From positions 1-41,539 of the IMG/VR virus record IMGVR_UViG_3300044681_000334: a DNA stretch of 41,539 nucleotides; one strand, 5' to 3'. Under the pieces are notes generated by a model, which worked only from the letters and a program-made list of their open reading frames with translations, ran no database searches and was not told the origin of the DNA. The stretch comes from a virus. The position numbers were made by a program, and so were the translations under genes. Shown one piece after another: positions 1 through 41,539 of this stretch (within the stretch, counting starts at the first letter, position 1; each line of letters opens with the position of its first letter).

Positions 1-156
1 TGCCAGTCTTCGGGCCGACGATGTTCGTGGCCTCGAAAGGCCCGCCTTCAAGCGGCATCTCGTAGTTGACGATGCCGACGTCGACGATGAAGCCGTTGGC
101 ATCGCGACCAGCGACCGTGCCGTTTGCAAGCGTCGCGCGCTTGAACAGCATGTTCG
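1..156. repeat. Terminal direct repeat, left copy (matches 41384-41539)
   Basis: Bases 1-156 align without gaps to 41384-41539. The only difference is base 30 (G) against 41413 (C). The repeat lies inside the coding frame of the giant virion protein, and the frame is continuous through both copies. That is what an overlap at the ends of a circular assembly, or reads from a terminally redundant genome, would give. It does not look like a regulatory repeat. Whether it marks the packaged DNA ends cannot be decided from the sequence; being inside a gene argues for an assembly overlap. Confidence 0.93.
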
Positions 157-3100
157 GGTCGCCAGCCATCGACTCTTCCATTGCCTTTGCGCCAGCCTCT
201 GCGACGTCGCGGCCCGGCTGGCCTCCAAGCGTTCCGGAGATGTACCTGCCGCCTTCTCCAGCAAAGTCGCGGCGCAGACCCCTCTCAAAACTGCCAAGGT
301 CGAGTTTCTGACCAAGGTTGTAGTGCCAATGATCTTTCTCTGCGAACCACATGATCGCCTGAAGGTCTGCCGCCGTGATGCCCGGAACGATGTCGTTCAG
401 TCGCTGCGCAGCAAGCGAGAATGCTTCAGCGCCGACGCCGTATGCGCCGCTGATGCCGAATCCGCGAGTGGCGCCAGTAACCGCTCCGGTTGATGGATCG
501 ACAATCGCGCCCGCTTCCTTGCCGTAGGTTCCCTGAACGCCTTCTTCTGCCGATGGAGCGATTCGACCACGCTCCTGACGTCGTGCTTCGCCAAGACGCT
601 CCCACAGAGTTCCGGCAGCGGACTCGTCCATTGCCACGCGCGGCATGTTTGCAAGACGCTGCAACGTTCGAGCCGCCCAAACGTCGACGGTCGCCATGTT
701 GAAGTCACCAAGCAGGTTCTTGGTGAAGTTGCGCGTCTTCGGATTGCTGCCGTACTTGACGGTCGCCCACATTCCAGCAAGGACGCGCATGGCCGATTCG
801 GTGTTGCTTCCGAACAGGTTGCCGACGTCGCTGCGAATCTTCAGTTCTTCTGCGAACTCCGGCTTGAGGCCAACTTCCTTCTCGACAAGAGCAGTCACTT
901 CCGCAGGGCTTGGCGAGGCAAACTTGCCCTTTACCTCTTGTACCGCTTGGGCATACGTCATGCCCTGTTCGCGAAGTTGCGCGATGGCAGCCTTGCGTGC
1001 CTCGCCTCGCTCTGCCGAACCAGCCTCACGAATGCGCTTCTCTGTTTCAGCGTATCGAACTTCGTATGCCTGCGACTCTTCGAGGTAAGCGACGTACTTC
1101 GCCATCTGATCGTCGTACATCCCGCTGGTGAACTGACGCAGGATGTCGGTCGCGTAGCGCCAGTTGGTTGCAACCGGAGTCTTTGCGCTAGTAGCACCAA
1201 GCAGTTCGGCAAAGATGTCGGAGTACGGCCCGTACAGGCCGCGCACGTTTTCCGCAATGTCGCGGTACCAGCGCCCGGCAGACATGACAGCAAGCATGCG
1301 ATCCTTGACCGGGCTATCGCCAGTCTGCTGTGCAGCAGATTGCATGATGCGAACTTCGTCGACCATCTTGGTGGCAAGGTCTTCGACGCGAGCCTGCCAC
1401 TTCGGTGAGCCGGGCTTCAGCGCATCGCCCATCTCGTCGAGATGGAACGTGTGACCCTGCTTCTCGAACTTCCAAATGGCCTTGAAGTTGCCTTCGTCGT
1501 CAACGTCGAACTTGAGCGACGGATTCTCCTTGTTGCCAGCAGCGATGGTTGGCGTAGACCACCCATCCTGCGGCGAATACTTGTCGCGCAGTTCGCGCAG
1601 GGCATCCTCTGCCATCGTGCGCAACTGGCCCGGAAGGCGCTGGACATCCGCTTCCGTCAGGGATTCAGGGATGACGCCTTCCGGCCACAGTTCTTCCTTC
1701 TTCCACCAGTTCTTCTTGGTCGAGTAGACGGCGACCGCATCGTTGATCAGCAGGCCCATGTCCTCGCCTACGCCACCACGAACGATGGCGCTGGCGCCTT
1801 GCTCTCCAGCCTGACGCATCTGCTCCGCGCCTTCGTAGAGCAACTTGTGCATGCGCTCGCTGACGTTGTCGGGAAGCGTGAAGAAGATGCGCTCCCAGTC
1901 AAGCCCGGCAGCGGTGAATCGACGGAACAGCACGTCGGCCTGATCGGGCGCAACGTTGAACGAACTGGCGATCATGGCGCGCGTGACGCGGCGAACTCCA
2001 TCGACGTACTGGCCCAGCGGGAACTCCTGCTGAACCTTGACCAGCGCCTCTTCATGGGTCATGCCGTCGTTCAGCAGTTGTCCCATGCGTCGGCTTCGCT
2101 CAACGCCGTATGCAGTCAGTTCAGCAACAGCGCGAGCCGTGTCCTTGCTGATTGCCGCCTCGCGAATGGGGCGCGGCATCGTCTTGAGGATCGAATCGGG
2201 TTCGAGGCCGCCGACCTTCTCCAAGTACCTGATGGTGTTTGCCATCGTCGCGCGAGTTGCGCCTCCACCAGCAGCAGCAGCAGCCTTGATGCCGGGCGTC
2301 GCGGCCTCGACAACGCCGGAAAGAATGGCTCCTTCAAGGAAACTGACAAGTCGGCCACGGAATCCCTTGCCTTCCTCCGTCAGTTCCTTCGCATCGAATG
2401 CAGCCAGCGCATCTTCGCCGACTCCGAACTCGCGAAGCATGGTCGAGAGGTTGCCAAGTCGAGGATCAAAGACAACCGCAGCGGCGATCTCTCCTGCGGC
2501 GGCTGCGCGAATCAGTTGGCCTGCGGTTCCGGCCTTGCCAACCTTCATCAGAGCGGCGGCAGGCCCGTATCCGACGTAGAACTGCGCGATTCCTCCAGCC
2601 AGTTGCGGGATCACGTACTCCGACGAGTACATGTTGTCGGTGTACGTCAGGGGTGTCCCACCAAAAACATCCCTGACGACAAGGTTGTACACCGACTCGC
2701 CAGCGCGCTGCGGAGCCTGCAAGGCCATGCCTGCTGCGTCGACAATGTTGTTCCACACCCAGCCAGCGCCATACGATCCGGCGGTTCGGTTTGGGTCGCC
2801 AGCGTCACCCACGGTAAGGCTCGAAGGCCACTTCGTCCATGACGTGAGGAAACTGTCCTTGCCTTCTGTCTTGTAGTACCACGCGACGTAATCGTCGTAT
2901 GTGAAGTACCCAGTTCGCTTCTTTGCGAGGTTGACGGCAGACTGCCGCTCCATCGCGTCGCGGCCCGGAGCGGTGTCGCGGTCAATGCGCATCCACTCGT
3001 TCAGCGCCGCAAGCCTGTCTTCGGGCGAACTGTTTGGGTCGAGGACAATGTCGCCATAGTCCTTGAGCGCCTTGCGCTCCTTCTCACCAAGAACCTCCGC

Positions 3101-3673
3101 GCGGTACGGGTTCAGCCGCGAAAGTTGCCCGGCTTCAATGGCGCTTTCGTAGGTGGCAGGAGCGTTCGCGTCGTCAAAGGCCGTGCTTGCCCGGATGTTG
3201 TTCAGGATGGACGTAGCGTTCTTCTGATCGTCGGTTCCTGCGACCTGCATGACGAGCGGAAGGATGCTTGCATCCTGTCGCATCTGTGCCTGCATGAGGC
3301 GCATTGCCGCAATCTCGTCCTGCGGATACATCGGGCTGCCGCTCTCGCCCATCCTGACGACATCGCGCATGGCCTGCTCTTGCGTTCGGTCAAGCGACGG
3401 CGGCGCTCCGTAACGCTGCTGAAGATTGCTCTCTGAAAGTCGAGCGCGTGCAGCAGCAGCCGCAAGCGCTGGAGTGTCTGCACCGGAAGCAGCGAGTTCT
3501 TCGGTCGCCGACATCTTGCCAGCGGCACGGAGTCGTTCGGCGTAAGCCTGCTCCGCTGGAGAGTTGAGCGGAGTCTGCGACACCGACGTTCCGCTCGCCA
3601 AGTCTGACGGCGTTCCCGCTCGCTTGTCGAACATGCGGTCGGAGTTGTTGTCGTCGGTAGGAGGCAGGTTCAT
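1..3673 (-). CDS. Giant internal virion protein, N-terminal part (runs off the left edge; continues at 41383)
   Basis: Open frame from ATG at 3673 to the window edge with no stop. Its ATG overlaps the stop of the gp15-like gene (ATGA). It starts MNLPPTDDNNSDRMFDKRAG and codes residues 1-1224; crossing the terminal repeat it stays in frame with the 36879-41539 segment, giving about 2,725 residues in all. The position after gp14- and gp15-like genes and before terminase is that of T7 gp16, the internal core protein ejected into the cell, but the protein is roughly twice as long as T7 gp16 (about 1,318). Ala/Gly-rich hydrophobic stretches lie near residues 345-400 and 440-470. I see no lytic transglycosylase motif at the N-terminus, where T7 gp16 carries one. 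Role is inferred from position and size. Confidence 0.88.
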   Translation of the reverse strand, partial: MNLPPTDDNNSDRMFDKRAGTPSDLASGTSVSQTPLNSPAEQAYAERLRAAGKMSATEELAASGADTPALAAAAARARLSESNLQQRYGAPPSLDRTQEQAMRDVVRMGESGSPMYPQDEIAAMRLMQAQMRQDASILPLVMQVAGTDDQKNATSILNNIRASTAFDDANAPATYESAIEAGQLSRLNPYRAEVLGEKERKALKDYGDIVLDPNSSPEDRLAALNEWMRIDRDTAPGRDAMERQSAVNLAKKRTGYFTYDDYVAWYYKTEGKDSFLTSWTKWPSSLTVGDAGDPNRTAGSYGAGWVWNNIVDAAGMALQAPQRAGESVYNLVVRDVFGGTPLTYTDNMYSSEYVIPQLAGGIAQFYVGYGPAAALMKVGKAGTAGQLIRAAAAGEIAAAVVFDPRLGNLSTMLREFGVGEDALAAFDAKELTEEGKGFRGRLVSFLEGAILSGVVEAATPGIKAAAAAGGGATRATMANTIRYLEKVGGLEPDSILKTMPRPIREAAISKDTARAVAELTAYGVERSRRMGQLLNDGMTHEEALVKVQQEFPLGQYVDGVRRVTRAMIASSFNVAPDQADVLFRRFTAAGLDWERIFFTLPDNVSERMHKLLYEGAEQMRQAGEQGASAIVRGGVGEDMGLLINDAVAVYSTKKNWWKKEELWPEGVIPESLTEADVQRLPGQLRTMAEDALRELRDKYSPQDGWSTPTIAAGNKENPSLKFDVDDEGNFKAIWKFEKQGHTFHLDEMGDALKPGSPKWQARVEDLATKMVDEVRIMQSAAQQTGDSPVKDRMLAVMSAGRWYRDIAENVRGLYGPYSDIFAELLGATSAKTPVATNWRYATDILRQFTSGMYDDQMAKYVAYLEESQAYEVRYAETEKRIREAGSAERGEARKAAIAQLREQGMTYAQAVQEVKGKFASPSPAEVTALVEKEVGLKPEFAEELKIRSDVGNLFGSNTESAMRVLAGMWATVKYGSNPKTRNFTKNLLGDFNMATVDVWAARTLQRLANMPRVAMDESAAGTLWERLGEARRQERGRIAPSAEEGVQGTYGKEAGAIVDPSTGAVTGATRGFGISGAYGVGAEAFSLAAQRLNDIVPGITAADLQAIMWFAEKDHWHYNLGQKLDLGSFERGLRRDFAGEGGRYISGTLGGQPGRDVAEAGAKAMEESMAGDPNMLFKRATLANGTVAGRDANGFIVDVGIVNYEMPLEGGPFEATNIVGPKTG

Positions 3674-5730
3674 CGCTTGTTGGACTCCGTCTGCATGCGG
3701 CGCGTTCCATCGGTGTGGAACTGCTGGATGGTGTCAATGGTAAACAACGGCTCAAGCGTGTCGAGCAGTTCCTCGCGAACCTTGAACGGCTCCGTGCGCA
3801 TCCTCGCCTGAATGTCGGGGCGCATCAGGAAGTTGTTGACCTGACGGTCGTAGTCGCGCAGCAACTTCTGACGCTTGAGCGTGACGCCCGGCTCCGAAAC
3901 GGCCTTCAGCGCGCCAGTCGCCTGATCGACGATGACACGGCCTTGCTCCTTGGCGAAGGCCAACTCCATCATGTCGAACTCTTGTGCAATAGTTCTGCGC
4001 ATCTCTTCGACGTCGACGTCCTTGCGAATGGTCGATCCTGTCTGCCACGCTGCACGGGCATCCTGAACGCGCTTGAACGCTTCCGGCGACAGCATGCCGC
4101 TCTGACCAAGCAACTGGGCGTCGGTTTCGATTGCCTGCATCTCTTCAGGCGTCGTGGCTTCGCTCATGCGCACAAGCATGCGCGTAGCGTTGTCGTCGCG
4201 GAACTGGTTGCCTTCCGTGCCAGCCAGTTTGCGGAACATGATGGTGGCGCTGGGGCCGTACTTGTCGGTCAGTTTGGCGTTGAAGTCGGCGACCTTCTTG
4301 GGATCGCCAGTAGCCGGGCTGGCGAGGAACAGCATGATCTCCGTGGTCATCACGTCGTCACGCTTGTCGTTGTTGTCCTTGATGAACTTCGCCTCCGTGT
4401 CGCGAAGCGCCATCAGCCTGTCGATCCTGATGTTGAGGTTCTGAACCACCTCGTCGCCGGGCTGGAACACCATGCGCGAGTCGAGTTCGACTGGCAAGTC
4501 CATGTCGTCCCAGTCCTTGTCTGTCAGTTCCTCGCCAGCCTTGAGTCGGTCGTATGCCGCGTTGTACTGCGACATGATCTTCTGCGCCGCGTTTGGATCA
4601 TTGGGGTTTGGGCTGATCGCCTCGCGGTCGACGTCGACCGGATACGTGTACAGGCCATCGACAAGCGCCTGCGTAAACGCGATTCGGTCGTCGATTGGAA
4701 GCGTGTTGTCGAGAATGATGGCGTCGGCGTCGGTGATGAATCTGCGCTGCGCATCAGCATCCCAGCCGCCCATGTCCTGCATGCGACCGATGGAGTGAGA
4801 GATGGCATCAGCGCGCCTGCTCATCTCCATCCGCGACTCCATGACGGAGCCAGTCGGGTTCCTTTGCAGGTAGTGCAGCGCCTGAATGTTGGCCTTGACG
4901 AACTCTTTGTCCTCTTCGACGGTCGCCTTGCGGAGTTGCGCCTCAAGAGTGCCCCACTTGTCAGGGCTTGCGTCCTTTGCGGCTGCGCTCATCAACTGGC
5001 TCGTCTTGATGTAGTCGCCCTTGTCGAAAGCCAACTGCGCGGCAGGAAGCAGGATCGTGTCGGCGTACATCTGATCGTTCCAGTTTTCCCGCATCCACTC
5101 GTACTCATGCTGCGACTGTGGATTGCCTTCGCGCGGAGCAGGGAAGATTTCTCCGAAAGCCTGATCGCGCGACGGGATCGCCGTCTGTGACGTGACGCCC
5201 TTGACGAACGTGTTGATTCGGTAGTCGCGCTCTTCCTTGCGCATGCTGGTGCGCATCTCAATCGCGGCATCAACAGCATGCGGAACGAATGCGTTGGCAA
5301 AGCCGGAAACGACGAGCGGATCGGCGCCCTCGCCCATGATCTGCGTCGCCACGGCCTGATACCAAGCGGGGAGTTCGTCATCGCGCACGGCGTCAGGCGG
5401 CGCGTACTTGGCGACGTTTGGATCGAACGGCGCCTTCGGCAACTGCTTGACGATGGCGATGTCGTCCATAGCAGCGTCGGCGCCCTGCCCCTGCTTCATC
5501 GTCGCGTACTCGCGCTTGCCAGCACGCTCCTGCGCGTAGAACTGACCAAGTTCGTTGAACGCGCCTTGCGCCGACCGCAGAGCAAGCATGATCTGCTGCA
5601 ACTGGTCGGGGACGTTGACCGCATACACGGGCACCGGATCGGTGCGAAACCGATAGTCGGGCGGCGGCGGCAGTTCGTTGCCTTGCAGCAGCGTCGTCGG
5701 TAGTCGAGGGGTTTCGTTTCGCTGTGGCAT
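3670..5730 (-). CDS. Internal virion protein, T7 gp15-like by position
   Basis: 686 residues, close to T7 gp15 (747). Hydrophilic and largely helical-looking, with no signal peptide or membrane segment. The N-terminus is Pro-rich (residues about 8-26), followed by long charged helices. In T7-like phages the gp14-gp15-gp16 set forms the internal core and, on infection, a conduit across the periplasm. Here the gene sits between a gp14-sized gene and the giant gp16-position gene and overlaps the latter by ATGA. No catalytic motif is visible. Assignment rests on order and length rather than a recognisable domain. Confidence 0.75.
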   Translation of the reverse strand: MPQRNETPRLPTTLLQGNELPPPPDYRFRTDPVPVYAVNVPDQLQQIMLALRSAQGAFNELGQFYAQERAGKREYATMKQGQGADAAMDDIAIVKQLPKAPFDPNVAKYAPPDAVRDDELPAWYQAVATQIMGEGADPLVVSGFANAFVPHAVDAAIEMRTSMRKEERDYRINTFVKGVTSQTAIPSRDQAFGEIFPAPREGNPQSQHEYEWMRENWNDQMYADTILLPAAQLAFDKGDYIKTSQLMSAAAKDASPDKWGTLEAQLRKATVEEDKEFVKANIQALHYLQRNPTGSVMESRMEMSRRADAISHSIGRMQDMGGWDADAQRRFITDADAIILDNTLPIDDRIAFTQALVDGLYTYPVDVDREAISPNPNDPNAAQKIMSQYNAAYDRLKAGEELTDKDWDDMDLPVELDSRMVFQPGDEVVQNLNIRIDRLMALRDTEAKFIKDNNDKRDDVMTTEIMLFLASPATGDPKKVADFNAKLTDKYGPSATIMFRKLAGTEGNQFRDDNATRMLVRMSEATTPEEMQAIETDAQLLGQSGMLSPEAFKRVQDARAAWQTGSTIRKDVDVEEMRRTIAQEFDMMELAFAKEQGRVIVDQATGALKAVSEPGVTLKRQKLLRDYDRQVNNFLMRPDIQARMRTEPFKVREELLDTLEPLFTIDTIQQFHTDGTRRMQTESNKR

Positions 5731-5735
5731 GGTGT

Positions 5736-6326
5736 TTACGACATCGGAAGTGCGTTACCGAACATGTCCTGATTCGGGCCTTGCAGTTGCCGCATGCCGC
5801 CAGCGATGGACAACCCAGTACCAAGTCCCTGAAGCCCACCCGTGATTCCCGAAAGGAACGGGTTCTGCGCCTGCATGGAGTAGTTCATCGCCTGCGACTG
5901 GTACGCCTGCGTGCTCGACAACTGCTGCTGCTGATAGTCGAGGTTGGCGCGGCGCACGGCTTCGTATCGGCCACGTTCGATCATGTCCTTGGCGAACGAC
6001 TCGTCGAAGAACAGTTGGTTCATCATCTGTTCGCCGACGCCGCTTCCAGTCGACAGGCCGCTCATGGCAGCGCCTGCGCGCAGGCGCCCGCGAGCGGCGG
6101 CTGCTTCGCGCTCCTTCATGCGAGACTCTGCCGCAGCGCGGTCGGTGATCTGCGATTCGATGAGGTTGCGCTGGGATGTCAGTTGCTTCTGACGATCCTG
6201 ATTCGCTGCGGCCTGCATGGCGATGCCCTGCCTGATCCGCTGATTCATCATCACAGCGCTCGCGGTAGATGCCGCCGCGCTTGCAGCCGTGATTGCGATG
6301 ACTGCTGCGATTTCTCCACCTGTCAT
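5736..6326 (-). CDS. Internal virion protein, T7 gp14-like
   Basis: 196 residues, the same length as T7 gp14. The N-terminus is a small-residue hydrophobic segment (GEIAAVIAITAASAAASTAS, residues 4-23), followed by a charged Gln/Arg/Ala-rich helix (about 25-90) and a Gly-rich C-terminus. This architecture (membrane-active N-terminus, coiled region, Gly-rich tail) is usual for gp14-type core proteins that insert in the outer membrane on ejection. The ATG at 6326 overlaps the tail tubular B stop (ATGA), so this start is preferred over longer upstream options. The next gene begins 5 bases downstream. Confidence 0.72.
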   Translation of the reverse strand: MTGGEIAAVIAITAASAAASTASAVMMNQRIRQGIAMQAAANQDRQKQLTSQRNLIESQITDRAAAESRMKEREAAAARGRLRAGAAMSGLSTGSGVGEQMMNQLFFDESFAKDMIERGRYEAVRRANLDYQQQQLSSTQAYQSQAMNYSMQAQNPFLSGITGGLQGLGTGLSIAGGMRQLQGPNQDMFGNALPMS

Positions 6327-8698
6327 TGCTTGTACTCCCGCAGAGTTGCAAACGTACCGTGATACTCGACACCGCTCCACGTAACCGGGAGGACGGTATC
6401 AGACGTAAGTTTGATGACGCACCTGTTTGCCTGCGTGCTTACCCAGCACGTGTGCAGCCCGCTGTCGTCAAAGCCTCCTACAGGAACGAACGCGGTAGAC
6501 GTCGAGATTCCCGGGTTTCGAGCAACGTCGACCGTGTACTTTCCGCTGTTGACGTGGTCGACGATCAACTTGTGCAGCATCGTCCGTCCATCCGTGATGG
6601 GCCTGTCTTCGCTTCTGAAGATGACCTCGCTCAACTCAATGAAGGCGTCGTAGTTGCGCCCAAGAATCACTTTCTTGGCGCTGTGGTTCCCGGTGACGCG
6701 GATGGTTCCGTTGACGTGCGTCGCGGCAGCAGTCGTGAAGTCATCGAACACGCACGTGTCAATGGCAGCGTTGTAGTAGCCAAGGCTCCATGACGTGTAG
6801 TTGCCTCCGGCGTTGTACGTTCCCTGCCCAGCGTTGAACATGCGGTACTGGTCGAGTTGAACCTGATTTGTCCACCCTTCCTGCGGCGACGATTCGTCTG
6901 TCAGGTTCATCTTCTCGACGAAGATTCCCGACGTGCCCGACGCTTGATCGTCGTCACGGCGCAGGATGAACAGTTCGTCGTCGATGATCTTCGCGTCTTG
7001 AATGTTGTCGGTGCCGAACTGCCACACGCCCCAAGCGCTCTGCTTGCGCTCGTTGCCAACGTTGTACGAACGGTACACGTACATGTACGAGGCAGGCAGG
7101 GTTCCCTTCGGAGCAGGTGCCGGATACGAGTCGAGCGTAACGGTGTGTCCCGACGTGATGATTGCCGTGTCATACGGCTGCGGAGGGACGTCGCCAACCC
7201 ACGTTGATGACGTGCTCCAGTTGCCAGTCTGTGCGCTGATGACGATTCGTTCGATGTCATCCGCTTTGGGGCGTGCGATGCAGCACACCATGTCGCTGTT
7301 CGCGCTTGCGTCCATGCTGATGACGTCTACCGGAAGCAGGTCGTCGACGTGCTTGGTGACGTCTGCCGCGACGTTGCTGACTGCCGTGTCGGAGTAGAAG
7401 TATTCGTAGAGCAGCGTCTTGCTTGGGTGGTCGCCAAGCATGTAGATGCGCTCGCCGACAGCGACAGGACGGATGTTCTTGGTCGAGTATCGCGTGCTTG
7501 GGCTGACGGCAACCTGACCCGGGCCGAACACGTCACCGCTGGTGACTTCAAACTGCTGCCCGGCCCGGGTCAGGACAAGAACGGATCGGCGGTAAGGTAC
7601 AACGTGATCGACGATTGTGACGTCGTTTGCGCTCAACTGAACTTCGATGGGGTCGGCATCGGTAAGCAGGTCAGCCCGTTCCTTGAACAGGTTGAACAGG
7701 TCGTCCGTAGCGCTGAAGAACACAAAGTCGTCGCTGCACAGGATGAGCCTGTTCCGGAAGTATCCGATGTCGCTGACCTTTCGCCCGCCGACGATGAACT
7801 TCGGCGCTGGCTGGGTAAAGTCCTCGCCTCTTCCAATGGTGTATGCAGAGTTGTTCATCGTCGACGACACGATGCTGACAAGGCTGTCAACCTTCAGGTC
7901 AGGCGAGAAGTCGACGTAGATAGGCTTCTCCGGCAGAGGCCCGCCAGTCACGATGATCTTGCCACGGACGATTGACCTGATTCCTACGATGGCGTCGTCA
8001 GGGTAGTCGTCGGGGTCAAGGCCGTTTCCGGTCAGGCATTCCTCAATCTGCTTGGAGTTCGCGTTCCACGGAACGGTCGTCGGCGTCGTGTTGCCTAGAT
8101 ACCGCATCTTGAATGAGCCGCTGGTTGGCGCTGTCGATCCAGCAGCGATGACCTGCCTGTAGAACGTTCGCTCCTTCCAAGTACACACGTCGATGCTGAA
8201 TGCCAGCGGAGTCGTCGTCGTTCGCTGCATGCGAACAGGCATCGTGTTGGCATCAATCCCGACGCCATTCAACTTGGTCGCAGTCGGACGAAGCGTGTTC
8301 GCGATGAAGGTGTTGTCAGCGATAGTGACAAAGCGAAGGTTCTCTGCCTTCGCGCCGCCGTATGCAAGATATTGCGCAGCGGCTGTGCTGACGGTAGGCG
8401 TGACGACGGTTCCGGCGTTGACGTCGATGATTCGGATGTACCCTCCCGACCCGCAGACGACGAGGTATTCCTCCTCATCGTCGCGCTCAATGCGGTGCAG
8501 GCGGTACTGCTGGTTGTACGTCGCTCCGCTGATGAAGGCTACGTGCTTCGTTCCTGATCGCTTGCGAGCGCCGTCGACAACGTTGAAGTTGACGTTGAGC
8601 GAATCGGCAACCTGACCCGGATACCGGATCGTCGGCGACTGCTTGCTGATGCCGTGCATCAGCCCGGGGATGCGCTGGTACAGGTTTGCCGTTGGCAT
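6323..8698 (-). CDS. Tail tubular protein B (T7 gp12-like nozzle protein)
   Basis: 791 residues, almost exactly the T7 gp12 length (794). The N-terminus MPTANLYQRIPGLMHGISKQ, then SPTIRYPGQV and NVNFNVVDGARKRSGT, is the typical opening of this family (IPNLxxGVSQQPxxxR, N.xxxxxxGLxKRPGT). The protein forms the distal tail nozzle that plugs the channel before DNA release. GGAGG lies 4 bases before the ATG. The gene follows the second tail tubular A gene after a TAAATG junction and precedes the internal virion protein genes, matching T7 order. Confidence 0.9.
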   Translation of the reverse strand: MPTANLYQRIPGLMHGISKQSPTIRYPGQVADSLNVNFNVVDGARKRSGTKHVAFISGATYNQQYRLHRIERDDEEEYLVVCGSGGYIRIIDVNAGTVVTPTVSTAAAQYLAYGGAKAENLRFVTIADNTFIANTLRPTATKLNGVGIDANTMPVRMQRTTTTPLAFSIDVCTWKERTFYRQVIAAGSTAPTSGSFKMRYLGNTTPTTVPWNANSKQIEECLTGNGLDPDDYPDDAIVGIRSIVRGKIIVTGGPLPEKPIYVDFSPDLKVDSLVSIVSSTMNNSAYTIGRGEDFTQPAPKFIVGGRKVSDIGYFRNRLILCSDDFVFFSATDDLFNLFKERADLLTDADPIEVQLSANDVTIVDHVVPYRRSVLVLTRAGQQFEVTSGDVFGPGQVAVSPSTRYSTKNIRPVAVGERIYMLGDHPSKTLLYEYFYSDTAVSNVAADVTKHVDDLLPVDVISMDASANSDMVCCIARPKADDIERIVISAQTGNWSTSSTWVGDVPPQPYDTAIITSGHTVTLDSYPAPAPKGTLPASYMYVYRSYNVGNERKQSAWGVWQFGTDNIQDAKIIDDELFILRRDDDQASGTSGIFVEKMNLTDESSPQEGWTNQVQLDQYRMFNAGQGTYNAGGNYTSWSLGYYNAAIDTCVFDDFTTAAATHVNGTIRVTGNHSAKKVILGRNYDAFIELSEVIFRSEDRPITDGRTMLHKLIVDHVNSGKYTVDVARNPGISTSTAFVPVGGFDDSGLHTCWVSTQANRCVIKLTSDTVLPVTWSGVEYHGTFATLREYKQ

Positions 8699-9319
8699 TT
8701 AGCCTCCCTGCTCTCGCTGCCCGCCTCCGGTGTTGGGGAACATCGGCTGTGTGTTCGGAGGCAGATCGCTTCGAGAAGCCTCGTTGCGATCCGCGCGCAT
8801 CTCCGACTGTACGTACTCCTGCTGCATCTGACTGTCGGCCAACTGGCTGTTCTGAAGCCTGCGCTGGAACAGCAACTTGGCTTGCGCAATCACGACGTCG
8901 GCCAACTTGACCGGAAGGTCTTCCCAAGCAAGCAGCACCGTGACGTCGAGGTAGACGGTGGCGCTGGCGCCAAGGTTGAACGTCCGCTTGTCGGCGTCGT
9001 ACACCGTCGGCGTTCCGGCGTTGTTCCTGATCACAAGCGTGCGGTAGTGGTCAGGCCCGGTCGCCTTGATCGACAGGATGCCCGACAGGATGACGAACCC
9101 CGAACCATTCGCCGTGAATGCGCGCGCGCGCTCCGTGTTCTCCGGCCATCCCTGCGCCAGCACCTGATACAGGGCGCGGTCAATGAACGTTTCGGCTCGC
9201 CAGTAGATCGACGACGTGTCGCCTCCGGCGCTTGGTCGGGTCGTGCCGCCCATCGGGAACTCGCCGATGGTTTCGACCACTTGGTTGATGGCGTCGACGA
9301 CGGTGTATGGATTAGGCAT
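8699..9319 (-). CDS. Tail tubular protein A (T7 gp11-like), second paralogue
   Basis: 206 residues. The segment EDLPVKLADVVIAQAKLLFQ, followed by RRLQNSQ and a Gln-rich helix, parallels DLPDSFAQLVIAHAAFNFNR, HFVGNQ and a Gln-rich helix in the gene just upstream. Both have the gp11 pattern: an N-terminal helix with VVDAINQVVETIGEFP, a beta region in the middle and a long C-terminal helix. gp11 forms the ring between portal and nozzle. The ATG overlaps the 3' end of the first paralogue by 8 bases. The C-terminus has an extra Pro/Gly-rich tail. T7 has a single copy. Confidence 0.78.
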   Translation of the reverse strand: MPNPYTVVDAINQVVETIGEFPMGGTTRPSAGGDTSSIYWRAETFIDRALYQVLAQGWPENTERARAFTANGSGFVILSGILSIKATGPDHYRTLVIRNNAGTPTVYDADKRTFNLGASATVYLDVTVLLAWEDLPVKLADVVIAQAKLLFQRRLQNSQLADSQMQQEYVQSEMRADRNEASRSDLPPNTQPMFPNTGGGQREQGG

Positions 9320-9929
9320 CTACGTACCCTTCGATGTACTGGAAGGCCGGGCGGCCCTTGACGGAGCGGACGTCTGCGGTGGACAGGACATTCACGTCGC
9401 TGGACAGAATCTCCTCGCGGTTGACCTGCGCCTGCGCGAGCATGATCTCCTGCTGCAACTGGGCATCGCGAGCCTGATTGCCGACGAAGTGTCGGTTGAA
9501 GTTGAACGCCGCATGGGCGATGACCAACTGCGCGAACGAGTCAGGAAGGTCTGTGACAGGAAGCAGCAGAGTCACCTGAAGATAGAACTCCGTGTCCTTC
9601 GGGAACGTGCTTGTGTTCAGTTCGATGTCGAACAACTTGCCATCCCTGATGGTGTAGTTCTTGTACATGTAGTCGTCAGCAGCATCGACGTGCAGAATCG
9701 GAACAGCGGCGATTTCAGCAGTAGTCAAAGCATTGTTGGCAACGACCACGTACTTGGCCTTCGGGATGTGGTTGAACAGCCATTGCTTCGTCTGAAGCCG
9801 CCTGCTTGCATCGCTGATGCAGCGCTCGACTTCCGACTGCGTAGACGTTCCGCTGGTGTCAAGCGCAGCCACGCGAGGCTTGCCAAGCCTGCGCAGCGTG
9901 TCGTTGACCATTTCGAGCATCGTCATCAT
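9312..9929 (-). CDS. Tail tubular protein A (T7 gp11-like)
   Basis: 205 residues, against 196 in T7 gp11. Starts MMTMLEMVNDTLRRLGKPRV, followed by SEVERCISDASRRLQTKQWLFN, a typical gp11 opening in which an early helix is followed by a region ending in WxFN. The C-terminal helix is Gln/Glu-rich. It is the proposed adaptor between the portal and the tail nozzle. It follows the fibre-like gene and is followed, with 8 bases of overlap, by a paralogous gene. A second in-frame Met two codons in could also be the start. Confidence 0.85.
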   Translation of the reverse strand: MMTMLEMVNDTLRRLGKPRVAALDTSGTSTQSEVERCISDASRRLQTKQWLFNHIPKAKYVVVANNALTTAEIAAVPILHVDAADDYMYKNYTIRDGKLFDIELNTSTFPKDTEFYLQVTLLLPVTDLPDSFAQLVIAHAAFNFNRHFVGNQARDAQLQQEIMLAQAQVNREEILSSDVNVLSTADVRSVKGRPAFQYIEGYVDA

Positions 9930-9933
9930 GGCG

Positions 9934-10644
9934 TTAGTCGTTTGGAATGAGGAACTTGATGATGCCCGTGAACCCGGTGTTGGTCTGATTCTTCACCGTG
10001 ACATCAATCGTCGTCAAGGTTCTCGCTGTGACGATTGGGAACACAAGGTGCGTCGACAGTTGCTGCTCATGGTTGTCTTGGAACAAGACCATGTATGCGG
10101 TCGCCAACTGTGTCTCCGAAAGCGTGATGCGGAAAGTGCCTCCGACGCCGCCGTTCAGTAGCGCAACGGTGAAGTTGGCCGACTGCGACAACTTGGTGAC
10201 GCTGGTCAGGGTCGTGTGCGGGTTGCTGCTTGAGAAGACAATCTCAATCTCGCCCCAAGCCTTCAGGAACTCGTTCGATCCCGGCGATATGCTCAAGCCT
10301 GCCACAGTTGCCGACGTTGCGGTAAACGTTCCAACGCTGACCGTTCCGCTGTTGACAACAATGCCGCCGCCGTTGACTTGGATTCCTGCGGTGGCGGTCA
10401 ACTGACCGCTTACGGTGAGCGTCGAGGACATTGACGTCGCCGGAGCGATTGTGACGCCAGCGTCGCTCACCGCGATTCTCGACGAGTCGGTCGTCGCCGT
10501 ATCGACGATGCTTCGAGAGGTGAACTGCTCGACGACAGTCGACGTCCCGCTGACCGTCAGGTTGCTGTTTATAGCCACGGGTTCGGAGAACGTGACCGTG
10601 CCAGCGGTGTTGGACTGGATGGTGTTGACCTTGAGTGTGCTCAT
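9934..10644 (-). CDS. Tail fibre/spike-like protein
   Basis: 236 residues. The opening MSTLKVNTIQSNTAGTVTFS, followed by repeated Thr/Ser/Val/Gly beta-strand segments (TLTVSG, NLTVSG, GTVSVGTFTAT), is common in phage fibre and spike proteins built on triple-stranded beta structure. Residues about 120-236 look like a separate globular beta-rich head. No catalytic or intramolecular chaperone motif is seen. The start overlaps the stop of the LamG gene (ATGA). Role in host binding is inferred from composition and tail-gene context. There is no homologue of the T7 gp17 N-terminal anchor that I can recognise. Confidence 0.65.
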   Translation of the reverse strand: MSTLKVNTIQSNTAGTVTFSEPVAINSNLTVSGTSTVVEQFTSRSIVDTATTDSSRIAVSDAGVTIAPATSMSSTLTVSGQLTATAGIQVNGGGIVVNSGTVSVGTFTATSATVAGLSISPGSNEFLKAWGEIEIVFSSSNPHTTLTSVTKLSQSANFTVALLNGGVGGTFRITLSETQLATAYMVLFQDNHEQQLSTHLVFPIVTARTLTTIDVTVKNQTNTGFTGIIKFLIPND

Positions 10645-12305
10645 ACCTGCCTCGTTGGCCCGTGATACTGGAAGTAGCGACGCGGAAGCCTGTGATTGAA
10701 GCGGTTACGGTTGCCGCGAATGCCCTTCCAAACGCGGTACAACTTGTTGATCTGACTTCCGGTCAGCCTTGTCGGGAAGAAAGCGAACGGCCCGCTTGTG
10801 ACACGTGGCCGCAAGTCAGCGCTTCCTTCGCTTGTCTCTGTTCTTGAGAGTCCGATTGGCTCATGCCAAGAAGGGATGATGACGTTGTACGAGCCAAGCC
10901 CGGTGTTGGGGCTGGTCTGAATCGGATGCGAGTGCTTGAGCACCCCATTGACATAGATTTCCAGCCTGTCGGTGCTGTTGCTGTTGGTTCCGAAGACGAC
11001 GGCAATGTGGCCGCGACTGTTCATCGTCACGTTCGACGTGGTGTTCAGCAGCACGCTGCTCTGTGGTGTGCCGCCTCCATCGCTTCCCCAGCGCGCTTCG
11101 AGATACACGGTGTTGGCACTCACCTTGTTGAGGTAGATGCCTCCAAACGAGTATGTGTCGAAGAAACTACCCGGGCCGCCTCCTCCTCCGCTTCCACCAG
11201 CATCGGAAAGCATGTCGAACAGGGTGTGCTTCTGACCGACTGTCATCGCAGCAACGTTGACCTTGTCGAGTTGCATGACAACGGTGAACCCGCGCACGCC
11301 ATCTTCTCTGACCTCGTAGCAGAAGACTCCGGAGTTCTGCTTCGGGTGGCGCGTGAACATGTCGTTGCTGTTCACAAGGCTGCCCTGCGCCATTCTGTCG
11401 AATGGAGATGGGAACGGAACAACTTGCGAATCGCTCTGCATCACGCAGTCCTTCATGCGCAGGCCGCACGAAGCGATGGCCGCAATCTGCGACCTAGTCA
11501 TTGCCGCCTTGTAGACGGCTGCATGCGTGAATGTCGCCTGCGCGCCAAGCGTCACCGTCGTATTGATGCGTCGCGCGCCAATCGCAATCGTGCGAGCACC
11601 CATAGTCTGCGAGATGCTGACGTCGCTTGTCGACTGCAACTGCCCGTTGACGTAGAGTTTCGCGTCTGTTCCACGAATGACGGCAGCGACGTGAACGTAG
11701 TCGAAGTCGTTCAGGTAGTCGGCATTCGAGCAGTAGTTGTCATTCGGTTGCGTGCCGTTGAACGTGTCGTCGATGGTTCCGACTACAGATGCTGGCGTTC
11801 CCCATCGCAGCGCTGGCCTGTGACCAGCGCCATCATGCGTCATGTACAACTCGACGAACGTCTGCGACGTCGTCGTTCCGTACAGGCCCATGATGACCTG
11901 TTCGGCATTGACGTTCGACGAGTTCACCTTCACGAACGCCATGATCGTGATAGGGTTGGAGTTGCTGATCGTCGAGAATGTCTCCGTCGTCAGGCTGTAC
12001 GCATGCGACGTGCTAGAGGTGTATTGCGAGCCAGCAACTGTGTACGTCGGCGTCGGCAGGCAGTTGACGACATTCCTGCTTCCGATGTGGAAGAGGATCA
12101 TGCTTGCCGATCCAGTCGTGGCCTCCGACGACGACGGAGCGTTCAACTCCGCAAGCATGACCGGATTCGTCACAAGCATCTGATCGCGCAGAGGCCCGTC
12201 AAGTTCGTTCTTGAACCGCGTGACTCCGTCAAAGCCAAGCCACGACTGCCGCCAGTATCCTGTGGCGCCGTATGACTTGACGAATGACAAGCCGGGTAGT
12301 TGCAT
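10641..12305 (-). CDS. Virion protein with two LamG/concanavalin-like domains
   Basis: 554 residues with two similar beta-sandwich units. In the first, PITIMAFVKVNSSN, FDYVHVAAVIRGTDAKLYVN and LGAQATFTHAAVYKAAMTRS lie near residues 115-270. In the second, FTVVMQLDKVNVAAMTVGQK, RGHIAVVFGT, LEIYVNGVLKHSH and FFPTRLTGSQINKLYR lie at about 345-530. The pattern strand-HxAxV-xxxLYVNG-strand-Lxxxqixxly is that of LamG/concanavalin-type lectin folds. A Gly-rich linker (GGSGGGGGPG) lies in the second unit. Such proteins bind glycans and are likely adsorption or decoration proteins. It sits between a 176-residue structural-like gene and the fibre gene. The start overlaps the upstream stop (TGATG). Confidence 0.75.
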   Translation of the reverse strand: MQLPGLSFVKSYGATGYWRQSWLGFDGVTRFKNELDGPLRDQMLVTNPVMLAELNAPSSSEATTGSASMILFHIGSRNVVNCLPTPTYTVAGSQYTSSTSHAYSLTTETFSTISNSNPITIMAFVKVNSSNVNAEQVIMGLYGTTTSQTFVELYMTHDGAGHRPALRWGTPASVVGTIDDTFNGTQPNDNYCSNADYLNDFDYVHVAAVIRGTDAKLYVNGQLQSTSDVSISQTMGARTIAIGARRINTTVTLGAQATFTHAAVYKAAMTRSQIAAIASCGLRMKDCVMQSDSQVVPFPSPFDRMAQGSLVNSNDMFTRHPKQNSGVFCYEVREDGVRGFTVVMQLDKVNVAAMTVGQKHTLFDMLSDAGGSGGGGGPGSFFDTYSFGGIYLNKVSANTVYLEARWGSDGGGTPQSSVLLNTTSNVTMNSRGHIAVVFGTNSNSTDRLEIYVNGVLKHSHPIQTSPNTGLGSYNVIIPSWHEPIGLSRTETSEGSADLRPRVTSGPFAFFPTRLTGSQINKLYRVWKGIRGNRNRFNHRLPRRYFQYHGPTRQV

Positions 12306-12835
12306 CAGAGCGTCGAGAAGGCAAAGTTGGCGTTGGTGCTCTGCGAGGCAAGCGAAGTCCAGTCGAACTTGACGGCGAGATAGTGCGCGCCTTCGAGGTC
12401 GACGAGAACGGATGCGACGCGGTTGTTGACGTCGCTGACGATCTTGATGGTCGGATCGCCTTCGATCAGCGAGATCGCGTCACACAGTTTGTCGGTGTCG
12501 ACGATCTGCTGGCCCGCGACTCCGGTGGTGGTGGAGAGCGTGCATAGCAGTCGGCAGATGAGCGTCGGCACCCACAGCGTTCCGCTGGAGCCGCCCTGCA
12601 CGGGCGCGAAGCCGTAGACGTTGGCGTAGAACTGCGCGTTCTCGCTTCCGGCGCCGAAGAAGATCAACTTCGCGAGGTTGCGTTCGGCGATGTGATGGAC
12701 TCCCTGCGTATTCGCAGCCGGAATGGTCGTCGACAGGATCGTGACGTCGGAGTCGTTGGCATCGGCTACCGCGCGGTTCGCGTTGTAGCCCTTCATCCAA
12801 AAACGCGGAGTAGTGGTAAGTGCAACGCTTGGCAT
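12305..12835 (-). CDS. Probable structural protein, unknown
   Basis: 176 residues, no recognised family. Starts MPSVALTTTPRFWMKGYNAN, is rich in small and beta-forming residues, and has no membrane segment or signal. Placement between the lysis cassette and the LamG/fibre genes suggests a capsid decoration or tail accessory protein, but that is inference only. Its ATG overlaps the preceding stop (TAATG) and its stop overlaps the LamG start, so it is translationally coupled to both. Confidence 0.7.
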   Translation of the reverse strand: MPSVALTTTPRFWMKGYNANRAVADANDSDVTILSTTIPAANTQGVHHIAERNLAKLIFFGAGSENAQFYANVYGFAPVQGGSSGTLWVPTLICRLLCTLSTTTGVAGQQIVDTDKLCDAISLIEGDPTIKIVSDVNNRVASVLVDLEGAHYLAVKFDWTSLASQSTNANFAFSTL

Positions 12836-13095
12836 TACTTGGGTTCCTCAACGAAAGAGGGCGGCACGACGTACCACCCTTCAGGGATCGTGACGTGGTT
12901 GGGAGACAGTTCCCATCCTGTGTCAGTCATCACGTACACCTTGGTCTTGCATTCCGGCCCGACCCTCATCGGGCTTCCCTCGCTGACCAGCGTCACGCGA
13001 GTGCATCCACTCTCGAATGCGATTGCCAGCGCGACGCAGAGCGTTGTCATTGCGCGGCGCGTCCTTGGCGACAGTCTTGCCGACAAGTTCGCCAT
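12835..13095 (-). CDS. Probable lipoprotein, candidate outer-membrane spanin (Rz1-like)
   Basis: 86 residues from ATG 13095 (71 from the internal ATG at 13050). The longer start gives an N-terminus with arginines (SPRTRR), a hydrophobic core (TTLCVALAIAF) and a lipobox-like SGC at the end; Glu at -3 is not ideal. The mature part ends with NHVTIPEGWYVVPPS, a pattern seen in small phage lipoproteins near holin genes. It lies after two membrane genes and overlaps the 75-codon gene 12923-13150 in another frame, as Rz/Rz1 pairs often do. Neither start has a strong ribosome binding site, so the start is uncertain. Confidence 0.6.
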   Translation of the reverse strand: MANLSARLSPRTRRAMTTLCVALAIAFESGCTRVTLVSEGSPMRVGPECKTKVYVMTDTGWELSPNHVTIPEGWYVVPPSFVEEPK

Positions 13096-13150
13096 ACCTC
13101 GACAGGATCGCGTCGAACAAAGCCGTGAGCAGTCGCGCGATCCAGTCCAT
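12923..13150 (-). CDS. Small lysis-region protein, possible inner-membrane spanin partner
   Basis: 75 residues. The N-terminus MDWIARLLTALFDAILSRYG is amphipathic to hydrophobic; the rest is polar and Arg-rich (NALRRAGNRIREWMHSR). The reading frame overlaps most of the lipoprotein gene in a different frame. Position between the holin-like gene and the lipoprotein suggests a role in lysis. The hydrophobic stretch is short for a transmembrane helix and no convincing ribosome binding site precedes the ATG, which lies 6 bases after the holin stop, so an i-spanin role is only a guess. The gene may be real only in its first half. Confidence 0.45.
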   Translation of the reverse strand: MDWIARLLTALFDAILSRYGELVGKTVAKDAPRNDNALRRAGNRIREWMHSRDAGQRGKPDEGRAGMQDQGVRDD

Positions 13151-13156
13151 GATTGG

Positions 13157-13357
13157 TCAGCGTGCACCGACGTCCTCTGAAGACTTGTCGTTGTCGCGAG
13201 CGGCAAGCAAGCCGACACCAGCCATGAACGCAGCGCCGACGGCACCCCAATCGGGAAGCGTCATCGGGTCAGCGTCGAACAACGCGACGAGTGCGGTAGC
13301 GACGGCGGCGACGATGGCCGCGATTCCTGCTGTGGTTGTCTTCCAACTCTTGCTCAT
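13157..13357 (-). CDS. Holin-like small membrane protein
   Basis: 66 residues with two hydrophobic segments: GIAAIVAAVATALVALF (about 11-27) and WGAVGAAFMAGVGLLAA (about 37-53). The N-terminus is positive (MSKSWKTT) and the tail is charged (RDNDKSSEDVGAR). This hairpin topology with Trp-Lys-Thr-Thr at the start is typical of small phage holins found beside lysis genes. It would form lesions in the inner membrane at the end of infection. ATGA overlap with the upstream membrane protein gene. Assignment is by topology and context. Confidence 0.65.
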   Translation of the reverse strand: MSKSWKTTTAGIAAIVAAVATALVALFDADPMTLPDWGAVGAAFMAGVGLLAARDNDKSSEDVGAR

Positions 13358-13557
13358 GGCTTCATGTCCTCCAGTTTCGATTCGATCTTGGTCAGACGCC
13401 GATCCATTTCCTGCTGCTGCGTCACAACCTGCATCAGCAGCCTGTCATGGTGCAAGAACGCCGACAGCAGGGCAATGAGCACCGTGACGACAATCGCGAT
13501 GATACCCACCCAATCGCGCCCTGAAAGACGAACCGTGTTATCTGCTTCGCGAGTCAT
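13354..13557 (-). CDS. Small membrane-anchored coiled-coil protein
   Basis: 67 residues. One clear transmembrane helix (WVGIIAIVVTVLIALLSAFL, residues 16-35) is followed by a polar heptad-like helix (VTQQQEMDRRLTKIESKLED). This single-helix plus coiled-coil form resembles accessory lysis proteins or antiholins beside holin genes. It is the first gene after the capsid terminator and overlaps the holin-like gene by ATGA, so the two are coupled. No further function can be read. Confidence 0.65.
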   Translation of the reverse strand: MTREADNTVRLSGRDWVGIIAIVVTVLIALLSAFLHHDRLLMQVVTQQQEMDRRLTKIESKLEDMKP

Positions 13558-13579
13558 CTTTGATGATCCTCAAGATAAA

Positions 13580-13610
13580 GGGCGGGGGGGGCCAAAGCCA
13601 CCCCCCGCCC
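13580..13610 (-). terminator. Strong intrinsic terminator after the capsid gene
   Basis: A GC hairpin pairs GGGCGGGGGG (13580-13589) with CCCCCCGCCC (13601-13610), extended inward by GGC/GCC around a CAAA loop. Read on the minus strand it is followed by TTTATCTT. It stands between capsid and lysis genes, where T7-like phages place the terminator that makes capsid mRNA abundant (T-phi). Confidence 0.85.
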
Positions 13611-13630
13611 CTTCCGGGGGGACGTGACGA

Positions 13631-14707
13631 TTAGTGGAGTTCGATGGCACCCGCGCACCACGGCGCGAGAACGTCGAATCCGACCATCATCTGCGACTTG
13701 AGGAACTTCGTGTTGCGCCGCTCGTCGTCCTGAATGACGGAGCGGATGCCCGAAGCCTGCACCATGCCGACGCCTGCGGAGCCTTCGATGGCGCCGCAGA
13801 GCGCGATGGCAGCGGGGAGGCCCGTGCCAGCAACGCCCGAACCGCTCGTCGTGATGGTGATGTTGTACTTGTCAGCGGGGGCGCTGTAGCCCGACACCGT
13901 GGCCGTCGGCAGGTTGTTGGACATGATGAGGTTGAACCCCTCCAACTTGCCGATGATGCGGGCGTTGAGGCTGCCGACGTCCATCGGTTCCGAGTAGTCG
14001 CGGTCGAAGATCGCCGTTTCGTGACGGAGGATCGACCGGATGTACGGCGGGATGAACAGGTAGCGACCATCCTCCGGCACGTTGTCCTCGTCGAACTGAC
14101 GGGCCAGCGCCGCGCAATGACCACGGAACAGGCTCGAACCAGTCGTGTTGTCGGCGTAGGCCGTGGTGATCGACTGCGCGCCAGCCGTGTCGTAGGACAC
14201 CAACTGGCCGCCCTTGTGGATGCCAGCGACGGCTGCGGTGCGCGCGGCCTTGAGCGCCATAATGGCGATCTTCTTGTCGCAGTCCTGCGCAAGGCTGCGG
14301 CCCAACTTCATCGCGAAGGGGCCAAGGACGTCGAAGTGAGCGATGTCGAGGTCGGCATAGCCGACGTCCATCGCAGCGACGAGGATGTCGTCGACTTCGA
14401 TGGAGGTCTTCGTCATCTTGATCGTTTCGCCAGCGATGAACGTGCCGGGAGCGTGGTAGCCCTTGGTCACGCCGTTGCCGCTGGTGCTCGCGAGGTCGAT
14501 GTCGTCGCCGATGATCGGGAACTGCGCGCTGTGGCTGCCCTGAAGAACCTTCAGGGACATGATGTTGCCCGTGTTGTCGTAGAAGACGGTCTTGTTCTTG
14601 AAAGCCTCAAGGACGAGGCCGGAGAACATCTGAAGAGCGAGCGCGCGCGTGCCGCCCGTGCCGTTGTCTTGGAGAATCCGCGTGGGATTGCTGTCGCCTG
14701 CTGCCAT
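13631..14707 (-). CDS. Major capsid protein (T7 gp10-like)
   Basis: 358 residues, near T7 gp10A (345). HK97-fold podovirus capsid features: an N-terminal helix with ALALQMFSGLVLEAF, then VLQGSHSAQFPIIGD and TKGYHAPGTFI (the usual G-KSxxFPxxG and YHxPG region), and PEDGRYLFIPP in the second domain. It follows scaffold with one small gene between, and is followed by a strong terminator. The ATG at 14707 has an A/G-rich AAAGGTAGGG upstream. No frameshift extension like gp10B is evident before the stop. Confidence 0.93.
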   Translation of the reverse strand: MAAGDSNPTRILQDNGTGGTRALALQMFSGLVLEAFKNKTVFYDNTGNIMSLKVLQGSHSAQFPIIGDDIDLASTSGNGVTKGYHAPGTFIAGETIKMTKTSIEVDDILVAAMDVGYADLDIAHFDVLGPFAMKLGRSLAQDCDKKIAIMALKAARTAAVAGIHKGGQLVSYDTAGAQSITTAYADNTTGSSLFRGHCAALARQFDEDNVPEDGRYLFIPPYIRSILRHETAIFDRDYSEPMDVGSLNARIIGKLEGFNLIMSNNLPTATVSGYSAPADKYNITITTSGSGVAGTGLPAAIALCGAIEGSAGVGMVQASGIRSVIQDDERRNTKFLKSQMMVGFDVLAPWCAGAIELH

Positions 14708-14820
14708 GTGAAAGCCCTACCTTTGGTGGGTTGTGTGTGCTGAATGAGAAACGCCTGTGTGCAGGTGTCTCACGACAGCGGGGCTTTCGCGTGTCCGCAT
14801 TACGCGAGGCTGACGATTTG

Positions 14821-14847
14821 ATTGTACCGGACGTATCCGGATGTCAA
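14821..14847 (-). promoter_or_regulatory. Possible promoter upstream of the capsid gene
   Basis: On the minus strand TTGACA (14847-14842) and TACAAT (14826-14821) are separated by 15 bases, short for sigma70 (usual 16-18). Most of the spacer is an inverted repeat, CCGGA and TCCGG around four bases. It overlaps the stop of the upstream 122-residue gene. It could be a host promoter, a phage-polymerase promoter or a protein-binding palindrome. The remaining bases down to the capsid start (14708-14820) hold no gene. Confidence 0.35.
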
Positions 14848-15212
14848 GTGCCTGATCCGCGCATTCCCAGCCGGGACGGGTTGCTGCTCGCAGCGGTACG
14901 CGGAACTGCGGCCTGCGCGGCGGCCAACTTGGACTCCAGTTCCTTGATCTTGTCGAGCAGGGATGCGTTCTCGACCGACACCGGGCTGGCCTGCTTCTCG
15001 ACTTCTTCGAGGTTGAGAACGGCGTAGGCGTTGTTGAACGCAGAAACGTCGTCGTATCCGTCGCCCGAAGCAAGCACGCTGCCTGTGAACTTTTGCTTCA
15101 CATAGCACGACTTGCAGTTGCGGATGGCGTTGAACGAGAAGATGACCTCGCAGCGCTTGGATTCAAGGGTTTCCATGCGCTCGCGCATGAGTGCGTTTGG
15201 CGTGTTGATCAT
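14844..15212 (-). CDS. Unknown protein between scaffold and capsid
   Basis: 122 residues. Contains a Cys pair, NCKSCYV, near residues 32-38, plus a third Cys about 12 residues before it, so a metal site is possible. A charged helix in the C-terminal half (VENASLLDKIKELESKLAAA) looks like a short coiled coil. The start overlaps the scaffold stop (ATGA), so it is made with the head genes and may be a minor head or assembly factor. The family is not recognised. Confidence 0.72.
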   Translation of the reverse strand: MINTPNALMRERMETLESKRCEVIFSFNAIRNCKSCYVKQKFTGSVLASGDGYDDVSAFNNAYAVLNLEEVEKQASPVSVENASLLDKIKELESKLAAAQAAVPRTAASSNPSRLGMRGSGT

Positions 15213-16018
15213 TGACGGTCAACTCCTTCGAGGATGTGCTGGGGGGTGTTGGCGATGCGACGCTTGAGCGCTTCGTCGAAGTGGCCCGCCTTGCGCGCTT
15301 CCGACATGGCCTTGACGAGTTCGGACACGGACGCGAAGCCTGAAGCCGTGTTCGGCATCATGCTTCCGCTTGCCATCGGACGGGTGAACCCGGCGCCGAC
15401 GGCCTGCTTGTAATCGAACAGGACTTCCTTGAGCGCGCCCTCGAAGCCGCGAGCATTGGCAAGGCGCTGGTTCAGTTCGTCGACCTTGTCGGGCGGGTAG
15501 TTCGAGCCAGCCCAGTTGAGCAGGTTCTGCAACTGCTCTGCGCCGCCTGCCATTTCGTAGGCGCGCATCTTGATCGTTTCCTGCTCGCGCTGGCCGCCAG
15601 CGGCGATTGCCTGCTGCCCGGCGAGGAAGGCGTCGACGACGGTGCGGTTGAAGCCAAGCGCCTGAAACTTGGCGTACTGCGCGTCAGTCAGGCGGCCTTC
15701 CGACGACCAGTTGGTGATGATCTCTTCGTTCTTCAGGCCAGCGCGCTGAAGCAGGGCCGGGATGTCGAGGCCAGCGGTGTCGGGGAACTTCTGACCTACC
15801 TTGGCCTGAAGTTCCTTGTATCCCTTCTCCAGTTCCTCGACGCTGGCGTACTTGTCGGCGAAACGCCGGGCCGTCATCGGAGGCTGCGCGTTGGCAGCCT
15901 GCTGCGCCGGGGTCTGCATTGACTCTGCTGTCGTCGGGGTGACTGCGACCTGCGGTTCAGGCGCCGGAGTGGTGCCGCTTGCTTGGATCGCGAACGTAGG
16001 ACTAACGCCTTCAGGCAT
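15209..16018 (-). CDS. Capsid scaffolding protein (T7 gp9-like)
   Basis: 269 residues, against 307 in T7 gp9. The N-terminus is disordered and Pro/Thr/Ala-rich (residues 1-48). SVEELEKGYKELQAKVGQKF follows, the FaD.K.seeELekgYkELQ motif found in this family. The rest is mostly helical and charged. Placed between portal and capsid as in T7. It guides procapsid assembly around the portal and is then released. The start overlaps the portal 3' end by 8 bases. Confidence 0.88.
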   Translation of the reverse strand: MPEGVSPTFAIQASGTTPAPEPQVAVTPTTAESMQTPAQQAANAQPPMTARRFADKYASVEELEKGYKELQAKVGQKFPDTAGLDIPALLQRAGLKNEEIITNWSSEGRLTDAQYAKFQALGFNRTVVDAFLAGQQAIAAGGQREQETIKMRAYEMAGGAEQLQNLLNWAGSNYPPDKVDELNQRLANARGFEGALKEVLFDYKQAVGAGFTRPMASGSMMPNTASGFASVSELVKAMSEARKAGHFDEALKRRIANTPQHILEGVDRQ

Positions 16019-17633
16019 TCTGTGGTGCTCCCATAGGTGCCGCAGCCTGCGGCACGGACTTTTCGGCGATGGCCCCGGCAGACTGGATCATCTGCTGTGA
16101 AGCCTGCTGCTGCATTGCAGCCTGCTGCATCGCCTGCATCTCCTGCTGCATCTGCTCTTCGCTCTTGACCAGCCCGGCTTGGTAGACGCCGATCTGACGC
16201 ATGAGCAGGTCGAGCAAGACGCCCTTGTCAAACCGCTGCATGACTTCGGGGCCAAGTTGCGCAACGATCTGAAGTACCTGCATCAACTTGCCGCTGTCCG
16301 ATTCGCGCGACAGGGCGTTGATGCCCGTGACGGCCTCGACTTCGATGCTGTCGTCGGGAAGCGGCGGCAGCAACGCATCGCGGCGCATCTGATACAGCAT
16401 CCGCTCAATCAGCGGAATCTGCTGGTGATCTGCGATTGGAGCGTACACGCCGCCAAGCGCGCCTTCGAGTTCCATCGCGACGCGCTGAACCTGATACGCG
16501 GTGACGCGCTCTCCGGTCGGCGTCGCTTCGCCCTCCATCAGCATGGTGACGGCAAGGTCTTTGCGGATTGCCTCGCGAGTGATGCTGACGACTTGGAAGT
16601 CGTTCATCTTCTCTGCCTTGAGCAGCCCGATGTCCTGAACCTGACCGCCAGCAACGCGCGCCTGAATGACGCTTCCAGTCGGCTTCGTCAGGTCGTTCGG
16701 CCTGACCTGCGAGTTGTAGTCAAGCGTCCACAGTTGCTTCGACGCCATCGCCGCAAAGTCGAGGATGCGCTCCGTCAGCGAGTTCATCGACTTCACGTCA
16801 CCAAGATTGGTTTCGATGATGCCGCGACCGTAGTGCTCGCCGGGCGCCAACTCGAACGGCGTGCACATGAACGGAGTGATCGGCTCCTCCGACTCATGGA
16901 TGATGTTGTCGTTGACTTCCTGCGTGATCACCCAGCGTCGAGACTGCGGGTTCCACTCGACGAGCGTGTACAGGTCTGCCTTGCGCTCATGCGCTGGCTT
17001 CTCCGATAGCACGCCACGGTCGAAGCCCGACAGTTCAAACTGATCGGGCAGCATCGCCAGCGGGTCGATCTGCTCCTTGATGACGTGGTAGCGCACGTCG
17101 CCGCCGCTGTCACGGTTGGTCGCGTATTGATCGCGACGGAACACCTTGATGCTGTAATCGTCTTGCAGCATTTCAAGCGTGTCGCCCGTGATGAGGAGTT
17201 GCGACAGCGACGTGCGCTTGCGCGACCTGAATCCAGCCCTGCGCGTGTTGCTCCGCTGCGTCTTGTCGGCCTGCTCCAACTTGGCTTGAATCGCCAGTTC
17301 TTGCAGGTACAGGCGCGCCTCAAACTCATTGAGCATTTGAGGGTCGACGTTGCCGTCGAAGCGGAACTTACCCGCAGGACGCAGCCGGAAGAACGGCATG
17401 CCGGGCGGGTACAACGCGAGCAGAAGGCGACCTTCGAGGTTGGTGATTCCGCGAGCGGCGAGTGACGAGTACGCCTCCGGCAACTTCTCGCTGGCCGTGT
17501 GTCCTTCGGGTGGTAGTACCCACGGCTTGGTGAGAGATGCGCAGAGGCGTGCACGGTCGAGGACTTCCTGACGGTCGGAGTCCGCGACTTGCCACCAACG
17601 GCGAAGGCTGTTCTTGGGAGCGCGCTTTGCCAC
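16011..17633 (-). CDS. Portal protein / head-tail connector (T7 gp8-like)
   Basis: 540 residues, against 536 in T7 gp8. The sequence contains family features: a basic N-terminus, YSSLAARGITNLEGRLLLAL, LYPPGMPFFRLRP, and later TERILDFAAMASKQ and MEGEATPTGERVTAYQVQR. The C-terminal 60 residues are very Gln/Met/Ala-rich (EEQMQQEMQAMQQAAMQQQA), a low-complexity tail. The dodecamer forms the DNA channel and terminase docking site. The start is GTG at 17633, after GGAGG about 12 bases upstream at the end of the preceding small gene. Confidence 0.93.
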   Translation of the reverse strand: MAKRAPKNSLRRWWQVADSDRQEVLDRARLCASLTKPWVLPPEGHTASEKLPEAYSSLAARGITNLEGRLLLALYPPGMPFFRLRPAGKFRFDGNVDPQMLNEFEARLYLQELAIQAKLEQADKTQRSNTRRAGFRSRKRTSLSQLLITGDTLEMLQDDYSIKVFRRDQYATNRDSGGDVRYHVIKEQIDPLAMLPDQFELSGFDRGVLSEKPAHERKADLYTLVEWNPQSRRWVITQEVNDNIIHESEEPITPFMCTPFELAPGEHYGRGIIETNLGDVKSMNSLTERILDFAAMASKQLWTLDYNSQVRPNDLTKPTGSVIQARVAGGQVQDIGLLKAEKMNDFQVVSITREAIRKDLAVTMLMEGEATPTGERVTAYQVQRVAMELEGALGGVYAPIADHQQIPLIERMLYQMRRDALLPPLPDDSIEVEAVTGINALSRESDSGKLMQVLQIVAQLGPEVMQRFDKGVLLDLLMRQIGVYQAGLVKSEEQMQQEMQAMQQAAMQQQASQQMIQSAGAIAEKSVPQAAAPMGAPQNA

Positions 17634-17642
17634 GGGAGTTGA

Positions 17643-17831
17643 TCAGCCTCCGGCGCCGGGCGTGTTCGACCCGACGTTCATGCCTTCCTTGGGGATGACA
17701 AGCGACTGTCGGTTGGACATGCTGGCACGACGGCGCTTCTCTGCGTCGACGTCGAATGACGAGAACGGCTGCGCTGGTTCCGGCGGCTTCGGCGGCGGTT
17801 CGGGTTCGGGCATTTTGGGACTACCTCCCAT
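17643..17831 (-). CDS. Small Pro-rich head-associated protein
   Basis: 62 residues from ATG 17831 (GGAG six bases upstream); ATG 17834 and 17813 are alternatives. It begins MGGSPKMPEPEPPPKPPEP, the Gly-Gly plus polyproline opening found in small proteins encoded just before the portal in many podoviruses. The C-terminal half is basic (DAEKRRRASMSNRQ). No function is established for these proteins. It overlaps the upstream small gene by 11 bases and ends 9 bases before the portal GTG. Confidence 0.65.
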   Translation of the reverse strand: MGGSPKMPEPEPPPKPPEPAQPFSSFDVDAEKRRRASMSNRQSLVIPKEGMNVGSNTPGAGG

Positions 17832-18024
17832 CATCGGCTCCTTGTCGTTGAAGGCGAATCAACTCATCGACGATTGACCTGCGGCCAACGCGGTGCGCAA
17901 GTTCAATCAGGTCTTCGGCTTTCGCTGGTGCCGTCAGCGTGACTGGCGGGTTCAGCGTGTCGAGTTCCTGAATCAACTGATCGACCGTCATCGGCAAGTG
18001 TATCGGCAAAGCGGACGGTTTCAT
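17821..18024 (-). CDS. Small unknown protein, overlapping the peptidase-like gene
   Basis: 67 residues starting MKPSALPIHLPMTVDQLIQE. GAGGAG lies at a good distance (about 7 bases) before the ATG. Largely helical and charged, with no recognised domain. The first 122 bases lie inside the 3' end of the upstream gene (17903-18517) in another frame. The strong ribosome binding site and the junction with the next gene (11-base overlap) support it as real. An inner ATG (MTVDQ) is possible but lacks a comparable site. Confidence 0.6.
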   Translation of the reverse strand: MKPSALPIHLPMTVDQLIQELDTLNPPVTLTAPAKAEDLIELAHRVGRRSIVDELIRLQRQGADDGR

Positions 18025-18517
18025 ACCCTTGCTCCTCAAGATACCGTAGAAGCCCGCCCGGTGATCTACAAGACCTTGGGGTCGGGATTCCCATTTGGGA
18101 CAAGCATGTTCGGGCCACATCGGCGCAATCGTTCGATGGCCTGATGACGTCGAATGTGTAATACTTGACGATGGTCGTCCACGCATACCCGCGCTTGCCG
18201 ACCATGTCTTTGAACTGGTCGAGGTCGGGCGGGTTGTCCGTCCAAACCCTGACATAGGCGAACGTGCCGGGGTACTTCATCCAGTACCCAAGCCAAGGCC
18301 AGTAGGCAGCCCCGGCGATTGTCGAATCAAACACCGCTTGCGAGTGCCCGACAGCAACATGCGACGCCTCGCAGCCAGTCAGGAACTGCGTCCACCGTCC
18401 CAGCCACCATGCGTAGAACAGCATTGGGTGCCTTCGGGCTATGCGCAACATATTGCGCACGCCTCCCCAGTCTTTGGTGCTGCGCGGCTTGGCGAAGATG
18501 AAGTAGACGGGCGTCAC
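17903..18517 (-). CDS. Papain-like (YiiX/NlpC-P60-type) hydrolase candidate
   Basis: 204 residues from a GTG that overlaps the RNA polymerase stop (GTGA). A His in the segment TGCEASHVAVGHSQAVFDST (residues about 48-67) is followed by the C-terminal segment NDCADVARTCLSQMGIPTPR. The order His first and Cys later is that of circularly permuted NlpC/P60 (YiiX-like) hydrolases, which act on peptide-type bonds. It may therefore degrade peptidoglycan and serve as endolysin, as no lysozyme or amidase is evident elsewhere, but this is inference. The C-terminal 35 residues are polar and overlap the next gene in another frame. Confidence 0.55.
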   Translation of the reverse strand: MTPVYFIFAKPRSTKDWGGVRNMLRIARRHPMLFYAWWLGRWTQFLTGCEASHVAVGHSQAVFDSTIAGAAYWPWLGYWMKYPGTFAYVRVWTDNPPDLDQFKDMVGKRGYAWTTIVKYYTFDVIRPSNDCADVARTCLSQMGIPTPRSCRSPGGLLRYLEEQGYETVRFADTLADDGRSVDSGTRHAEPASHADGTSESRRPD

Positions 18518-20862
18518 GACAGCATGTAGTGGGCGTTGGCGGTATCGGTGATGACCAGTTTGCCGCGCTTGGGCAGCGGCTTGATGGCTGCACCCGGGTA
18601 CTTGGTGCTCCACTCCTCCGCGAGTTTGGTCAGGGGGTCAGACATGTGCAGCCCAGCGAAGTGCTGGCGAGCGATGGCGTGCAGTTGAGCGGCATGCTCT
18701 GACGTCGTCCACACAGAATCATGCACTCCGGCGAACGGCAGCCCTTCCTCGCCAGCAGCCATCGCCATGCCGTGCATCTGCGACGCTTCGAGGCTCTGCA
18801 CGAAGTTCGCGAACACGCCGCGCATCTGTCGGCGCCTATCTGACGGCGCGCTTGAGTCCGTGTCGACGATTGTGATGGCCTGCATGGCCGTCCTCACGAC
18901 GTTGCGCTTGAACCGCCTGTACGGCTGGATGATCGGCATGCCGCTCGCGGAGTTCCATTGGAGCACAGCGTGCTTGTCGGTCTTCAAGCATGCTCTCGCA
19001 GACTCTTCGATCCAGTCGACGACAAGCATGCCGTTGCGAAACGCATCGTGCATGACGTCGAGCGCCTGATCGCTGATCCATCTTGCGAGTTTCATACGAC
19101 GTTCCATCGGAACAGACTTCGGAAGCGCAGACTTCACTTGATTCGCAGCGCCGTGCCTGCTCACTCTGTACACCGTCGTCATCAGAGGTCGCTTCAGCAC
19201 GCTTCGCACGATATGCGGCAGCGCTTCAGTCGCCATCGCATCGCCGTTCTCTGCGAGTTCGCATATGTGTCGGTGTATGCGCTTCACGACGATCTCGTAT
19301 GGATCGACGGGCTTGTTCGATTGCGACAGGTTGACGAGTTCGGCGGCATCATCGTCAAGGCCAAGCGCGACGATGTGCTGAAGCGCGTTCGCCGTGTGGT
19401 CGAGTTGCACCGGAATGCATGCAGCAACCTCCGGCCTGTTGACTCCGACGCAGCATGCAAGGAACTGCCACGGGTTGTCCGCTTCGTGCCACCATGTTTC
19501 TTCGAGCGGATCACGACCCACGGAGAGCATGCGCTTCTTGTGCTTGTTCGCCCAGTCGACGCGCTCCTCGAATGACTTGCGCTGAAAGCCGTGGCCCCAC
19601 GTGTTCGCGCAATGCATGGCGAACCAAGCCTCGTCGACTTCGCCGCCACCGTCAGCGAACAGCAGCAAGCCTCGACTGAAGTCTCCCTGATGATGATTCA
19701 GGTCTGACGGCATCGGGTGCATGCGGCCACGCCAGTCAAGGCGATGCGGCATGTAGAAGATGTTCGCGATCAGGTCTTGCGCAGCGCTCATTCGTCGCAG
19801 GAACTTCGAGCGCTCTGCCGCTGCTATTCGCTCGCGACCGATTGCCGCTGCTGCTTCGCGCTTCCATGCCTTGATTGATCGCTCATCGGTCGGCTTCGGT
19901 GTCGGCATCTGCACGTCGGGATTGCCGATGCCGGGAATGTTCGCGCTCGTCTTCCACAGTTCGATGGCGACTGCGAGCACAGTCGCGTTGATCTTCCAAG
20001 GTTGCTGGCTGGCGACGTCGAGCGCAACGCGCTGATTCGCAAGCGGATCGCGAGACAGAATCTTGTCCTGCTCCGGCGTCGTCTTTCCGACCATCGGCAT
20101 GTCGAGCGACAGATATCCACCGATGCCTTCGCTCCACAGCCTTGGCGGCACGATCATCGCAGCGTGCTTCGGACGCATCAGCGAGCGAACACCGTGCGCT
20201 TCGTCGATCAGCGCAACTGCCGTGGTCGTCAGCCGGATCGCACCGATGCGACGCGATCCATTTCGGATCGTGCATCTCTCGAACGCTGGGCGCTTTGACT
20301 CATAGTCTGCCATGCACACGGCCATTGCGATGCTGATGCACCTTGCGCCAAGAGCGACGCACACCTTGCGGTTGAACAGCGAGTTCGCCATCGACGAGCG
20401 TGCATATGCATGGATGCTGCATGCGGTGATCTTGCGGAGCCTTCTGTCGATCACAGTCTTGATGCTGACTCCGCTGTCTTCGATGATGTCCGCTTCCGCT
20501 TCGGCGATGATGGCGCTGCCGATTCTGTATGCAAGCGTTCCGATCTTGGCACCGTCCGCATCGCGCATCGCGGCGTTCAGCATCTCCGTGATCGTGATGA
20601 GCGCACTTCTGTCAGCGTCGATCAGCATGAGCGCTGGCCCATACAGGGCGCAGCCCGGCCCGTTACGGCCACGCATGATGGCGGCGCGCTCCTGTCGGAT
20701 TGCTGCGAACAGCGGCCCAACCCATGCGCGCGTCAGCCTGCGCGCAGCGCCAAGCGACGCGCCTTCACCGCCGACGATGGCATCGTTCGCCATCGCGTGA
20801 TACTTGCGGACGCCGTCGGCGACCGATTGCTTCTCACGCCTTTCTTGTTCGCGGCTTTCCAT
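18514..20862 (-). CDS. Single-subunit DNA-dependent RNA polymerase (T7-type)
   Basis: 782 residues, against 883 in T7. Palm and fingers motifs are visible. DWRGRMHPMP (376-385) and GDFSRGLLLFADG match the T7 DWRGR and KGLL segments. Motif A is QLDHTANALQHI with Asp488. Motif B is RSVLKRPLMTTVYR with Arg553, Lys557 and Tyr565. Motif C is VHDSVW with Asp715. These align position for position with T7 D537, R627, K631, Y639 and D812. Odd: the Gly after motif-A Asp (T7 G538) is His489, and the Gly after motif-B Tyr (T7 G640) is Arg566. It presumably transcribes middle and late genes. GGAGG lies six bases before the ATG. Confidence 0.95.
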   Translation of the reverse strand: MESREQERREKQSVADGVRKYHAMANDAIVGGEGASLGAARRLTRAWVGPLFAAIRQERAAIMRGRNGPGCALYGPALMLIDADRSALITITEMLNAAMRDADGAKIGTLAYRIGSAIIAEAEADIIEDSGVSIKTVIDRRLRKITACSIHAYARSSMANSLFNRKVCVALGARCISIAMAVCMADYESKRPAFERCTIRNGSRRIGAIRLTTTAVALIDEAHGVRSLMRPKHAAMIVPPRLWSEGIGGYLSLDMPMVGKTTPEQDKILSRDPLANQRVALDVASQQPWKINATVLAVAIELWKTSANIPGIGNPDVQMPTPKPTDERSIKAWKREAAAAIGRERIAAAERSKFLRRMSAAQDLIANIFYMPHRLDWRGRMHPMPSDLNHHQGDFSRGLLLFADGGGEVDEAWFAMHCANTWGHGFQRKSFEERVDWANKHKKRMLSVGRDPLEETWWHEADNPWQFLACCVGVNRPEVAACIPVQLDHTANALQHIVALGLDDDAAELVNLSQSNKPVDPYEIVVKRIHRHICELAENGDAMATEALPHIVRSVLKRPLMTTVYRVSRHGAANQVKSALPKSVPMERRMKLARWISDQALDVMHDAFRNGMLVVDWIEESARACLKTDKHAVLQWNSASGMPIIQPYRRFKRNVVRTAMQAITIVDTDSSAPSDRRRQMRGVFANFVQSLEASQMHGMAMAAGEEGLPFAGVHDSVWTTSEHAAQLHAIARQHFAGLHMSDPLTKLAEEWSTKYPGAAIKPLPKRGKLVITDTANAHYMLS

Positions 20863-21223
20863 CGACGACCTCCGCGTCCCACTTGCCAGCGCGCACGCGC
20901 GTGACGATCTTGAGAGACATCGGCGCGTACTGGCGCCACAGTTTGACGTTCTTCTTGAACGACGCCGTCATCACGCCCTTGACGTCGACTGCCTGACACC
21001 ACTCGCGCCCGTCGGTTTCCCGCCAGCACACTAGGAAGTCGGGGCGGTACGTGTTCTCGGGGCATCCAAGCCGGAACAGCGGCTGCTCCAGCCACCACGC
21101 GACGGAGCCAAGGTACTCCCAGTCTGCGAGCAACTGCGCGTACAACATCTCTGCCTTGCTGGCGTAGACGCGGCCATTCCACGTGCGCTCGTTGGCCGGG
21201 GCAACCTTGAACTTGTGTCTCAT
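20834..21223 (-). CDS. Endonuclease, DUF1064 / T7 gp3-like
   Basis: 129 residues. Pattern: YASKAEMLYAQLL (an early Glu), then PENTYRPDFLVCW and CQAVDVKG. This gives the E-(x)n-PDF-(x)n-D/E-x-K arrangement of PD-(D/E)xK nucleases, with DVKG supplying the final Asp and Lys. DUF1064 phage proteins of this shape are treated as Holliday-junction-type endonucleases, the role of T7 gp3. The start overlaps the primase stop (ATGA), and the 3' end overlaps the RNA polymerase start by 29 bases. Confidence 0.72.
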   Translation of the reverse strand: MRHKFKVAPANERTWNGRVYASKAEMLYAQLLADWEYLGSVAWWLEQPLFRLGCPENTYRPDFLVCWRETDGREWCQAVDVKGVMTASFKKNVKLWRQYAPMSLKIVTRVRAGKWDAEVVDGKPRTRKA

Positions 21224-22041
21224 GCAGTCACCTCCGCAGCGCGCTCCGCTGCCATGCGTATTCTGTGCGCGTCGGCGCCAGCGCGCACCCATTCCCTGAC
21301 ATCTTTCCCGACAGACGGCACCACAATGCGGACTCGCCGGGCCACGCCGATCAGGTGATGCGCCGTTGCCTGCGCTCCTCGCTTGCCGACGTCGTCGGAG
21401 TCAGCGATCAGCACCACGTCCAGCCCGGCCAGCATCCCAGCCAGCGCCGGGCCTCCACCCTGCGCGCTTGGCTTGCCGATGGCAGACAGGCCAAGCGTCA
21501 TCATGGCTGCGACGTCGCTGGCCCCTTCTGCGACATACACCGTCTGACCGATCTTGCCGGGCGCGTAGAACAACCCCTCGCTGCTTCCCTTGACTGCCCA
21601 CTTCGAGCCGTCGGGTCGACGCAGCCTGACCCCGGTGATCCGGGCCGAAGCATCGCGCATCGGAAACGTCCATGAGCGGTGCCCTTCCGACCAGCCGACA
21701 TGCATGGCGGCAAGCGAATGCACCGACACGTTCAGCGCGTCGGCCAGTTCACCCAGCCGATCCCACCCGGCCATCATCCAGTTCTCGACGAGCAGGCGCC
21801 ACGGCACCTTCGGCTTCGCCACCGTTTGAACAACAGGGGGAGGCGGCGGGTTCCGTCGTCCGTCCACCGCCTCGCCCCTGAAGATCGCGCCACCCTGCAT
21901 GTCGACCTTGACCAGCCGCATGCCTTCCGGCGGGTCGGCCATGCGCATGCACCGATGTGCACCGTCGGAGGTAAAGGTGCACCAGTCGGGCTTGCCACAG
22001 ACGACACACGGATGGCGACGAGTACAGCGCAGCCATGTCAT
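21220..22041 (-). CDS. TOPRIM-domain DNA primase (helicase-less)
   Basis: 273 residues. The N-terminal zinc site is PCVVCGKPDWC, then H29 and C31 (Cys12, Cys15, Cys21). The TOPRIM fold follows: VYVAEGASDVAAMMTLGLSA with Glu172, and VVLIADSDDVGKRGA with Asp214 and Asp216. This corresponds to the primase half of T7 gp4; the DnaB-type helicase half is absent, and an SF2 helicase is encoded two genes upstream. It would synthesise RNA primers for lagging-strand replication. ATG 22041 overlaps the upstream stop (ATGA), with AGGAG five bases before it; a GTG at 22047 is less likely. Confidence 0.85.
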   Translation of the reverse strand: MTWLRCTRRHPCVVCGKPDWCTFTSDGAHRCMRMADPPEGMRLVKVDMQGGAIFRGEAVDGRRNPPPPPVVQTVAKPKVPWRLLVENWMMAGWDRLGELADALNVSVHSLAAMHVGWSEGHRSWTFPMRDASARITGVRLRRPDGSKWAVKGSSEGLFYAPGKIGQTVYVAEGASDVAAMMTLGLSAIGKPSAQGGGPALAGMLAGLDVVLIADSDDVGKRGAQATAHHLIGVARRVRIVVPSVGKDVREWVRAGADAHRIRMAAERAAEVTA

Positions 22042-22232
22042 CCGCACTCCTCATCGAACTGCTGCCGGATTCGGTCGGCAAGCGCTGCCTTGCGCTTCAG
22101 TTCGTCGAGTTCGATGACCAACTTGGTGTTCCGAATGCTGACCAGCGTCAACTCCATGCGGAGTTTCGCGATCTCCATGTCCTTGTTGTCGATCTCGCGC
22201 TGGAGGTCGTGTTCATCTCCGGGATCGTTCAT
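22038..22232 (-). CDS. Small coiled-coil protein in the replication operon
   Basis: 64 residues, very charged, with a nearly continuous heptad pattern (DMEIAKLRMELTLVSIRNTK, then LVIELDELKRKAALADRIRQ). No catalytic residues. ATGA overlaps at both ends couple it to the helicase and the primase, so it may be a small partner of one of them. The family is not recognised. Confidence 0.68.
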   Translation of the reverse strand: MNDPGDEHDLQREIDNKDMEIAKLRMELTLVSIRNTKLVIELDELKRKAALADRIRQQFDEECG

Positions 22233-23830
22233 CGCTTCCATCCCCTTGACTTGAGTGTGTCGATTGCAGCGTTCGCTTCCGCGCGTGTCATGCGCTTGGC
22301 GTCGATGCCGAACTTGCGCAGCAGGTGCGCCTGCTTGTAACTGCACAGCCCCTGCTTCGAGCGCATGATGATGTCGCGCACCACGCGCTTGGCGGCGTCG
22401 AATGACAGGCGCCGATGGTCGACGCCGTTGCGGGACAGGATGTCCTGCATGCCTTCCGATACGGGCTGGAATCGGTCGCCGGGCAGGGCGATGGCTCCGC
22501 TGGCGATGCCGAACGGATCGACGAACTCCGTGCAGTAGTTCACCCGTGCCTGCACGCGCTCGCGCTTGGCGATCTCGCGCAGCCGCTTGTGCTCTCGCTC
22601 GCGGGCAATCTTGTCCATCTCGTCTTCGGTGATTGCCTCCATGTCGTGCAGGTTCTCCGACTTGCTGGCGCGTGCGATGGCCGCCGCGCGCGTGGCGTCG
22701 TCGACGTCGGGCCGGATGATGTCGATGGCGCTGACCAGCCGATGCCGTCCGCTGTTGCCGACGAAGTCAAGCACCTCGACGTGCGGCTTGGCGCTTGCTT
22801 CGATGGCGCGCCGACGATCATCGGCATCTTCGATGTGGTCGACGACGCCCGGCATTGTGCGCGTGCCTCGCCCCAGCATCTGCGCGTACAGGGTTCGGCT
22901 CTTGGTCGCGCGAGCCATGACGACCATGCCGACCTCCGGCGCATCAAAGCCTTCGGTGAACACGCCGACGTTGCAGAGAATCTTGAACGTGCCGCGCCGG
23001 AACTGGTCGACGATCTGCGCACGTTCGATGCGTGGCGTGTTGCCCGATACAGCCGCTGCCAGCCCCGGCTCGTATCGGTTGAACACCTCTGCCATGCGTT
23101 CGGCATGGTCGACGGTCGGGCAGAACACGATGGTCGGCCTTCGCTTGTACAGGTCAAGCACGGGCACGACCGTTCCGTGCATCACCTCCTCCGCTTCGAG
23201 CAGCGCCGCAAGGTCGACCGCCGACAGGTCGCCGTTGACCGACCGAACCTTCGAGTAGTCGAGAGCACCAACTTCGACGTATCGCTGGCGAATGGGGCAG
23301 AGCCAACCGTCGTCGACGGCGTCGCGGATCGGATACTCGAAAGCAACCGAATCGAACAGGCCAGCACAGCGGTCAGGGGTAGCCGTAACACCTAGCACCT
23401 TGAGGTTCGGGTTCTGACGGTAGTGGTCGATGACCTGCTGGTATGACGCGGCGCCCGCGCGATGCGCCTCGTCGATCACCAGCAGGTCAAACTTCATTGG
23501 GTCGAATCGCTCCATGCGCCCGGTCGCCTGCGTCTGCACGCTGGTGACCACGCACTTGGTGCGCCGGAACATGCTGACGTCCGCACGCCGATTCGCCATC
23601 TCGACGTCGGGTTCCTCGCCGACGACGGCGGCGATCTTGTCGCGCGCCTGATCGACGAGTTCCGTCGTGTGCGCCATGACCAGCACGCGGTTCGCTCGTC
23701 GCCGTGCCACGTCGGAGAACACGAACGTCTTGCCCGTGCCTGTGGCGAGGACGGCGAGCGTGCTGCCGTTGTGCTGGAGCGCATCCTCAATCGACCGGAT
23801 GGCCTGCTCTTGGTAGGGTCGAGCCTTCAT
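22229..23830 (-). CDS. SF2 DEAH-type DNA helicase
   Basis: 533 residues. Motif I is ATGTGKT (29-35), motif II DEAH (120-123) in LLVIDEAHRAGA, motif III TATP (149-152) and motif VI QMLGRGTRT (317-325). The preceding MKARPYQEQAIRSI is the Q-like motif of the RecG/UvrB/Rad25-type ResIII group. The C-terminal 150 residues are an accessory region. It likely unwinds DNA during replication or recombination, in a phage that lacks a gp4-type DnaB helicase. ATGA overlaps with both neighbouring genes. Confidence 0.92.
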   Translation of the reverse strand: MKARPYQEQAIRSIEDALQHNGSTLAVLATGTGKTFVFSDVARRRANRVLVMAHTTELVDQARDKIAAVVGEEPDVEMANRRADVSMFRRTKCVVTSVQTQATGRMERFDPMKFDLLVIDEAHRAGAASYQQVIDHYRQNPNLKVLGVTATPDRCAGLFDSVAFEYPIRDAVDDGWLCPIRQRYVEVGALDYSKVRSVNGDLSAVDLAALLEAEEVMHGTVVPVLDLYKRRPTIVFCPTVDHAERMAEVFNRYEPGLAAAVSGNTPRIERAQIVDQFRRGTFKILCNVGVFTEGFDAPEVGMVVMARATKSRTLYAQMLGRGTRTMPGVVDHIEDADDRRRAIEASAKPHVEVLDFVGNSGRHRLVSAIDIIRPDVDDATRAAAIARASKSENLHDMEAITEDEMDKIAREREHKRLREIAKRERVQARVNYCTEFVDPFGIASGAIALPGDRFQPVSEGMQDILSRNGVDHRRLSFDAAKRVVRDIIMRSKQGLCSYKQAHLLRKFGIDAKRMTRAEANAAIDTLKSRGWKR

Positions 23831-24456
23831 GCCGTCAGTCTACCCGGCACGAAGCCATGACCGGAGCACTCCGGGCATCCTTTCGAGTCGCACGCTTCGC
23901 ACGGGCTGTCGGGAACCGCGTCGCTGATGGTCTTGCACAGTCGTTCGGCCATCATTCGCACCCGGTCGAACGGCATCCAATGCGCGACGGGCGTGCCTTC
24001 GAGCGCTTCGAGTTCGTCGATGCACTTGGAGATGCGGTCGCTGATGGCGACGATGCGCCATCCTTCGATGGGCTGGGTGCCGTTGCCGTTCACCTTGCGC
24101 GCCGCCTCCGCAATCGACGCCGCCGTGACCTTGCCTCCCTCGCCAGCGAGGGCCAGCACTTCCTCGCGCTGCTCCGGCTCGACCGCAGCCAGCGCCCGCG
24201 CCTGCGCGCCGTTGCGCAGGGCGGGGACTTCGGCGGCCACCTTGGCCTCTTCGATCATCTGATACGCGCGACGCCGCGAGAGGCTGAACTTCGCTGCGAC
24301 GAACGCCTCGAAGGTCGGGTACTCCGCGCGGTACAGGCGCTTCGCGTTCAGTTCGGCCAGCGCCATGCCGACCTCGACGAAGTGCGCCATGCCGCGCTCG
24401 ACGACGATGCACAGGTTCTCGTAGACCGACTGCTCTGCCGTTGTCAGGTCGCTCAT
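23827..24456 (-). CDS. HTH-like protein with C-terminal zinc ribbon
   Basis: 209 residues. Residues about 45-75 (YPTFEAFVAAKFSLSRRRAY, then QMIEEAKV) resemble the helix-turn-helix segment of phage and plasmid proteins with a ParB-like middle region (xxsxFExyvxxxfglsrrtAYrlI). The C-terminus has two Cys pairs, CEACDSKGCPECSGHGF, a DnaJ-type zinc-binding pattern. A DNA-binding or regulatory function is likely; its exact role is unknown. ATGA overlaps tie it to the exonuclease upstream and the helicase downstream. Confidence 0.7.
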   Translation of the reverse strand: MSDLTTAEQSVYENLCIVVERGMAHFVEVGMALAELNAKRLYRAEYPTFEAFVAAKFSLSRRRAYQMIEEAKVAAEVPALRNGAQARALAAVEPEQREEVLALAGEGGKVTAASIAEAARKVNGNGTQPIEGWRIVAISDRISKCIDELEALEGTPVAHWMPFDRVRMMAERLCKTISDAVPDSPCEACDSKGCPECSGHGFVPGRLTA

Positions 24457-25355
24457 GCCTTCATCTTTCCCGCCGACCAGCGGCGCGTCGTGCTCTCCTG
24501 CCTGAACGCAGCGACGATGTCGGGGTGCGCTGCTTCGAGTGCCTTGGTATCGACGCGGCGCGACGTCACGCTTGAGAACTTGTAGCGCACGCCTACCTCC
24601 GGGCACTCGCCGATCTCCGCATCGCCGAACTCGCCGATGACCGCATACTTGGCGTCCTCGTATGCAGCCTCCGCATTCTCCAGCGCAGCCTTCGCTTCGC
24701 GCTCGCGCCGTGCCAGCATCTCCGGCACGACGATGGTCTTGCCGGGCGTGCGGATCACGGCCTTCGCCACGTCGGGACTGACGGCGCCGGATGGTTCCTC
24801 GCCAGCGACGATGTGCCGCTGCCACCATTCCTCGCACCGCTGCTCGACCGACGCGGCAAGGTCGTCGTCCAGCAGCACGTGGTACATGCTGAACTTGACG
24901 CCGAACTTGCACAGCAGGCGCGCGATCCAGCACTCGCGGCTGCCTGCCGCCAGCATCTGATGCGTGACCTGCAAGCGCACACGGTCGGGCACCTGATCGG
25001 TGCCGGAGTCGCCCCAGTCGTCGTCGACGCTGACCATCTTGGCCTCGACGATGGGCTGGCCGCGCTTGAACTCGTCGATCATGCCGTCGACGTTGGCACG
25101 CAGCACGCCGCGCACGAACGTCGACGTCGGCGCCACGATCTTGCGACCCAGTTCCTCCGATGCGAGCGAGAGGATGACGGGTTCGAGGGCGCTGCCGATG
25201 CGAGCCGCCTCCCCGGCTGCCGTGCCGGGGATGGCGCCAGTCTTGACCAGCCACACGTCGCGCTGGGTCTTCCACGGGTCGAGGCCGAACAGGGCCGGGA
25301 CGTCGCTGCTTCCGATGCCCTTGTTGCGGGCTTCGCGTTGGGTGTCGGTGATCAT
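24453..25355 (-). CDS. YqaJ-type (lambda exonuclease-like) recombination nuclease
   Basis: 300 residues. Conserved blocks: GIGSSDVPALFGLDPWKTQR (N-terminal GaSe..-like motif), GSALEPVILSLA (Glu), ANVDGMID (Asp), IVEAKMV (Glu-x-Lys) and LQVTHQML (Gln). These are the YqaJ/lambda Exo signature motifs of the PD-(D/E)xK 5'-3' exonucleases. It would resect DNA ends, working with the ssDNA-annealing-like protein encoded immediately upstream. The TAATG junction makes them translationally coupled. The function corresponds to T7 gp6 exonuclease but the family differs. Confidence 0.88.
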   Translation of the reverse strand: MITDTQREARNKGIGSSDVPALFGLDPWKTQRDVWLVKTGAIPGTAAGEAARIGSALEPVILSLASEELGRKIVAPTSTFVRGVLRANVDGMIDEFKRGQPIVEAKMVSVDDDWGDSGTDQVPDRVRLQVTHQMLAAGSRECWIARLLCKFGVKFSMYHVLLDDDLAASVEQRCEEWWQRHIVAGEEPSGAVSPDVAKAVIRTPGKTIVVPEMLARREREAKAALENAEAAYEDAKYAVIGEFGDAEIGECPEVGVRYKFSSVTSRRVDTKALEAAHPDIVAAFRQESTTRRWSAGKMKA

Positions 25356-26224
25356 TAGAACGGAATCTCCTCGTCGGTGAGCGGGGTGGTGTCGGGCTGC
25401 GCGGGCACGTCGTCGCCGTCGTCGATCCGAACGTTCGACAGGCGCACTTCCTTGAGGTCGAATCCGAACTTGCCCTCTTCGAGCACGGCCTCGACCATGA
25501 CGCCGTCGGCCATCGCCTTGTTGATGGTCTTGACGTGCGCGCCGCTGAACGTCTTGGCGCTCATGCCTTCGGCGAAGGTCACCTTGTACATGACCCACTC
25601 GCCCTTGGCGCCCTGCCCGCGCTTGGCCTCGACGACCTCGACGGCGGTGAGGGTCTGCCCCTTGCCTCCGGTCTTCGATGGCAGCGCCTTGGCAGCAGGC
25701 CGGGCCTGCACCGTGGACGCAGCCGGGCGCCGGATCGGATTGCGGTCGGGAATCTCCTCTGCCGGGGTGTCGGTCGACGCTCCCAGCAGCACGTACATGG
25801 CGCCGAAGTTGACGCGGCACAACTTGGCGACGGCGCGGGTCTGCGTCATGCTGCGCCGGGCATACAGCGCGGCGTCCGTCCAGCGGCTTTCGTCGAGGCC
25901 GACGTACCCTTCGGCGGTGGCGACCATGATGCCCGTGGCCGTGTCGATCAGCGACGCCGTCGCCGTGTAGAACGGCACGTCGTCCGACTCGCGGTCGAAC
26001 TTCACGGCGCTGACGGTGATGGCGTAGCCAAGCGCCTGCGCGCAGGCGATGCCGCCGCCGACCTTCATGTACTGCTTGTCGCCGTCGTTCAGGATGTGGT
26101 GCGCGCGAATCTCCGGGGCCAGCGCCTTGATGACTTCGGCGTTGGACTTGATGCGGTCAGCCACGCTGACCTGCTTCACGATTGGGGCGGCTGGGATGTT
26201 GTCGATTGCCATGATGTCGTTCAC
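25355..26224 (-). CDS. ssDNA-binding/annealing protein with SSB-like tail
   Basis: 289 residues from GTG 26224 (GGAGGA six bases before). Residues about 95-150 contain TATASLIDTATGIMVATAEG and RRSMTQTRAVAKLCRVNFGA, a pattern shared by phage and plasmid proteins that take the place of Rad52-like single-strand annealing proteins. The middle is Pro/Ala-rich, then comes a second beta-rich domain. The last residues, TPLTDEEIPF, match the acidic DDDIPF tail by which bacterial SSB recruits partners. It is directly upstream of a YqaJ exonuclease, so a two-component recombinase is likely. An internal ATG at about 26212 lacks a good site. Confidence 0.68.
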   Translation of the reverse strand: MNDIMAIDNIPAAPIVKQVSVADRIKSNAEVIKALAPEIRAHHILNDGDKQYMKVGGGIACAQALGYAITVSAVKFDRESDDVPFYTATASLIDTATGIMVATAEGYVGLDESRWTDAALYARRSMTQTRAVAKLCRVNFGAMYVLLGASTDTPAEEIPDRNPIRRPAASTVQARPAAKALPSKTGGKGQTLTAVEVVEAKRGQGAKGEWVMYKVTFAEGMSAKTFSGAHVKTINKAMADGVMVEAVLEEGKFGFDLKEVRLSNVRIDDGDDVPAQPDTTPLTDEEIPF

Positions 26225-26499
26225 TTGATGTCCTCCGGCATGATGTCCCTGTGGTACGGGAAGTTGCCCAGCCTGACCAGCGGGATCGGATTCGGTACTG
26301 CCTCTTCGCATGACTTGTCCTCGTCGTTGATGATGATGTATCCGGTGCTCTTCAGTTCGCGCTCGACCGTCGCCATCATGGAGTCGATGGTTTCGGTGAA
26401 CGCCTTCACGTCGCGCGGCTTCACCAGCAGCACGCGCGCGCCTTGGAAGTGCTCGTCGAGCACCGCCTCTCGAATCTGCGAACGCTTGATTTCACGCAC
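26221..26499 (-). CDS. Small unknown protein after integrase
   Basis: 92 residues from GTG 26499. A leader-type motif (CCCTACCGAGG) lies just upstream, inside the end of the integrase gene. The protein has a charged start (VREIKRSQIREAVLDEHFQG), a beta strand (ARVLLVKP) and an Asp/Glu-rich middle; the family is not recognised. It overlaps the integrase by 8 bases and the next gene by GTGA, so it links the early units to the replication operon. A longer ATG-started version would intrude deep into the integrase gene. Confidence 0.6.
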   Translation of the reverse strand: MREIKRSQIREAVLDEHFQGARVLLVKPRDVKAFTETIDSMMATVERELKSTGYIIINDEDKSCEEAVPNPIPLVRLGNFPYHRDIMPEDIK

Positions 26500-27457
26500 G
26501 GTAGTAGTCCTCGGTAGGGGTGAGGTAAGTAGAACGCGCGACTGCTTCGGTGTGACCCAGCCATGCGTTGACGACGAAGTCGGGATAGGTGCGGCGCCAT
26601 TCGTTGGCACGCCATCGCCGCATGGCGTTCGCGGTGAGCGGCTTGCCCATGCGCTCGCCGACCAGCGTGATCAGGCGCCCGGCGTTGGACAGCGACCGCG
26701 TGAGCATGCCGCACGGCAGCACGCCGTCGGCCTGCATGTGCCGGAGGTGAGCGCGCAGCATCGGTTCGAGGCGCACGGTGCGGTGCCGCTGCTTGCTGCC
26801 CTCGACGCCGCGCTCCGTGCGCACGATGATTCGGTCTTCGAGCACGTCGTCCCAGCGCAGGCGCACGGCCTCGCCTCGACGCATGCCCGTCAGCATGATC
26901 AGGTAGCACAGGCATTCGGCCTGCGTGCCGACGGCGTGCGCCGCTTCGAGCACTTCGCCCAGCGTGGTCGGGGTGTACTTCTCTTCGGGCGGGGTCATCG
27001 GTGCACGTCCTCGAAGGCTGCGGGCTGGGTTGCGCTCGACGACTCCGGCGTCGTGCAGCCAGCGGAACAGGGCGCGCACCACGCGCGACGCCTTGCACCG
27101 GGTCGCCTCGCAGCCCGGCACGCTGGCACGCCAACGCGCAAGGTCGAGGGCTGTGACGTCGGCGGCTCGCATGCCGTGCAGAATACTGCACAGGCCGTCG
27201 GTGATGCGGCGATGGCTGGTCAGGGTGAGCGGCGCCCACTCCCGGTGCCCAAGCCACAGGTCGACGCAGGCGCGCACGGTCGGGCGTGCGTGCAGGTCGG
27301 CGGCCTCGACGGCTGCGGCCTCGACGCCATCGGCTGCGGCCTGCGCCTGCTCGCGCGTGACCTTGGCCTTGCCGCCGACGCCCAGCCGAACGGTGCGCCC
27401 GCCGGGCAGGGTGACGACGGCCTGCCATGAGGTGCCGTTACTGTGAACGCTTGCCAT
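26492..27457 (-). CDS. Tyrosine recombinase (phage integrase)
   Basis: 321 residues. An N-terminal arm-type domain and SAM-like core-binding region (about 60-150) precede the catalytic domain. Catalytic residues: Arg193 in LTGMRRGEAVRL, Lys222 in GSKQRH, Arg280 in NAMRRW, His302 in AWLGH and Tyr311 in RSTYLTP. The usual HxxR His is Asn277. Catalyses site-specific recombination between phage and host att sites. CGGAG lies six bases upstream of ATG 27457, and the start overlaps the small RHH-like gene by 20 bases, so the two are coupled. I could not identify the attP site. Integrase-bearing T7-like phages are a known minority. Confidence 0.92.
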   Translation of the reverse strand: MASVHSNGTSWQAVVTLPGGRTVRLGVGGKAKVTREQAQAAADGVEAAAVEAADLHARPTVRACVDLWLGHREWAPLTLTSHRRITDGLCSILHGMRAADVTALDLARWRASVPGCEATRCKASRVVRALFRWLHDAGVVERNPARSLRGRAPMTPPEEKYTPTTLGEVLEAAHAVGTQAECLCYLIMLTGMRRGEAVRLRWDDVLEDRIIVRTERGVEGSKQRHRTVRLEPMLRAHLRHMQADGVLPCGMLTRSLSNAGRLITLVGERMGKPLTANAMRRWRANEWRRTYPDFVVNAWLGHTEAVARSTYLTPTEDYYRA

Positions 27458-27665
27458 GCTTCTGCTCCGGGGTAGGGTGCTGGGTGTAGCGCTCAATCGC
27501 ATGTTCGACCGCGATGGTGAGCGCTTGGTACAGGTTGATTCGAGCGCCGGGGATGCCGCTCGCCGTTGCCATAGCATCGGCAAGAACGCGCAGGCGCTCC
27601 AAGATTTGCAGCCGACGTGGCACCTGAACGGTGTCGTAGGCGCGGGATGTGATTGACTTGGGCAT
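27438..27665 (-). CDS. Small RHH-like DNA-binding protein
   Basis: 75 residues: a short beta-strand start (SRAYDTVQVPRRLQ) followed by two helices (ILERLRVLADAMATASG and NLYQALTIAVEHAIERY). This strand-helix-helix shape and length fit ribbon-helix-helix repressors (Arc/CopG type), but I find no decisive motif. It lies between a divergent promoter pair and the integrase, with which it overlaps, so it is a candidate regulator of integration or lysogeny. The -10 hexamer is so close to the ATG that the mRNA would be nearly leaderless; AGGA in that hexamer could also act as ribosome binding site. Confidence 0.65.
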   Translation of the reverse strand: MPKSITSRAYDTVQVPRRLQILERLRVLADAMATASGIPGARINLYQALTIAVEHAIERYTQHPTPEQKHGKRSQ

Positions 27666-27671
27666 ACTGGA

Positions 27672-27700
27672 ATCCTAGTGGGTAGTTGACGGCTTGTCAA
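27672..27700 (-). promoter_or_regulatory. Sigma70-type promoter of the RHH-integrase unit
   Basis: Minus strand TTGACA (27700-27695), 17-base spacer, TAGGAT (27677-27672). The predicted transcript start falls at about the ATG of the RHH-like gene (27665). The -35 region is part of a palindrome, TTGACggcttGTCAA (27686-27700), that also supplies a divergent -35. Confidence 0.7.
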
Positions 27701-27714
27701 GTGCGTGCTACTGT
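27686..27714 (+). promoter_or_regulatory. Possible divergent plus-strand promoter
   Basis: TTGACG (27686-27691), 17-base spacer, TACTGT (27709-27714). The -10 matches consensus poorly. It shares the palindrome with the minus promoter and would read a short RNA toward 27785, antisense to nothing but the leader region. Confidence 0.35.
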
Positions 27715-27720
27715 GTACGT

Positions 27721-27785
27721 GCCACGCTCCGGTAGGGTGCGGCAGCCGCCCCTCGCACGCTCGACCCGTGCGGGGGGCATTTCAT
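27721..27785 (+). ncRNA. Candidate small RNA with anti-leader sequence (speculative)
   Basis: If the plus promoter works, the RNA starts near 27721. It carries CTCCGGTAGGG (27727-27737) near its 5' end, then a 12-bp hairpin (27748-27778) followed by ATTTCATTC. The 11-mer is the exact complement of the CCCTACCGGAG leader motif found before several early genes. Alternatively this stretch, read on the minus strand, is a relict leader of a lost gene plus a terminator hairpin. No protein gene is present between 27666 and 27785. Confidence 0.25.
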
Positions 27786-28130
27786 TCAGCGCCTCGTCTT
27801 CCACCAGCGGCGCGGGTTCCAGCCCGTGCCGGGATGGCTGCACGGCTCGCGGTACTCGAACAGGATGGCGCGCTCCGGGCCGTCGACGTTGGCGATGAAG
27901 CGCTTGCCGCTGACCTGCTTGGCATTCGGCACGACGCGCACGCGCTGCCACTCGCCGCACGGGAAGCGCCACGGGTCGGTGGCGCGGGGGCGTCCGCGCG
28001 TGGCGCTGCGCTTGAGGACTTCGCCGTCGCCCTCCGACCACCATTCGGTGATGATGCGGATGGTGCCCGTGGCGACCATGAACTCGACCGTGGTTTCCGA
28101 CCAGTCTTCGATGTTGTCAAGGGGGTGCAT
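27786..28130 (-). CDS. Unknown early protein
   Basis: 114 residues starting MHPLDNIEDWSETTVEFMVA. Beta-rich and Trp/Arg-rich, with the end SHPGTGWNPRRWWKTRR strongly basic. No recognised domain. CGGAG lies 9 bases before the ATG in a variant of the shared leader (GGGGTAGGG complement, with an insertion). It is the last gene before a GC hairpin at 27748-27778. Confidence 0.68.
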   Translation of the reverse strand: MHPLDNIEDWSETTVEFMVATGTIRIITEWWSEGDGEVLKRSATRGRPRATDPWRFPCGEWQRVRVVPNAKQVSGKRFIANVDGPERAILFEYREPCSHPGTGWNPRRWWKTRR

Positions 28131-28162
28131 GTTGGGTGCTCCGTTTCGAGGGGTAGGGTGGT

Positions 28163-28867
28163 TCAGTCGTTGGCCGCGCGGGCCTCTTCGGGCAGGTCGT
28201 TGACGCGCACGTGCTCGCGCTCCATCGCGTCGACGGCGGCGTCCTCTTCGGCCTGCTTCGCGCGCTCTTCCATGACCTGCGCCAGCGCGTTGCGCACGTG
28301 AGTCTCGCCGGGCAGGCCGCGCCTGTCGTCGGTGCTGTCGGGCAGGATGCCCAGCGCTGCGGCCATCGCCATCGCACCCTCGTACCGGGCGCGCGCGGCG
28401 TCGAGGTCGTCGTCGTCTGCGCGCAGCACGCTGCGCAGCATGCTGGCTGCCATGCGGCGGGCGACGCGCGACGCATGCGTGCGAGCGCTGACCTGCTGGC
28501 GGTAGTCCTCGAACGCGCTGACGACGCAGTCGCGCGCTTCCTTGCGCGCCTCGCTGGTCGACATCCAGCCCTGCCGCGTGATGAACTTGCGCGGCATCGG
28601 GTCGCCGTTGATATTCACGCACGGCACTTCGTCGTCGCACGTGCAGCCCCAGCCCGTGGCGAAGTCGGGGCGCGGGGTGTTGGTCGAGTAGGTGTAGCGA
28701 CCGTTGCCGCCGTGCACGCAGCCGATCCAGCATCCGTGATACTCGCCGCCGTCGGCCACGTAGATTTCCTGCGTGTACTGGACGCCGTCGGTGATGGTGA
28801 AGAGGCGGTAGCGGGTGCCGTTCAGGACGGGGTGCGTGGTCGTTTCCTTGTACTGGTTGCGTGCCAT
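28163..28867 (-). CDS. Unknown early protein with Cys-rich middle
   Basis: 234 residues from ATG 28867, preceded by the shared leader motif. The N-terminal half is a beta-rich domain (NGTRYRLFTITDGVQYTQEI, YVADGGEYHG) with CWIGCV, WGCTCDDEVPC and NINGDPMP, offering five cysteines for a possible metal site. The C-terminal half is helical, charged and Ala/Glu-rich. The family is not recognised. An ATG-less extension upstream is open but has biased, shadow-like composition and contains the leader motif, so it is rejected. Confidence 0.68.
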   Translation of the reverse strand: MARNQYKETTTHPVLNGTRYRLFTITDGVQYTQEIYVADGGEYHGCWIGCVHGGNGRYTYSTNTPRPDFATGWGCTCDDEVPCVNINGDPMPRKFITRQGWMSTSEARKEARDCVVSAFEDYRQQVSARTHASRVARRMAASMLRSVLRADDDDLDAARARYEGAMAMAAALGILPDSTDDRRGLPGETHVRNALAQVMEERAKQAEEDAAVDAMEREHVRVNDLPEEARAAND

Positions 28868-28898
28868 GTTGGAAGTCTCCGGGTAGGGTGCGAGGGGG

Positions 28899-29123
28899 TC
28901 AGGGGTTGGTGACGTTGGGCAGGCGGTCGCCGCGAGCGGCGAGGGTCGGGGCGATGGTGTCGCGCACGATCTGCGGGCAGAGCGGGGTGTCGCACTCGCC
29001 TGCCTGCGCGCGCAGCAGTTCGATGCAGAGGTCGAGCAGCGCGGCCTTCGATAGCGCGTCGAGGTAGCGGGCGTCGGCGTGGCCTGCGCGCTGGTACATG
29101 CTGGGTTTCTTGTTGAGTGCCAT
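28899..29123 (-). CDS. Small unknown early protein
   Basis: 74 residues, MALNKKPSMYQRAGHADARY then mostly helical (LDALSKAALLDLCIELLRAQ), with two Cys near the middle (ECDTPLCPQ). Leader-type motif with CGGAG precedes the ATG at good spacing. No recognised domain. Small individually led genes like this are typical of host-takeover regions in T7-like phages. Confidence 0.62.
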   Translation of the reverse strand: MALNKKPSMYQRAGHADARYLDALSKAALLDLCIELLRAQAGECDTPLCPQIVRDTIAPTLAARGDRLPNVTNP

Positions 29124-29154
29124 GAGCAGAGTCTCCGGGTTAGGGGCGAGAGGG

Positions 29155-29400
29155 TCACCAGCCGTAGCCGTCGTCGTTGGCGGCTGACTGGACGTCGATG
29201 GCGTCGGCGCGCAGGCACGTGGCGAGGCGCTCCAGTTCGATGGCGGCGTCGCGCACGGCGTCGCGCATCGCGTCGTCGCTGTAGTCCTTGCGTGCTGCGG
29301 CCATGCGTGCGGTGAGCGTGGCGACGGTGCGCTTGAGGGCGAGCGCGTCGGTGCGCATGCGGCTTGCGGTCATCGGGTACTTGGCGTGCTTGGCTGGCAT
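29155..29400 (-). CDS. Small unknown early protein, first of its unit
   Basis: 81 residues from ATG 29400 (seven bases after GGAG; the ATG at 29406 is too close to the site). Basic N-terminus (MPAKHAKYPMTASRMR) followed by an amphipathic helical region (ALALKRTVATLTARMAAARK, RDAAIELERLATCL). No family recognised. It has its own sigma70 promoter at 29438-29466. Confidence 0.62.
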   Translation of the reverse strand: MPAKHAKYPMTASRMRTDALALKRTVATLTARMAAARKDYSDDAMRDAVRDAAIELERLATCLRADAIDVQSAANDDGYGW

Positions 29401-29437
29401 GGTCATGCTCCGGTAGGGGTTGGGGTGCGATGCGGGA

Positions 29438-29466
29438 AGTATAGGGTACGTTCGGGGTGCTGTCAA
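29438..29466 (-). promoter_or_regulatory. Sigma70 promoter (early unit)
   Basis: Minus strand TTGACA (29466-29461), 17 bases, TATACT (29443-29438). The spacer begins with GCACCCCGAACGTACC, closely matching the promoter at 30834-30862. The -35 overlaps the stop codon of the upstream 447-residue gene. Confidence 0.85.
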
Positions 29467-30806
29467 GCGGCGGCCTCGACGGCCCCCGAAGGGGCCGCCG
29501 GGTCGACGATGTTGGTGAACTTGGCGCGGGTCAGGGCGGTGACCTTGGTGCCGTCGCGGTCGTCGGCCTCGCACGCCTTGACCGTGGCGCGCACGTCGAA
29601 GCGCTCGCCGACGGCGGGGATATCCCCGGCGCCGGAGTACCAGCACTTGAAGCGGCGCCCGTCGGCGGTGTAGCCGACCAGCAGGGTGCTGGTGCCGTAG
29701 TGCGATTCGTGCGTCGAGCGGTGCACCAGCGTGCAGCCCGGCAGGTCGACGCGCTCGCCGACGGCGGCGACGTGCGCGTCGGTGCGGGTCGGGCGCTCGC
29801 TCTCGCCCAGTTCGCCGACCGACTTGAGGTAGGCGGCGGCCATCCAGCAGGTGAGGCCCATGCTGCGGGGGGCGACGTGCCCAGCGCGGGCGATGCTGAC
29901 CATATCGGCGTCGCACGTCGAGCCGCTGGGCAGGTTGGCCGCCCAGCGCCGGGCGTCGAGCGCCTGCGCATGCGTGGCGGCGTCGGCCTCGAAGGCTTCG
30001 AGCCGGGCGAACAGCGCGGCGAGGGCGCGCGCGGCCTCCGGCGTGCGGCACTTGCGCAGGGCGCTGATCACCGGGTACGGGTCGAGCAGTTCGGCGACCT
30101 CGCGGCGGGTCGACGGGGTCGGGCGCTTGCCTTCCGGGTCGGCCTTGAAGTAGGCGCCGCGCGCCTTGACGGTGAACAGGGCAGCGGCCAGCACGCGGTG
30201 CACGTCGGCGTCGACGCGCATGCGACCGTAGCCGCACGGCTCGCCGCCTTCCTCGCGGTCGTCGTCGACCAGCGCGACGTCGCCGTCGAGGCAGGCAGCG
30301 TAGCCCGCGAGGTACGTGGCCCAGCGCGCCGGGTCGACGCCAAGGTACGCGCGGACGCATTGCCGCCCGACCATGCGGAAGGCGCCCGCGCCGTCGACGA
30401 CGGCGAACGTTTCATTGCGGCGGCGGCGGCACTCGCAATGGTCGCACCGCATGCCGTCGCCGATGACGTCGGCGGGGACGACGGGCGCGCCGGGCGCGTG
30501 CGTCGTCACCAGCCCGCCGTCGGTCGGCGTGACGACGGCGGCCAGCGCCCAGTCGCCGGGCAGGCGCAGCAGGTCGGTCGCGACCTCGAAGCGGCACGCG
30601 GGCACCGGGTAGGTGCCGACCTGCACGCGGTCGCCCCACTTGTCACGCTCGAAGTAGGGGCGCTGGATCGTCGCGGGCGATTCGGTGACGCGCGGGCCGG
30701 GCATGCCCTCGCGCTCGCACCAGCGGCTGAACTTGGCGATGCGCGCGCGGAAGGCGTCGACGTTGTAGTGCGGGACGGTCAGGACGGTAGCGGTCGAGTC
30801 GGTCAT
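29463..30806 (-). CDS. Early zinc-finger protein with C-terminal OB-like domain
   Basis: 447 residues. A zinc site, MRCDHCECRRRRNETFAVVD, followed by GRQCVRAYLG (near residues 118-155), matches a CxxCxxxRxRxxTFxV...VGxxC pattern found in uncharacterised plasmid and phage proteins. The C-terminal 110 residues (GERVDLPGCTLVHRSTHESH, LLVGYTADGRRFKCWYSG, GERFDVRATVKACEADDRDG) look like an OB-type fold. Nucleic-acid binding is likely; the biological role is unknown. It has its own promoter, and GGAG lies ten bases before the ATG in the shared leader. Confidence 0.78.
   Translation of the reverse strand: MTDSTATVLTVPHYNVDAFRARIAKFSRWCEREGMPGPRVTESPATIQRPYFERDKWGDRVQVGTYPVPACRFEVATDLLRLPGDWALAAVVTPTDGGLVTTHAPGAPVVPADVIGDGMRCDHCECRRRRNETFAVVDGAGAFRMVGRQCVRAYLGVDPARWATYLAGYAACLDGDVALVDDDREEGGEPCGYGRMRVDADVHRVLAAALFTVKARGAYFKADPEGKRPTPSTRREVAELLDPYPVISALRKCRTPEAARALAALFARLEAFEADAATHAQALDARRWAANLPSGSTCDADMVSIARAGHVAPRSMGLTCWMAAAYLKSVGELGESERPTRTDAHVAAVGERVDLPGCTLVHRSTHESHYGTSTLLVGYTADGRRFKCWYSGAGDIPAVGERFDVRATVKACEADDRDGTKVTALTRAKFTNIVDPAAPSGAVEAAA
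29480..29497 (-). terminator. UUCG-loop hairpin at the end of a gene (weak terminator candidate)
   Basis: CGGCCCC and GGGGCCG pair around TTCG on the minus strand, inside the last codons of the upstream gene and just before the next promoter. No T-tract follows. Similar hairpins stand at 30871-30896 and 32051-32072. Confidence 0.4.
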
Positions 30807-30833
30807 GGTAGGTGCTCCGGTAGGGATGCGGTG

Positions 30834-30862
30834 AGTATACGGTACGTTCGGGGCGTTGTCAA
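30834..30862 (-). promoter_or_regulatory. Sigma70 promoter (early unit)
   Basis: Minus strand TTGACA (30862-30857), 17-base spacer, TATACT (30839-30834), near consensus. Leader about 20 bases with CCCTACCGGAG (30825-30815) before ATG 30806. Confidence 0.88.
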
Positions 30863-30870
30863 GTCGAGCC

Positions 30871-30896
30871 GGGGAGCGCCCCGAAGGGCGCCCCCC
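30871..30896 (-). terminator. UUCG-loop hairpin after the ArdC gene
   Basis: GGGGGGCGCCC pairs with GGGCGCTCCCC around TTCG on the minus strand (one A/C mismatch). No T-tract follows, but a promoter for the next unit begins 9 bases on. Likely unit boundary. Confidence 0.5.
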
Positions 30897-30905
30897 GTGC
30901 CCGGT

Positions 30906-31907
30906 TCAGGCGTCGGCCTCGACGGCGTCGCCGTCGACGTCGGCGGCGTCGGCGGGCGCGTCGGCGGCGTCGTCGCCGATCATGTACTCCGCAGCCCGCT
31001 GGGCGGCGCCTGCGGCGACGACGATGGCGCGCGGGTCGTCGCGCAGCGCCTTGGCCCAGTTCGCAAGGTAGGCGTCACGGTTGGCGTCGACGTCGGGCGT
31101 CGTCGCACCGTGCGACCCGGCGACGAACGCCGCCGCCAGTTCGGCTACCAGTTCCTCGCGCGAGTACGTCGCCGACCCGAATGCGGCCTTGGCCGTGATG
31201 CCGTCGCGGTTGAGGCGCTTCGCGGCGCCAGTCGAGTGCGCGCATTCATGCGCCAGCGTGCAGAGGTAGTGCGCGTTCGATTCAAACGTCGACGCCTCCG
31301 GCATGTTGATAGCGTCGACCGACGGGCGGTAGTGCGCGCTGCTGCCGCCGTGCGTCAGGCCGACGCCGGAGCGCTGCACGTAGGCGGCGAGCGTGGCGCG
31401 CATCGCGGCCTCCGGCGCGGTGTCCGGATGGCCCTTGGCCGACGGGGCGGCGGGCGCCTTCGGCGCGCTGTACTTCGCGAGCACGTCGGCGGGCAGGTTC
31501 TCGACCTGCGCCACGTTGAACACGCGGAAGTAGCGCAGGATCGGGATACGCTTCGCCGCCGTGCCCGGCGCGGGCGCGGGCTGGCCCTTGGCGGGCTTGG
31601 CGTCGATGAACGTCCAGTAGACGACGACGTGCGAGCGCTCGCCCTTGCGGACGTTGCCGCCCAGCGCCTCCGCTTGGCGGTAGGTCATCCACCAGTTGGA
31701 AGCGTAGCCCGCCATGCCCAGCAGAAACTGGTTGCAGCCACGGTACGCCTTGCCCGTCGCGACGCTGCGCTGCTCGCCGATGCAGGCGCCGGGCGCGTTC
31801 CACGGTTGGCGCCACGGGCAGGTGCCCGCTTCGAGGGCGGCGACGACGGCGTCGGTGACGTGCTGGTAGAGGTCGAAACGTTCGGACTTGCTGCGTGCGG
31901 TCGGCAT
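30906..31907 (-). CDS. ardC: ArdC-type antirestriction protein with zinc peptidase domain
   Basis: 333 residues. N-terminal ArdC ssDNA-binding domain: RFDLYQHVTDAVVAALEAGT and CPWRQPWN, then YRGCNQFLLG and WWMTYRQAEALGG. The C-terminal zincin domain has LAHECAHSTG (His220, Glu221, His224) and SREELVAELAAAF (Glu256 as likely third ligand). ArdC proteins, also called DUF1738/TraC-like, ride on conjugative plasmids and phages and protect incoming DNA from host restriction. Early expression here, from its own promoter, suits that role. The tail is Ala/Asp-rich. The start follows GGAG with nine bases between. Confidence 0.88.
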   Translation of the reverse strand: MPTARSKSERFDLYQHVTDAVVAALEAGTCPWRQPWNAPGACIGEQRSVATGKAYRGCNQFLLGMAGYASNWWMTYRQAEALGGNVRKGERSHVVVYWTFIDAKPAKGQPAPAPGTAAKRIPILRYFRVFNVAQVENLPADVLAKYSAPKAPAAPSAKGHPDTAPEAAMRATLAAYVQRSGVGLTHGGSSAHYRPSVDAINMPEASTFESNAHYLCTLAHECAHSTGAAKRLNRDGITAKAAFGSATYSREELVAELAAAFVAGSHGATTPDVDANRDAYLANWAKALRDDPRAIVVAAGAAQRAAEYMIGDDAADAPADAADVDGDAVEADA

Positions 31908-31962
31908 GGTAGGGTGCTCCGGTTCGATGCGATTCGCCCGGCGACGTGCTGGGCATGCATGC

Positions 31963-31991
31963 ACCCTACGGTATACGTCCGGTGCCGTCAA
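31963..31991 (-). promoter_or_regulatory. Sigma70-like promoter of the ardC unit
   Basis: Minus strand TTGACG (31991-31986), 17 bases, TAGGGT (31968-31963; weak -10). The spacer starts GCACCGGACGTATACCG. The leader folds into a hairpin at 31936-31954, seen also in two other units. Confidence 0.65.
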
Positions 31992-32002
31992 GGTGAATCC
32001 GG

Positions 32003-32025
32003 GAAGATTGTGCAAGATTGTGCAC
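32003..32025. promoter_or_regulatory. Possible operator upstream of the ardC promoter
   Basis: GTGCA-N6-TGCAC inverted repeat (32010-32025) lies inside two direct copies of TGCACAATCTT read on the minus strand. It ends about 12 bases upstream of the -35. A 16-base palindrome of the same form stands at 33117-33132. Confidence 0.4.
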
Positions 32026-32050
32026 TTCGCATTATCGGCACCAACGCAAA

Positions 32051-32072
32051 CGGGCGCCCCGAAGGGCGCCCG
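32051..32072 (-). terminator. Intrinsic terminator after the first early gene
   Basis: Nine-bp perfect stem, CGGGCGCCC and GGGCGCCCG, with a TTCG tetraloop, followed on the minus strand by TTTGCGTT. It separates the 176-residue early gene from the ardC unit. Confidence 0.7.
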
Positions 32073-32099
32073 CTGGTCGTCGGTCGTCGTCGTCGGGCG

Positions 32100-32630
32100 T
32101 CAGTAGCCCAGCAGGCGCCGCATGCTCGCGAGGTCGTCGACGACGTCGACGTGCGACACCGTCACGCCCGTATCGTCGTCCCAGCGGTACGTCGCATCGG
32201 ACTGCACCGCGACGCGCCAGCCGCCCGCCGTGACGACGGGCCACGCCGCCACGCCATGCGAGCGGGCGAACGTGACCAGCGCCGTGCACGTCGTCGGCAC
32301 GTCCTGCACGTCAGCGTCGCACGCGCCCCGGTTGTAGTCGAACGATTCGATGCGCCAAGCGTAGCCGGGCCGCGACTGCGGCGCGCGGCTGTACTGCGCA
32401 TGATCGCCACGCTGGCGAGCGTCCGCGTAGTCCATCGCGGCTTCCATCGTCGAGAACACCAGCGCGTGCGCAGCGTCGACCCAGTACGGCGCCACCGTGC
32501 GGTCGTCGCCAAGGTAGCGGCGCTCGCCGTCGCTCGCAGGGTCGCAGCAGATGCGGTAGGCGGTGCCACGCGAAAGGGCGATGGCGTGCGGGTTGAACTG
32601 GGTCGAGTGGTCGAGGTAGGTAGCGATCAT
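32100..32630 (-). CDS. Unknown protein of the first early unit
   Basis: 176 residues from ATG 32630, preceded by the CCCTACCGGAG leader. Starts MIATYLDHSTQFNPHAIALS; contains a helix with MEAAMDYADARQRGDHAQY and a beta-rich C-terminal half. No family recognised. Although the frame is open further upstream to 33062, that extension contains the promoter and leader and is extremely Arg/Ala/Pro-rich, so I do not regard it as coding. Being nearest the divergent control region, it is likely among the first genes expressed. Confidence 0.68.
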   Translation of the reverse strand: MIATYLDHSTQFNPHAIALSRGTAYRICCDPASDGERRYLGDDRTVAPYWVDAAHALVFSTMEAAMDYADARQRGDHAQYSRAPQSRPGYAWRIESFDYNRGACDADVQDVPTTCTALVTFARSHGVAAWPVVTAGGWRVAVQSDATYRWDDDTGVTVSHVDVVDDLASMRRLLGY

Positions 32631-32656
32631 GGTGCAGTCTCCGGTAGGGTTGCGAA

Positions 32657-32674
32657 GCCCAGCACGCGCTGGGC
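32657..32674 (-). promoter_or_regulatory. 5' leader hairpin of the first early unit
   Basis: GCCCAGC and GCTGGGC pair around GCGT, beginning two or three bases after the predicted transcript start. The equivalent hairpins are at 31936-31954 (minus) and 33279-33295 (plus), with compensating base changes. Confidence 0.6.
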
Positions 32675-32682
32675 ATGCAGGG

Positions 32683-32711
32683 ACTGTACCGTAGGCTTCC
32701 GGTGCTGTCAA
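32683..32711 (-). promoter_or_regulatory. Sigma70 promoter of the first early unit
   Basis: Minus strand TTGACA (32711-32706), 17 bases, TACAGT (32688-32683). AATCTTTC (32729-32722) stands about ten bases upstream of the -35, as it does at the plus-strand promoter 33241-33269. Confidence 0.78.
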
Positions 32712-33240
32712 GGGCAATCGAGAAAGATTCTGCACAATCGCTCCGGGCAGGGTTCGAGCGGTCGACCTGCGCAGCGTGCGGACGTCCGGGGCGACGTGCG
32801 TGCGTCGCACGTTCGGCCCGACGTCGGCGCCCGGCTGGCGCCTCGACGACGACGTGCGGCGCTCCGGCGCCCGCTGCCCGGTGCGAGTCCCGGCACGACT
32901 CGCCGGGCTGCCCGCTCGCGCTGCCCGCGCGCATCGCGTGGGTGCGTGCCCGCGCGTCGCGCGCGCGTCACGCGCAGGCGCGCTCGCGTGCGCGCTCGCC
33001 CGCGCCCACACGCGAGGCGGGGGGCACGGGGGGGCTGGGGTGTCGGACGTTCTACGTACCACCTCTCATAAGTTCCTGCACCTAACATTCCGGCCTTCCC
33101 GTCCTCCCCGTCCTCTGTGCAATGCGTTGCACATCGGGGTGGGTTGTTGGAGTAGGTTGGATGGGGTTCGCTCGCTGCTGCTCGCTCACCCCATCTCTCC
33201 CTATTTACGTGACGGTGAACGAATCTTTCCATTCTGCCAC
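32712..33240. other. Divergent control region, no gene seen (candidate origin)
   Basis: Over 500 bases between diverging transcripts. Open frames on both strands here are dominated by Arg, Ala, Pro and Gly with no ribosome binding site, which suggests GC-driven shadows. Bases 32760-33030 are extremely GC-rich, with alternating CGCG and GCGC tracts. The right third holds a 16-base palindrome, GTGCA-N6-TGCAC (33117-33132), and an 8-bp inverted repeat GATGGGGT/ACCCCATC (33160-33167 and 33188-33195) enclosing repeated CTCGCT/CTGCTG, followed by a small A/T-rich patch (CTATTTACG). These would suit an early control region or replication origin, but that is inference. Confidence 0.5.
33117..33132. 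promoter_or_regulatory. Palindrome GTGCAATGCGTTGCAC, possible operator
   Basis: Perfect 6-base arms around TGCG, in the divergent intergenic region. Same GTGCA-N6-TGCAC form as at 32010-32025. Confidence 0.4.
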
Positions 33241-33269
33241 TTGACAGCACGGCAAGCGTATGGTATGAT
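33241..33269 (+). promoter_or_regulatory. Consensus sigma70 promoter of the plus-strand gene
   Basis: TTGACA (33241-33246), 17 bases, TATGAT (33264-33269). AATCTTTC (33222-33229) lies upstream. The leader has a hairpin (ACCAGC and GCTGGT around GACGT, 33279-33295) and CCCTACCGGAG at 33305-33315, six bases before the ATG. Confidence 0.92.
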
Positions 33270-33321
33270 GCCTGTACAACCAGCGACGTGCTGGTAGTCG
33301 AAACCCCTACCGGAGGTTCAC

Positions 33322-33771
33322 ATGTCGGAGTTACCAGTTCGGTTCATCAGGACGGATGGCGGGCGTGCCGCTGCCGGGTACGTTGGCGAGGCAGGCGACT
33401 GTGTGGCGCGCGCCGTGGCGGTTGCCAGCGGTCGGTCGTACCAAGAGGTCTACGACGCGCTGTCGGTTGGCTGTCGCGGCCAGCGCCTGACCCGTGGCCG
33501 ACAGCGAAGTGCAAGTGCCCGCAACGGCGTCGACACCAGCCGCAAGTGGTTCAAGGACTACATGCGCTCGCTGGGGTTCCGCTGGGTGCCGACGATGCAG
33601 GTCGGTCAGGGCTGCAAGGTGCACCTGCGCGCGGAGGAACTGCCCAGCGGCAGGCTGGTCGTCGCGGTCAGCAAGCACTACGTCGCGGTGCTCAACGGCA
33701 TCATCCACGACACGTTCGACCCGTCCCGTAACGGCACTCGCTGCGTTTACGGGTACTGGGTCTTGACCTGA
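33322..33771 (+). CDS. Papain-like cysteine peptidase-fold protein (only plus-strand gene)
   Basis: 149 residues. GEAGDCVARAVAVASGRSYQ (Cys27) followed later by VVAVSKHYVAVLNG (His119) and IIHDTFD (Asp130) gives the Cys-His-Asp order of papain-like C39/transglutaminase-type folds. Proteins of this shape recur in phages as uncharacterised early or accessory genes. It has the strongest promoter in the window, the same leader motif as the minus-strand early genes, and a terminator right behind it. So it is an independent early unit, perhaps one that modifies a host protein. No signal peptide. Proteolytic activity is a guess. Confidence 0.75.
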   Translation: MSELPVRFIRTDGGRAAAGYVGEAGDCVARAVAVASGRSYQEVYDALSVGCRGQRLTRGRQRSASARNGVDTSRKWFKDYMRSLGFRWVPTMQVGQGCKVHLRAEELPSGRLVVAVSKHYVAVLNGIIHDTFDPSRNGTRCVYGYWVLT

Positions 33772-33815
33772 CACCTGTCACCCGATAGGGTGGTCATCAT
33801 CTTTTCCCCCATGCA

Positions 33816-33849
33816 CAGCGCCCGGAGCCGATCCCGGGCGTTGTGTTTT
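33816..33849 (+). terminator. Intrinsic terminator of the plus-strand gene
   Basis: A ten-bp stem (CAGCGCCCGG with CCGGGCGTTG, one G-T pair) with an 8-base loop is followed by TTGTGTTTTC. It lies between convergent genes and may also act on the opposite strand, where no T-tract follows. Confidence 0.75.
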
Positions 33850-34478
33850 CAGGTGCGCCTGAAACCACGGTACATGCCACTTGGCCGGGTGCGCATGGGC
33901 CGGATGCCAAGCACCAGTTTGAGCACGGGCCTGTTGGTGACGATGGTGGCGTTGTCGGTGTTGTACACCGTGTTCGACACGCCGAAGTTGCCGCCCTCAT
34001 ACGACCACTTGAACATGAACGCCGGAGGCCAGTCGCCAGCCTTGTTCGACGCATAGGTCGAAACTCGCGTCAGGTCGTAGGTATGCGTGACAGGCCCGCC
34101 GTCGGCCACGACCGTCGGCTTCCGTGCAGCCTCATGCCAAGAGCCGCCGATCCACGGCAGCGATGGCCCCGCTTGGTTCCATGTCGGTGTCTTGATCTGA
34201 AACGAGTTGTAGATCAGCGGGTATGCGTCGATGGTGAACAGGCCACCGACGGAATCAGACGTGGTGGCAACCATCACGGCACGGACGCAATGCACGGCCT
34301 TCAGCCTCTTGAAGAGGTTGGCATCGGCGTCCTTGGGATACATCAGGCCGCGAGTCGTCCTTGAGGCAGCGTCGTTTCCCTGAACCTGCGCCGTGACCGA
34401 CGACTCGTATTGCGTGCTGGGAGAACGGACGTTGATGTACGTCAGTTCAGGCGTAATGGTGAACGCACGTGGCATCAT
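33849..34478 (-). CDS. Unknown protein downstream of terminase
   Basis: 209 residues (207-209 by choice of Met). Beta-rich, with Thr/Ser/Asn-rich segments (PELTYINVRSPSTQYESSVT, TNRPVLKLVLGIRPM) and a basic C-terminus. No recognised family. The location at the end of the packaging operon suggests a structural or host-interaction protein. The start overlaps the small basic gene (ATGA). The gene ends on the terminator shared with the plus-strand gene. Confidence 0.7.
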   Translation of the reverse strand: MMPRAFTITPELTYINVRSPSTQYESSVTAQVQGNDAASRTTRGLMYPKDADANLFKRLKAVHCVRAVMVATTSDSVGGLFTIDAYPLIYNSFQIKTPTWNQAGPSLPWIGGSWHEAARKPTVVADGGPVTHTYDLTRVSTYASNKAGDWPPAFMFKWSYEGGNFGVSNTVYNTDNATIVTNRPVLKLVLGIRPMRTRPSGMYRGFRRT

Positions 34479-34618
34479 CGTCCTCGCTTCTTCTTGGCGG
34501 CCTTCTTCTTGACGCGCTCAATGCGGATCGGCCCTTCCTGCTCCTTGTCCCATCGCTTGGCGATCTGCGGGTGGGCGGCGTGCATGTATCGCGACTGGGC
34601 CTTGCTCTTGTACGGCAT
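34475..34618 (-). CDS. Small basic conserved phage protein (47 residues)
   Basis: 47 residues, too short for common gene finders. MPYKSKAQSRYMHAAHPQIA then KRWDKEQ, ending in a Lys/Arg-rich tail (ERVKKKAAKKKRGR). The opening with KSKAQ.RYM.A.hP.IAkrWdkE recurs in small phage proteins of unknown role. Highly basic, so nucleic-acid contact is plausible. The start is two bases after the stop of the 101-residue gene, and the stop overlaps the next gene (ATGA). The gap and frame fit a coupled operon. Confidence 0.7.
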   Translation of the reverse strand: MPYKSKAQSRYMHAAHPQIAKRWDKEQEGPIRIERVKKKAAKKKRGR

Positions 34619-34619
34619 G

Positions 34620-34925
34620 TCAGAACTCCATCGGGGTCATCTTCTTGGTGCGAGGGTCGGAAGGCGGCAGGGTGAAGACGTTGCCCTGCCTGTCCTGAAA
34701 CGGCTTCAAGCCATCGCCCATGTCCCGCATGATCGACGTCCTGAAGTCAGGGTTCCACTTGTGCTGAAGAACCAGCCCTTCGAGCGCGCCGCCGGGAATG
34801 CGGTGCGCGAACGAACCGTCGTCGCGGCGCAGCGACCTGCCGTTGGTCGACTGCCAGCCAAGCGCGGTCTTCGTGTCGAAGTCGGGAACTCCCATGCGAG
34901 CAAGCCAATGCATCGGTGCAGCCAT
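34620..34925 (-). CDS. Unknown protein after large terminase (101 residues)
   Basis: 101 residues from ATG 34925, preceded by a perfect AGGAGG five bases before the ATG and just after the TerL stop. MAAPMHWLARMGVPDFDTKT followed by polar, basic sequence (NGRSLRRDDGSFAHRIPGGA). No family recognised. A much longer frame is open upstream inside TerL, but the ribosome binding site and operon spacing select this start. Confidence 0.7.
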   Translation of the reverse strand: MAAPMHWLARMGVPDFDTKTALGWQSTNGRSLRRDDGSFAHRIPGGALEGLVLQHKWNPDFRTSIMRDMGDGLKPFQDRQGNVFTLPPSDPRTKKMTPMEF

Positions 34926-34933
34926 GATTCCTC

Positions 34934-36610
34934 CTAGTGCTTGAACCATCGCGGCGGCGACGGGAACAGTCCTGACGCCTCCAAGTGCTCGTCGAGTTGC
35001 CGCTTGAACCATCGTAGTTTCGCGTTGTCCGACGACGCAAGAGGGTCGGTCTGCATTTCGTCTTGCCACATCTTGCAGCACATCGCCAGCGCGTCGATCT
35101 CGTCGTCGTGCCGCAGGCAGTTGCGGAGCCGCGTGATCCTCGTCAACTGACGCTGCAACTCCTCGTTGCGGGCGACGTCGGGGTGGAACACGATGCGGTG
35201 CTGGTTGAACAGCGGCTCCAGCGTCGTGATGATCCGCAGTTCCTTCTGCCCGCTCACGCGCACGGGTTCGATGCTGGCGCCCCAGCCCTCGCCCTCCTTG
35301 CGCCGCTTCGCGATCACAGGCTCCAGCAGGCGCGCGAACATGCCCGTGCCGAAGTTGTCCTCGACGTGGATGATCACGGCGCCGTGCAACTGCGCCTGAT
35401 AGGCCAGTCCTTCGAGCACTTCCGGCTCGTAGCCGCCGTCGAACCCGCCGACGGCCTTGACCCACAGGTAGCCGTTCAGGTGTGCAACAATCGCGTAGGC
35501 GGTCTTGTCGGCGCCCTTGCCCGACGGGTCGATCCACATGCGGCACCCGGTGTACCCGGCCCACTCCGAATCCCAAAAGATCGGCGCGTGGTAGGCGTCG
35601 ATGCCGAAGCCAAGCGACGTCACGTCCTCGCACCGCGTGCTCCTGCCGTGGTCGTTGGTCATGCCCCAACTGATCGTCACCGGAGCCTTGTCCTTGGCGA
35701 TTGGGAACACGATGACGTCGCGCAACTTCAGCGGGTATCGGTTCCCCTCGCCAAGGTGCGTGATCATCATGTACTGCATGGCAAACGTGCTGCGGCCTTC
35801 CGCAGCCTCGCGCTCCAGCAGGTCTTCGTTGTCGAACCGCTCCGGCCATGCGCAGTCGCCCGGCGCGCGTGTGCCGGATTCGAGTTCTGCCTTCATGTCC
35901 TCCGCGAGCGAAGGCACGGGTTCCTCTGACTTCGGGTAGCGCGCAGGCCACGACTGAAACACGTAGCCGCCCTCGACCAACTTGTCGTACAGCGTTTCCT
36001 CATGGTGAGGCGTGCCAAGGAAGATGATGTCGCCGCCCGGGATCAGGATGTTCTCGAACTCCTTGACCTCCTCGCGCAGGCGCTGGCGCATGTCGAGCGT
36101 CAGGGTGTTCTGACTTGTCTCGACGTCGTCGGCGATGATCATGGTCGCGCGGCCACCCGTGATCTGACCGCCGATGCCGTAGGCGCTGAACGATGCGACG
36201 CGGTCGGACGGAGCCGTCGCGATGTCGAACTGCGTCGCGCTGTCGCGGTGACCTTCAGTCCGCTGCGGAGAGAGGTGCGACAACCACGGCACCTTGTCGA
36301 TCCACGACCTCACCATGTACAGCGAGTCGCGGCTGTGCTTCTCCGTCTTCGACACCAGCATGATCCGCTCGTTCGGGTTGCGGAACAGGCGCCACAGGCA
36401 GAATGCCAGCGTCACCCATGTCTTGCTGGCGCCACGGAATGCGCGCACGCCACGGCGTCGCGGCCCACGCTGAAGCCACTTGCCGATCTGATACTGATGC
36501 TTCGCCAGTTTGGGCAGGCCGACGGCAACCCACAGTTCCTCGCAGAAGAACGGGAAGTCCTCCACAAGGCGACCGATGTACCGTTCGAGTTCCTGCGCAT
36601 CCTTGCTCAC
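34934..36610 (-). CDS. terL: Terminase large subunit (T7 gp19-like)
   Basis: 558 residues, against 586 in T7 gp19. ATPase: Walker A-like RAFRGASKTW (56-65), Walker B MIIADDVE (157-164), and the coupling motif IIFLGTPHHEETLY (195-208). Nuclease: MWIDPSGKGADKT with Asp361, HVEDNFGTG with Asp418, and RHDDEIDALA with Asp502/Asp506. Packages DNA into the procapsid and cuts concatemers. GTG start overlapping the TerS stop (GTGA), typical of coupling. The order TerS-TerL after the internal protein gene matches T7 gp18-gp19. Confidence 0.95.
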   Translation of the reverse strand: MSKDAQELERYIGRLVEDFPFFCEELWVAVGLPKLAKHQYQIGKWLQRGPRRRGVRAFRGASKTWVTLAFCLWRLFRNPNERIMLVSKTEKHSRDSLYMVRSWIDKVPWLSHLSPQRTEGHRDSATQFDIATAPSDRVASFSAYGIGGQITGGRATMIIADDVETSQNTLTLDMRQRLREEVKEFENILIPGGDIIFLGTPHHEETLYDKLVEGGYVFQSWPARYPKSEEPVPSLAEDMKAELESGTRAPGDCAWPERFDNEDLLEREAAEGRSTFAMQYMMITHLGEGNRYPLKLRDVIVFPIAKDKAPVTISWGMTNDHGRSTRCEDVTSLGFGIDAYHAPIFWDSEWAGYTGCRMWIDPSGKGADKTAYAIVAHLNGYLWVKAVGGFDGGYEPEVLEGLAYQAQLHGAVIIHVEDNFGTGMFARLLEPVIAKRRKEGEGWGASIEPVRVSGQKELRIITTLEPLFNQHRIVFHPDVARNEELQRQLTRITRLRNCLRHDDEIDALAMCCKMWQDEMQTDPLASSDNAKLRWFKRQLDEHLEASGLFPSPPRWFKH

Positions 36611-36882
36611 ACGGCTTCCTTGTCGTCATTCGCCAGCGGGGTGCCGATGCGAAGTTGCCGCCTGCGCATCTCTTCGACGATGTTCTTGATCGGGCTGGCC
36701 TCCTCTGTCGCCACGGTCATGCCGCAGTCCTTGAGCCGCTGCCGTATCACGTTCAGGTCTGCCGCCGTCGCGTCGATGGTGCGCTCCTCGCCATCGGGGC
36801 CGATGATGGTTCTGCCATCCTTCAGCACCTTGAGAAGCGCTCGGTCGAACTGGTCGGCCATGTCGCGCATCGTGTCGCTCAT
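36607..36882 (-). CDS. terS: Terminase small subunit (T7 gp18-like)
   Basis: 91 residues, against 89 in T7 gp18. MSDTMRDMADQFDRALLKVL, then TAADLNVIRQRLKDCGMTVA: a helical protein with an Asn-Val-Ile-Arg-Gln-Arg-Leu-Lys segment as in T7-like small subunits. Directs DNA to the large subunit. ATGA overlap with the giant protein gene upstream and GTGA with TerL downstream. Confidence 0.85.
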   Translation of the reverse strand: MSDTMRDMADQFDRALLKVLKDGRTIIGPDGEERTIDATAADLNVIRQRLKDCGMTVATEEASPIKNIVEEMRRRQLRIGTPLANDDKEAV

Positions 36883-39800
36883 CGTGTCGCCGCCTCCACG
36901 GCTGCTTCAAGTTCGGAGTTGCGGTTCTCGTTCATGCGAGCAGCGTCCTTCTTGCGCGAGTCGATCAGAGCGCGTCGTCGCTCGTCGTACACGGCGCGAA
37001 GTTCGGGGCTTGACGTCAGCGTCTGCTGCCACGCCGCAGTACGGTAGCGTTCGATCACTCGCACGAACATTGCGATGTTCGGCGGGTTCTCGCCCGGGTA
37101 GTTCTCCGGGTTCGTGTCCGTGAACGACTTGAACATGCGGCCTTCGGCGCCCTTGCCGTCGACGATGTGCTGCAACGCCTGACGCAGAGTCAGTTTCTTC
37201 TGCGTGCCGTCGCCCATCGGGAACGGCATGGTGACCGACGCGATGTTCTCGTTGTACAGGTCGTATGCAGTCCTGCTCGTCTGCGGCACGCGAATCTGCT
37301 TCAGATTGACGCCGTCCTTGTTCGGCGGCGTGCTGCGCCAAATGTGCGGCATCTCGACCATCGCTTCGATGACGGCGTCGTCCTGCGCCTTGCGGCTGAC
37401 GACCGGAGAAACGATGTCGACCCACGGGTAGTCCTGCATCGGATCGAACGTCCTGATCGGCTCGCCAAGAGCGCTGTACCTGCGCGCCATGACGTCGCGA
37501 CCGCCTGCGGCCTGACCCCACCAACTCTTGGCGCGCATCTCGTTGAGAAGAACTTCGACTTCCTTGCCAAGACCCTCGTCTGCCTTGACGCCGCCAAGCG
37601 GATCGACGGCATACGGGTCTGACGCGCGAAGCACTCCGGCCTGAAGGCTGGATGCAATGCTCGTCGGAGGAAGCGCGGTCAATGCCATGCGACCGATGAC
37701 CTGCTCCATCTTGATCGGGTCGTCGTTGGCCTCCATGAGCATGTCGAGGTTCATCATGTACGACTTGTTGATGGTCGTCATGGTGAGCGCGTATGCGATG
37801 GCCGTTGCCGGGCCAATGACCTCTTCCTCGTCGTTCTCGTACATGCCCGACGTGAGTTCGTGGTAGTCGGCCATCCAGCCAAGCATCATGCCGAACGGGT
37901 CGAGTTTGTTGTAGACGTACCAGCGGTCGCCCATCTTGACGGAGTATGGCTGGCGTCCAGTCTGCTGCCAAAGCCTGCGCTGTTCCGGGTCGGCAGGCCC
38001 GGCTCCCGTGAGCCGTCCATCCTGAAACAGCGCGTATCCGGTTCCAAGCGCAGTCATGCCGACAAGCACCTGACCCTGCGCGCGAGAGATGCGCGCCGGA
38101 TCGCCCGACGCCATGTCGAGCATGGTCTGATGGTGGAATCTGTACAGGCGGCTGTTCGGATTGATGCGGAGCCGACGTTCGGTCGCAAGTCCGACGGCGA
38201 CGTCGCCACCCACCATGATCGGCGACGTCAGGTAGCCCCACGCGCGACGGAGGATGTTGACCGGAGCCGTGTAGAACGGGACGACCAACTGCAACCACCA
38301 GTTCTGCTGGAGGTGGTGCCTGACGGCGCCACCAAGCCCCGGGATCGGTTCCGTGTACGACTGGCGGTTCGCAGCCTCCGCGATTCCTGCGGTGGTCTGC
38401 TGCTGATCCTGCGTCCAATGCTGGTTGACGTAGTCGTGCATCATGGACGCGCGACGCAGCGGGTCTTGCTCTGCTGCGATGCGCGGATCGTTGAACGCCT
38501 CGCGACCGATCATCGTCCTGTCACGGATTGCACCGTCGCGGATGTACCGCTGGCCCATCGCGTCCGCTTCCTGCGAAACGGCACGGTGGTTGGTTCGCAT
38601 GAACGCCAACTGATCACGCCATCCGGTCACTCCAGCGGCTGTCATGCGCTCCTGCATCAGGCGTCGGTACAGGGTGCTGTGCATCTCCGTGCGAGCCGTG
38701 ACCTGCTTCCAAAACTCGTCGATGCTTGCGATGAACGTGGACGGCAGACGAACGCCGCGCCCCGCTGCATTGATCATCGTTCCAAGGATGTTCTGCTGAT
38801 CGGAGTGGATCGCAGGAACGAACGTGTCCTGCACGATGCCCGTGCCGTGAGGCATGAGCGTCGGCCTTTCCTCGACAAACGTGCGTGCTGCGAATCGCAG
38901 ACCGTGGTTCATGTTCGCGATCATGCGCGGCAGGTTGCGCAGGGTTTCCGTGGCGGTCAGCATGTCGCCACGGACGCCAGCGACTGCGAGTTTCTGCAAT
39001 CCCTCGACGCCAAGAGTCAACGGAGGGCTGATGACCTGAAGGCCGAACCAAGATCGCGGAAGCGACAGCAGTCCGTTGCGGTACACCTCAAGAAGCAGGT
39101 TGCCGCGCTGCATCTCTCCCGGGCGCCACACGTCGTTGAGGATGCGAACCGCAGCGTTGGGGTCGATGTCGGGGTCGATGCGCGCAAGCGTTTCAGCAAG
39201 CGGCCTTCCGATGTTGTCGACAAAGCCGTTCTGCTCAAGGAAGTTGCGGGCGTTGCGAAGATCGCGCAGTTCCGCTGCGTTCGGCAGCATCTGCGGATCA
39301 AGTGACTTGAGGCCACGTCCCATCGCCGTCTTCGTGTTGCGCATGTGGAAGCGCAGCATCTGAAGGTCAAAGAACGAGCGCTGAAGCAGAGCGAAGTCTG
39401 CCGGGTTGTTGCTCTGAACAGCGCGCTGTGCAAGCCTGTGCACCTGACGCAACTGTCCCTGAAGCGCCAACTGCACCGTGCTGACGAACGCAGGCAGTTC
39501 GGTGTCGATGCGGCTGACGTCGTTCATCCGTGCCCACATCGAAGCGATGCCCTGCGACAGGTCGTCGGCATCGTTCATCAGCAGTTCGTTGAACAGGGAC
39601 AGCGAGCGACGGGTCAACTGGTCGCGCGTCGCCGGGCCGCCAAGCATGTTGCGGGCCTCCATCTCCCGCGCCAGCGACTCGAAGTACGCCATGTAGATCA
39701 GCGGATCGTCCGGGTTCTCGAAGAACCGGAGGTTGTCACGGATGTGCTCGCGGCGCGCGTCGATGTCGGCAAGTTGACGGGTCGCGTCGGCGTCGCCAGC

Positions 39801-41539
39801 GGCTGCGCGCGTGCGCAGGTCTGCCATCTCCGTCGGCGTCAGGTTGCGTCCATCGGGCGATGCAAACGCGCGCTCGCGGTCGGTTCCGCGACGGAAGCGG
39901 CCCGTGGCCGGATCGCGCATCGTCGGCCTGCCGTCGAACACGTGCATGCGCGCCGTGCCCAGCGCGTCATTCGGGTTGATGACCTGAAGCCAGTCCTCTC
40001 CGTTCGACTGCGCCTGCTGGATGCGAGCGATGACCGCAGAGTGGTCAATCGGCATCAGATATCGGCCCGGCGCGTACTGGATCGGAAGGTCGGTACGGTA
40101 GTACAGGTTCTCAAGCAGGCGCCGCGTGTCGGTCGGCACGCCAGTAGACGCAGGTGCGTTGCGGGCGACGCGCCATTGGTCGCGCAGCCACGACGCCATG
40201 ATCAACTGCTCGTCGCGTCCGACGCCAGCAAGCCGGGCCGGAACGGCAGTACCGTCCTGCAACAGGGAGACAAGGTCGTCGGCGAATGCCTCTTCCTGCG
40301 CGCGAGTCCACGTTCCGTTGACGACGCCGTATGCCTGCTCGAATGCGTCGATGGTGGTGTCGGGGATTCCGGCACGGCGCTCAATCGGAAGGTTGCGGTT
40401 GAGCAACTGATTGCGCAGAGCGTGGCCGAACTCATGGGTTGCCGACACGATGTCGGGCATGTTCAGCCCGGCGATGAACGCGATGCCAGTCTGCTCTTCG
40501 ATTGCAGCCACGGCGCGCGCCTGTGCGCCCGACGTGTTGAAGAGAATCTTGGTGCCGTCGTTGGGGTTTACATTCGGCGCTTGGGCAGAAACATCACCAT
40601 CAGTCGCTCTGACTGCTCCGGCTCCGACGGCATCTTCGATTGACTGTCCATCGGGGGCTGCGTCGATGCCTGTGGCTGCATCTCGCTTCCGCTGGGAGTT
40701 GCGGTAGATTCGATCTTGAGGGCTGTCGGGCTGCCACTTGCGGGCGACTGCTTCGGTTGCATTCTCCGTTCCTTCTGCCGCAGACTGCGGCCCAATCAGT
40801 TCATCGAACTGATGCGAATGATAGACGTCGATCTCGACGTCGAGCGACGTTGCGCGACCACCGTTATTGAGGAACGGCTTCTTCTTCGTCCGCTCGACAA
40901 GCGCGTTGAACTGTCGCTTGCGCTTGGTAATCATCGACGCGATCTCCGCAGCAGTCGCTCCGGTATCGGACATGGCGATGATCTGCGGATCGAAGTCGGG
41001 TACGTAGATGGATCGCGCTCGCGTGATTCCGTTGACGTTGTTCGTAGCGCGTTCGGCGGCTGACTCGAACTGCATGCCGAACTCCGCAAACGAATCGCGA
41101 AGGCGCTTGACTTCGGGCGAGGTTTCGGACAGCGGATTCGCAAACTCAAACTCGACGCCGATGGTTCGAGCGGTATCGACGGTCGTCCCTTCAGCCACCG
41201 TGACTGGCTGGACATCAGCAACCTTCTGACCGCCCTTCGCTTTTGGAGTCACCTGCACTTCCGCTCCGGTCAGCGGCGTGACGATGCGGGCGACATAGAA
41301 CGCCTCGCTATCAGACTCCTTTGCGTGCTTTGCCATGCGGCTGACGACCGCGTCCGCGCTGGCCTGATTCAGTTGCCGCTTGTTGCCAGTCTTCGGGCCG
41401 ACGATGTTCGTGCCCTCGAAAGGCCCGCCTTCAAGCGGCATCTCGTAGTTGACGATGCCGACGTCGACGATGAAGCCGTTGGCATCGCGACCAGCGACCG
41501 TGCCGTTTGCAAGCGTCGCGCGCTTGAACAGCATGTTCG
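36879..41539 (-). CDS. Giant internal virion protein, C-terminal part (open at right edge; joins 1-3673)
   Basis: In-frame continuation of the 1-3673 segment; the ATG at 41534 is an internal Met (residue 1175). From residue 1175 to 2725: a zinc-peptidase motif HEFGH (1541-1545) within SATHEFGHALRNQLLNRN, followed about 45 residues on by EEAFADDL (Glu1589, a candidate third ligand). Then a long helical region, and a C-terminal section with NPNSRLYRFHHQTMLDMASG, LVGMTALGTGYALFQDGRL, RQPYSVKMGDRWYVYNKLDP and FGMMLGWMADYHEL, as in very large phage proteins at the gp16 position. It lies just upstream of TerS (ATGA). Such proteins ride in the capsid and enter the host with the DNA. Peptidase activity is inferred from the motif. 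Confidence 0.87.
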   Translation of the reverse strand, partial: NMLFKRATLANGTVAGRDANGFIVDVGIVNYEMPLEGGPFEGTNIVGPKTGNKRQLNQASADAVVSRMAKHAKESDSEAFYVARIVTPLTGAEVQVTPKAKGGQKVADVQPVTVAEGTTVDTARTIGVEFEFANPLSETSPEVKRLRDSFAEFGMQFESAAERATNNVNGITRARSIYVPDFDPQIIAMSDTGATAAEIASMITKRKRQFNALVERTKKKPFLNNGGRATSLDVEIDVYHSHQFDELIGPQSAAEGTENATEAVARKWQPDSPQDRIYRNSQRKRDAATGIDAAPDGQSIEDAVGAGAVRATDGDVSAQAPNVNPNDGTKILFNTSGAQARAVAAIEEQTGIAFIAGLNMPDIVSATHEFGHALRNQLLNRNLPIERRAGIPDTTIDAFEQAYGVVNGTWTRAQEEAFADDLVSLLQDGTAVPARLAGVGRDEQLIMASWLRDQWRVARNAPASTGVPTDTRRLLENLYYRTDLPIQYAPGRYLMPIDHSAVIARIQQAQSNGEDWLQVINPNDALGTARMHVFDGRPTMRDPATGRFRRGTDRERAFASPDGRNLTPTEMADLRTRAAAGDADATRQLADIDARREHIRDNLRFFENPDDPLIYMAYFESLAREMEARNMLGGPATRDQLTRRSLSLFNELLMNDADDLSQGIASMWARMNDVSRIDTELPAFVSTVQLALQGQLRQVHRLAQRAVQSNNPADFALLQRSFFDLQMLRFHMRNTKTAMGRGLKSLDPQMLPNAAELRDLRNARNFLEQNGFVDNIGRPLAETLARIDPDIDPNAAVRILNDVWRPGEMQRGNLLLEVYRNGLLSLPRSWFGLQVISPPLTLGVEGLQKLAVAGVRGDMLTATETLRNLPRMIANMNHGLRFAARTFVEERPTLMPHGTGIVQDTFVPAIHSDQQNILGTMINAAGRGVRLPSTFIASIDEFWKQVTARTEMHSTLYRRLMQERMTAAGVTGWRDQLAFMRTNHRAVSQEADAMGQRYIRDGAIRDRTMIGREAFNDPRIAAEQDPLRRASMMHDYVNQHWTQDQQQTTAGIAEAANRQSYTEPIPGLGGAVRHHLQQNWWLQLVVPFYTAPVNILRRAWGYLTSPIMVGGDVAVGLATERRLRINPNSRLYRFHHQTMLDMASGDPARISRAQGQVLVGMTALGTGYALFQDGRLTGAGPADPEQRRLWQQTGRQPYSVKMGDRWYVYNKLDPFGMMLGWMADYHELTSGMYENDEEEVIGPATAIAYALTMTTINKSYMMNLDMLMEANDDPIKMEQVIGRMALTALPPTSIASSLQAGVLRASDPYAVDPLGGVKADEGLGKEVEVLLNEMRAKSWWGQAAGGRDVMARRYSALGEPIRTFDPMQDYPWVDIVSPVVSRKAQDDAVIEAMVEMPHIWRSTPPNKDGVNLKQIRVPQTSRTAYDLYNENIASVTMPFPMGDGTQKKLTLRQALQHIVDGKGAEGRMFKSFTDTNPENYPGENPPNIAMFVRVIERYRTAAWQQTLTSSPELRAVYDERRRALIDSRKKDAARMNENRNSELEAAVEAATR
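41384..41539. repeat. Terminal direct repeat, right copy
   Basis: Same as 1-156 with one mismatch at 41413 (C for G), which changes one Gly codon (here) to Ala (left copy) in the giant protein. The frame is intact in both copies. Confidence 0.93.

What the first reader, a model, noticed from the sequence alone, without database searches (positions are those of the whole stretch)
36879..41539. About 2,725-residue virion protein with an embedded zinc-peptidase motif
The joined frame is twice the size of T7 gp16 and lacks an obvious transglycosylase motif. It carries HEFGHALRN and a downstream EEAFAD instead. Large phage proteins ejected with DNA that mix several enzymatic domains are known as polyvalent proteins; a metallopeptidase delivered with the genome could cleave a host target or process the protein itself.
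Basis: partly seen in the sequence, partly recalled or inferred. Interest (0 to 1): 0.75.

Follow-up and report, generated by a model that had tools for sequence, protein, structure and literature searches.

The report
Giant phage ejection protein with peptidase
In one lineage of T7-like phages, a protein expected to be injected into the host with the DNA is about twice its usual length because it carries a roughly 1,300-residue insert, which includes a very strongly conserved zinc-peptidase-type domain that was not found in any isolated phage searched.

Summary
The gene crosses the contig ends; collapsing a 156-bp end overlap gives 2,725 residues, with HEFGH at 1541-1545 and Glu1589. Uninterrupted relatives (2,426-2,724 aa) show the frame is real. 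The protein is a gp16-like ejection protein (internal virion protein D) of a phage with T7-type RNA polymerase, capsid and terminase. Residues 348-458 and 1783-2725 match ordinary ~1,300-aa relatives (hhalign E 2.5e-11 and 2.9e-64). Between them lies an insert of ~1,320 residues: DUF7178, an unnamed conserved domain, a disordered linker and the HExxH domain. All eight giant lineages found keep HExxH and the matching Glu; ordinary-size relatives have no HExxH. The domain has very low dN/dS (0.03-0.07). It is homologous to HExxH domains of other giant (polyvalent) phage proteins (E 1.2e-18), but Pfam MPTase-PolyVal matches only at the motif, and there is no match in 50,697 phage or 72,556 plasmid records. 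Structure prediction was too weak to place the zinc site. Best reading: a polyvalent-type zincin inserted into an ejection protein, most likely cutting the protein itself at the adjacent linker; host-target cleavage remains possible. New variant of a known kind.

The parts
1..3673 (-). N-terminal 1,225 codons of the giant gene (runs off the contig end)
   Evidence: in frame with 36879-41539; one ORF in L001, L002 and others
36879..41539 (-). C-terminal part of the giant gene, residues from 1225 on, plus stop; 41384-41539 repeats 1-156
2300..2632 (-). N-terminal ejection-protein segment, residues 348-458
   Evidence: hhalign to ordinary internal virion protein D, E 2.5e-11
326..1603 (-). DUF7178 module, residues about 691-1116
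   Evidence: Pfam PF23802 E 3.6e-11; 40 viral relatives; AF2 pLDDT 89
1..325 (-). unnamed conserved domain, first part (residues 1117-1225)
   Evidence: alignable in seven other giants
40737..41383 (-). unnamed conserved domain, second part (residues 1225-1440)
40530..40736 (-). linker, residues 1441-1509, predicted disordered; candidate self-cleavage region (inferred)
   Evidence: low pLDDT; disorder-prone composition in 7 of 7 giants; highest dN/dS
39927..40529 (-). HExxH metallopeptidase-like domain, residues 1510-1710
40422..40436 (-). HEFGH, residues 1541-1545
   Evidence: invariant H, E, H in relatives
40290..40292 (-). Glu1589, putative third zinc ligand in WTRAQEEAFADD
   Evidence: invariant
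36882..39710 (-). C-terminal ejection-protein region, residues 1783-2725
   Evidence: hhalign E 2.9e-64 to ordinary internal virion protein D; PHROG internal virion protein
3670..5730 (-). gp15-position gene, 686 aa
   Evidence: gene order as in T7 and ProddE; no family hit beyond a sub-threshold TPR match
6323..8698 (-). nozzle (tail tubular protein B)
   Evidence: Pfam Phage_nozzle E 2.2e-92
18514..20862 (-). T7-type RNA polymerase
   Evidence: Pfam RNA_pol E 1.1e-85

Best explanation
The protein is a gp16-type ejection protein (internal virion protein D) that has become a polyvalent protein. About 1,320 residues are inserted between its N-terminal segment and its C-terminal region, where ordinary relatives have a shorter, disorder-prone stretch. 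The insert ends with a zinc metallopeptidase-like domain (His1541, His1545 and Glu1589 as ligands, Glu1542 as base). Shown: gene continuity, ejection-protein homology on both sides, the insert, and strict conservation of HExxH and the Glu. Inferred: the protein is packaged and ejected with the DNA; the domain binds zinc and cuts peptides; its most likely substrate is the protein itself, at the disordered linker (1441-1509), freeing the N-terminal cargo (DUF7178 and the unnamed domain) from the peptidase plus C-terminal region during or after entry.
For: Single ORF of 2,426-2,724 aa on ten other contigs. Profile homology on both sides of the insert. T7-like gene order and genes. HExxH and Glu kept in all eight giant lineages, no HExxH in ordinary-size relatives. 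Very low dN/dS, 0.027 and 0.065. Homology to HExxH domains of other giant phage proteins, one of which also has ART-PolyVal. Disorder-prone linker directly before the domain in 7 of 7 giants. Autoprocessing is the main role proposed for such domains (PMC5512222).
Against: No structural confirmation of the zinc site. No experimental evidence of cleavage. N4 vRNAP, with an HExxH domain, is packaged unprocessed (PMC5512222). A disordered linker may be only a tether. No virion proteomics.
Confidence: 0.5

Rival explanations
1. The metallopeptidase is an injected effector: after ejection it cleaves a host protein (defence, transcription or envelope factor), and the ejection protein itself stays whole.
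For: PMC5512222 lists host-directed cleavage as an alternative for these domains. In T7 the C-terminal part of gp16 is placed in the cytoplasm (PMC8954989), so an insert next to it could reach host targets. Strong constraint on the domain fits a catalytic role of either kind.
Against: The domain always sits directly after a disorder-prone linker, which suits self-processing; no host target is suggested by any data here.
Confidence: 0.27
2. The peptidase acts during virion assembly, trimming itself or the neighbouring core proteins inside the head, and plays no role in the host cell.
For: PMC5512222 reports that phage P1 DdrB is processed before packaging and infers its MPTase domain as the cause.
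Against: Nothing in the sequences distinguishes this from cleavage on entry.
Confidence: 0.13
3. The HExxH domain is structural or binds metal without proteolysis.
For: The fold could not be confirmed; HExxH also occurs in enzymes that are not peptidases (noted for N4 vRNAP in PMC12633501).
Against: The catalytic Glu1542 is invariant, not only the metal ligands.
Confidence: 0.08
4. The giant frame is an artefact of joining two contig ends.
For: The contig is cut inside the gene, and its ends overlap with one mismatch.
Against: Ten other contigs carry the whole gene as one ORF of 2,426-2,724 aa.
Confidence: 0.02

Closest known systems
Internal virion protein D / gp16-like ejection proteins (T7 gp16; Roseobacter phage CRP-114 gp40)
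   Same: Gene position after nozzle, gp14- and gp15-position genes; homologous segments at both ends.
   Different: Twice the length of those in the published comparison (609-1,337 aa, PMC8954989); ~1,320-residue insert; no transglycosylase match; T7 gp16 itself is too distant to match.
Polyvalent proteins with zincin-like MPTase domains (Iyer et al. 2017, PMC5512222)
   Same: Several modules in one giant, presumably injected polypeptide; HExxH plus downstream Glu; domain homologous to those of other giant phage proteins.
   Different: Carried in a gp16-type ejection protein; that paper's text does not mention gp16 or internal virion proteins. Only a motif-length match to Pfam MPTase-PolyVal.
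N4 virion RNA polymerase (PMC12633501, PMC5512222)
   Same: Giant ejected virion protein with an internal HExxH domain followed by a large, mostly helical C-terminal part.
   Different: N4 carries an RNA polymerase; here the polymerase is a separate T7-type gene. Profile similarity does not go beyond the HExxH motif.

Membership tests
gp16-like ejection protein (internal virion protein D) | Homology of the C-terminal region to annotated members | tested here: met
   hhalign 100%, E 2.9e-64, 786 columns; tblastn hits in 29 phages
gp16-like ejection protein (internal virion protein D) | Gene order tube, nozzle, gp14-, gp15-, gp16-position genes in a T7-like genome | tested here: met
gp16-like ejection protein (internal virion protein D) | Detectable homology to T7 gp16 itself | tested here: inconclusive
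   hhalign against the single T7 sequence: E 0.38; the published group averages about 20% identity (PMC8954989)
gp16-like ejection protein (internal virion protein D) | N-terminal transglycosylase domain (T7 type; not universal in the group) | tested here: not met
   No Pfam hit; also absent from P22-like members (PMC8954989)
gp16-like ejection protein (internal virion protein D) | Present in the virion and ejected | not testable with these tools
   needs virion proteomics
Zincin-like metallopeptidase (gluzincin type) | HExxH motif | tested here: met
   residues 1541-1545, invariant in relatives
Zincin-like metallopeptidase (gluzincin type) | Downstream Glu on a following helix | tested here: met
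   Glu1589 invariant, in a predicted helix
Zincin-like metallopeptidase (gluzincin type) | Zincin fold with the three ligands converging | tested here: inconclusive
   AF2 mean pLDDT 57, no Foldseek match
Zincin-like metallopeptidase (gluzincin type) | Zinc binding and proteolysis | not testable with these tools
   needs bench work
Pfam MPTase-PolyVal (PF18818) | Match to the family profile | tested here: not met
   No hit for any of 14 members; hhalign aligns only 9 columns at the motif
Polyvalent proteins | MPTase domain shared with other polyvalent proteins | tested here: met
   hhalign E 1.2e-18 against reversed controls E 0.11-0.12; L017 also carries ART-PolyVal
Polyvalent proteins | Several disparate biochemical activities in one polypeptide | tested here: inconclusive
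   Three distinct conserved modules, but only the HExxH domain has an interpretable active site

The most novel reading that the evidence does not exclude
A lineage of T7-like phages carries a self-cleaving ejection protein: the built-in metallopeptidase cuts the protein at the linker during entry, so that an N-terminal cargo with a DNA-glycosylase-like DUF7178 module is released into the host while the C-terminal part stays with the incoming genome.
Probability: 0.2. Interest if true: 0.75.

Novelty: new variant of a known kind. Interest (0 to 1): 0.5.

Why it matters
Podophage ejection proteins are known mainly as channel builders, at most with a cell-wall enzyme. This lineage shows one turned into a carrier of roughly 1,300 extra residues, including a peptidase domain under tighter constraint than the ejection parts themselves. 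It gives a defined place to test what the metallopeptidases of injected giant phage proteins cut, and when, a question posed in 2017 (PMC5512222).

Tried and rejected
(1) False join at the contig ends: rejected, relatives have one ORF. (2) Chance HExxH: 2% by shuffle, rejected through conservation. (3) Known peptidase family by Pfam or PDB sequence: no significant hit. (4) Structural confirmation of the zinc site: inconclusive. (5) DUF7178 as an HhH-GPD (endonuclease III-type) DNA glycosylase: the motif order looked similar and some depositors name stand-alone homologues 'glycosylase', but hhalign scores were no better than or barely above reversed controls and no such fold is among the 50 best PDB hits; kept as an idea only. 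(6) Homology to the N4 vRNAP HExxH domain: only the motif aligns. (7) The genome-contig scan with the first alignment found nothing; with the wider one, two bacterial loci and one probably mis-binned viral contig. (8) PDB sequence profiles of DUF7178: only short matches, nearly all to TPR-like or designed proteins. (9) Literature: no paper in the held library contains both 'internal virion protein' and 'polyvalent protein'.

Full report
OBSERVATION. The window is a virus record of 41,539 bases cut inside a single minus-strand gene. ORF 2-3673(-) runs off the left end and re-enters, in frame, as 36879-41537(-). Related contigs carry the gene whole: L001 2,723 aa (96% identity), L002 2,724 aa (78%), and a distant relative L004 2,556 aa (26%). 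HEFGH and WTRAQEEAFADD were re-read at 40422-40436 and 40275-40310.

WHAT IT IS. The genome has a T7-type RNA polymerase (18514-20862), capsid, head-tail connector and terminase, nozzle and tube genes, then a ~205-aa ORF, a 686-aa ORF and the giant gene: the tail and ejection-protein order of T7 and ProddE. The last third of the protein matches internal virion protein D of Roseobacter, Pelagibacter and cyanophages. A profile of five giants against a profile of five ordinary-size proteins (1,142-1,334 aa) gives E 2.9e-64 over 786 columns, joining residue 1783 onwards to residue 486 onwards of CRP-114 gp40. A second match joins residues 348-458 to 165-265 (E 2.5e-11). Some 1,320 residues in the giant therefore stand where the ordinary protein has about 220; in CRP-114 that stretch holds its two most disorder-prone windows. 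T7 gp16 alone is too distant to match. The gp16-like proteins of a published comparison are 609-1,337 aa (PMC8954989).

THE INSERT. It contains DUF7178 (691-1116), an unnamed domain (about 1117-1440) alignable in seven other giants, a linker whose composition lies in the 98th-100th percentile of disorder propensity in 7 of 7 giants, and the HExxH domain (1510-1710). Across 14 relatives the only invariant positions are H1541, E1542, H1545, W1583, T1584 and E1589; with more divergent members T1584 drops out and the others remain. Scanning with the C-terminal region, together with the earlier scans, found eight giant lineages (window/L001/L003; L002; L110/L116 with L014; L015/L016; L004; L111/L115; L036; L114). 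Every copy that reaches the domain keeps HExxH and the Glu; the ordinary-size homologues L118, L119 and L006-L010 have no HExxH. L114 is split into two overlapping ORFs, probably by a frameshift, and DUF7178 is not found in it, but the peptidase domain is intact. Five of six records of the family searched carry a T7-type RNA polymerase.

SELECTION. Between the window and L001/L002, dN/dS of the HExxH domain is 0.027 and 0.065. The linker has 0.32 and 0.55; the C-terminal region 0.08 and 0.16; the N-terminal 480 residues 0.17 and 0.27. The 60 residues after the domain show no amino-acid change against L001, but 0.12 against L002.

FAMILY. No significant Pfam or PDB sequence match exists for the HExxH domain. 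Its profile is homologous over about 130 columns to HExxH domains of other giant phage proteins that also contain DUF7178 (99.1%, E 1.2e-18; reversed controls 0.5%, E 0.11-0.12), with Glu1589 aligned to the Glu of HEQFAYN. A 4,724-aa protein with the domain also has ART-PolyVal. Pfam MPTase-PolyVal and N4 vRNAP align only at the motif. tblastn found no match to the domain in 50,697 phage or 72,556 plasmid records at E 0.01; the relatives come from metagenomic viral contigs and a few bacterial or MAG contigs. Iyer et al. (PMC5512222) describe zincin-like domains as the commonest domain of polyvalent proteins, propose autoprocessing before or after entry or attack on host proteins, and report N4 vRNAP as packaged unprocessed.

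STRUCTURE. AF2 of 1440-1790 with 14 sequences gave mean pLDDT 57 (higher, about 65-87, across the core). AF2 of DUF7178 gave pLDDT 89, pTM 0.84, with significant matches only to predicted viral proteins. DUF7178 also exists as stand-alone ~195-aa proteins in mycobacteriophages, some deposited as 'glycosylase', and in a T7-like cyanophage.

HOW IT PROBABLY WORKS. Shown: one gene, ejection-protein homology at both ends, a large insert, and a conserved HExxH/Glu domain under very strong constraint. Inferred: virion packaging and ejection; zinc-dependent proteolysis; self-cleavage at the preceding linker. I put the polyvalent-type metallopeptidase with self-processing at 0.5 and host targeting at 0.27. 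In T7 the C-terminal part of gp16 is placed in the cytoplasm (PMC8954989), so an insert ahead of it could act there; this is an inference.

VERDICT. Real, and a new variant of a known kind: polyvalent-protein metallopeptidases are known and ejection proteins are known; their combination in a gp16-type protein of T7-like phages was not found in the papers or the isolate genomes searched here.

Noticed in passing
window 326-1603 (-); L131, L132, L135: The DUF7178 module is homologous to stand-alone ~195-aa phage proteins, some deposited as 'glycosylase'; its motif order resembles HhH-GPD DNA glycosylases, but this did not pass controls.
   Followed up: partly
L114:3315-9513: One relative of the giant gene is split into two overlapping ORFs, probably by a frameshift, and has a different module (RVLYIEEIQSDL) where the others have DUF7178, while the HExxH domain is kept.
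   Followed up: partly
L017:4781-18955; L061:2741-18250: Giant proteins of 4,724 aa (four HExxH motifs, ART-PolyVal) and 5,169 aa (DUF7178 and the same peptidase domain) in other viral contigs.
   Followed up: partly
L071 (PBMS01000049.1): A contig binned as a Euryarchaeota MAG matches L016's peptidase domain at 100% and encodes the same-length 2,557-aa giant; it looks like a mis-binned viral contig.
   Followed up: no
window 1-156 and 41384-41539: The contig ends overlap by 156 bp with one mismatch, suggesting a circular assembly of mixed strains.
   Followed up: yes
window 28000-32000: G+C rises to 70-72% against 58-64% elsewhere in most of the genome; the genes here are mostly unassigned.
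   Followed up: no
window 10641-12305 (-): A 554-aa protein with a Laminin_G_3 (concanavalin-like) domain, probably a tail fibre or receptor-binding protein.
   Followed up: no
L135:11941-16773: The cyanophage S-CBP42 internal virion protein is 1,610 aa, above the 1,337-aa maximum of the published comparison; its extra content was not examined.
   Followed up: no
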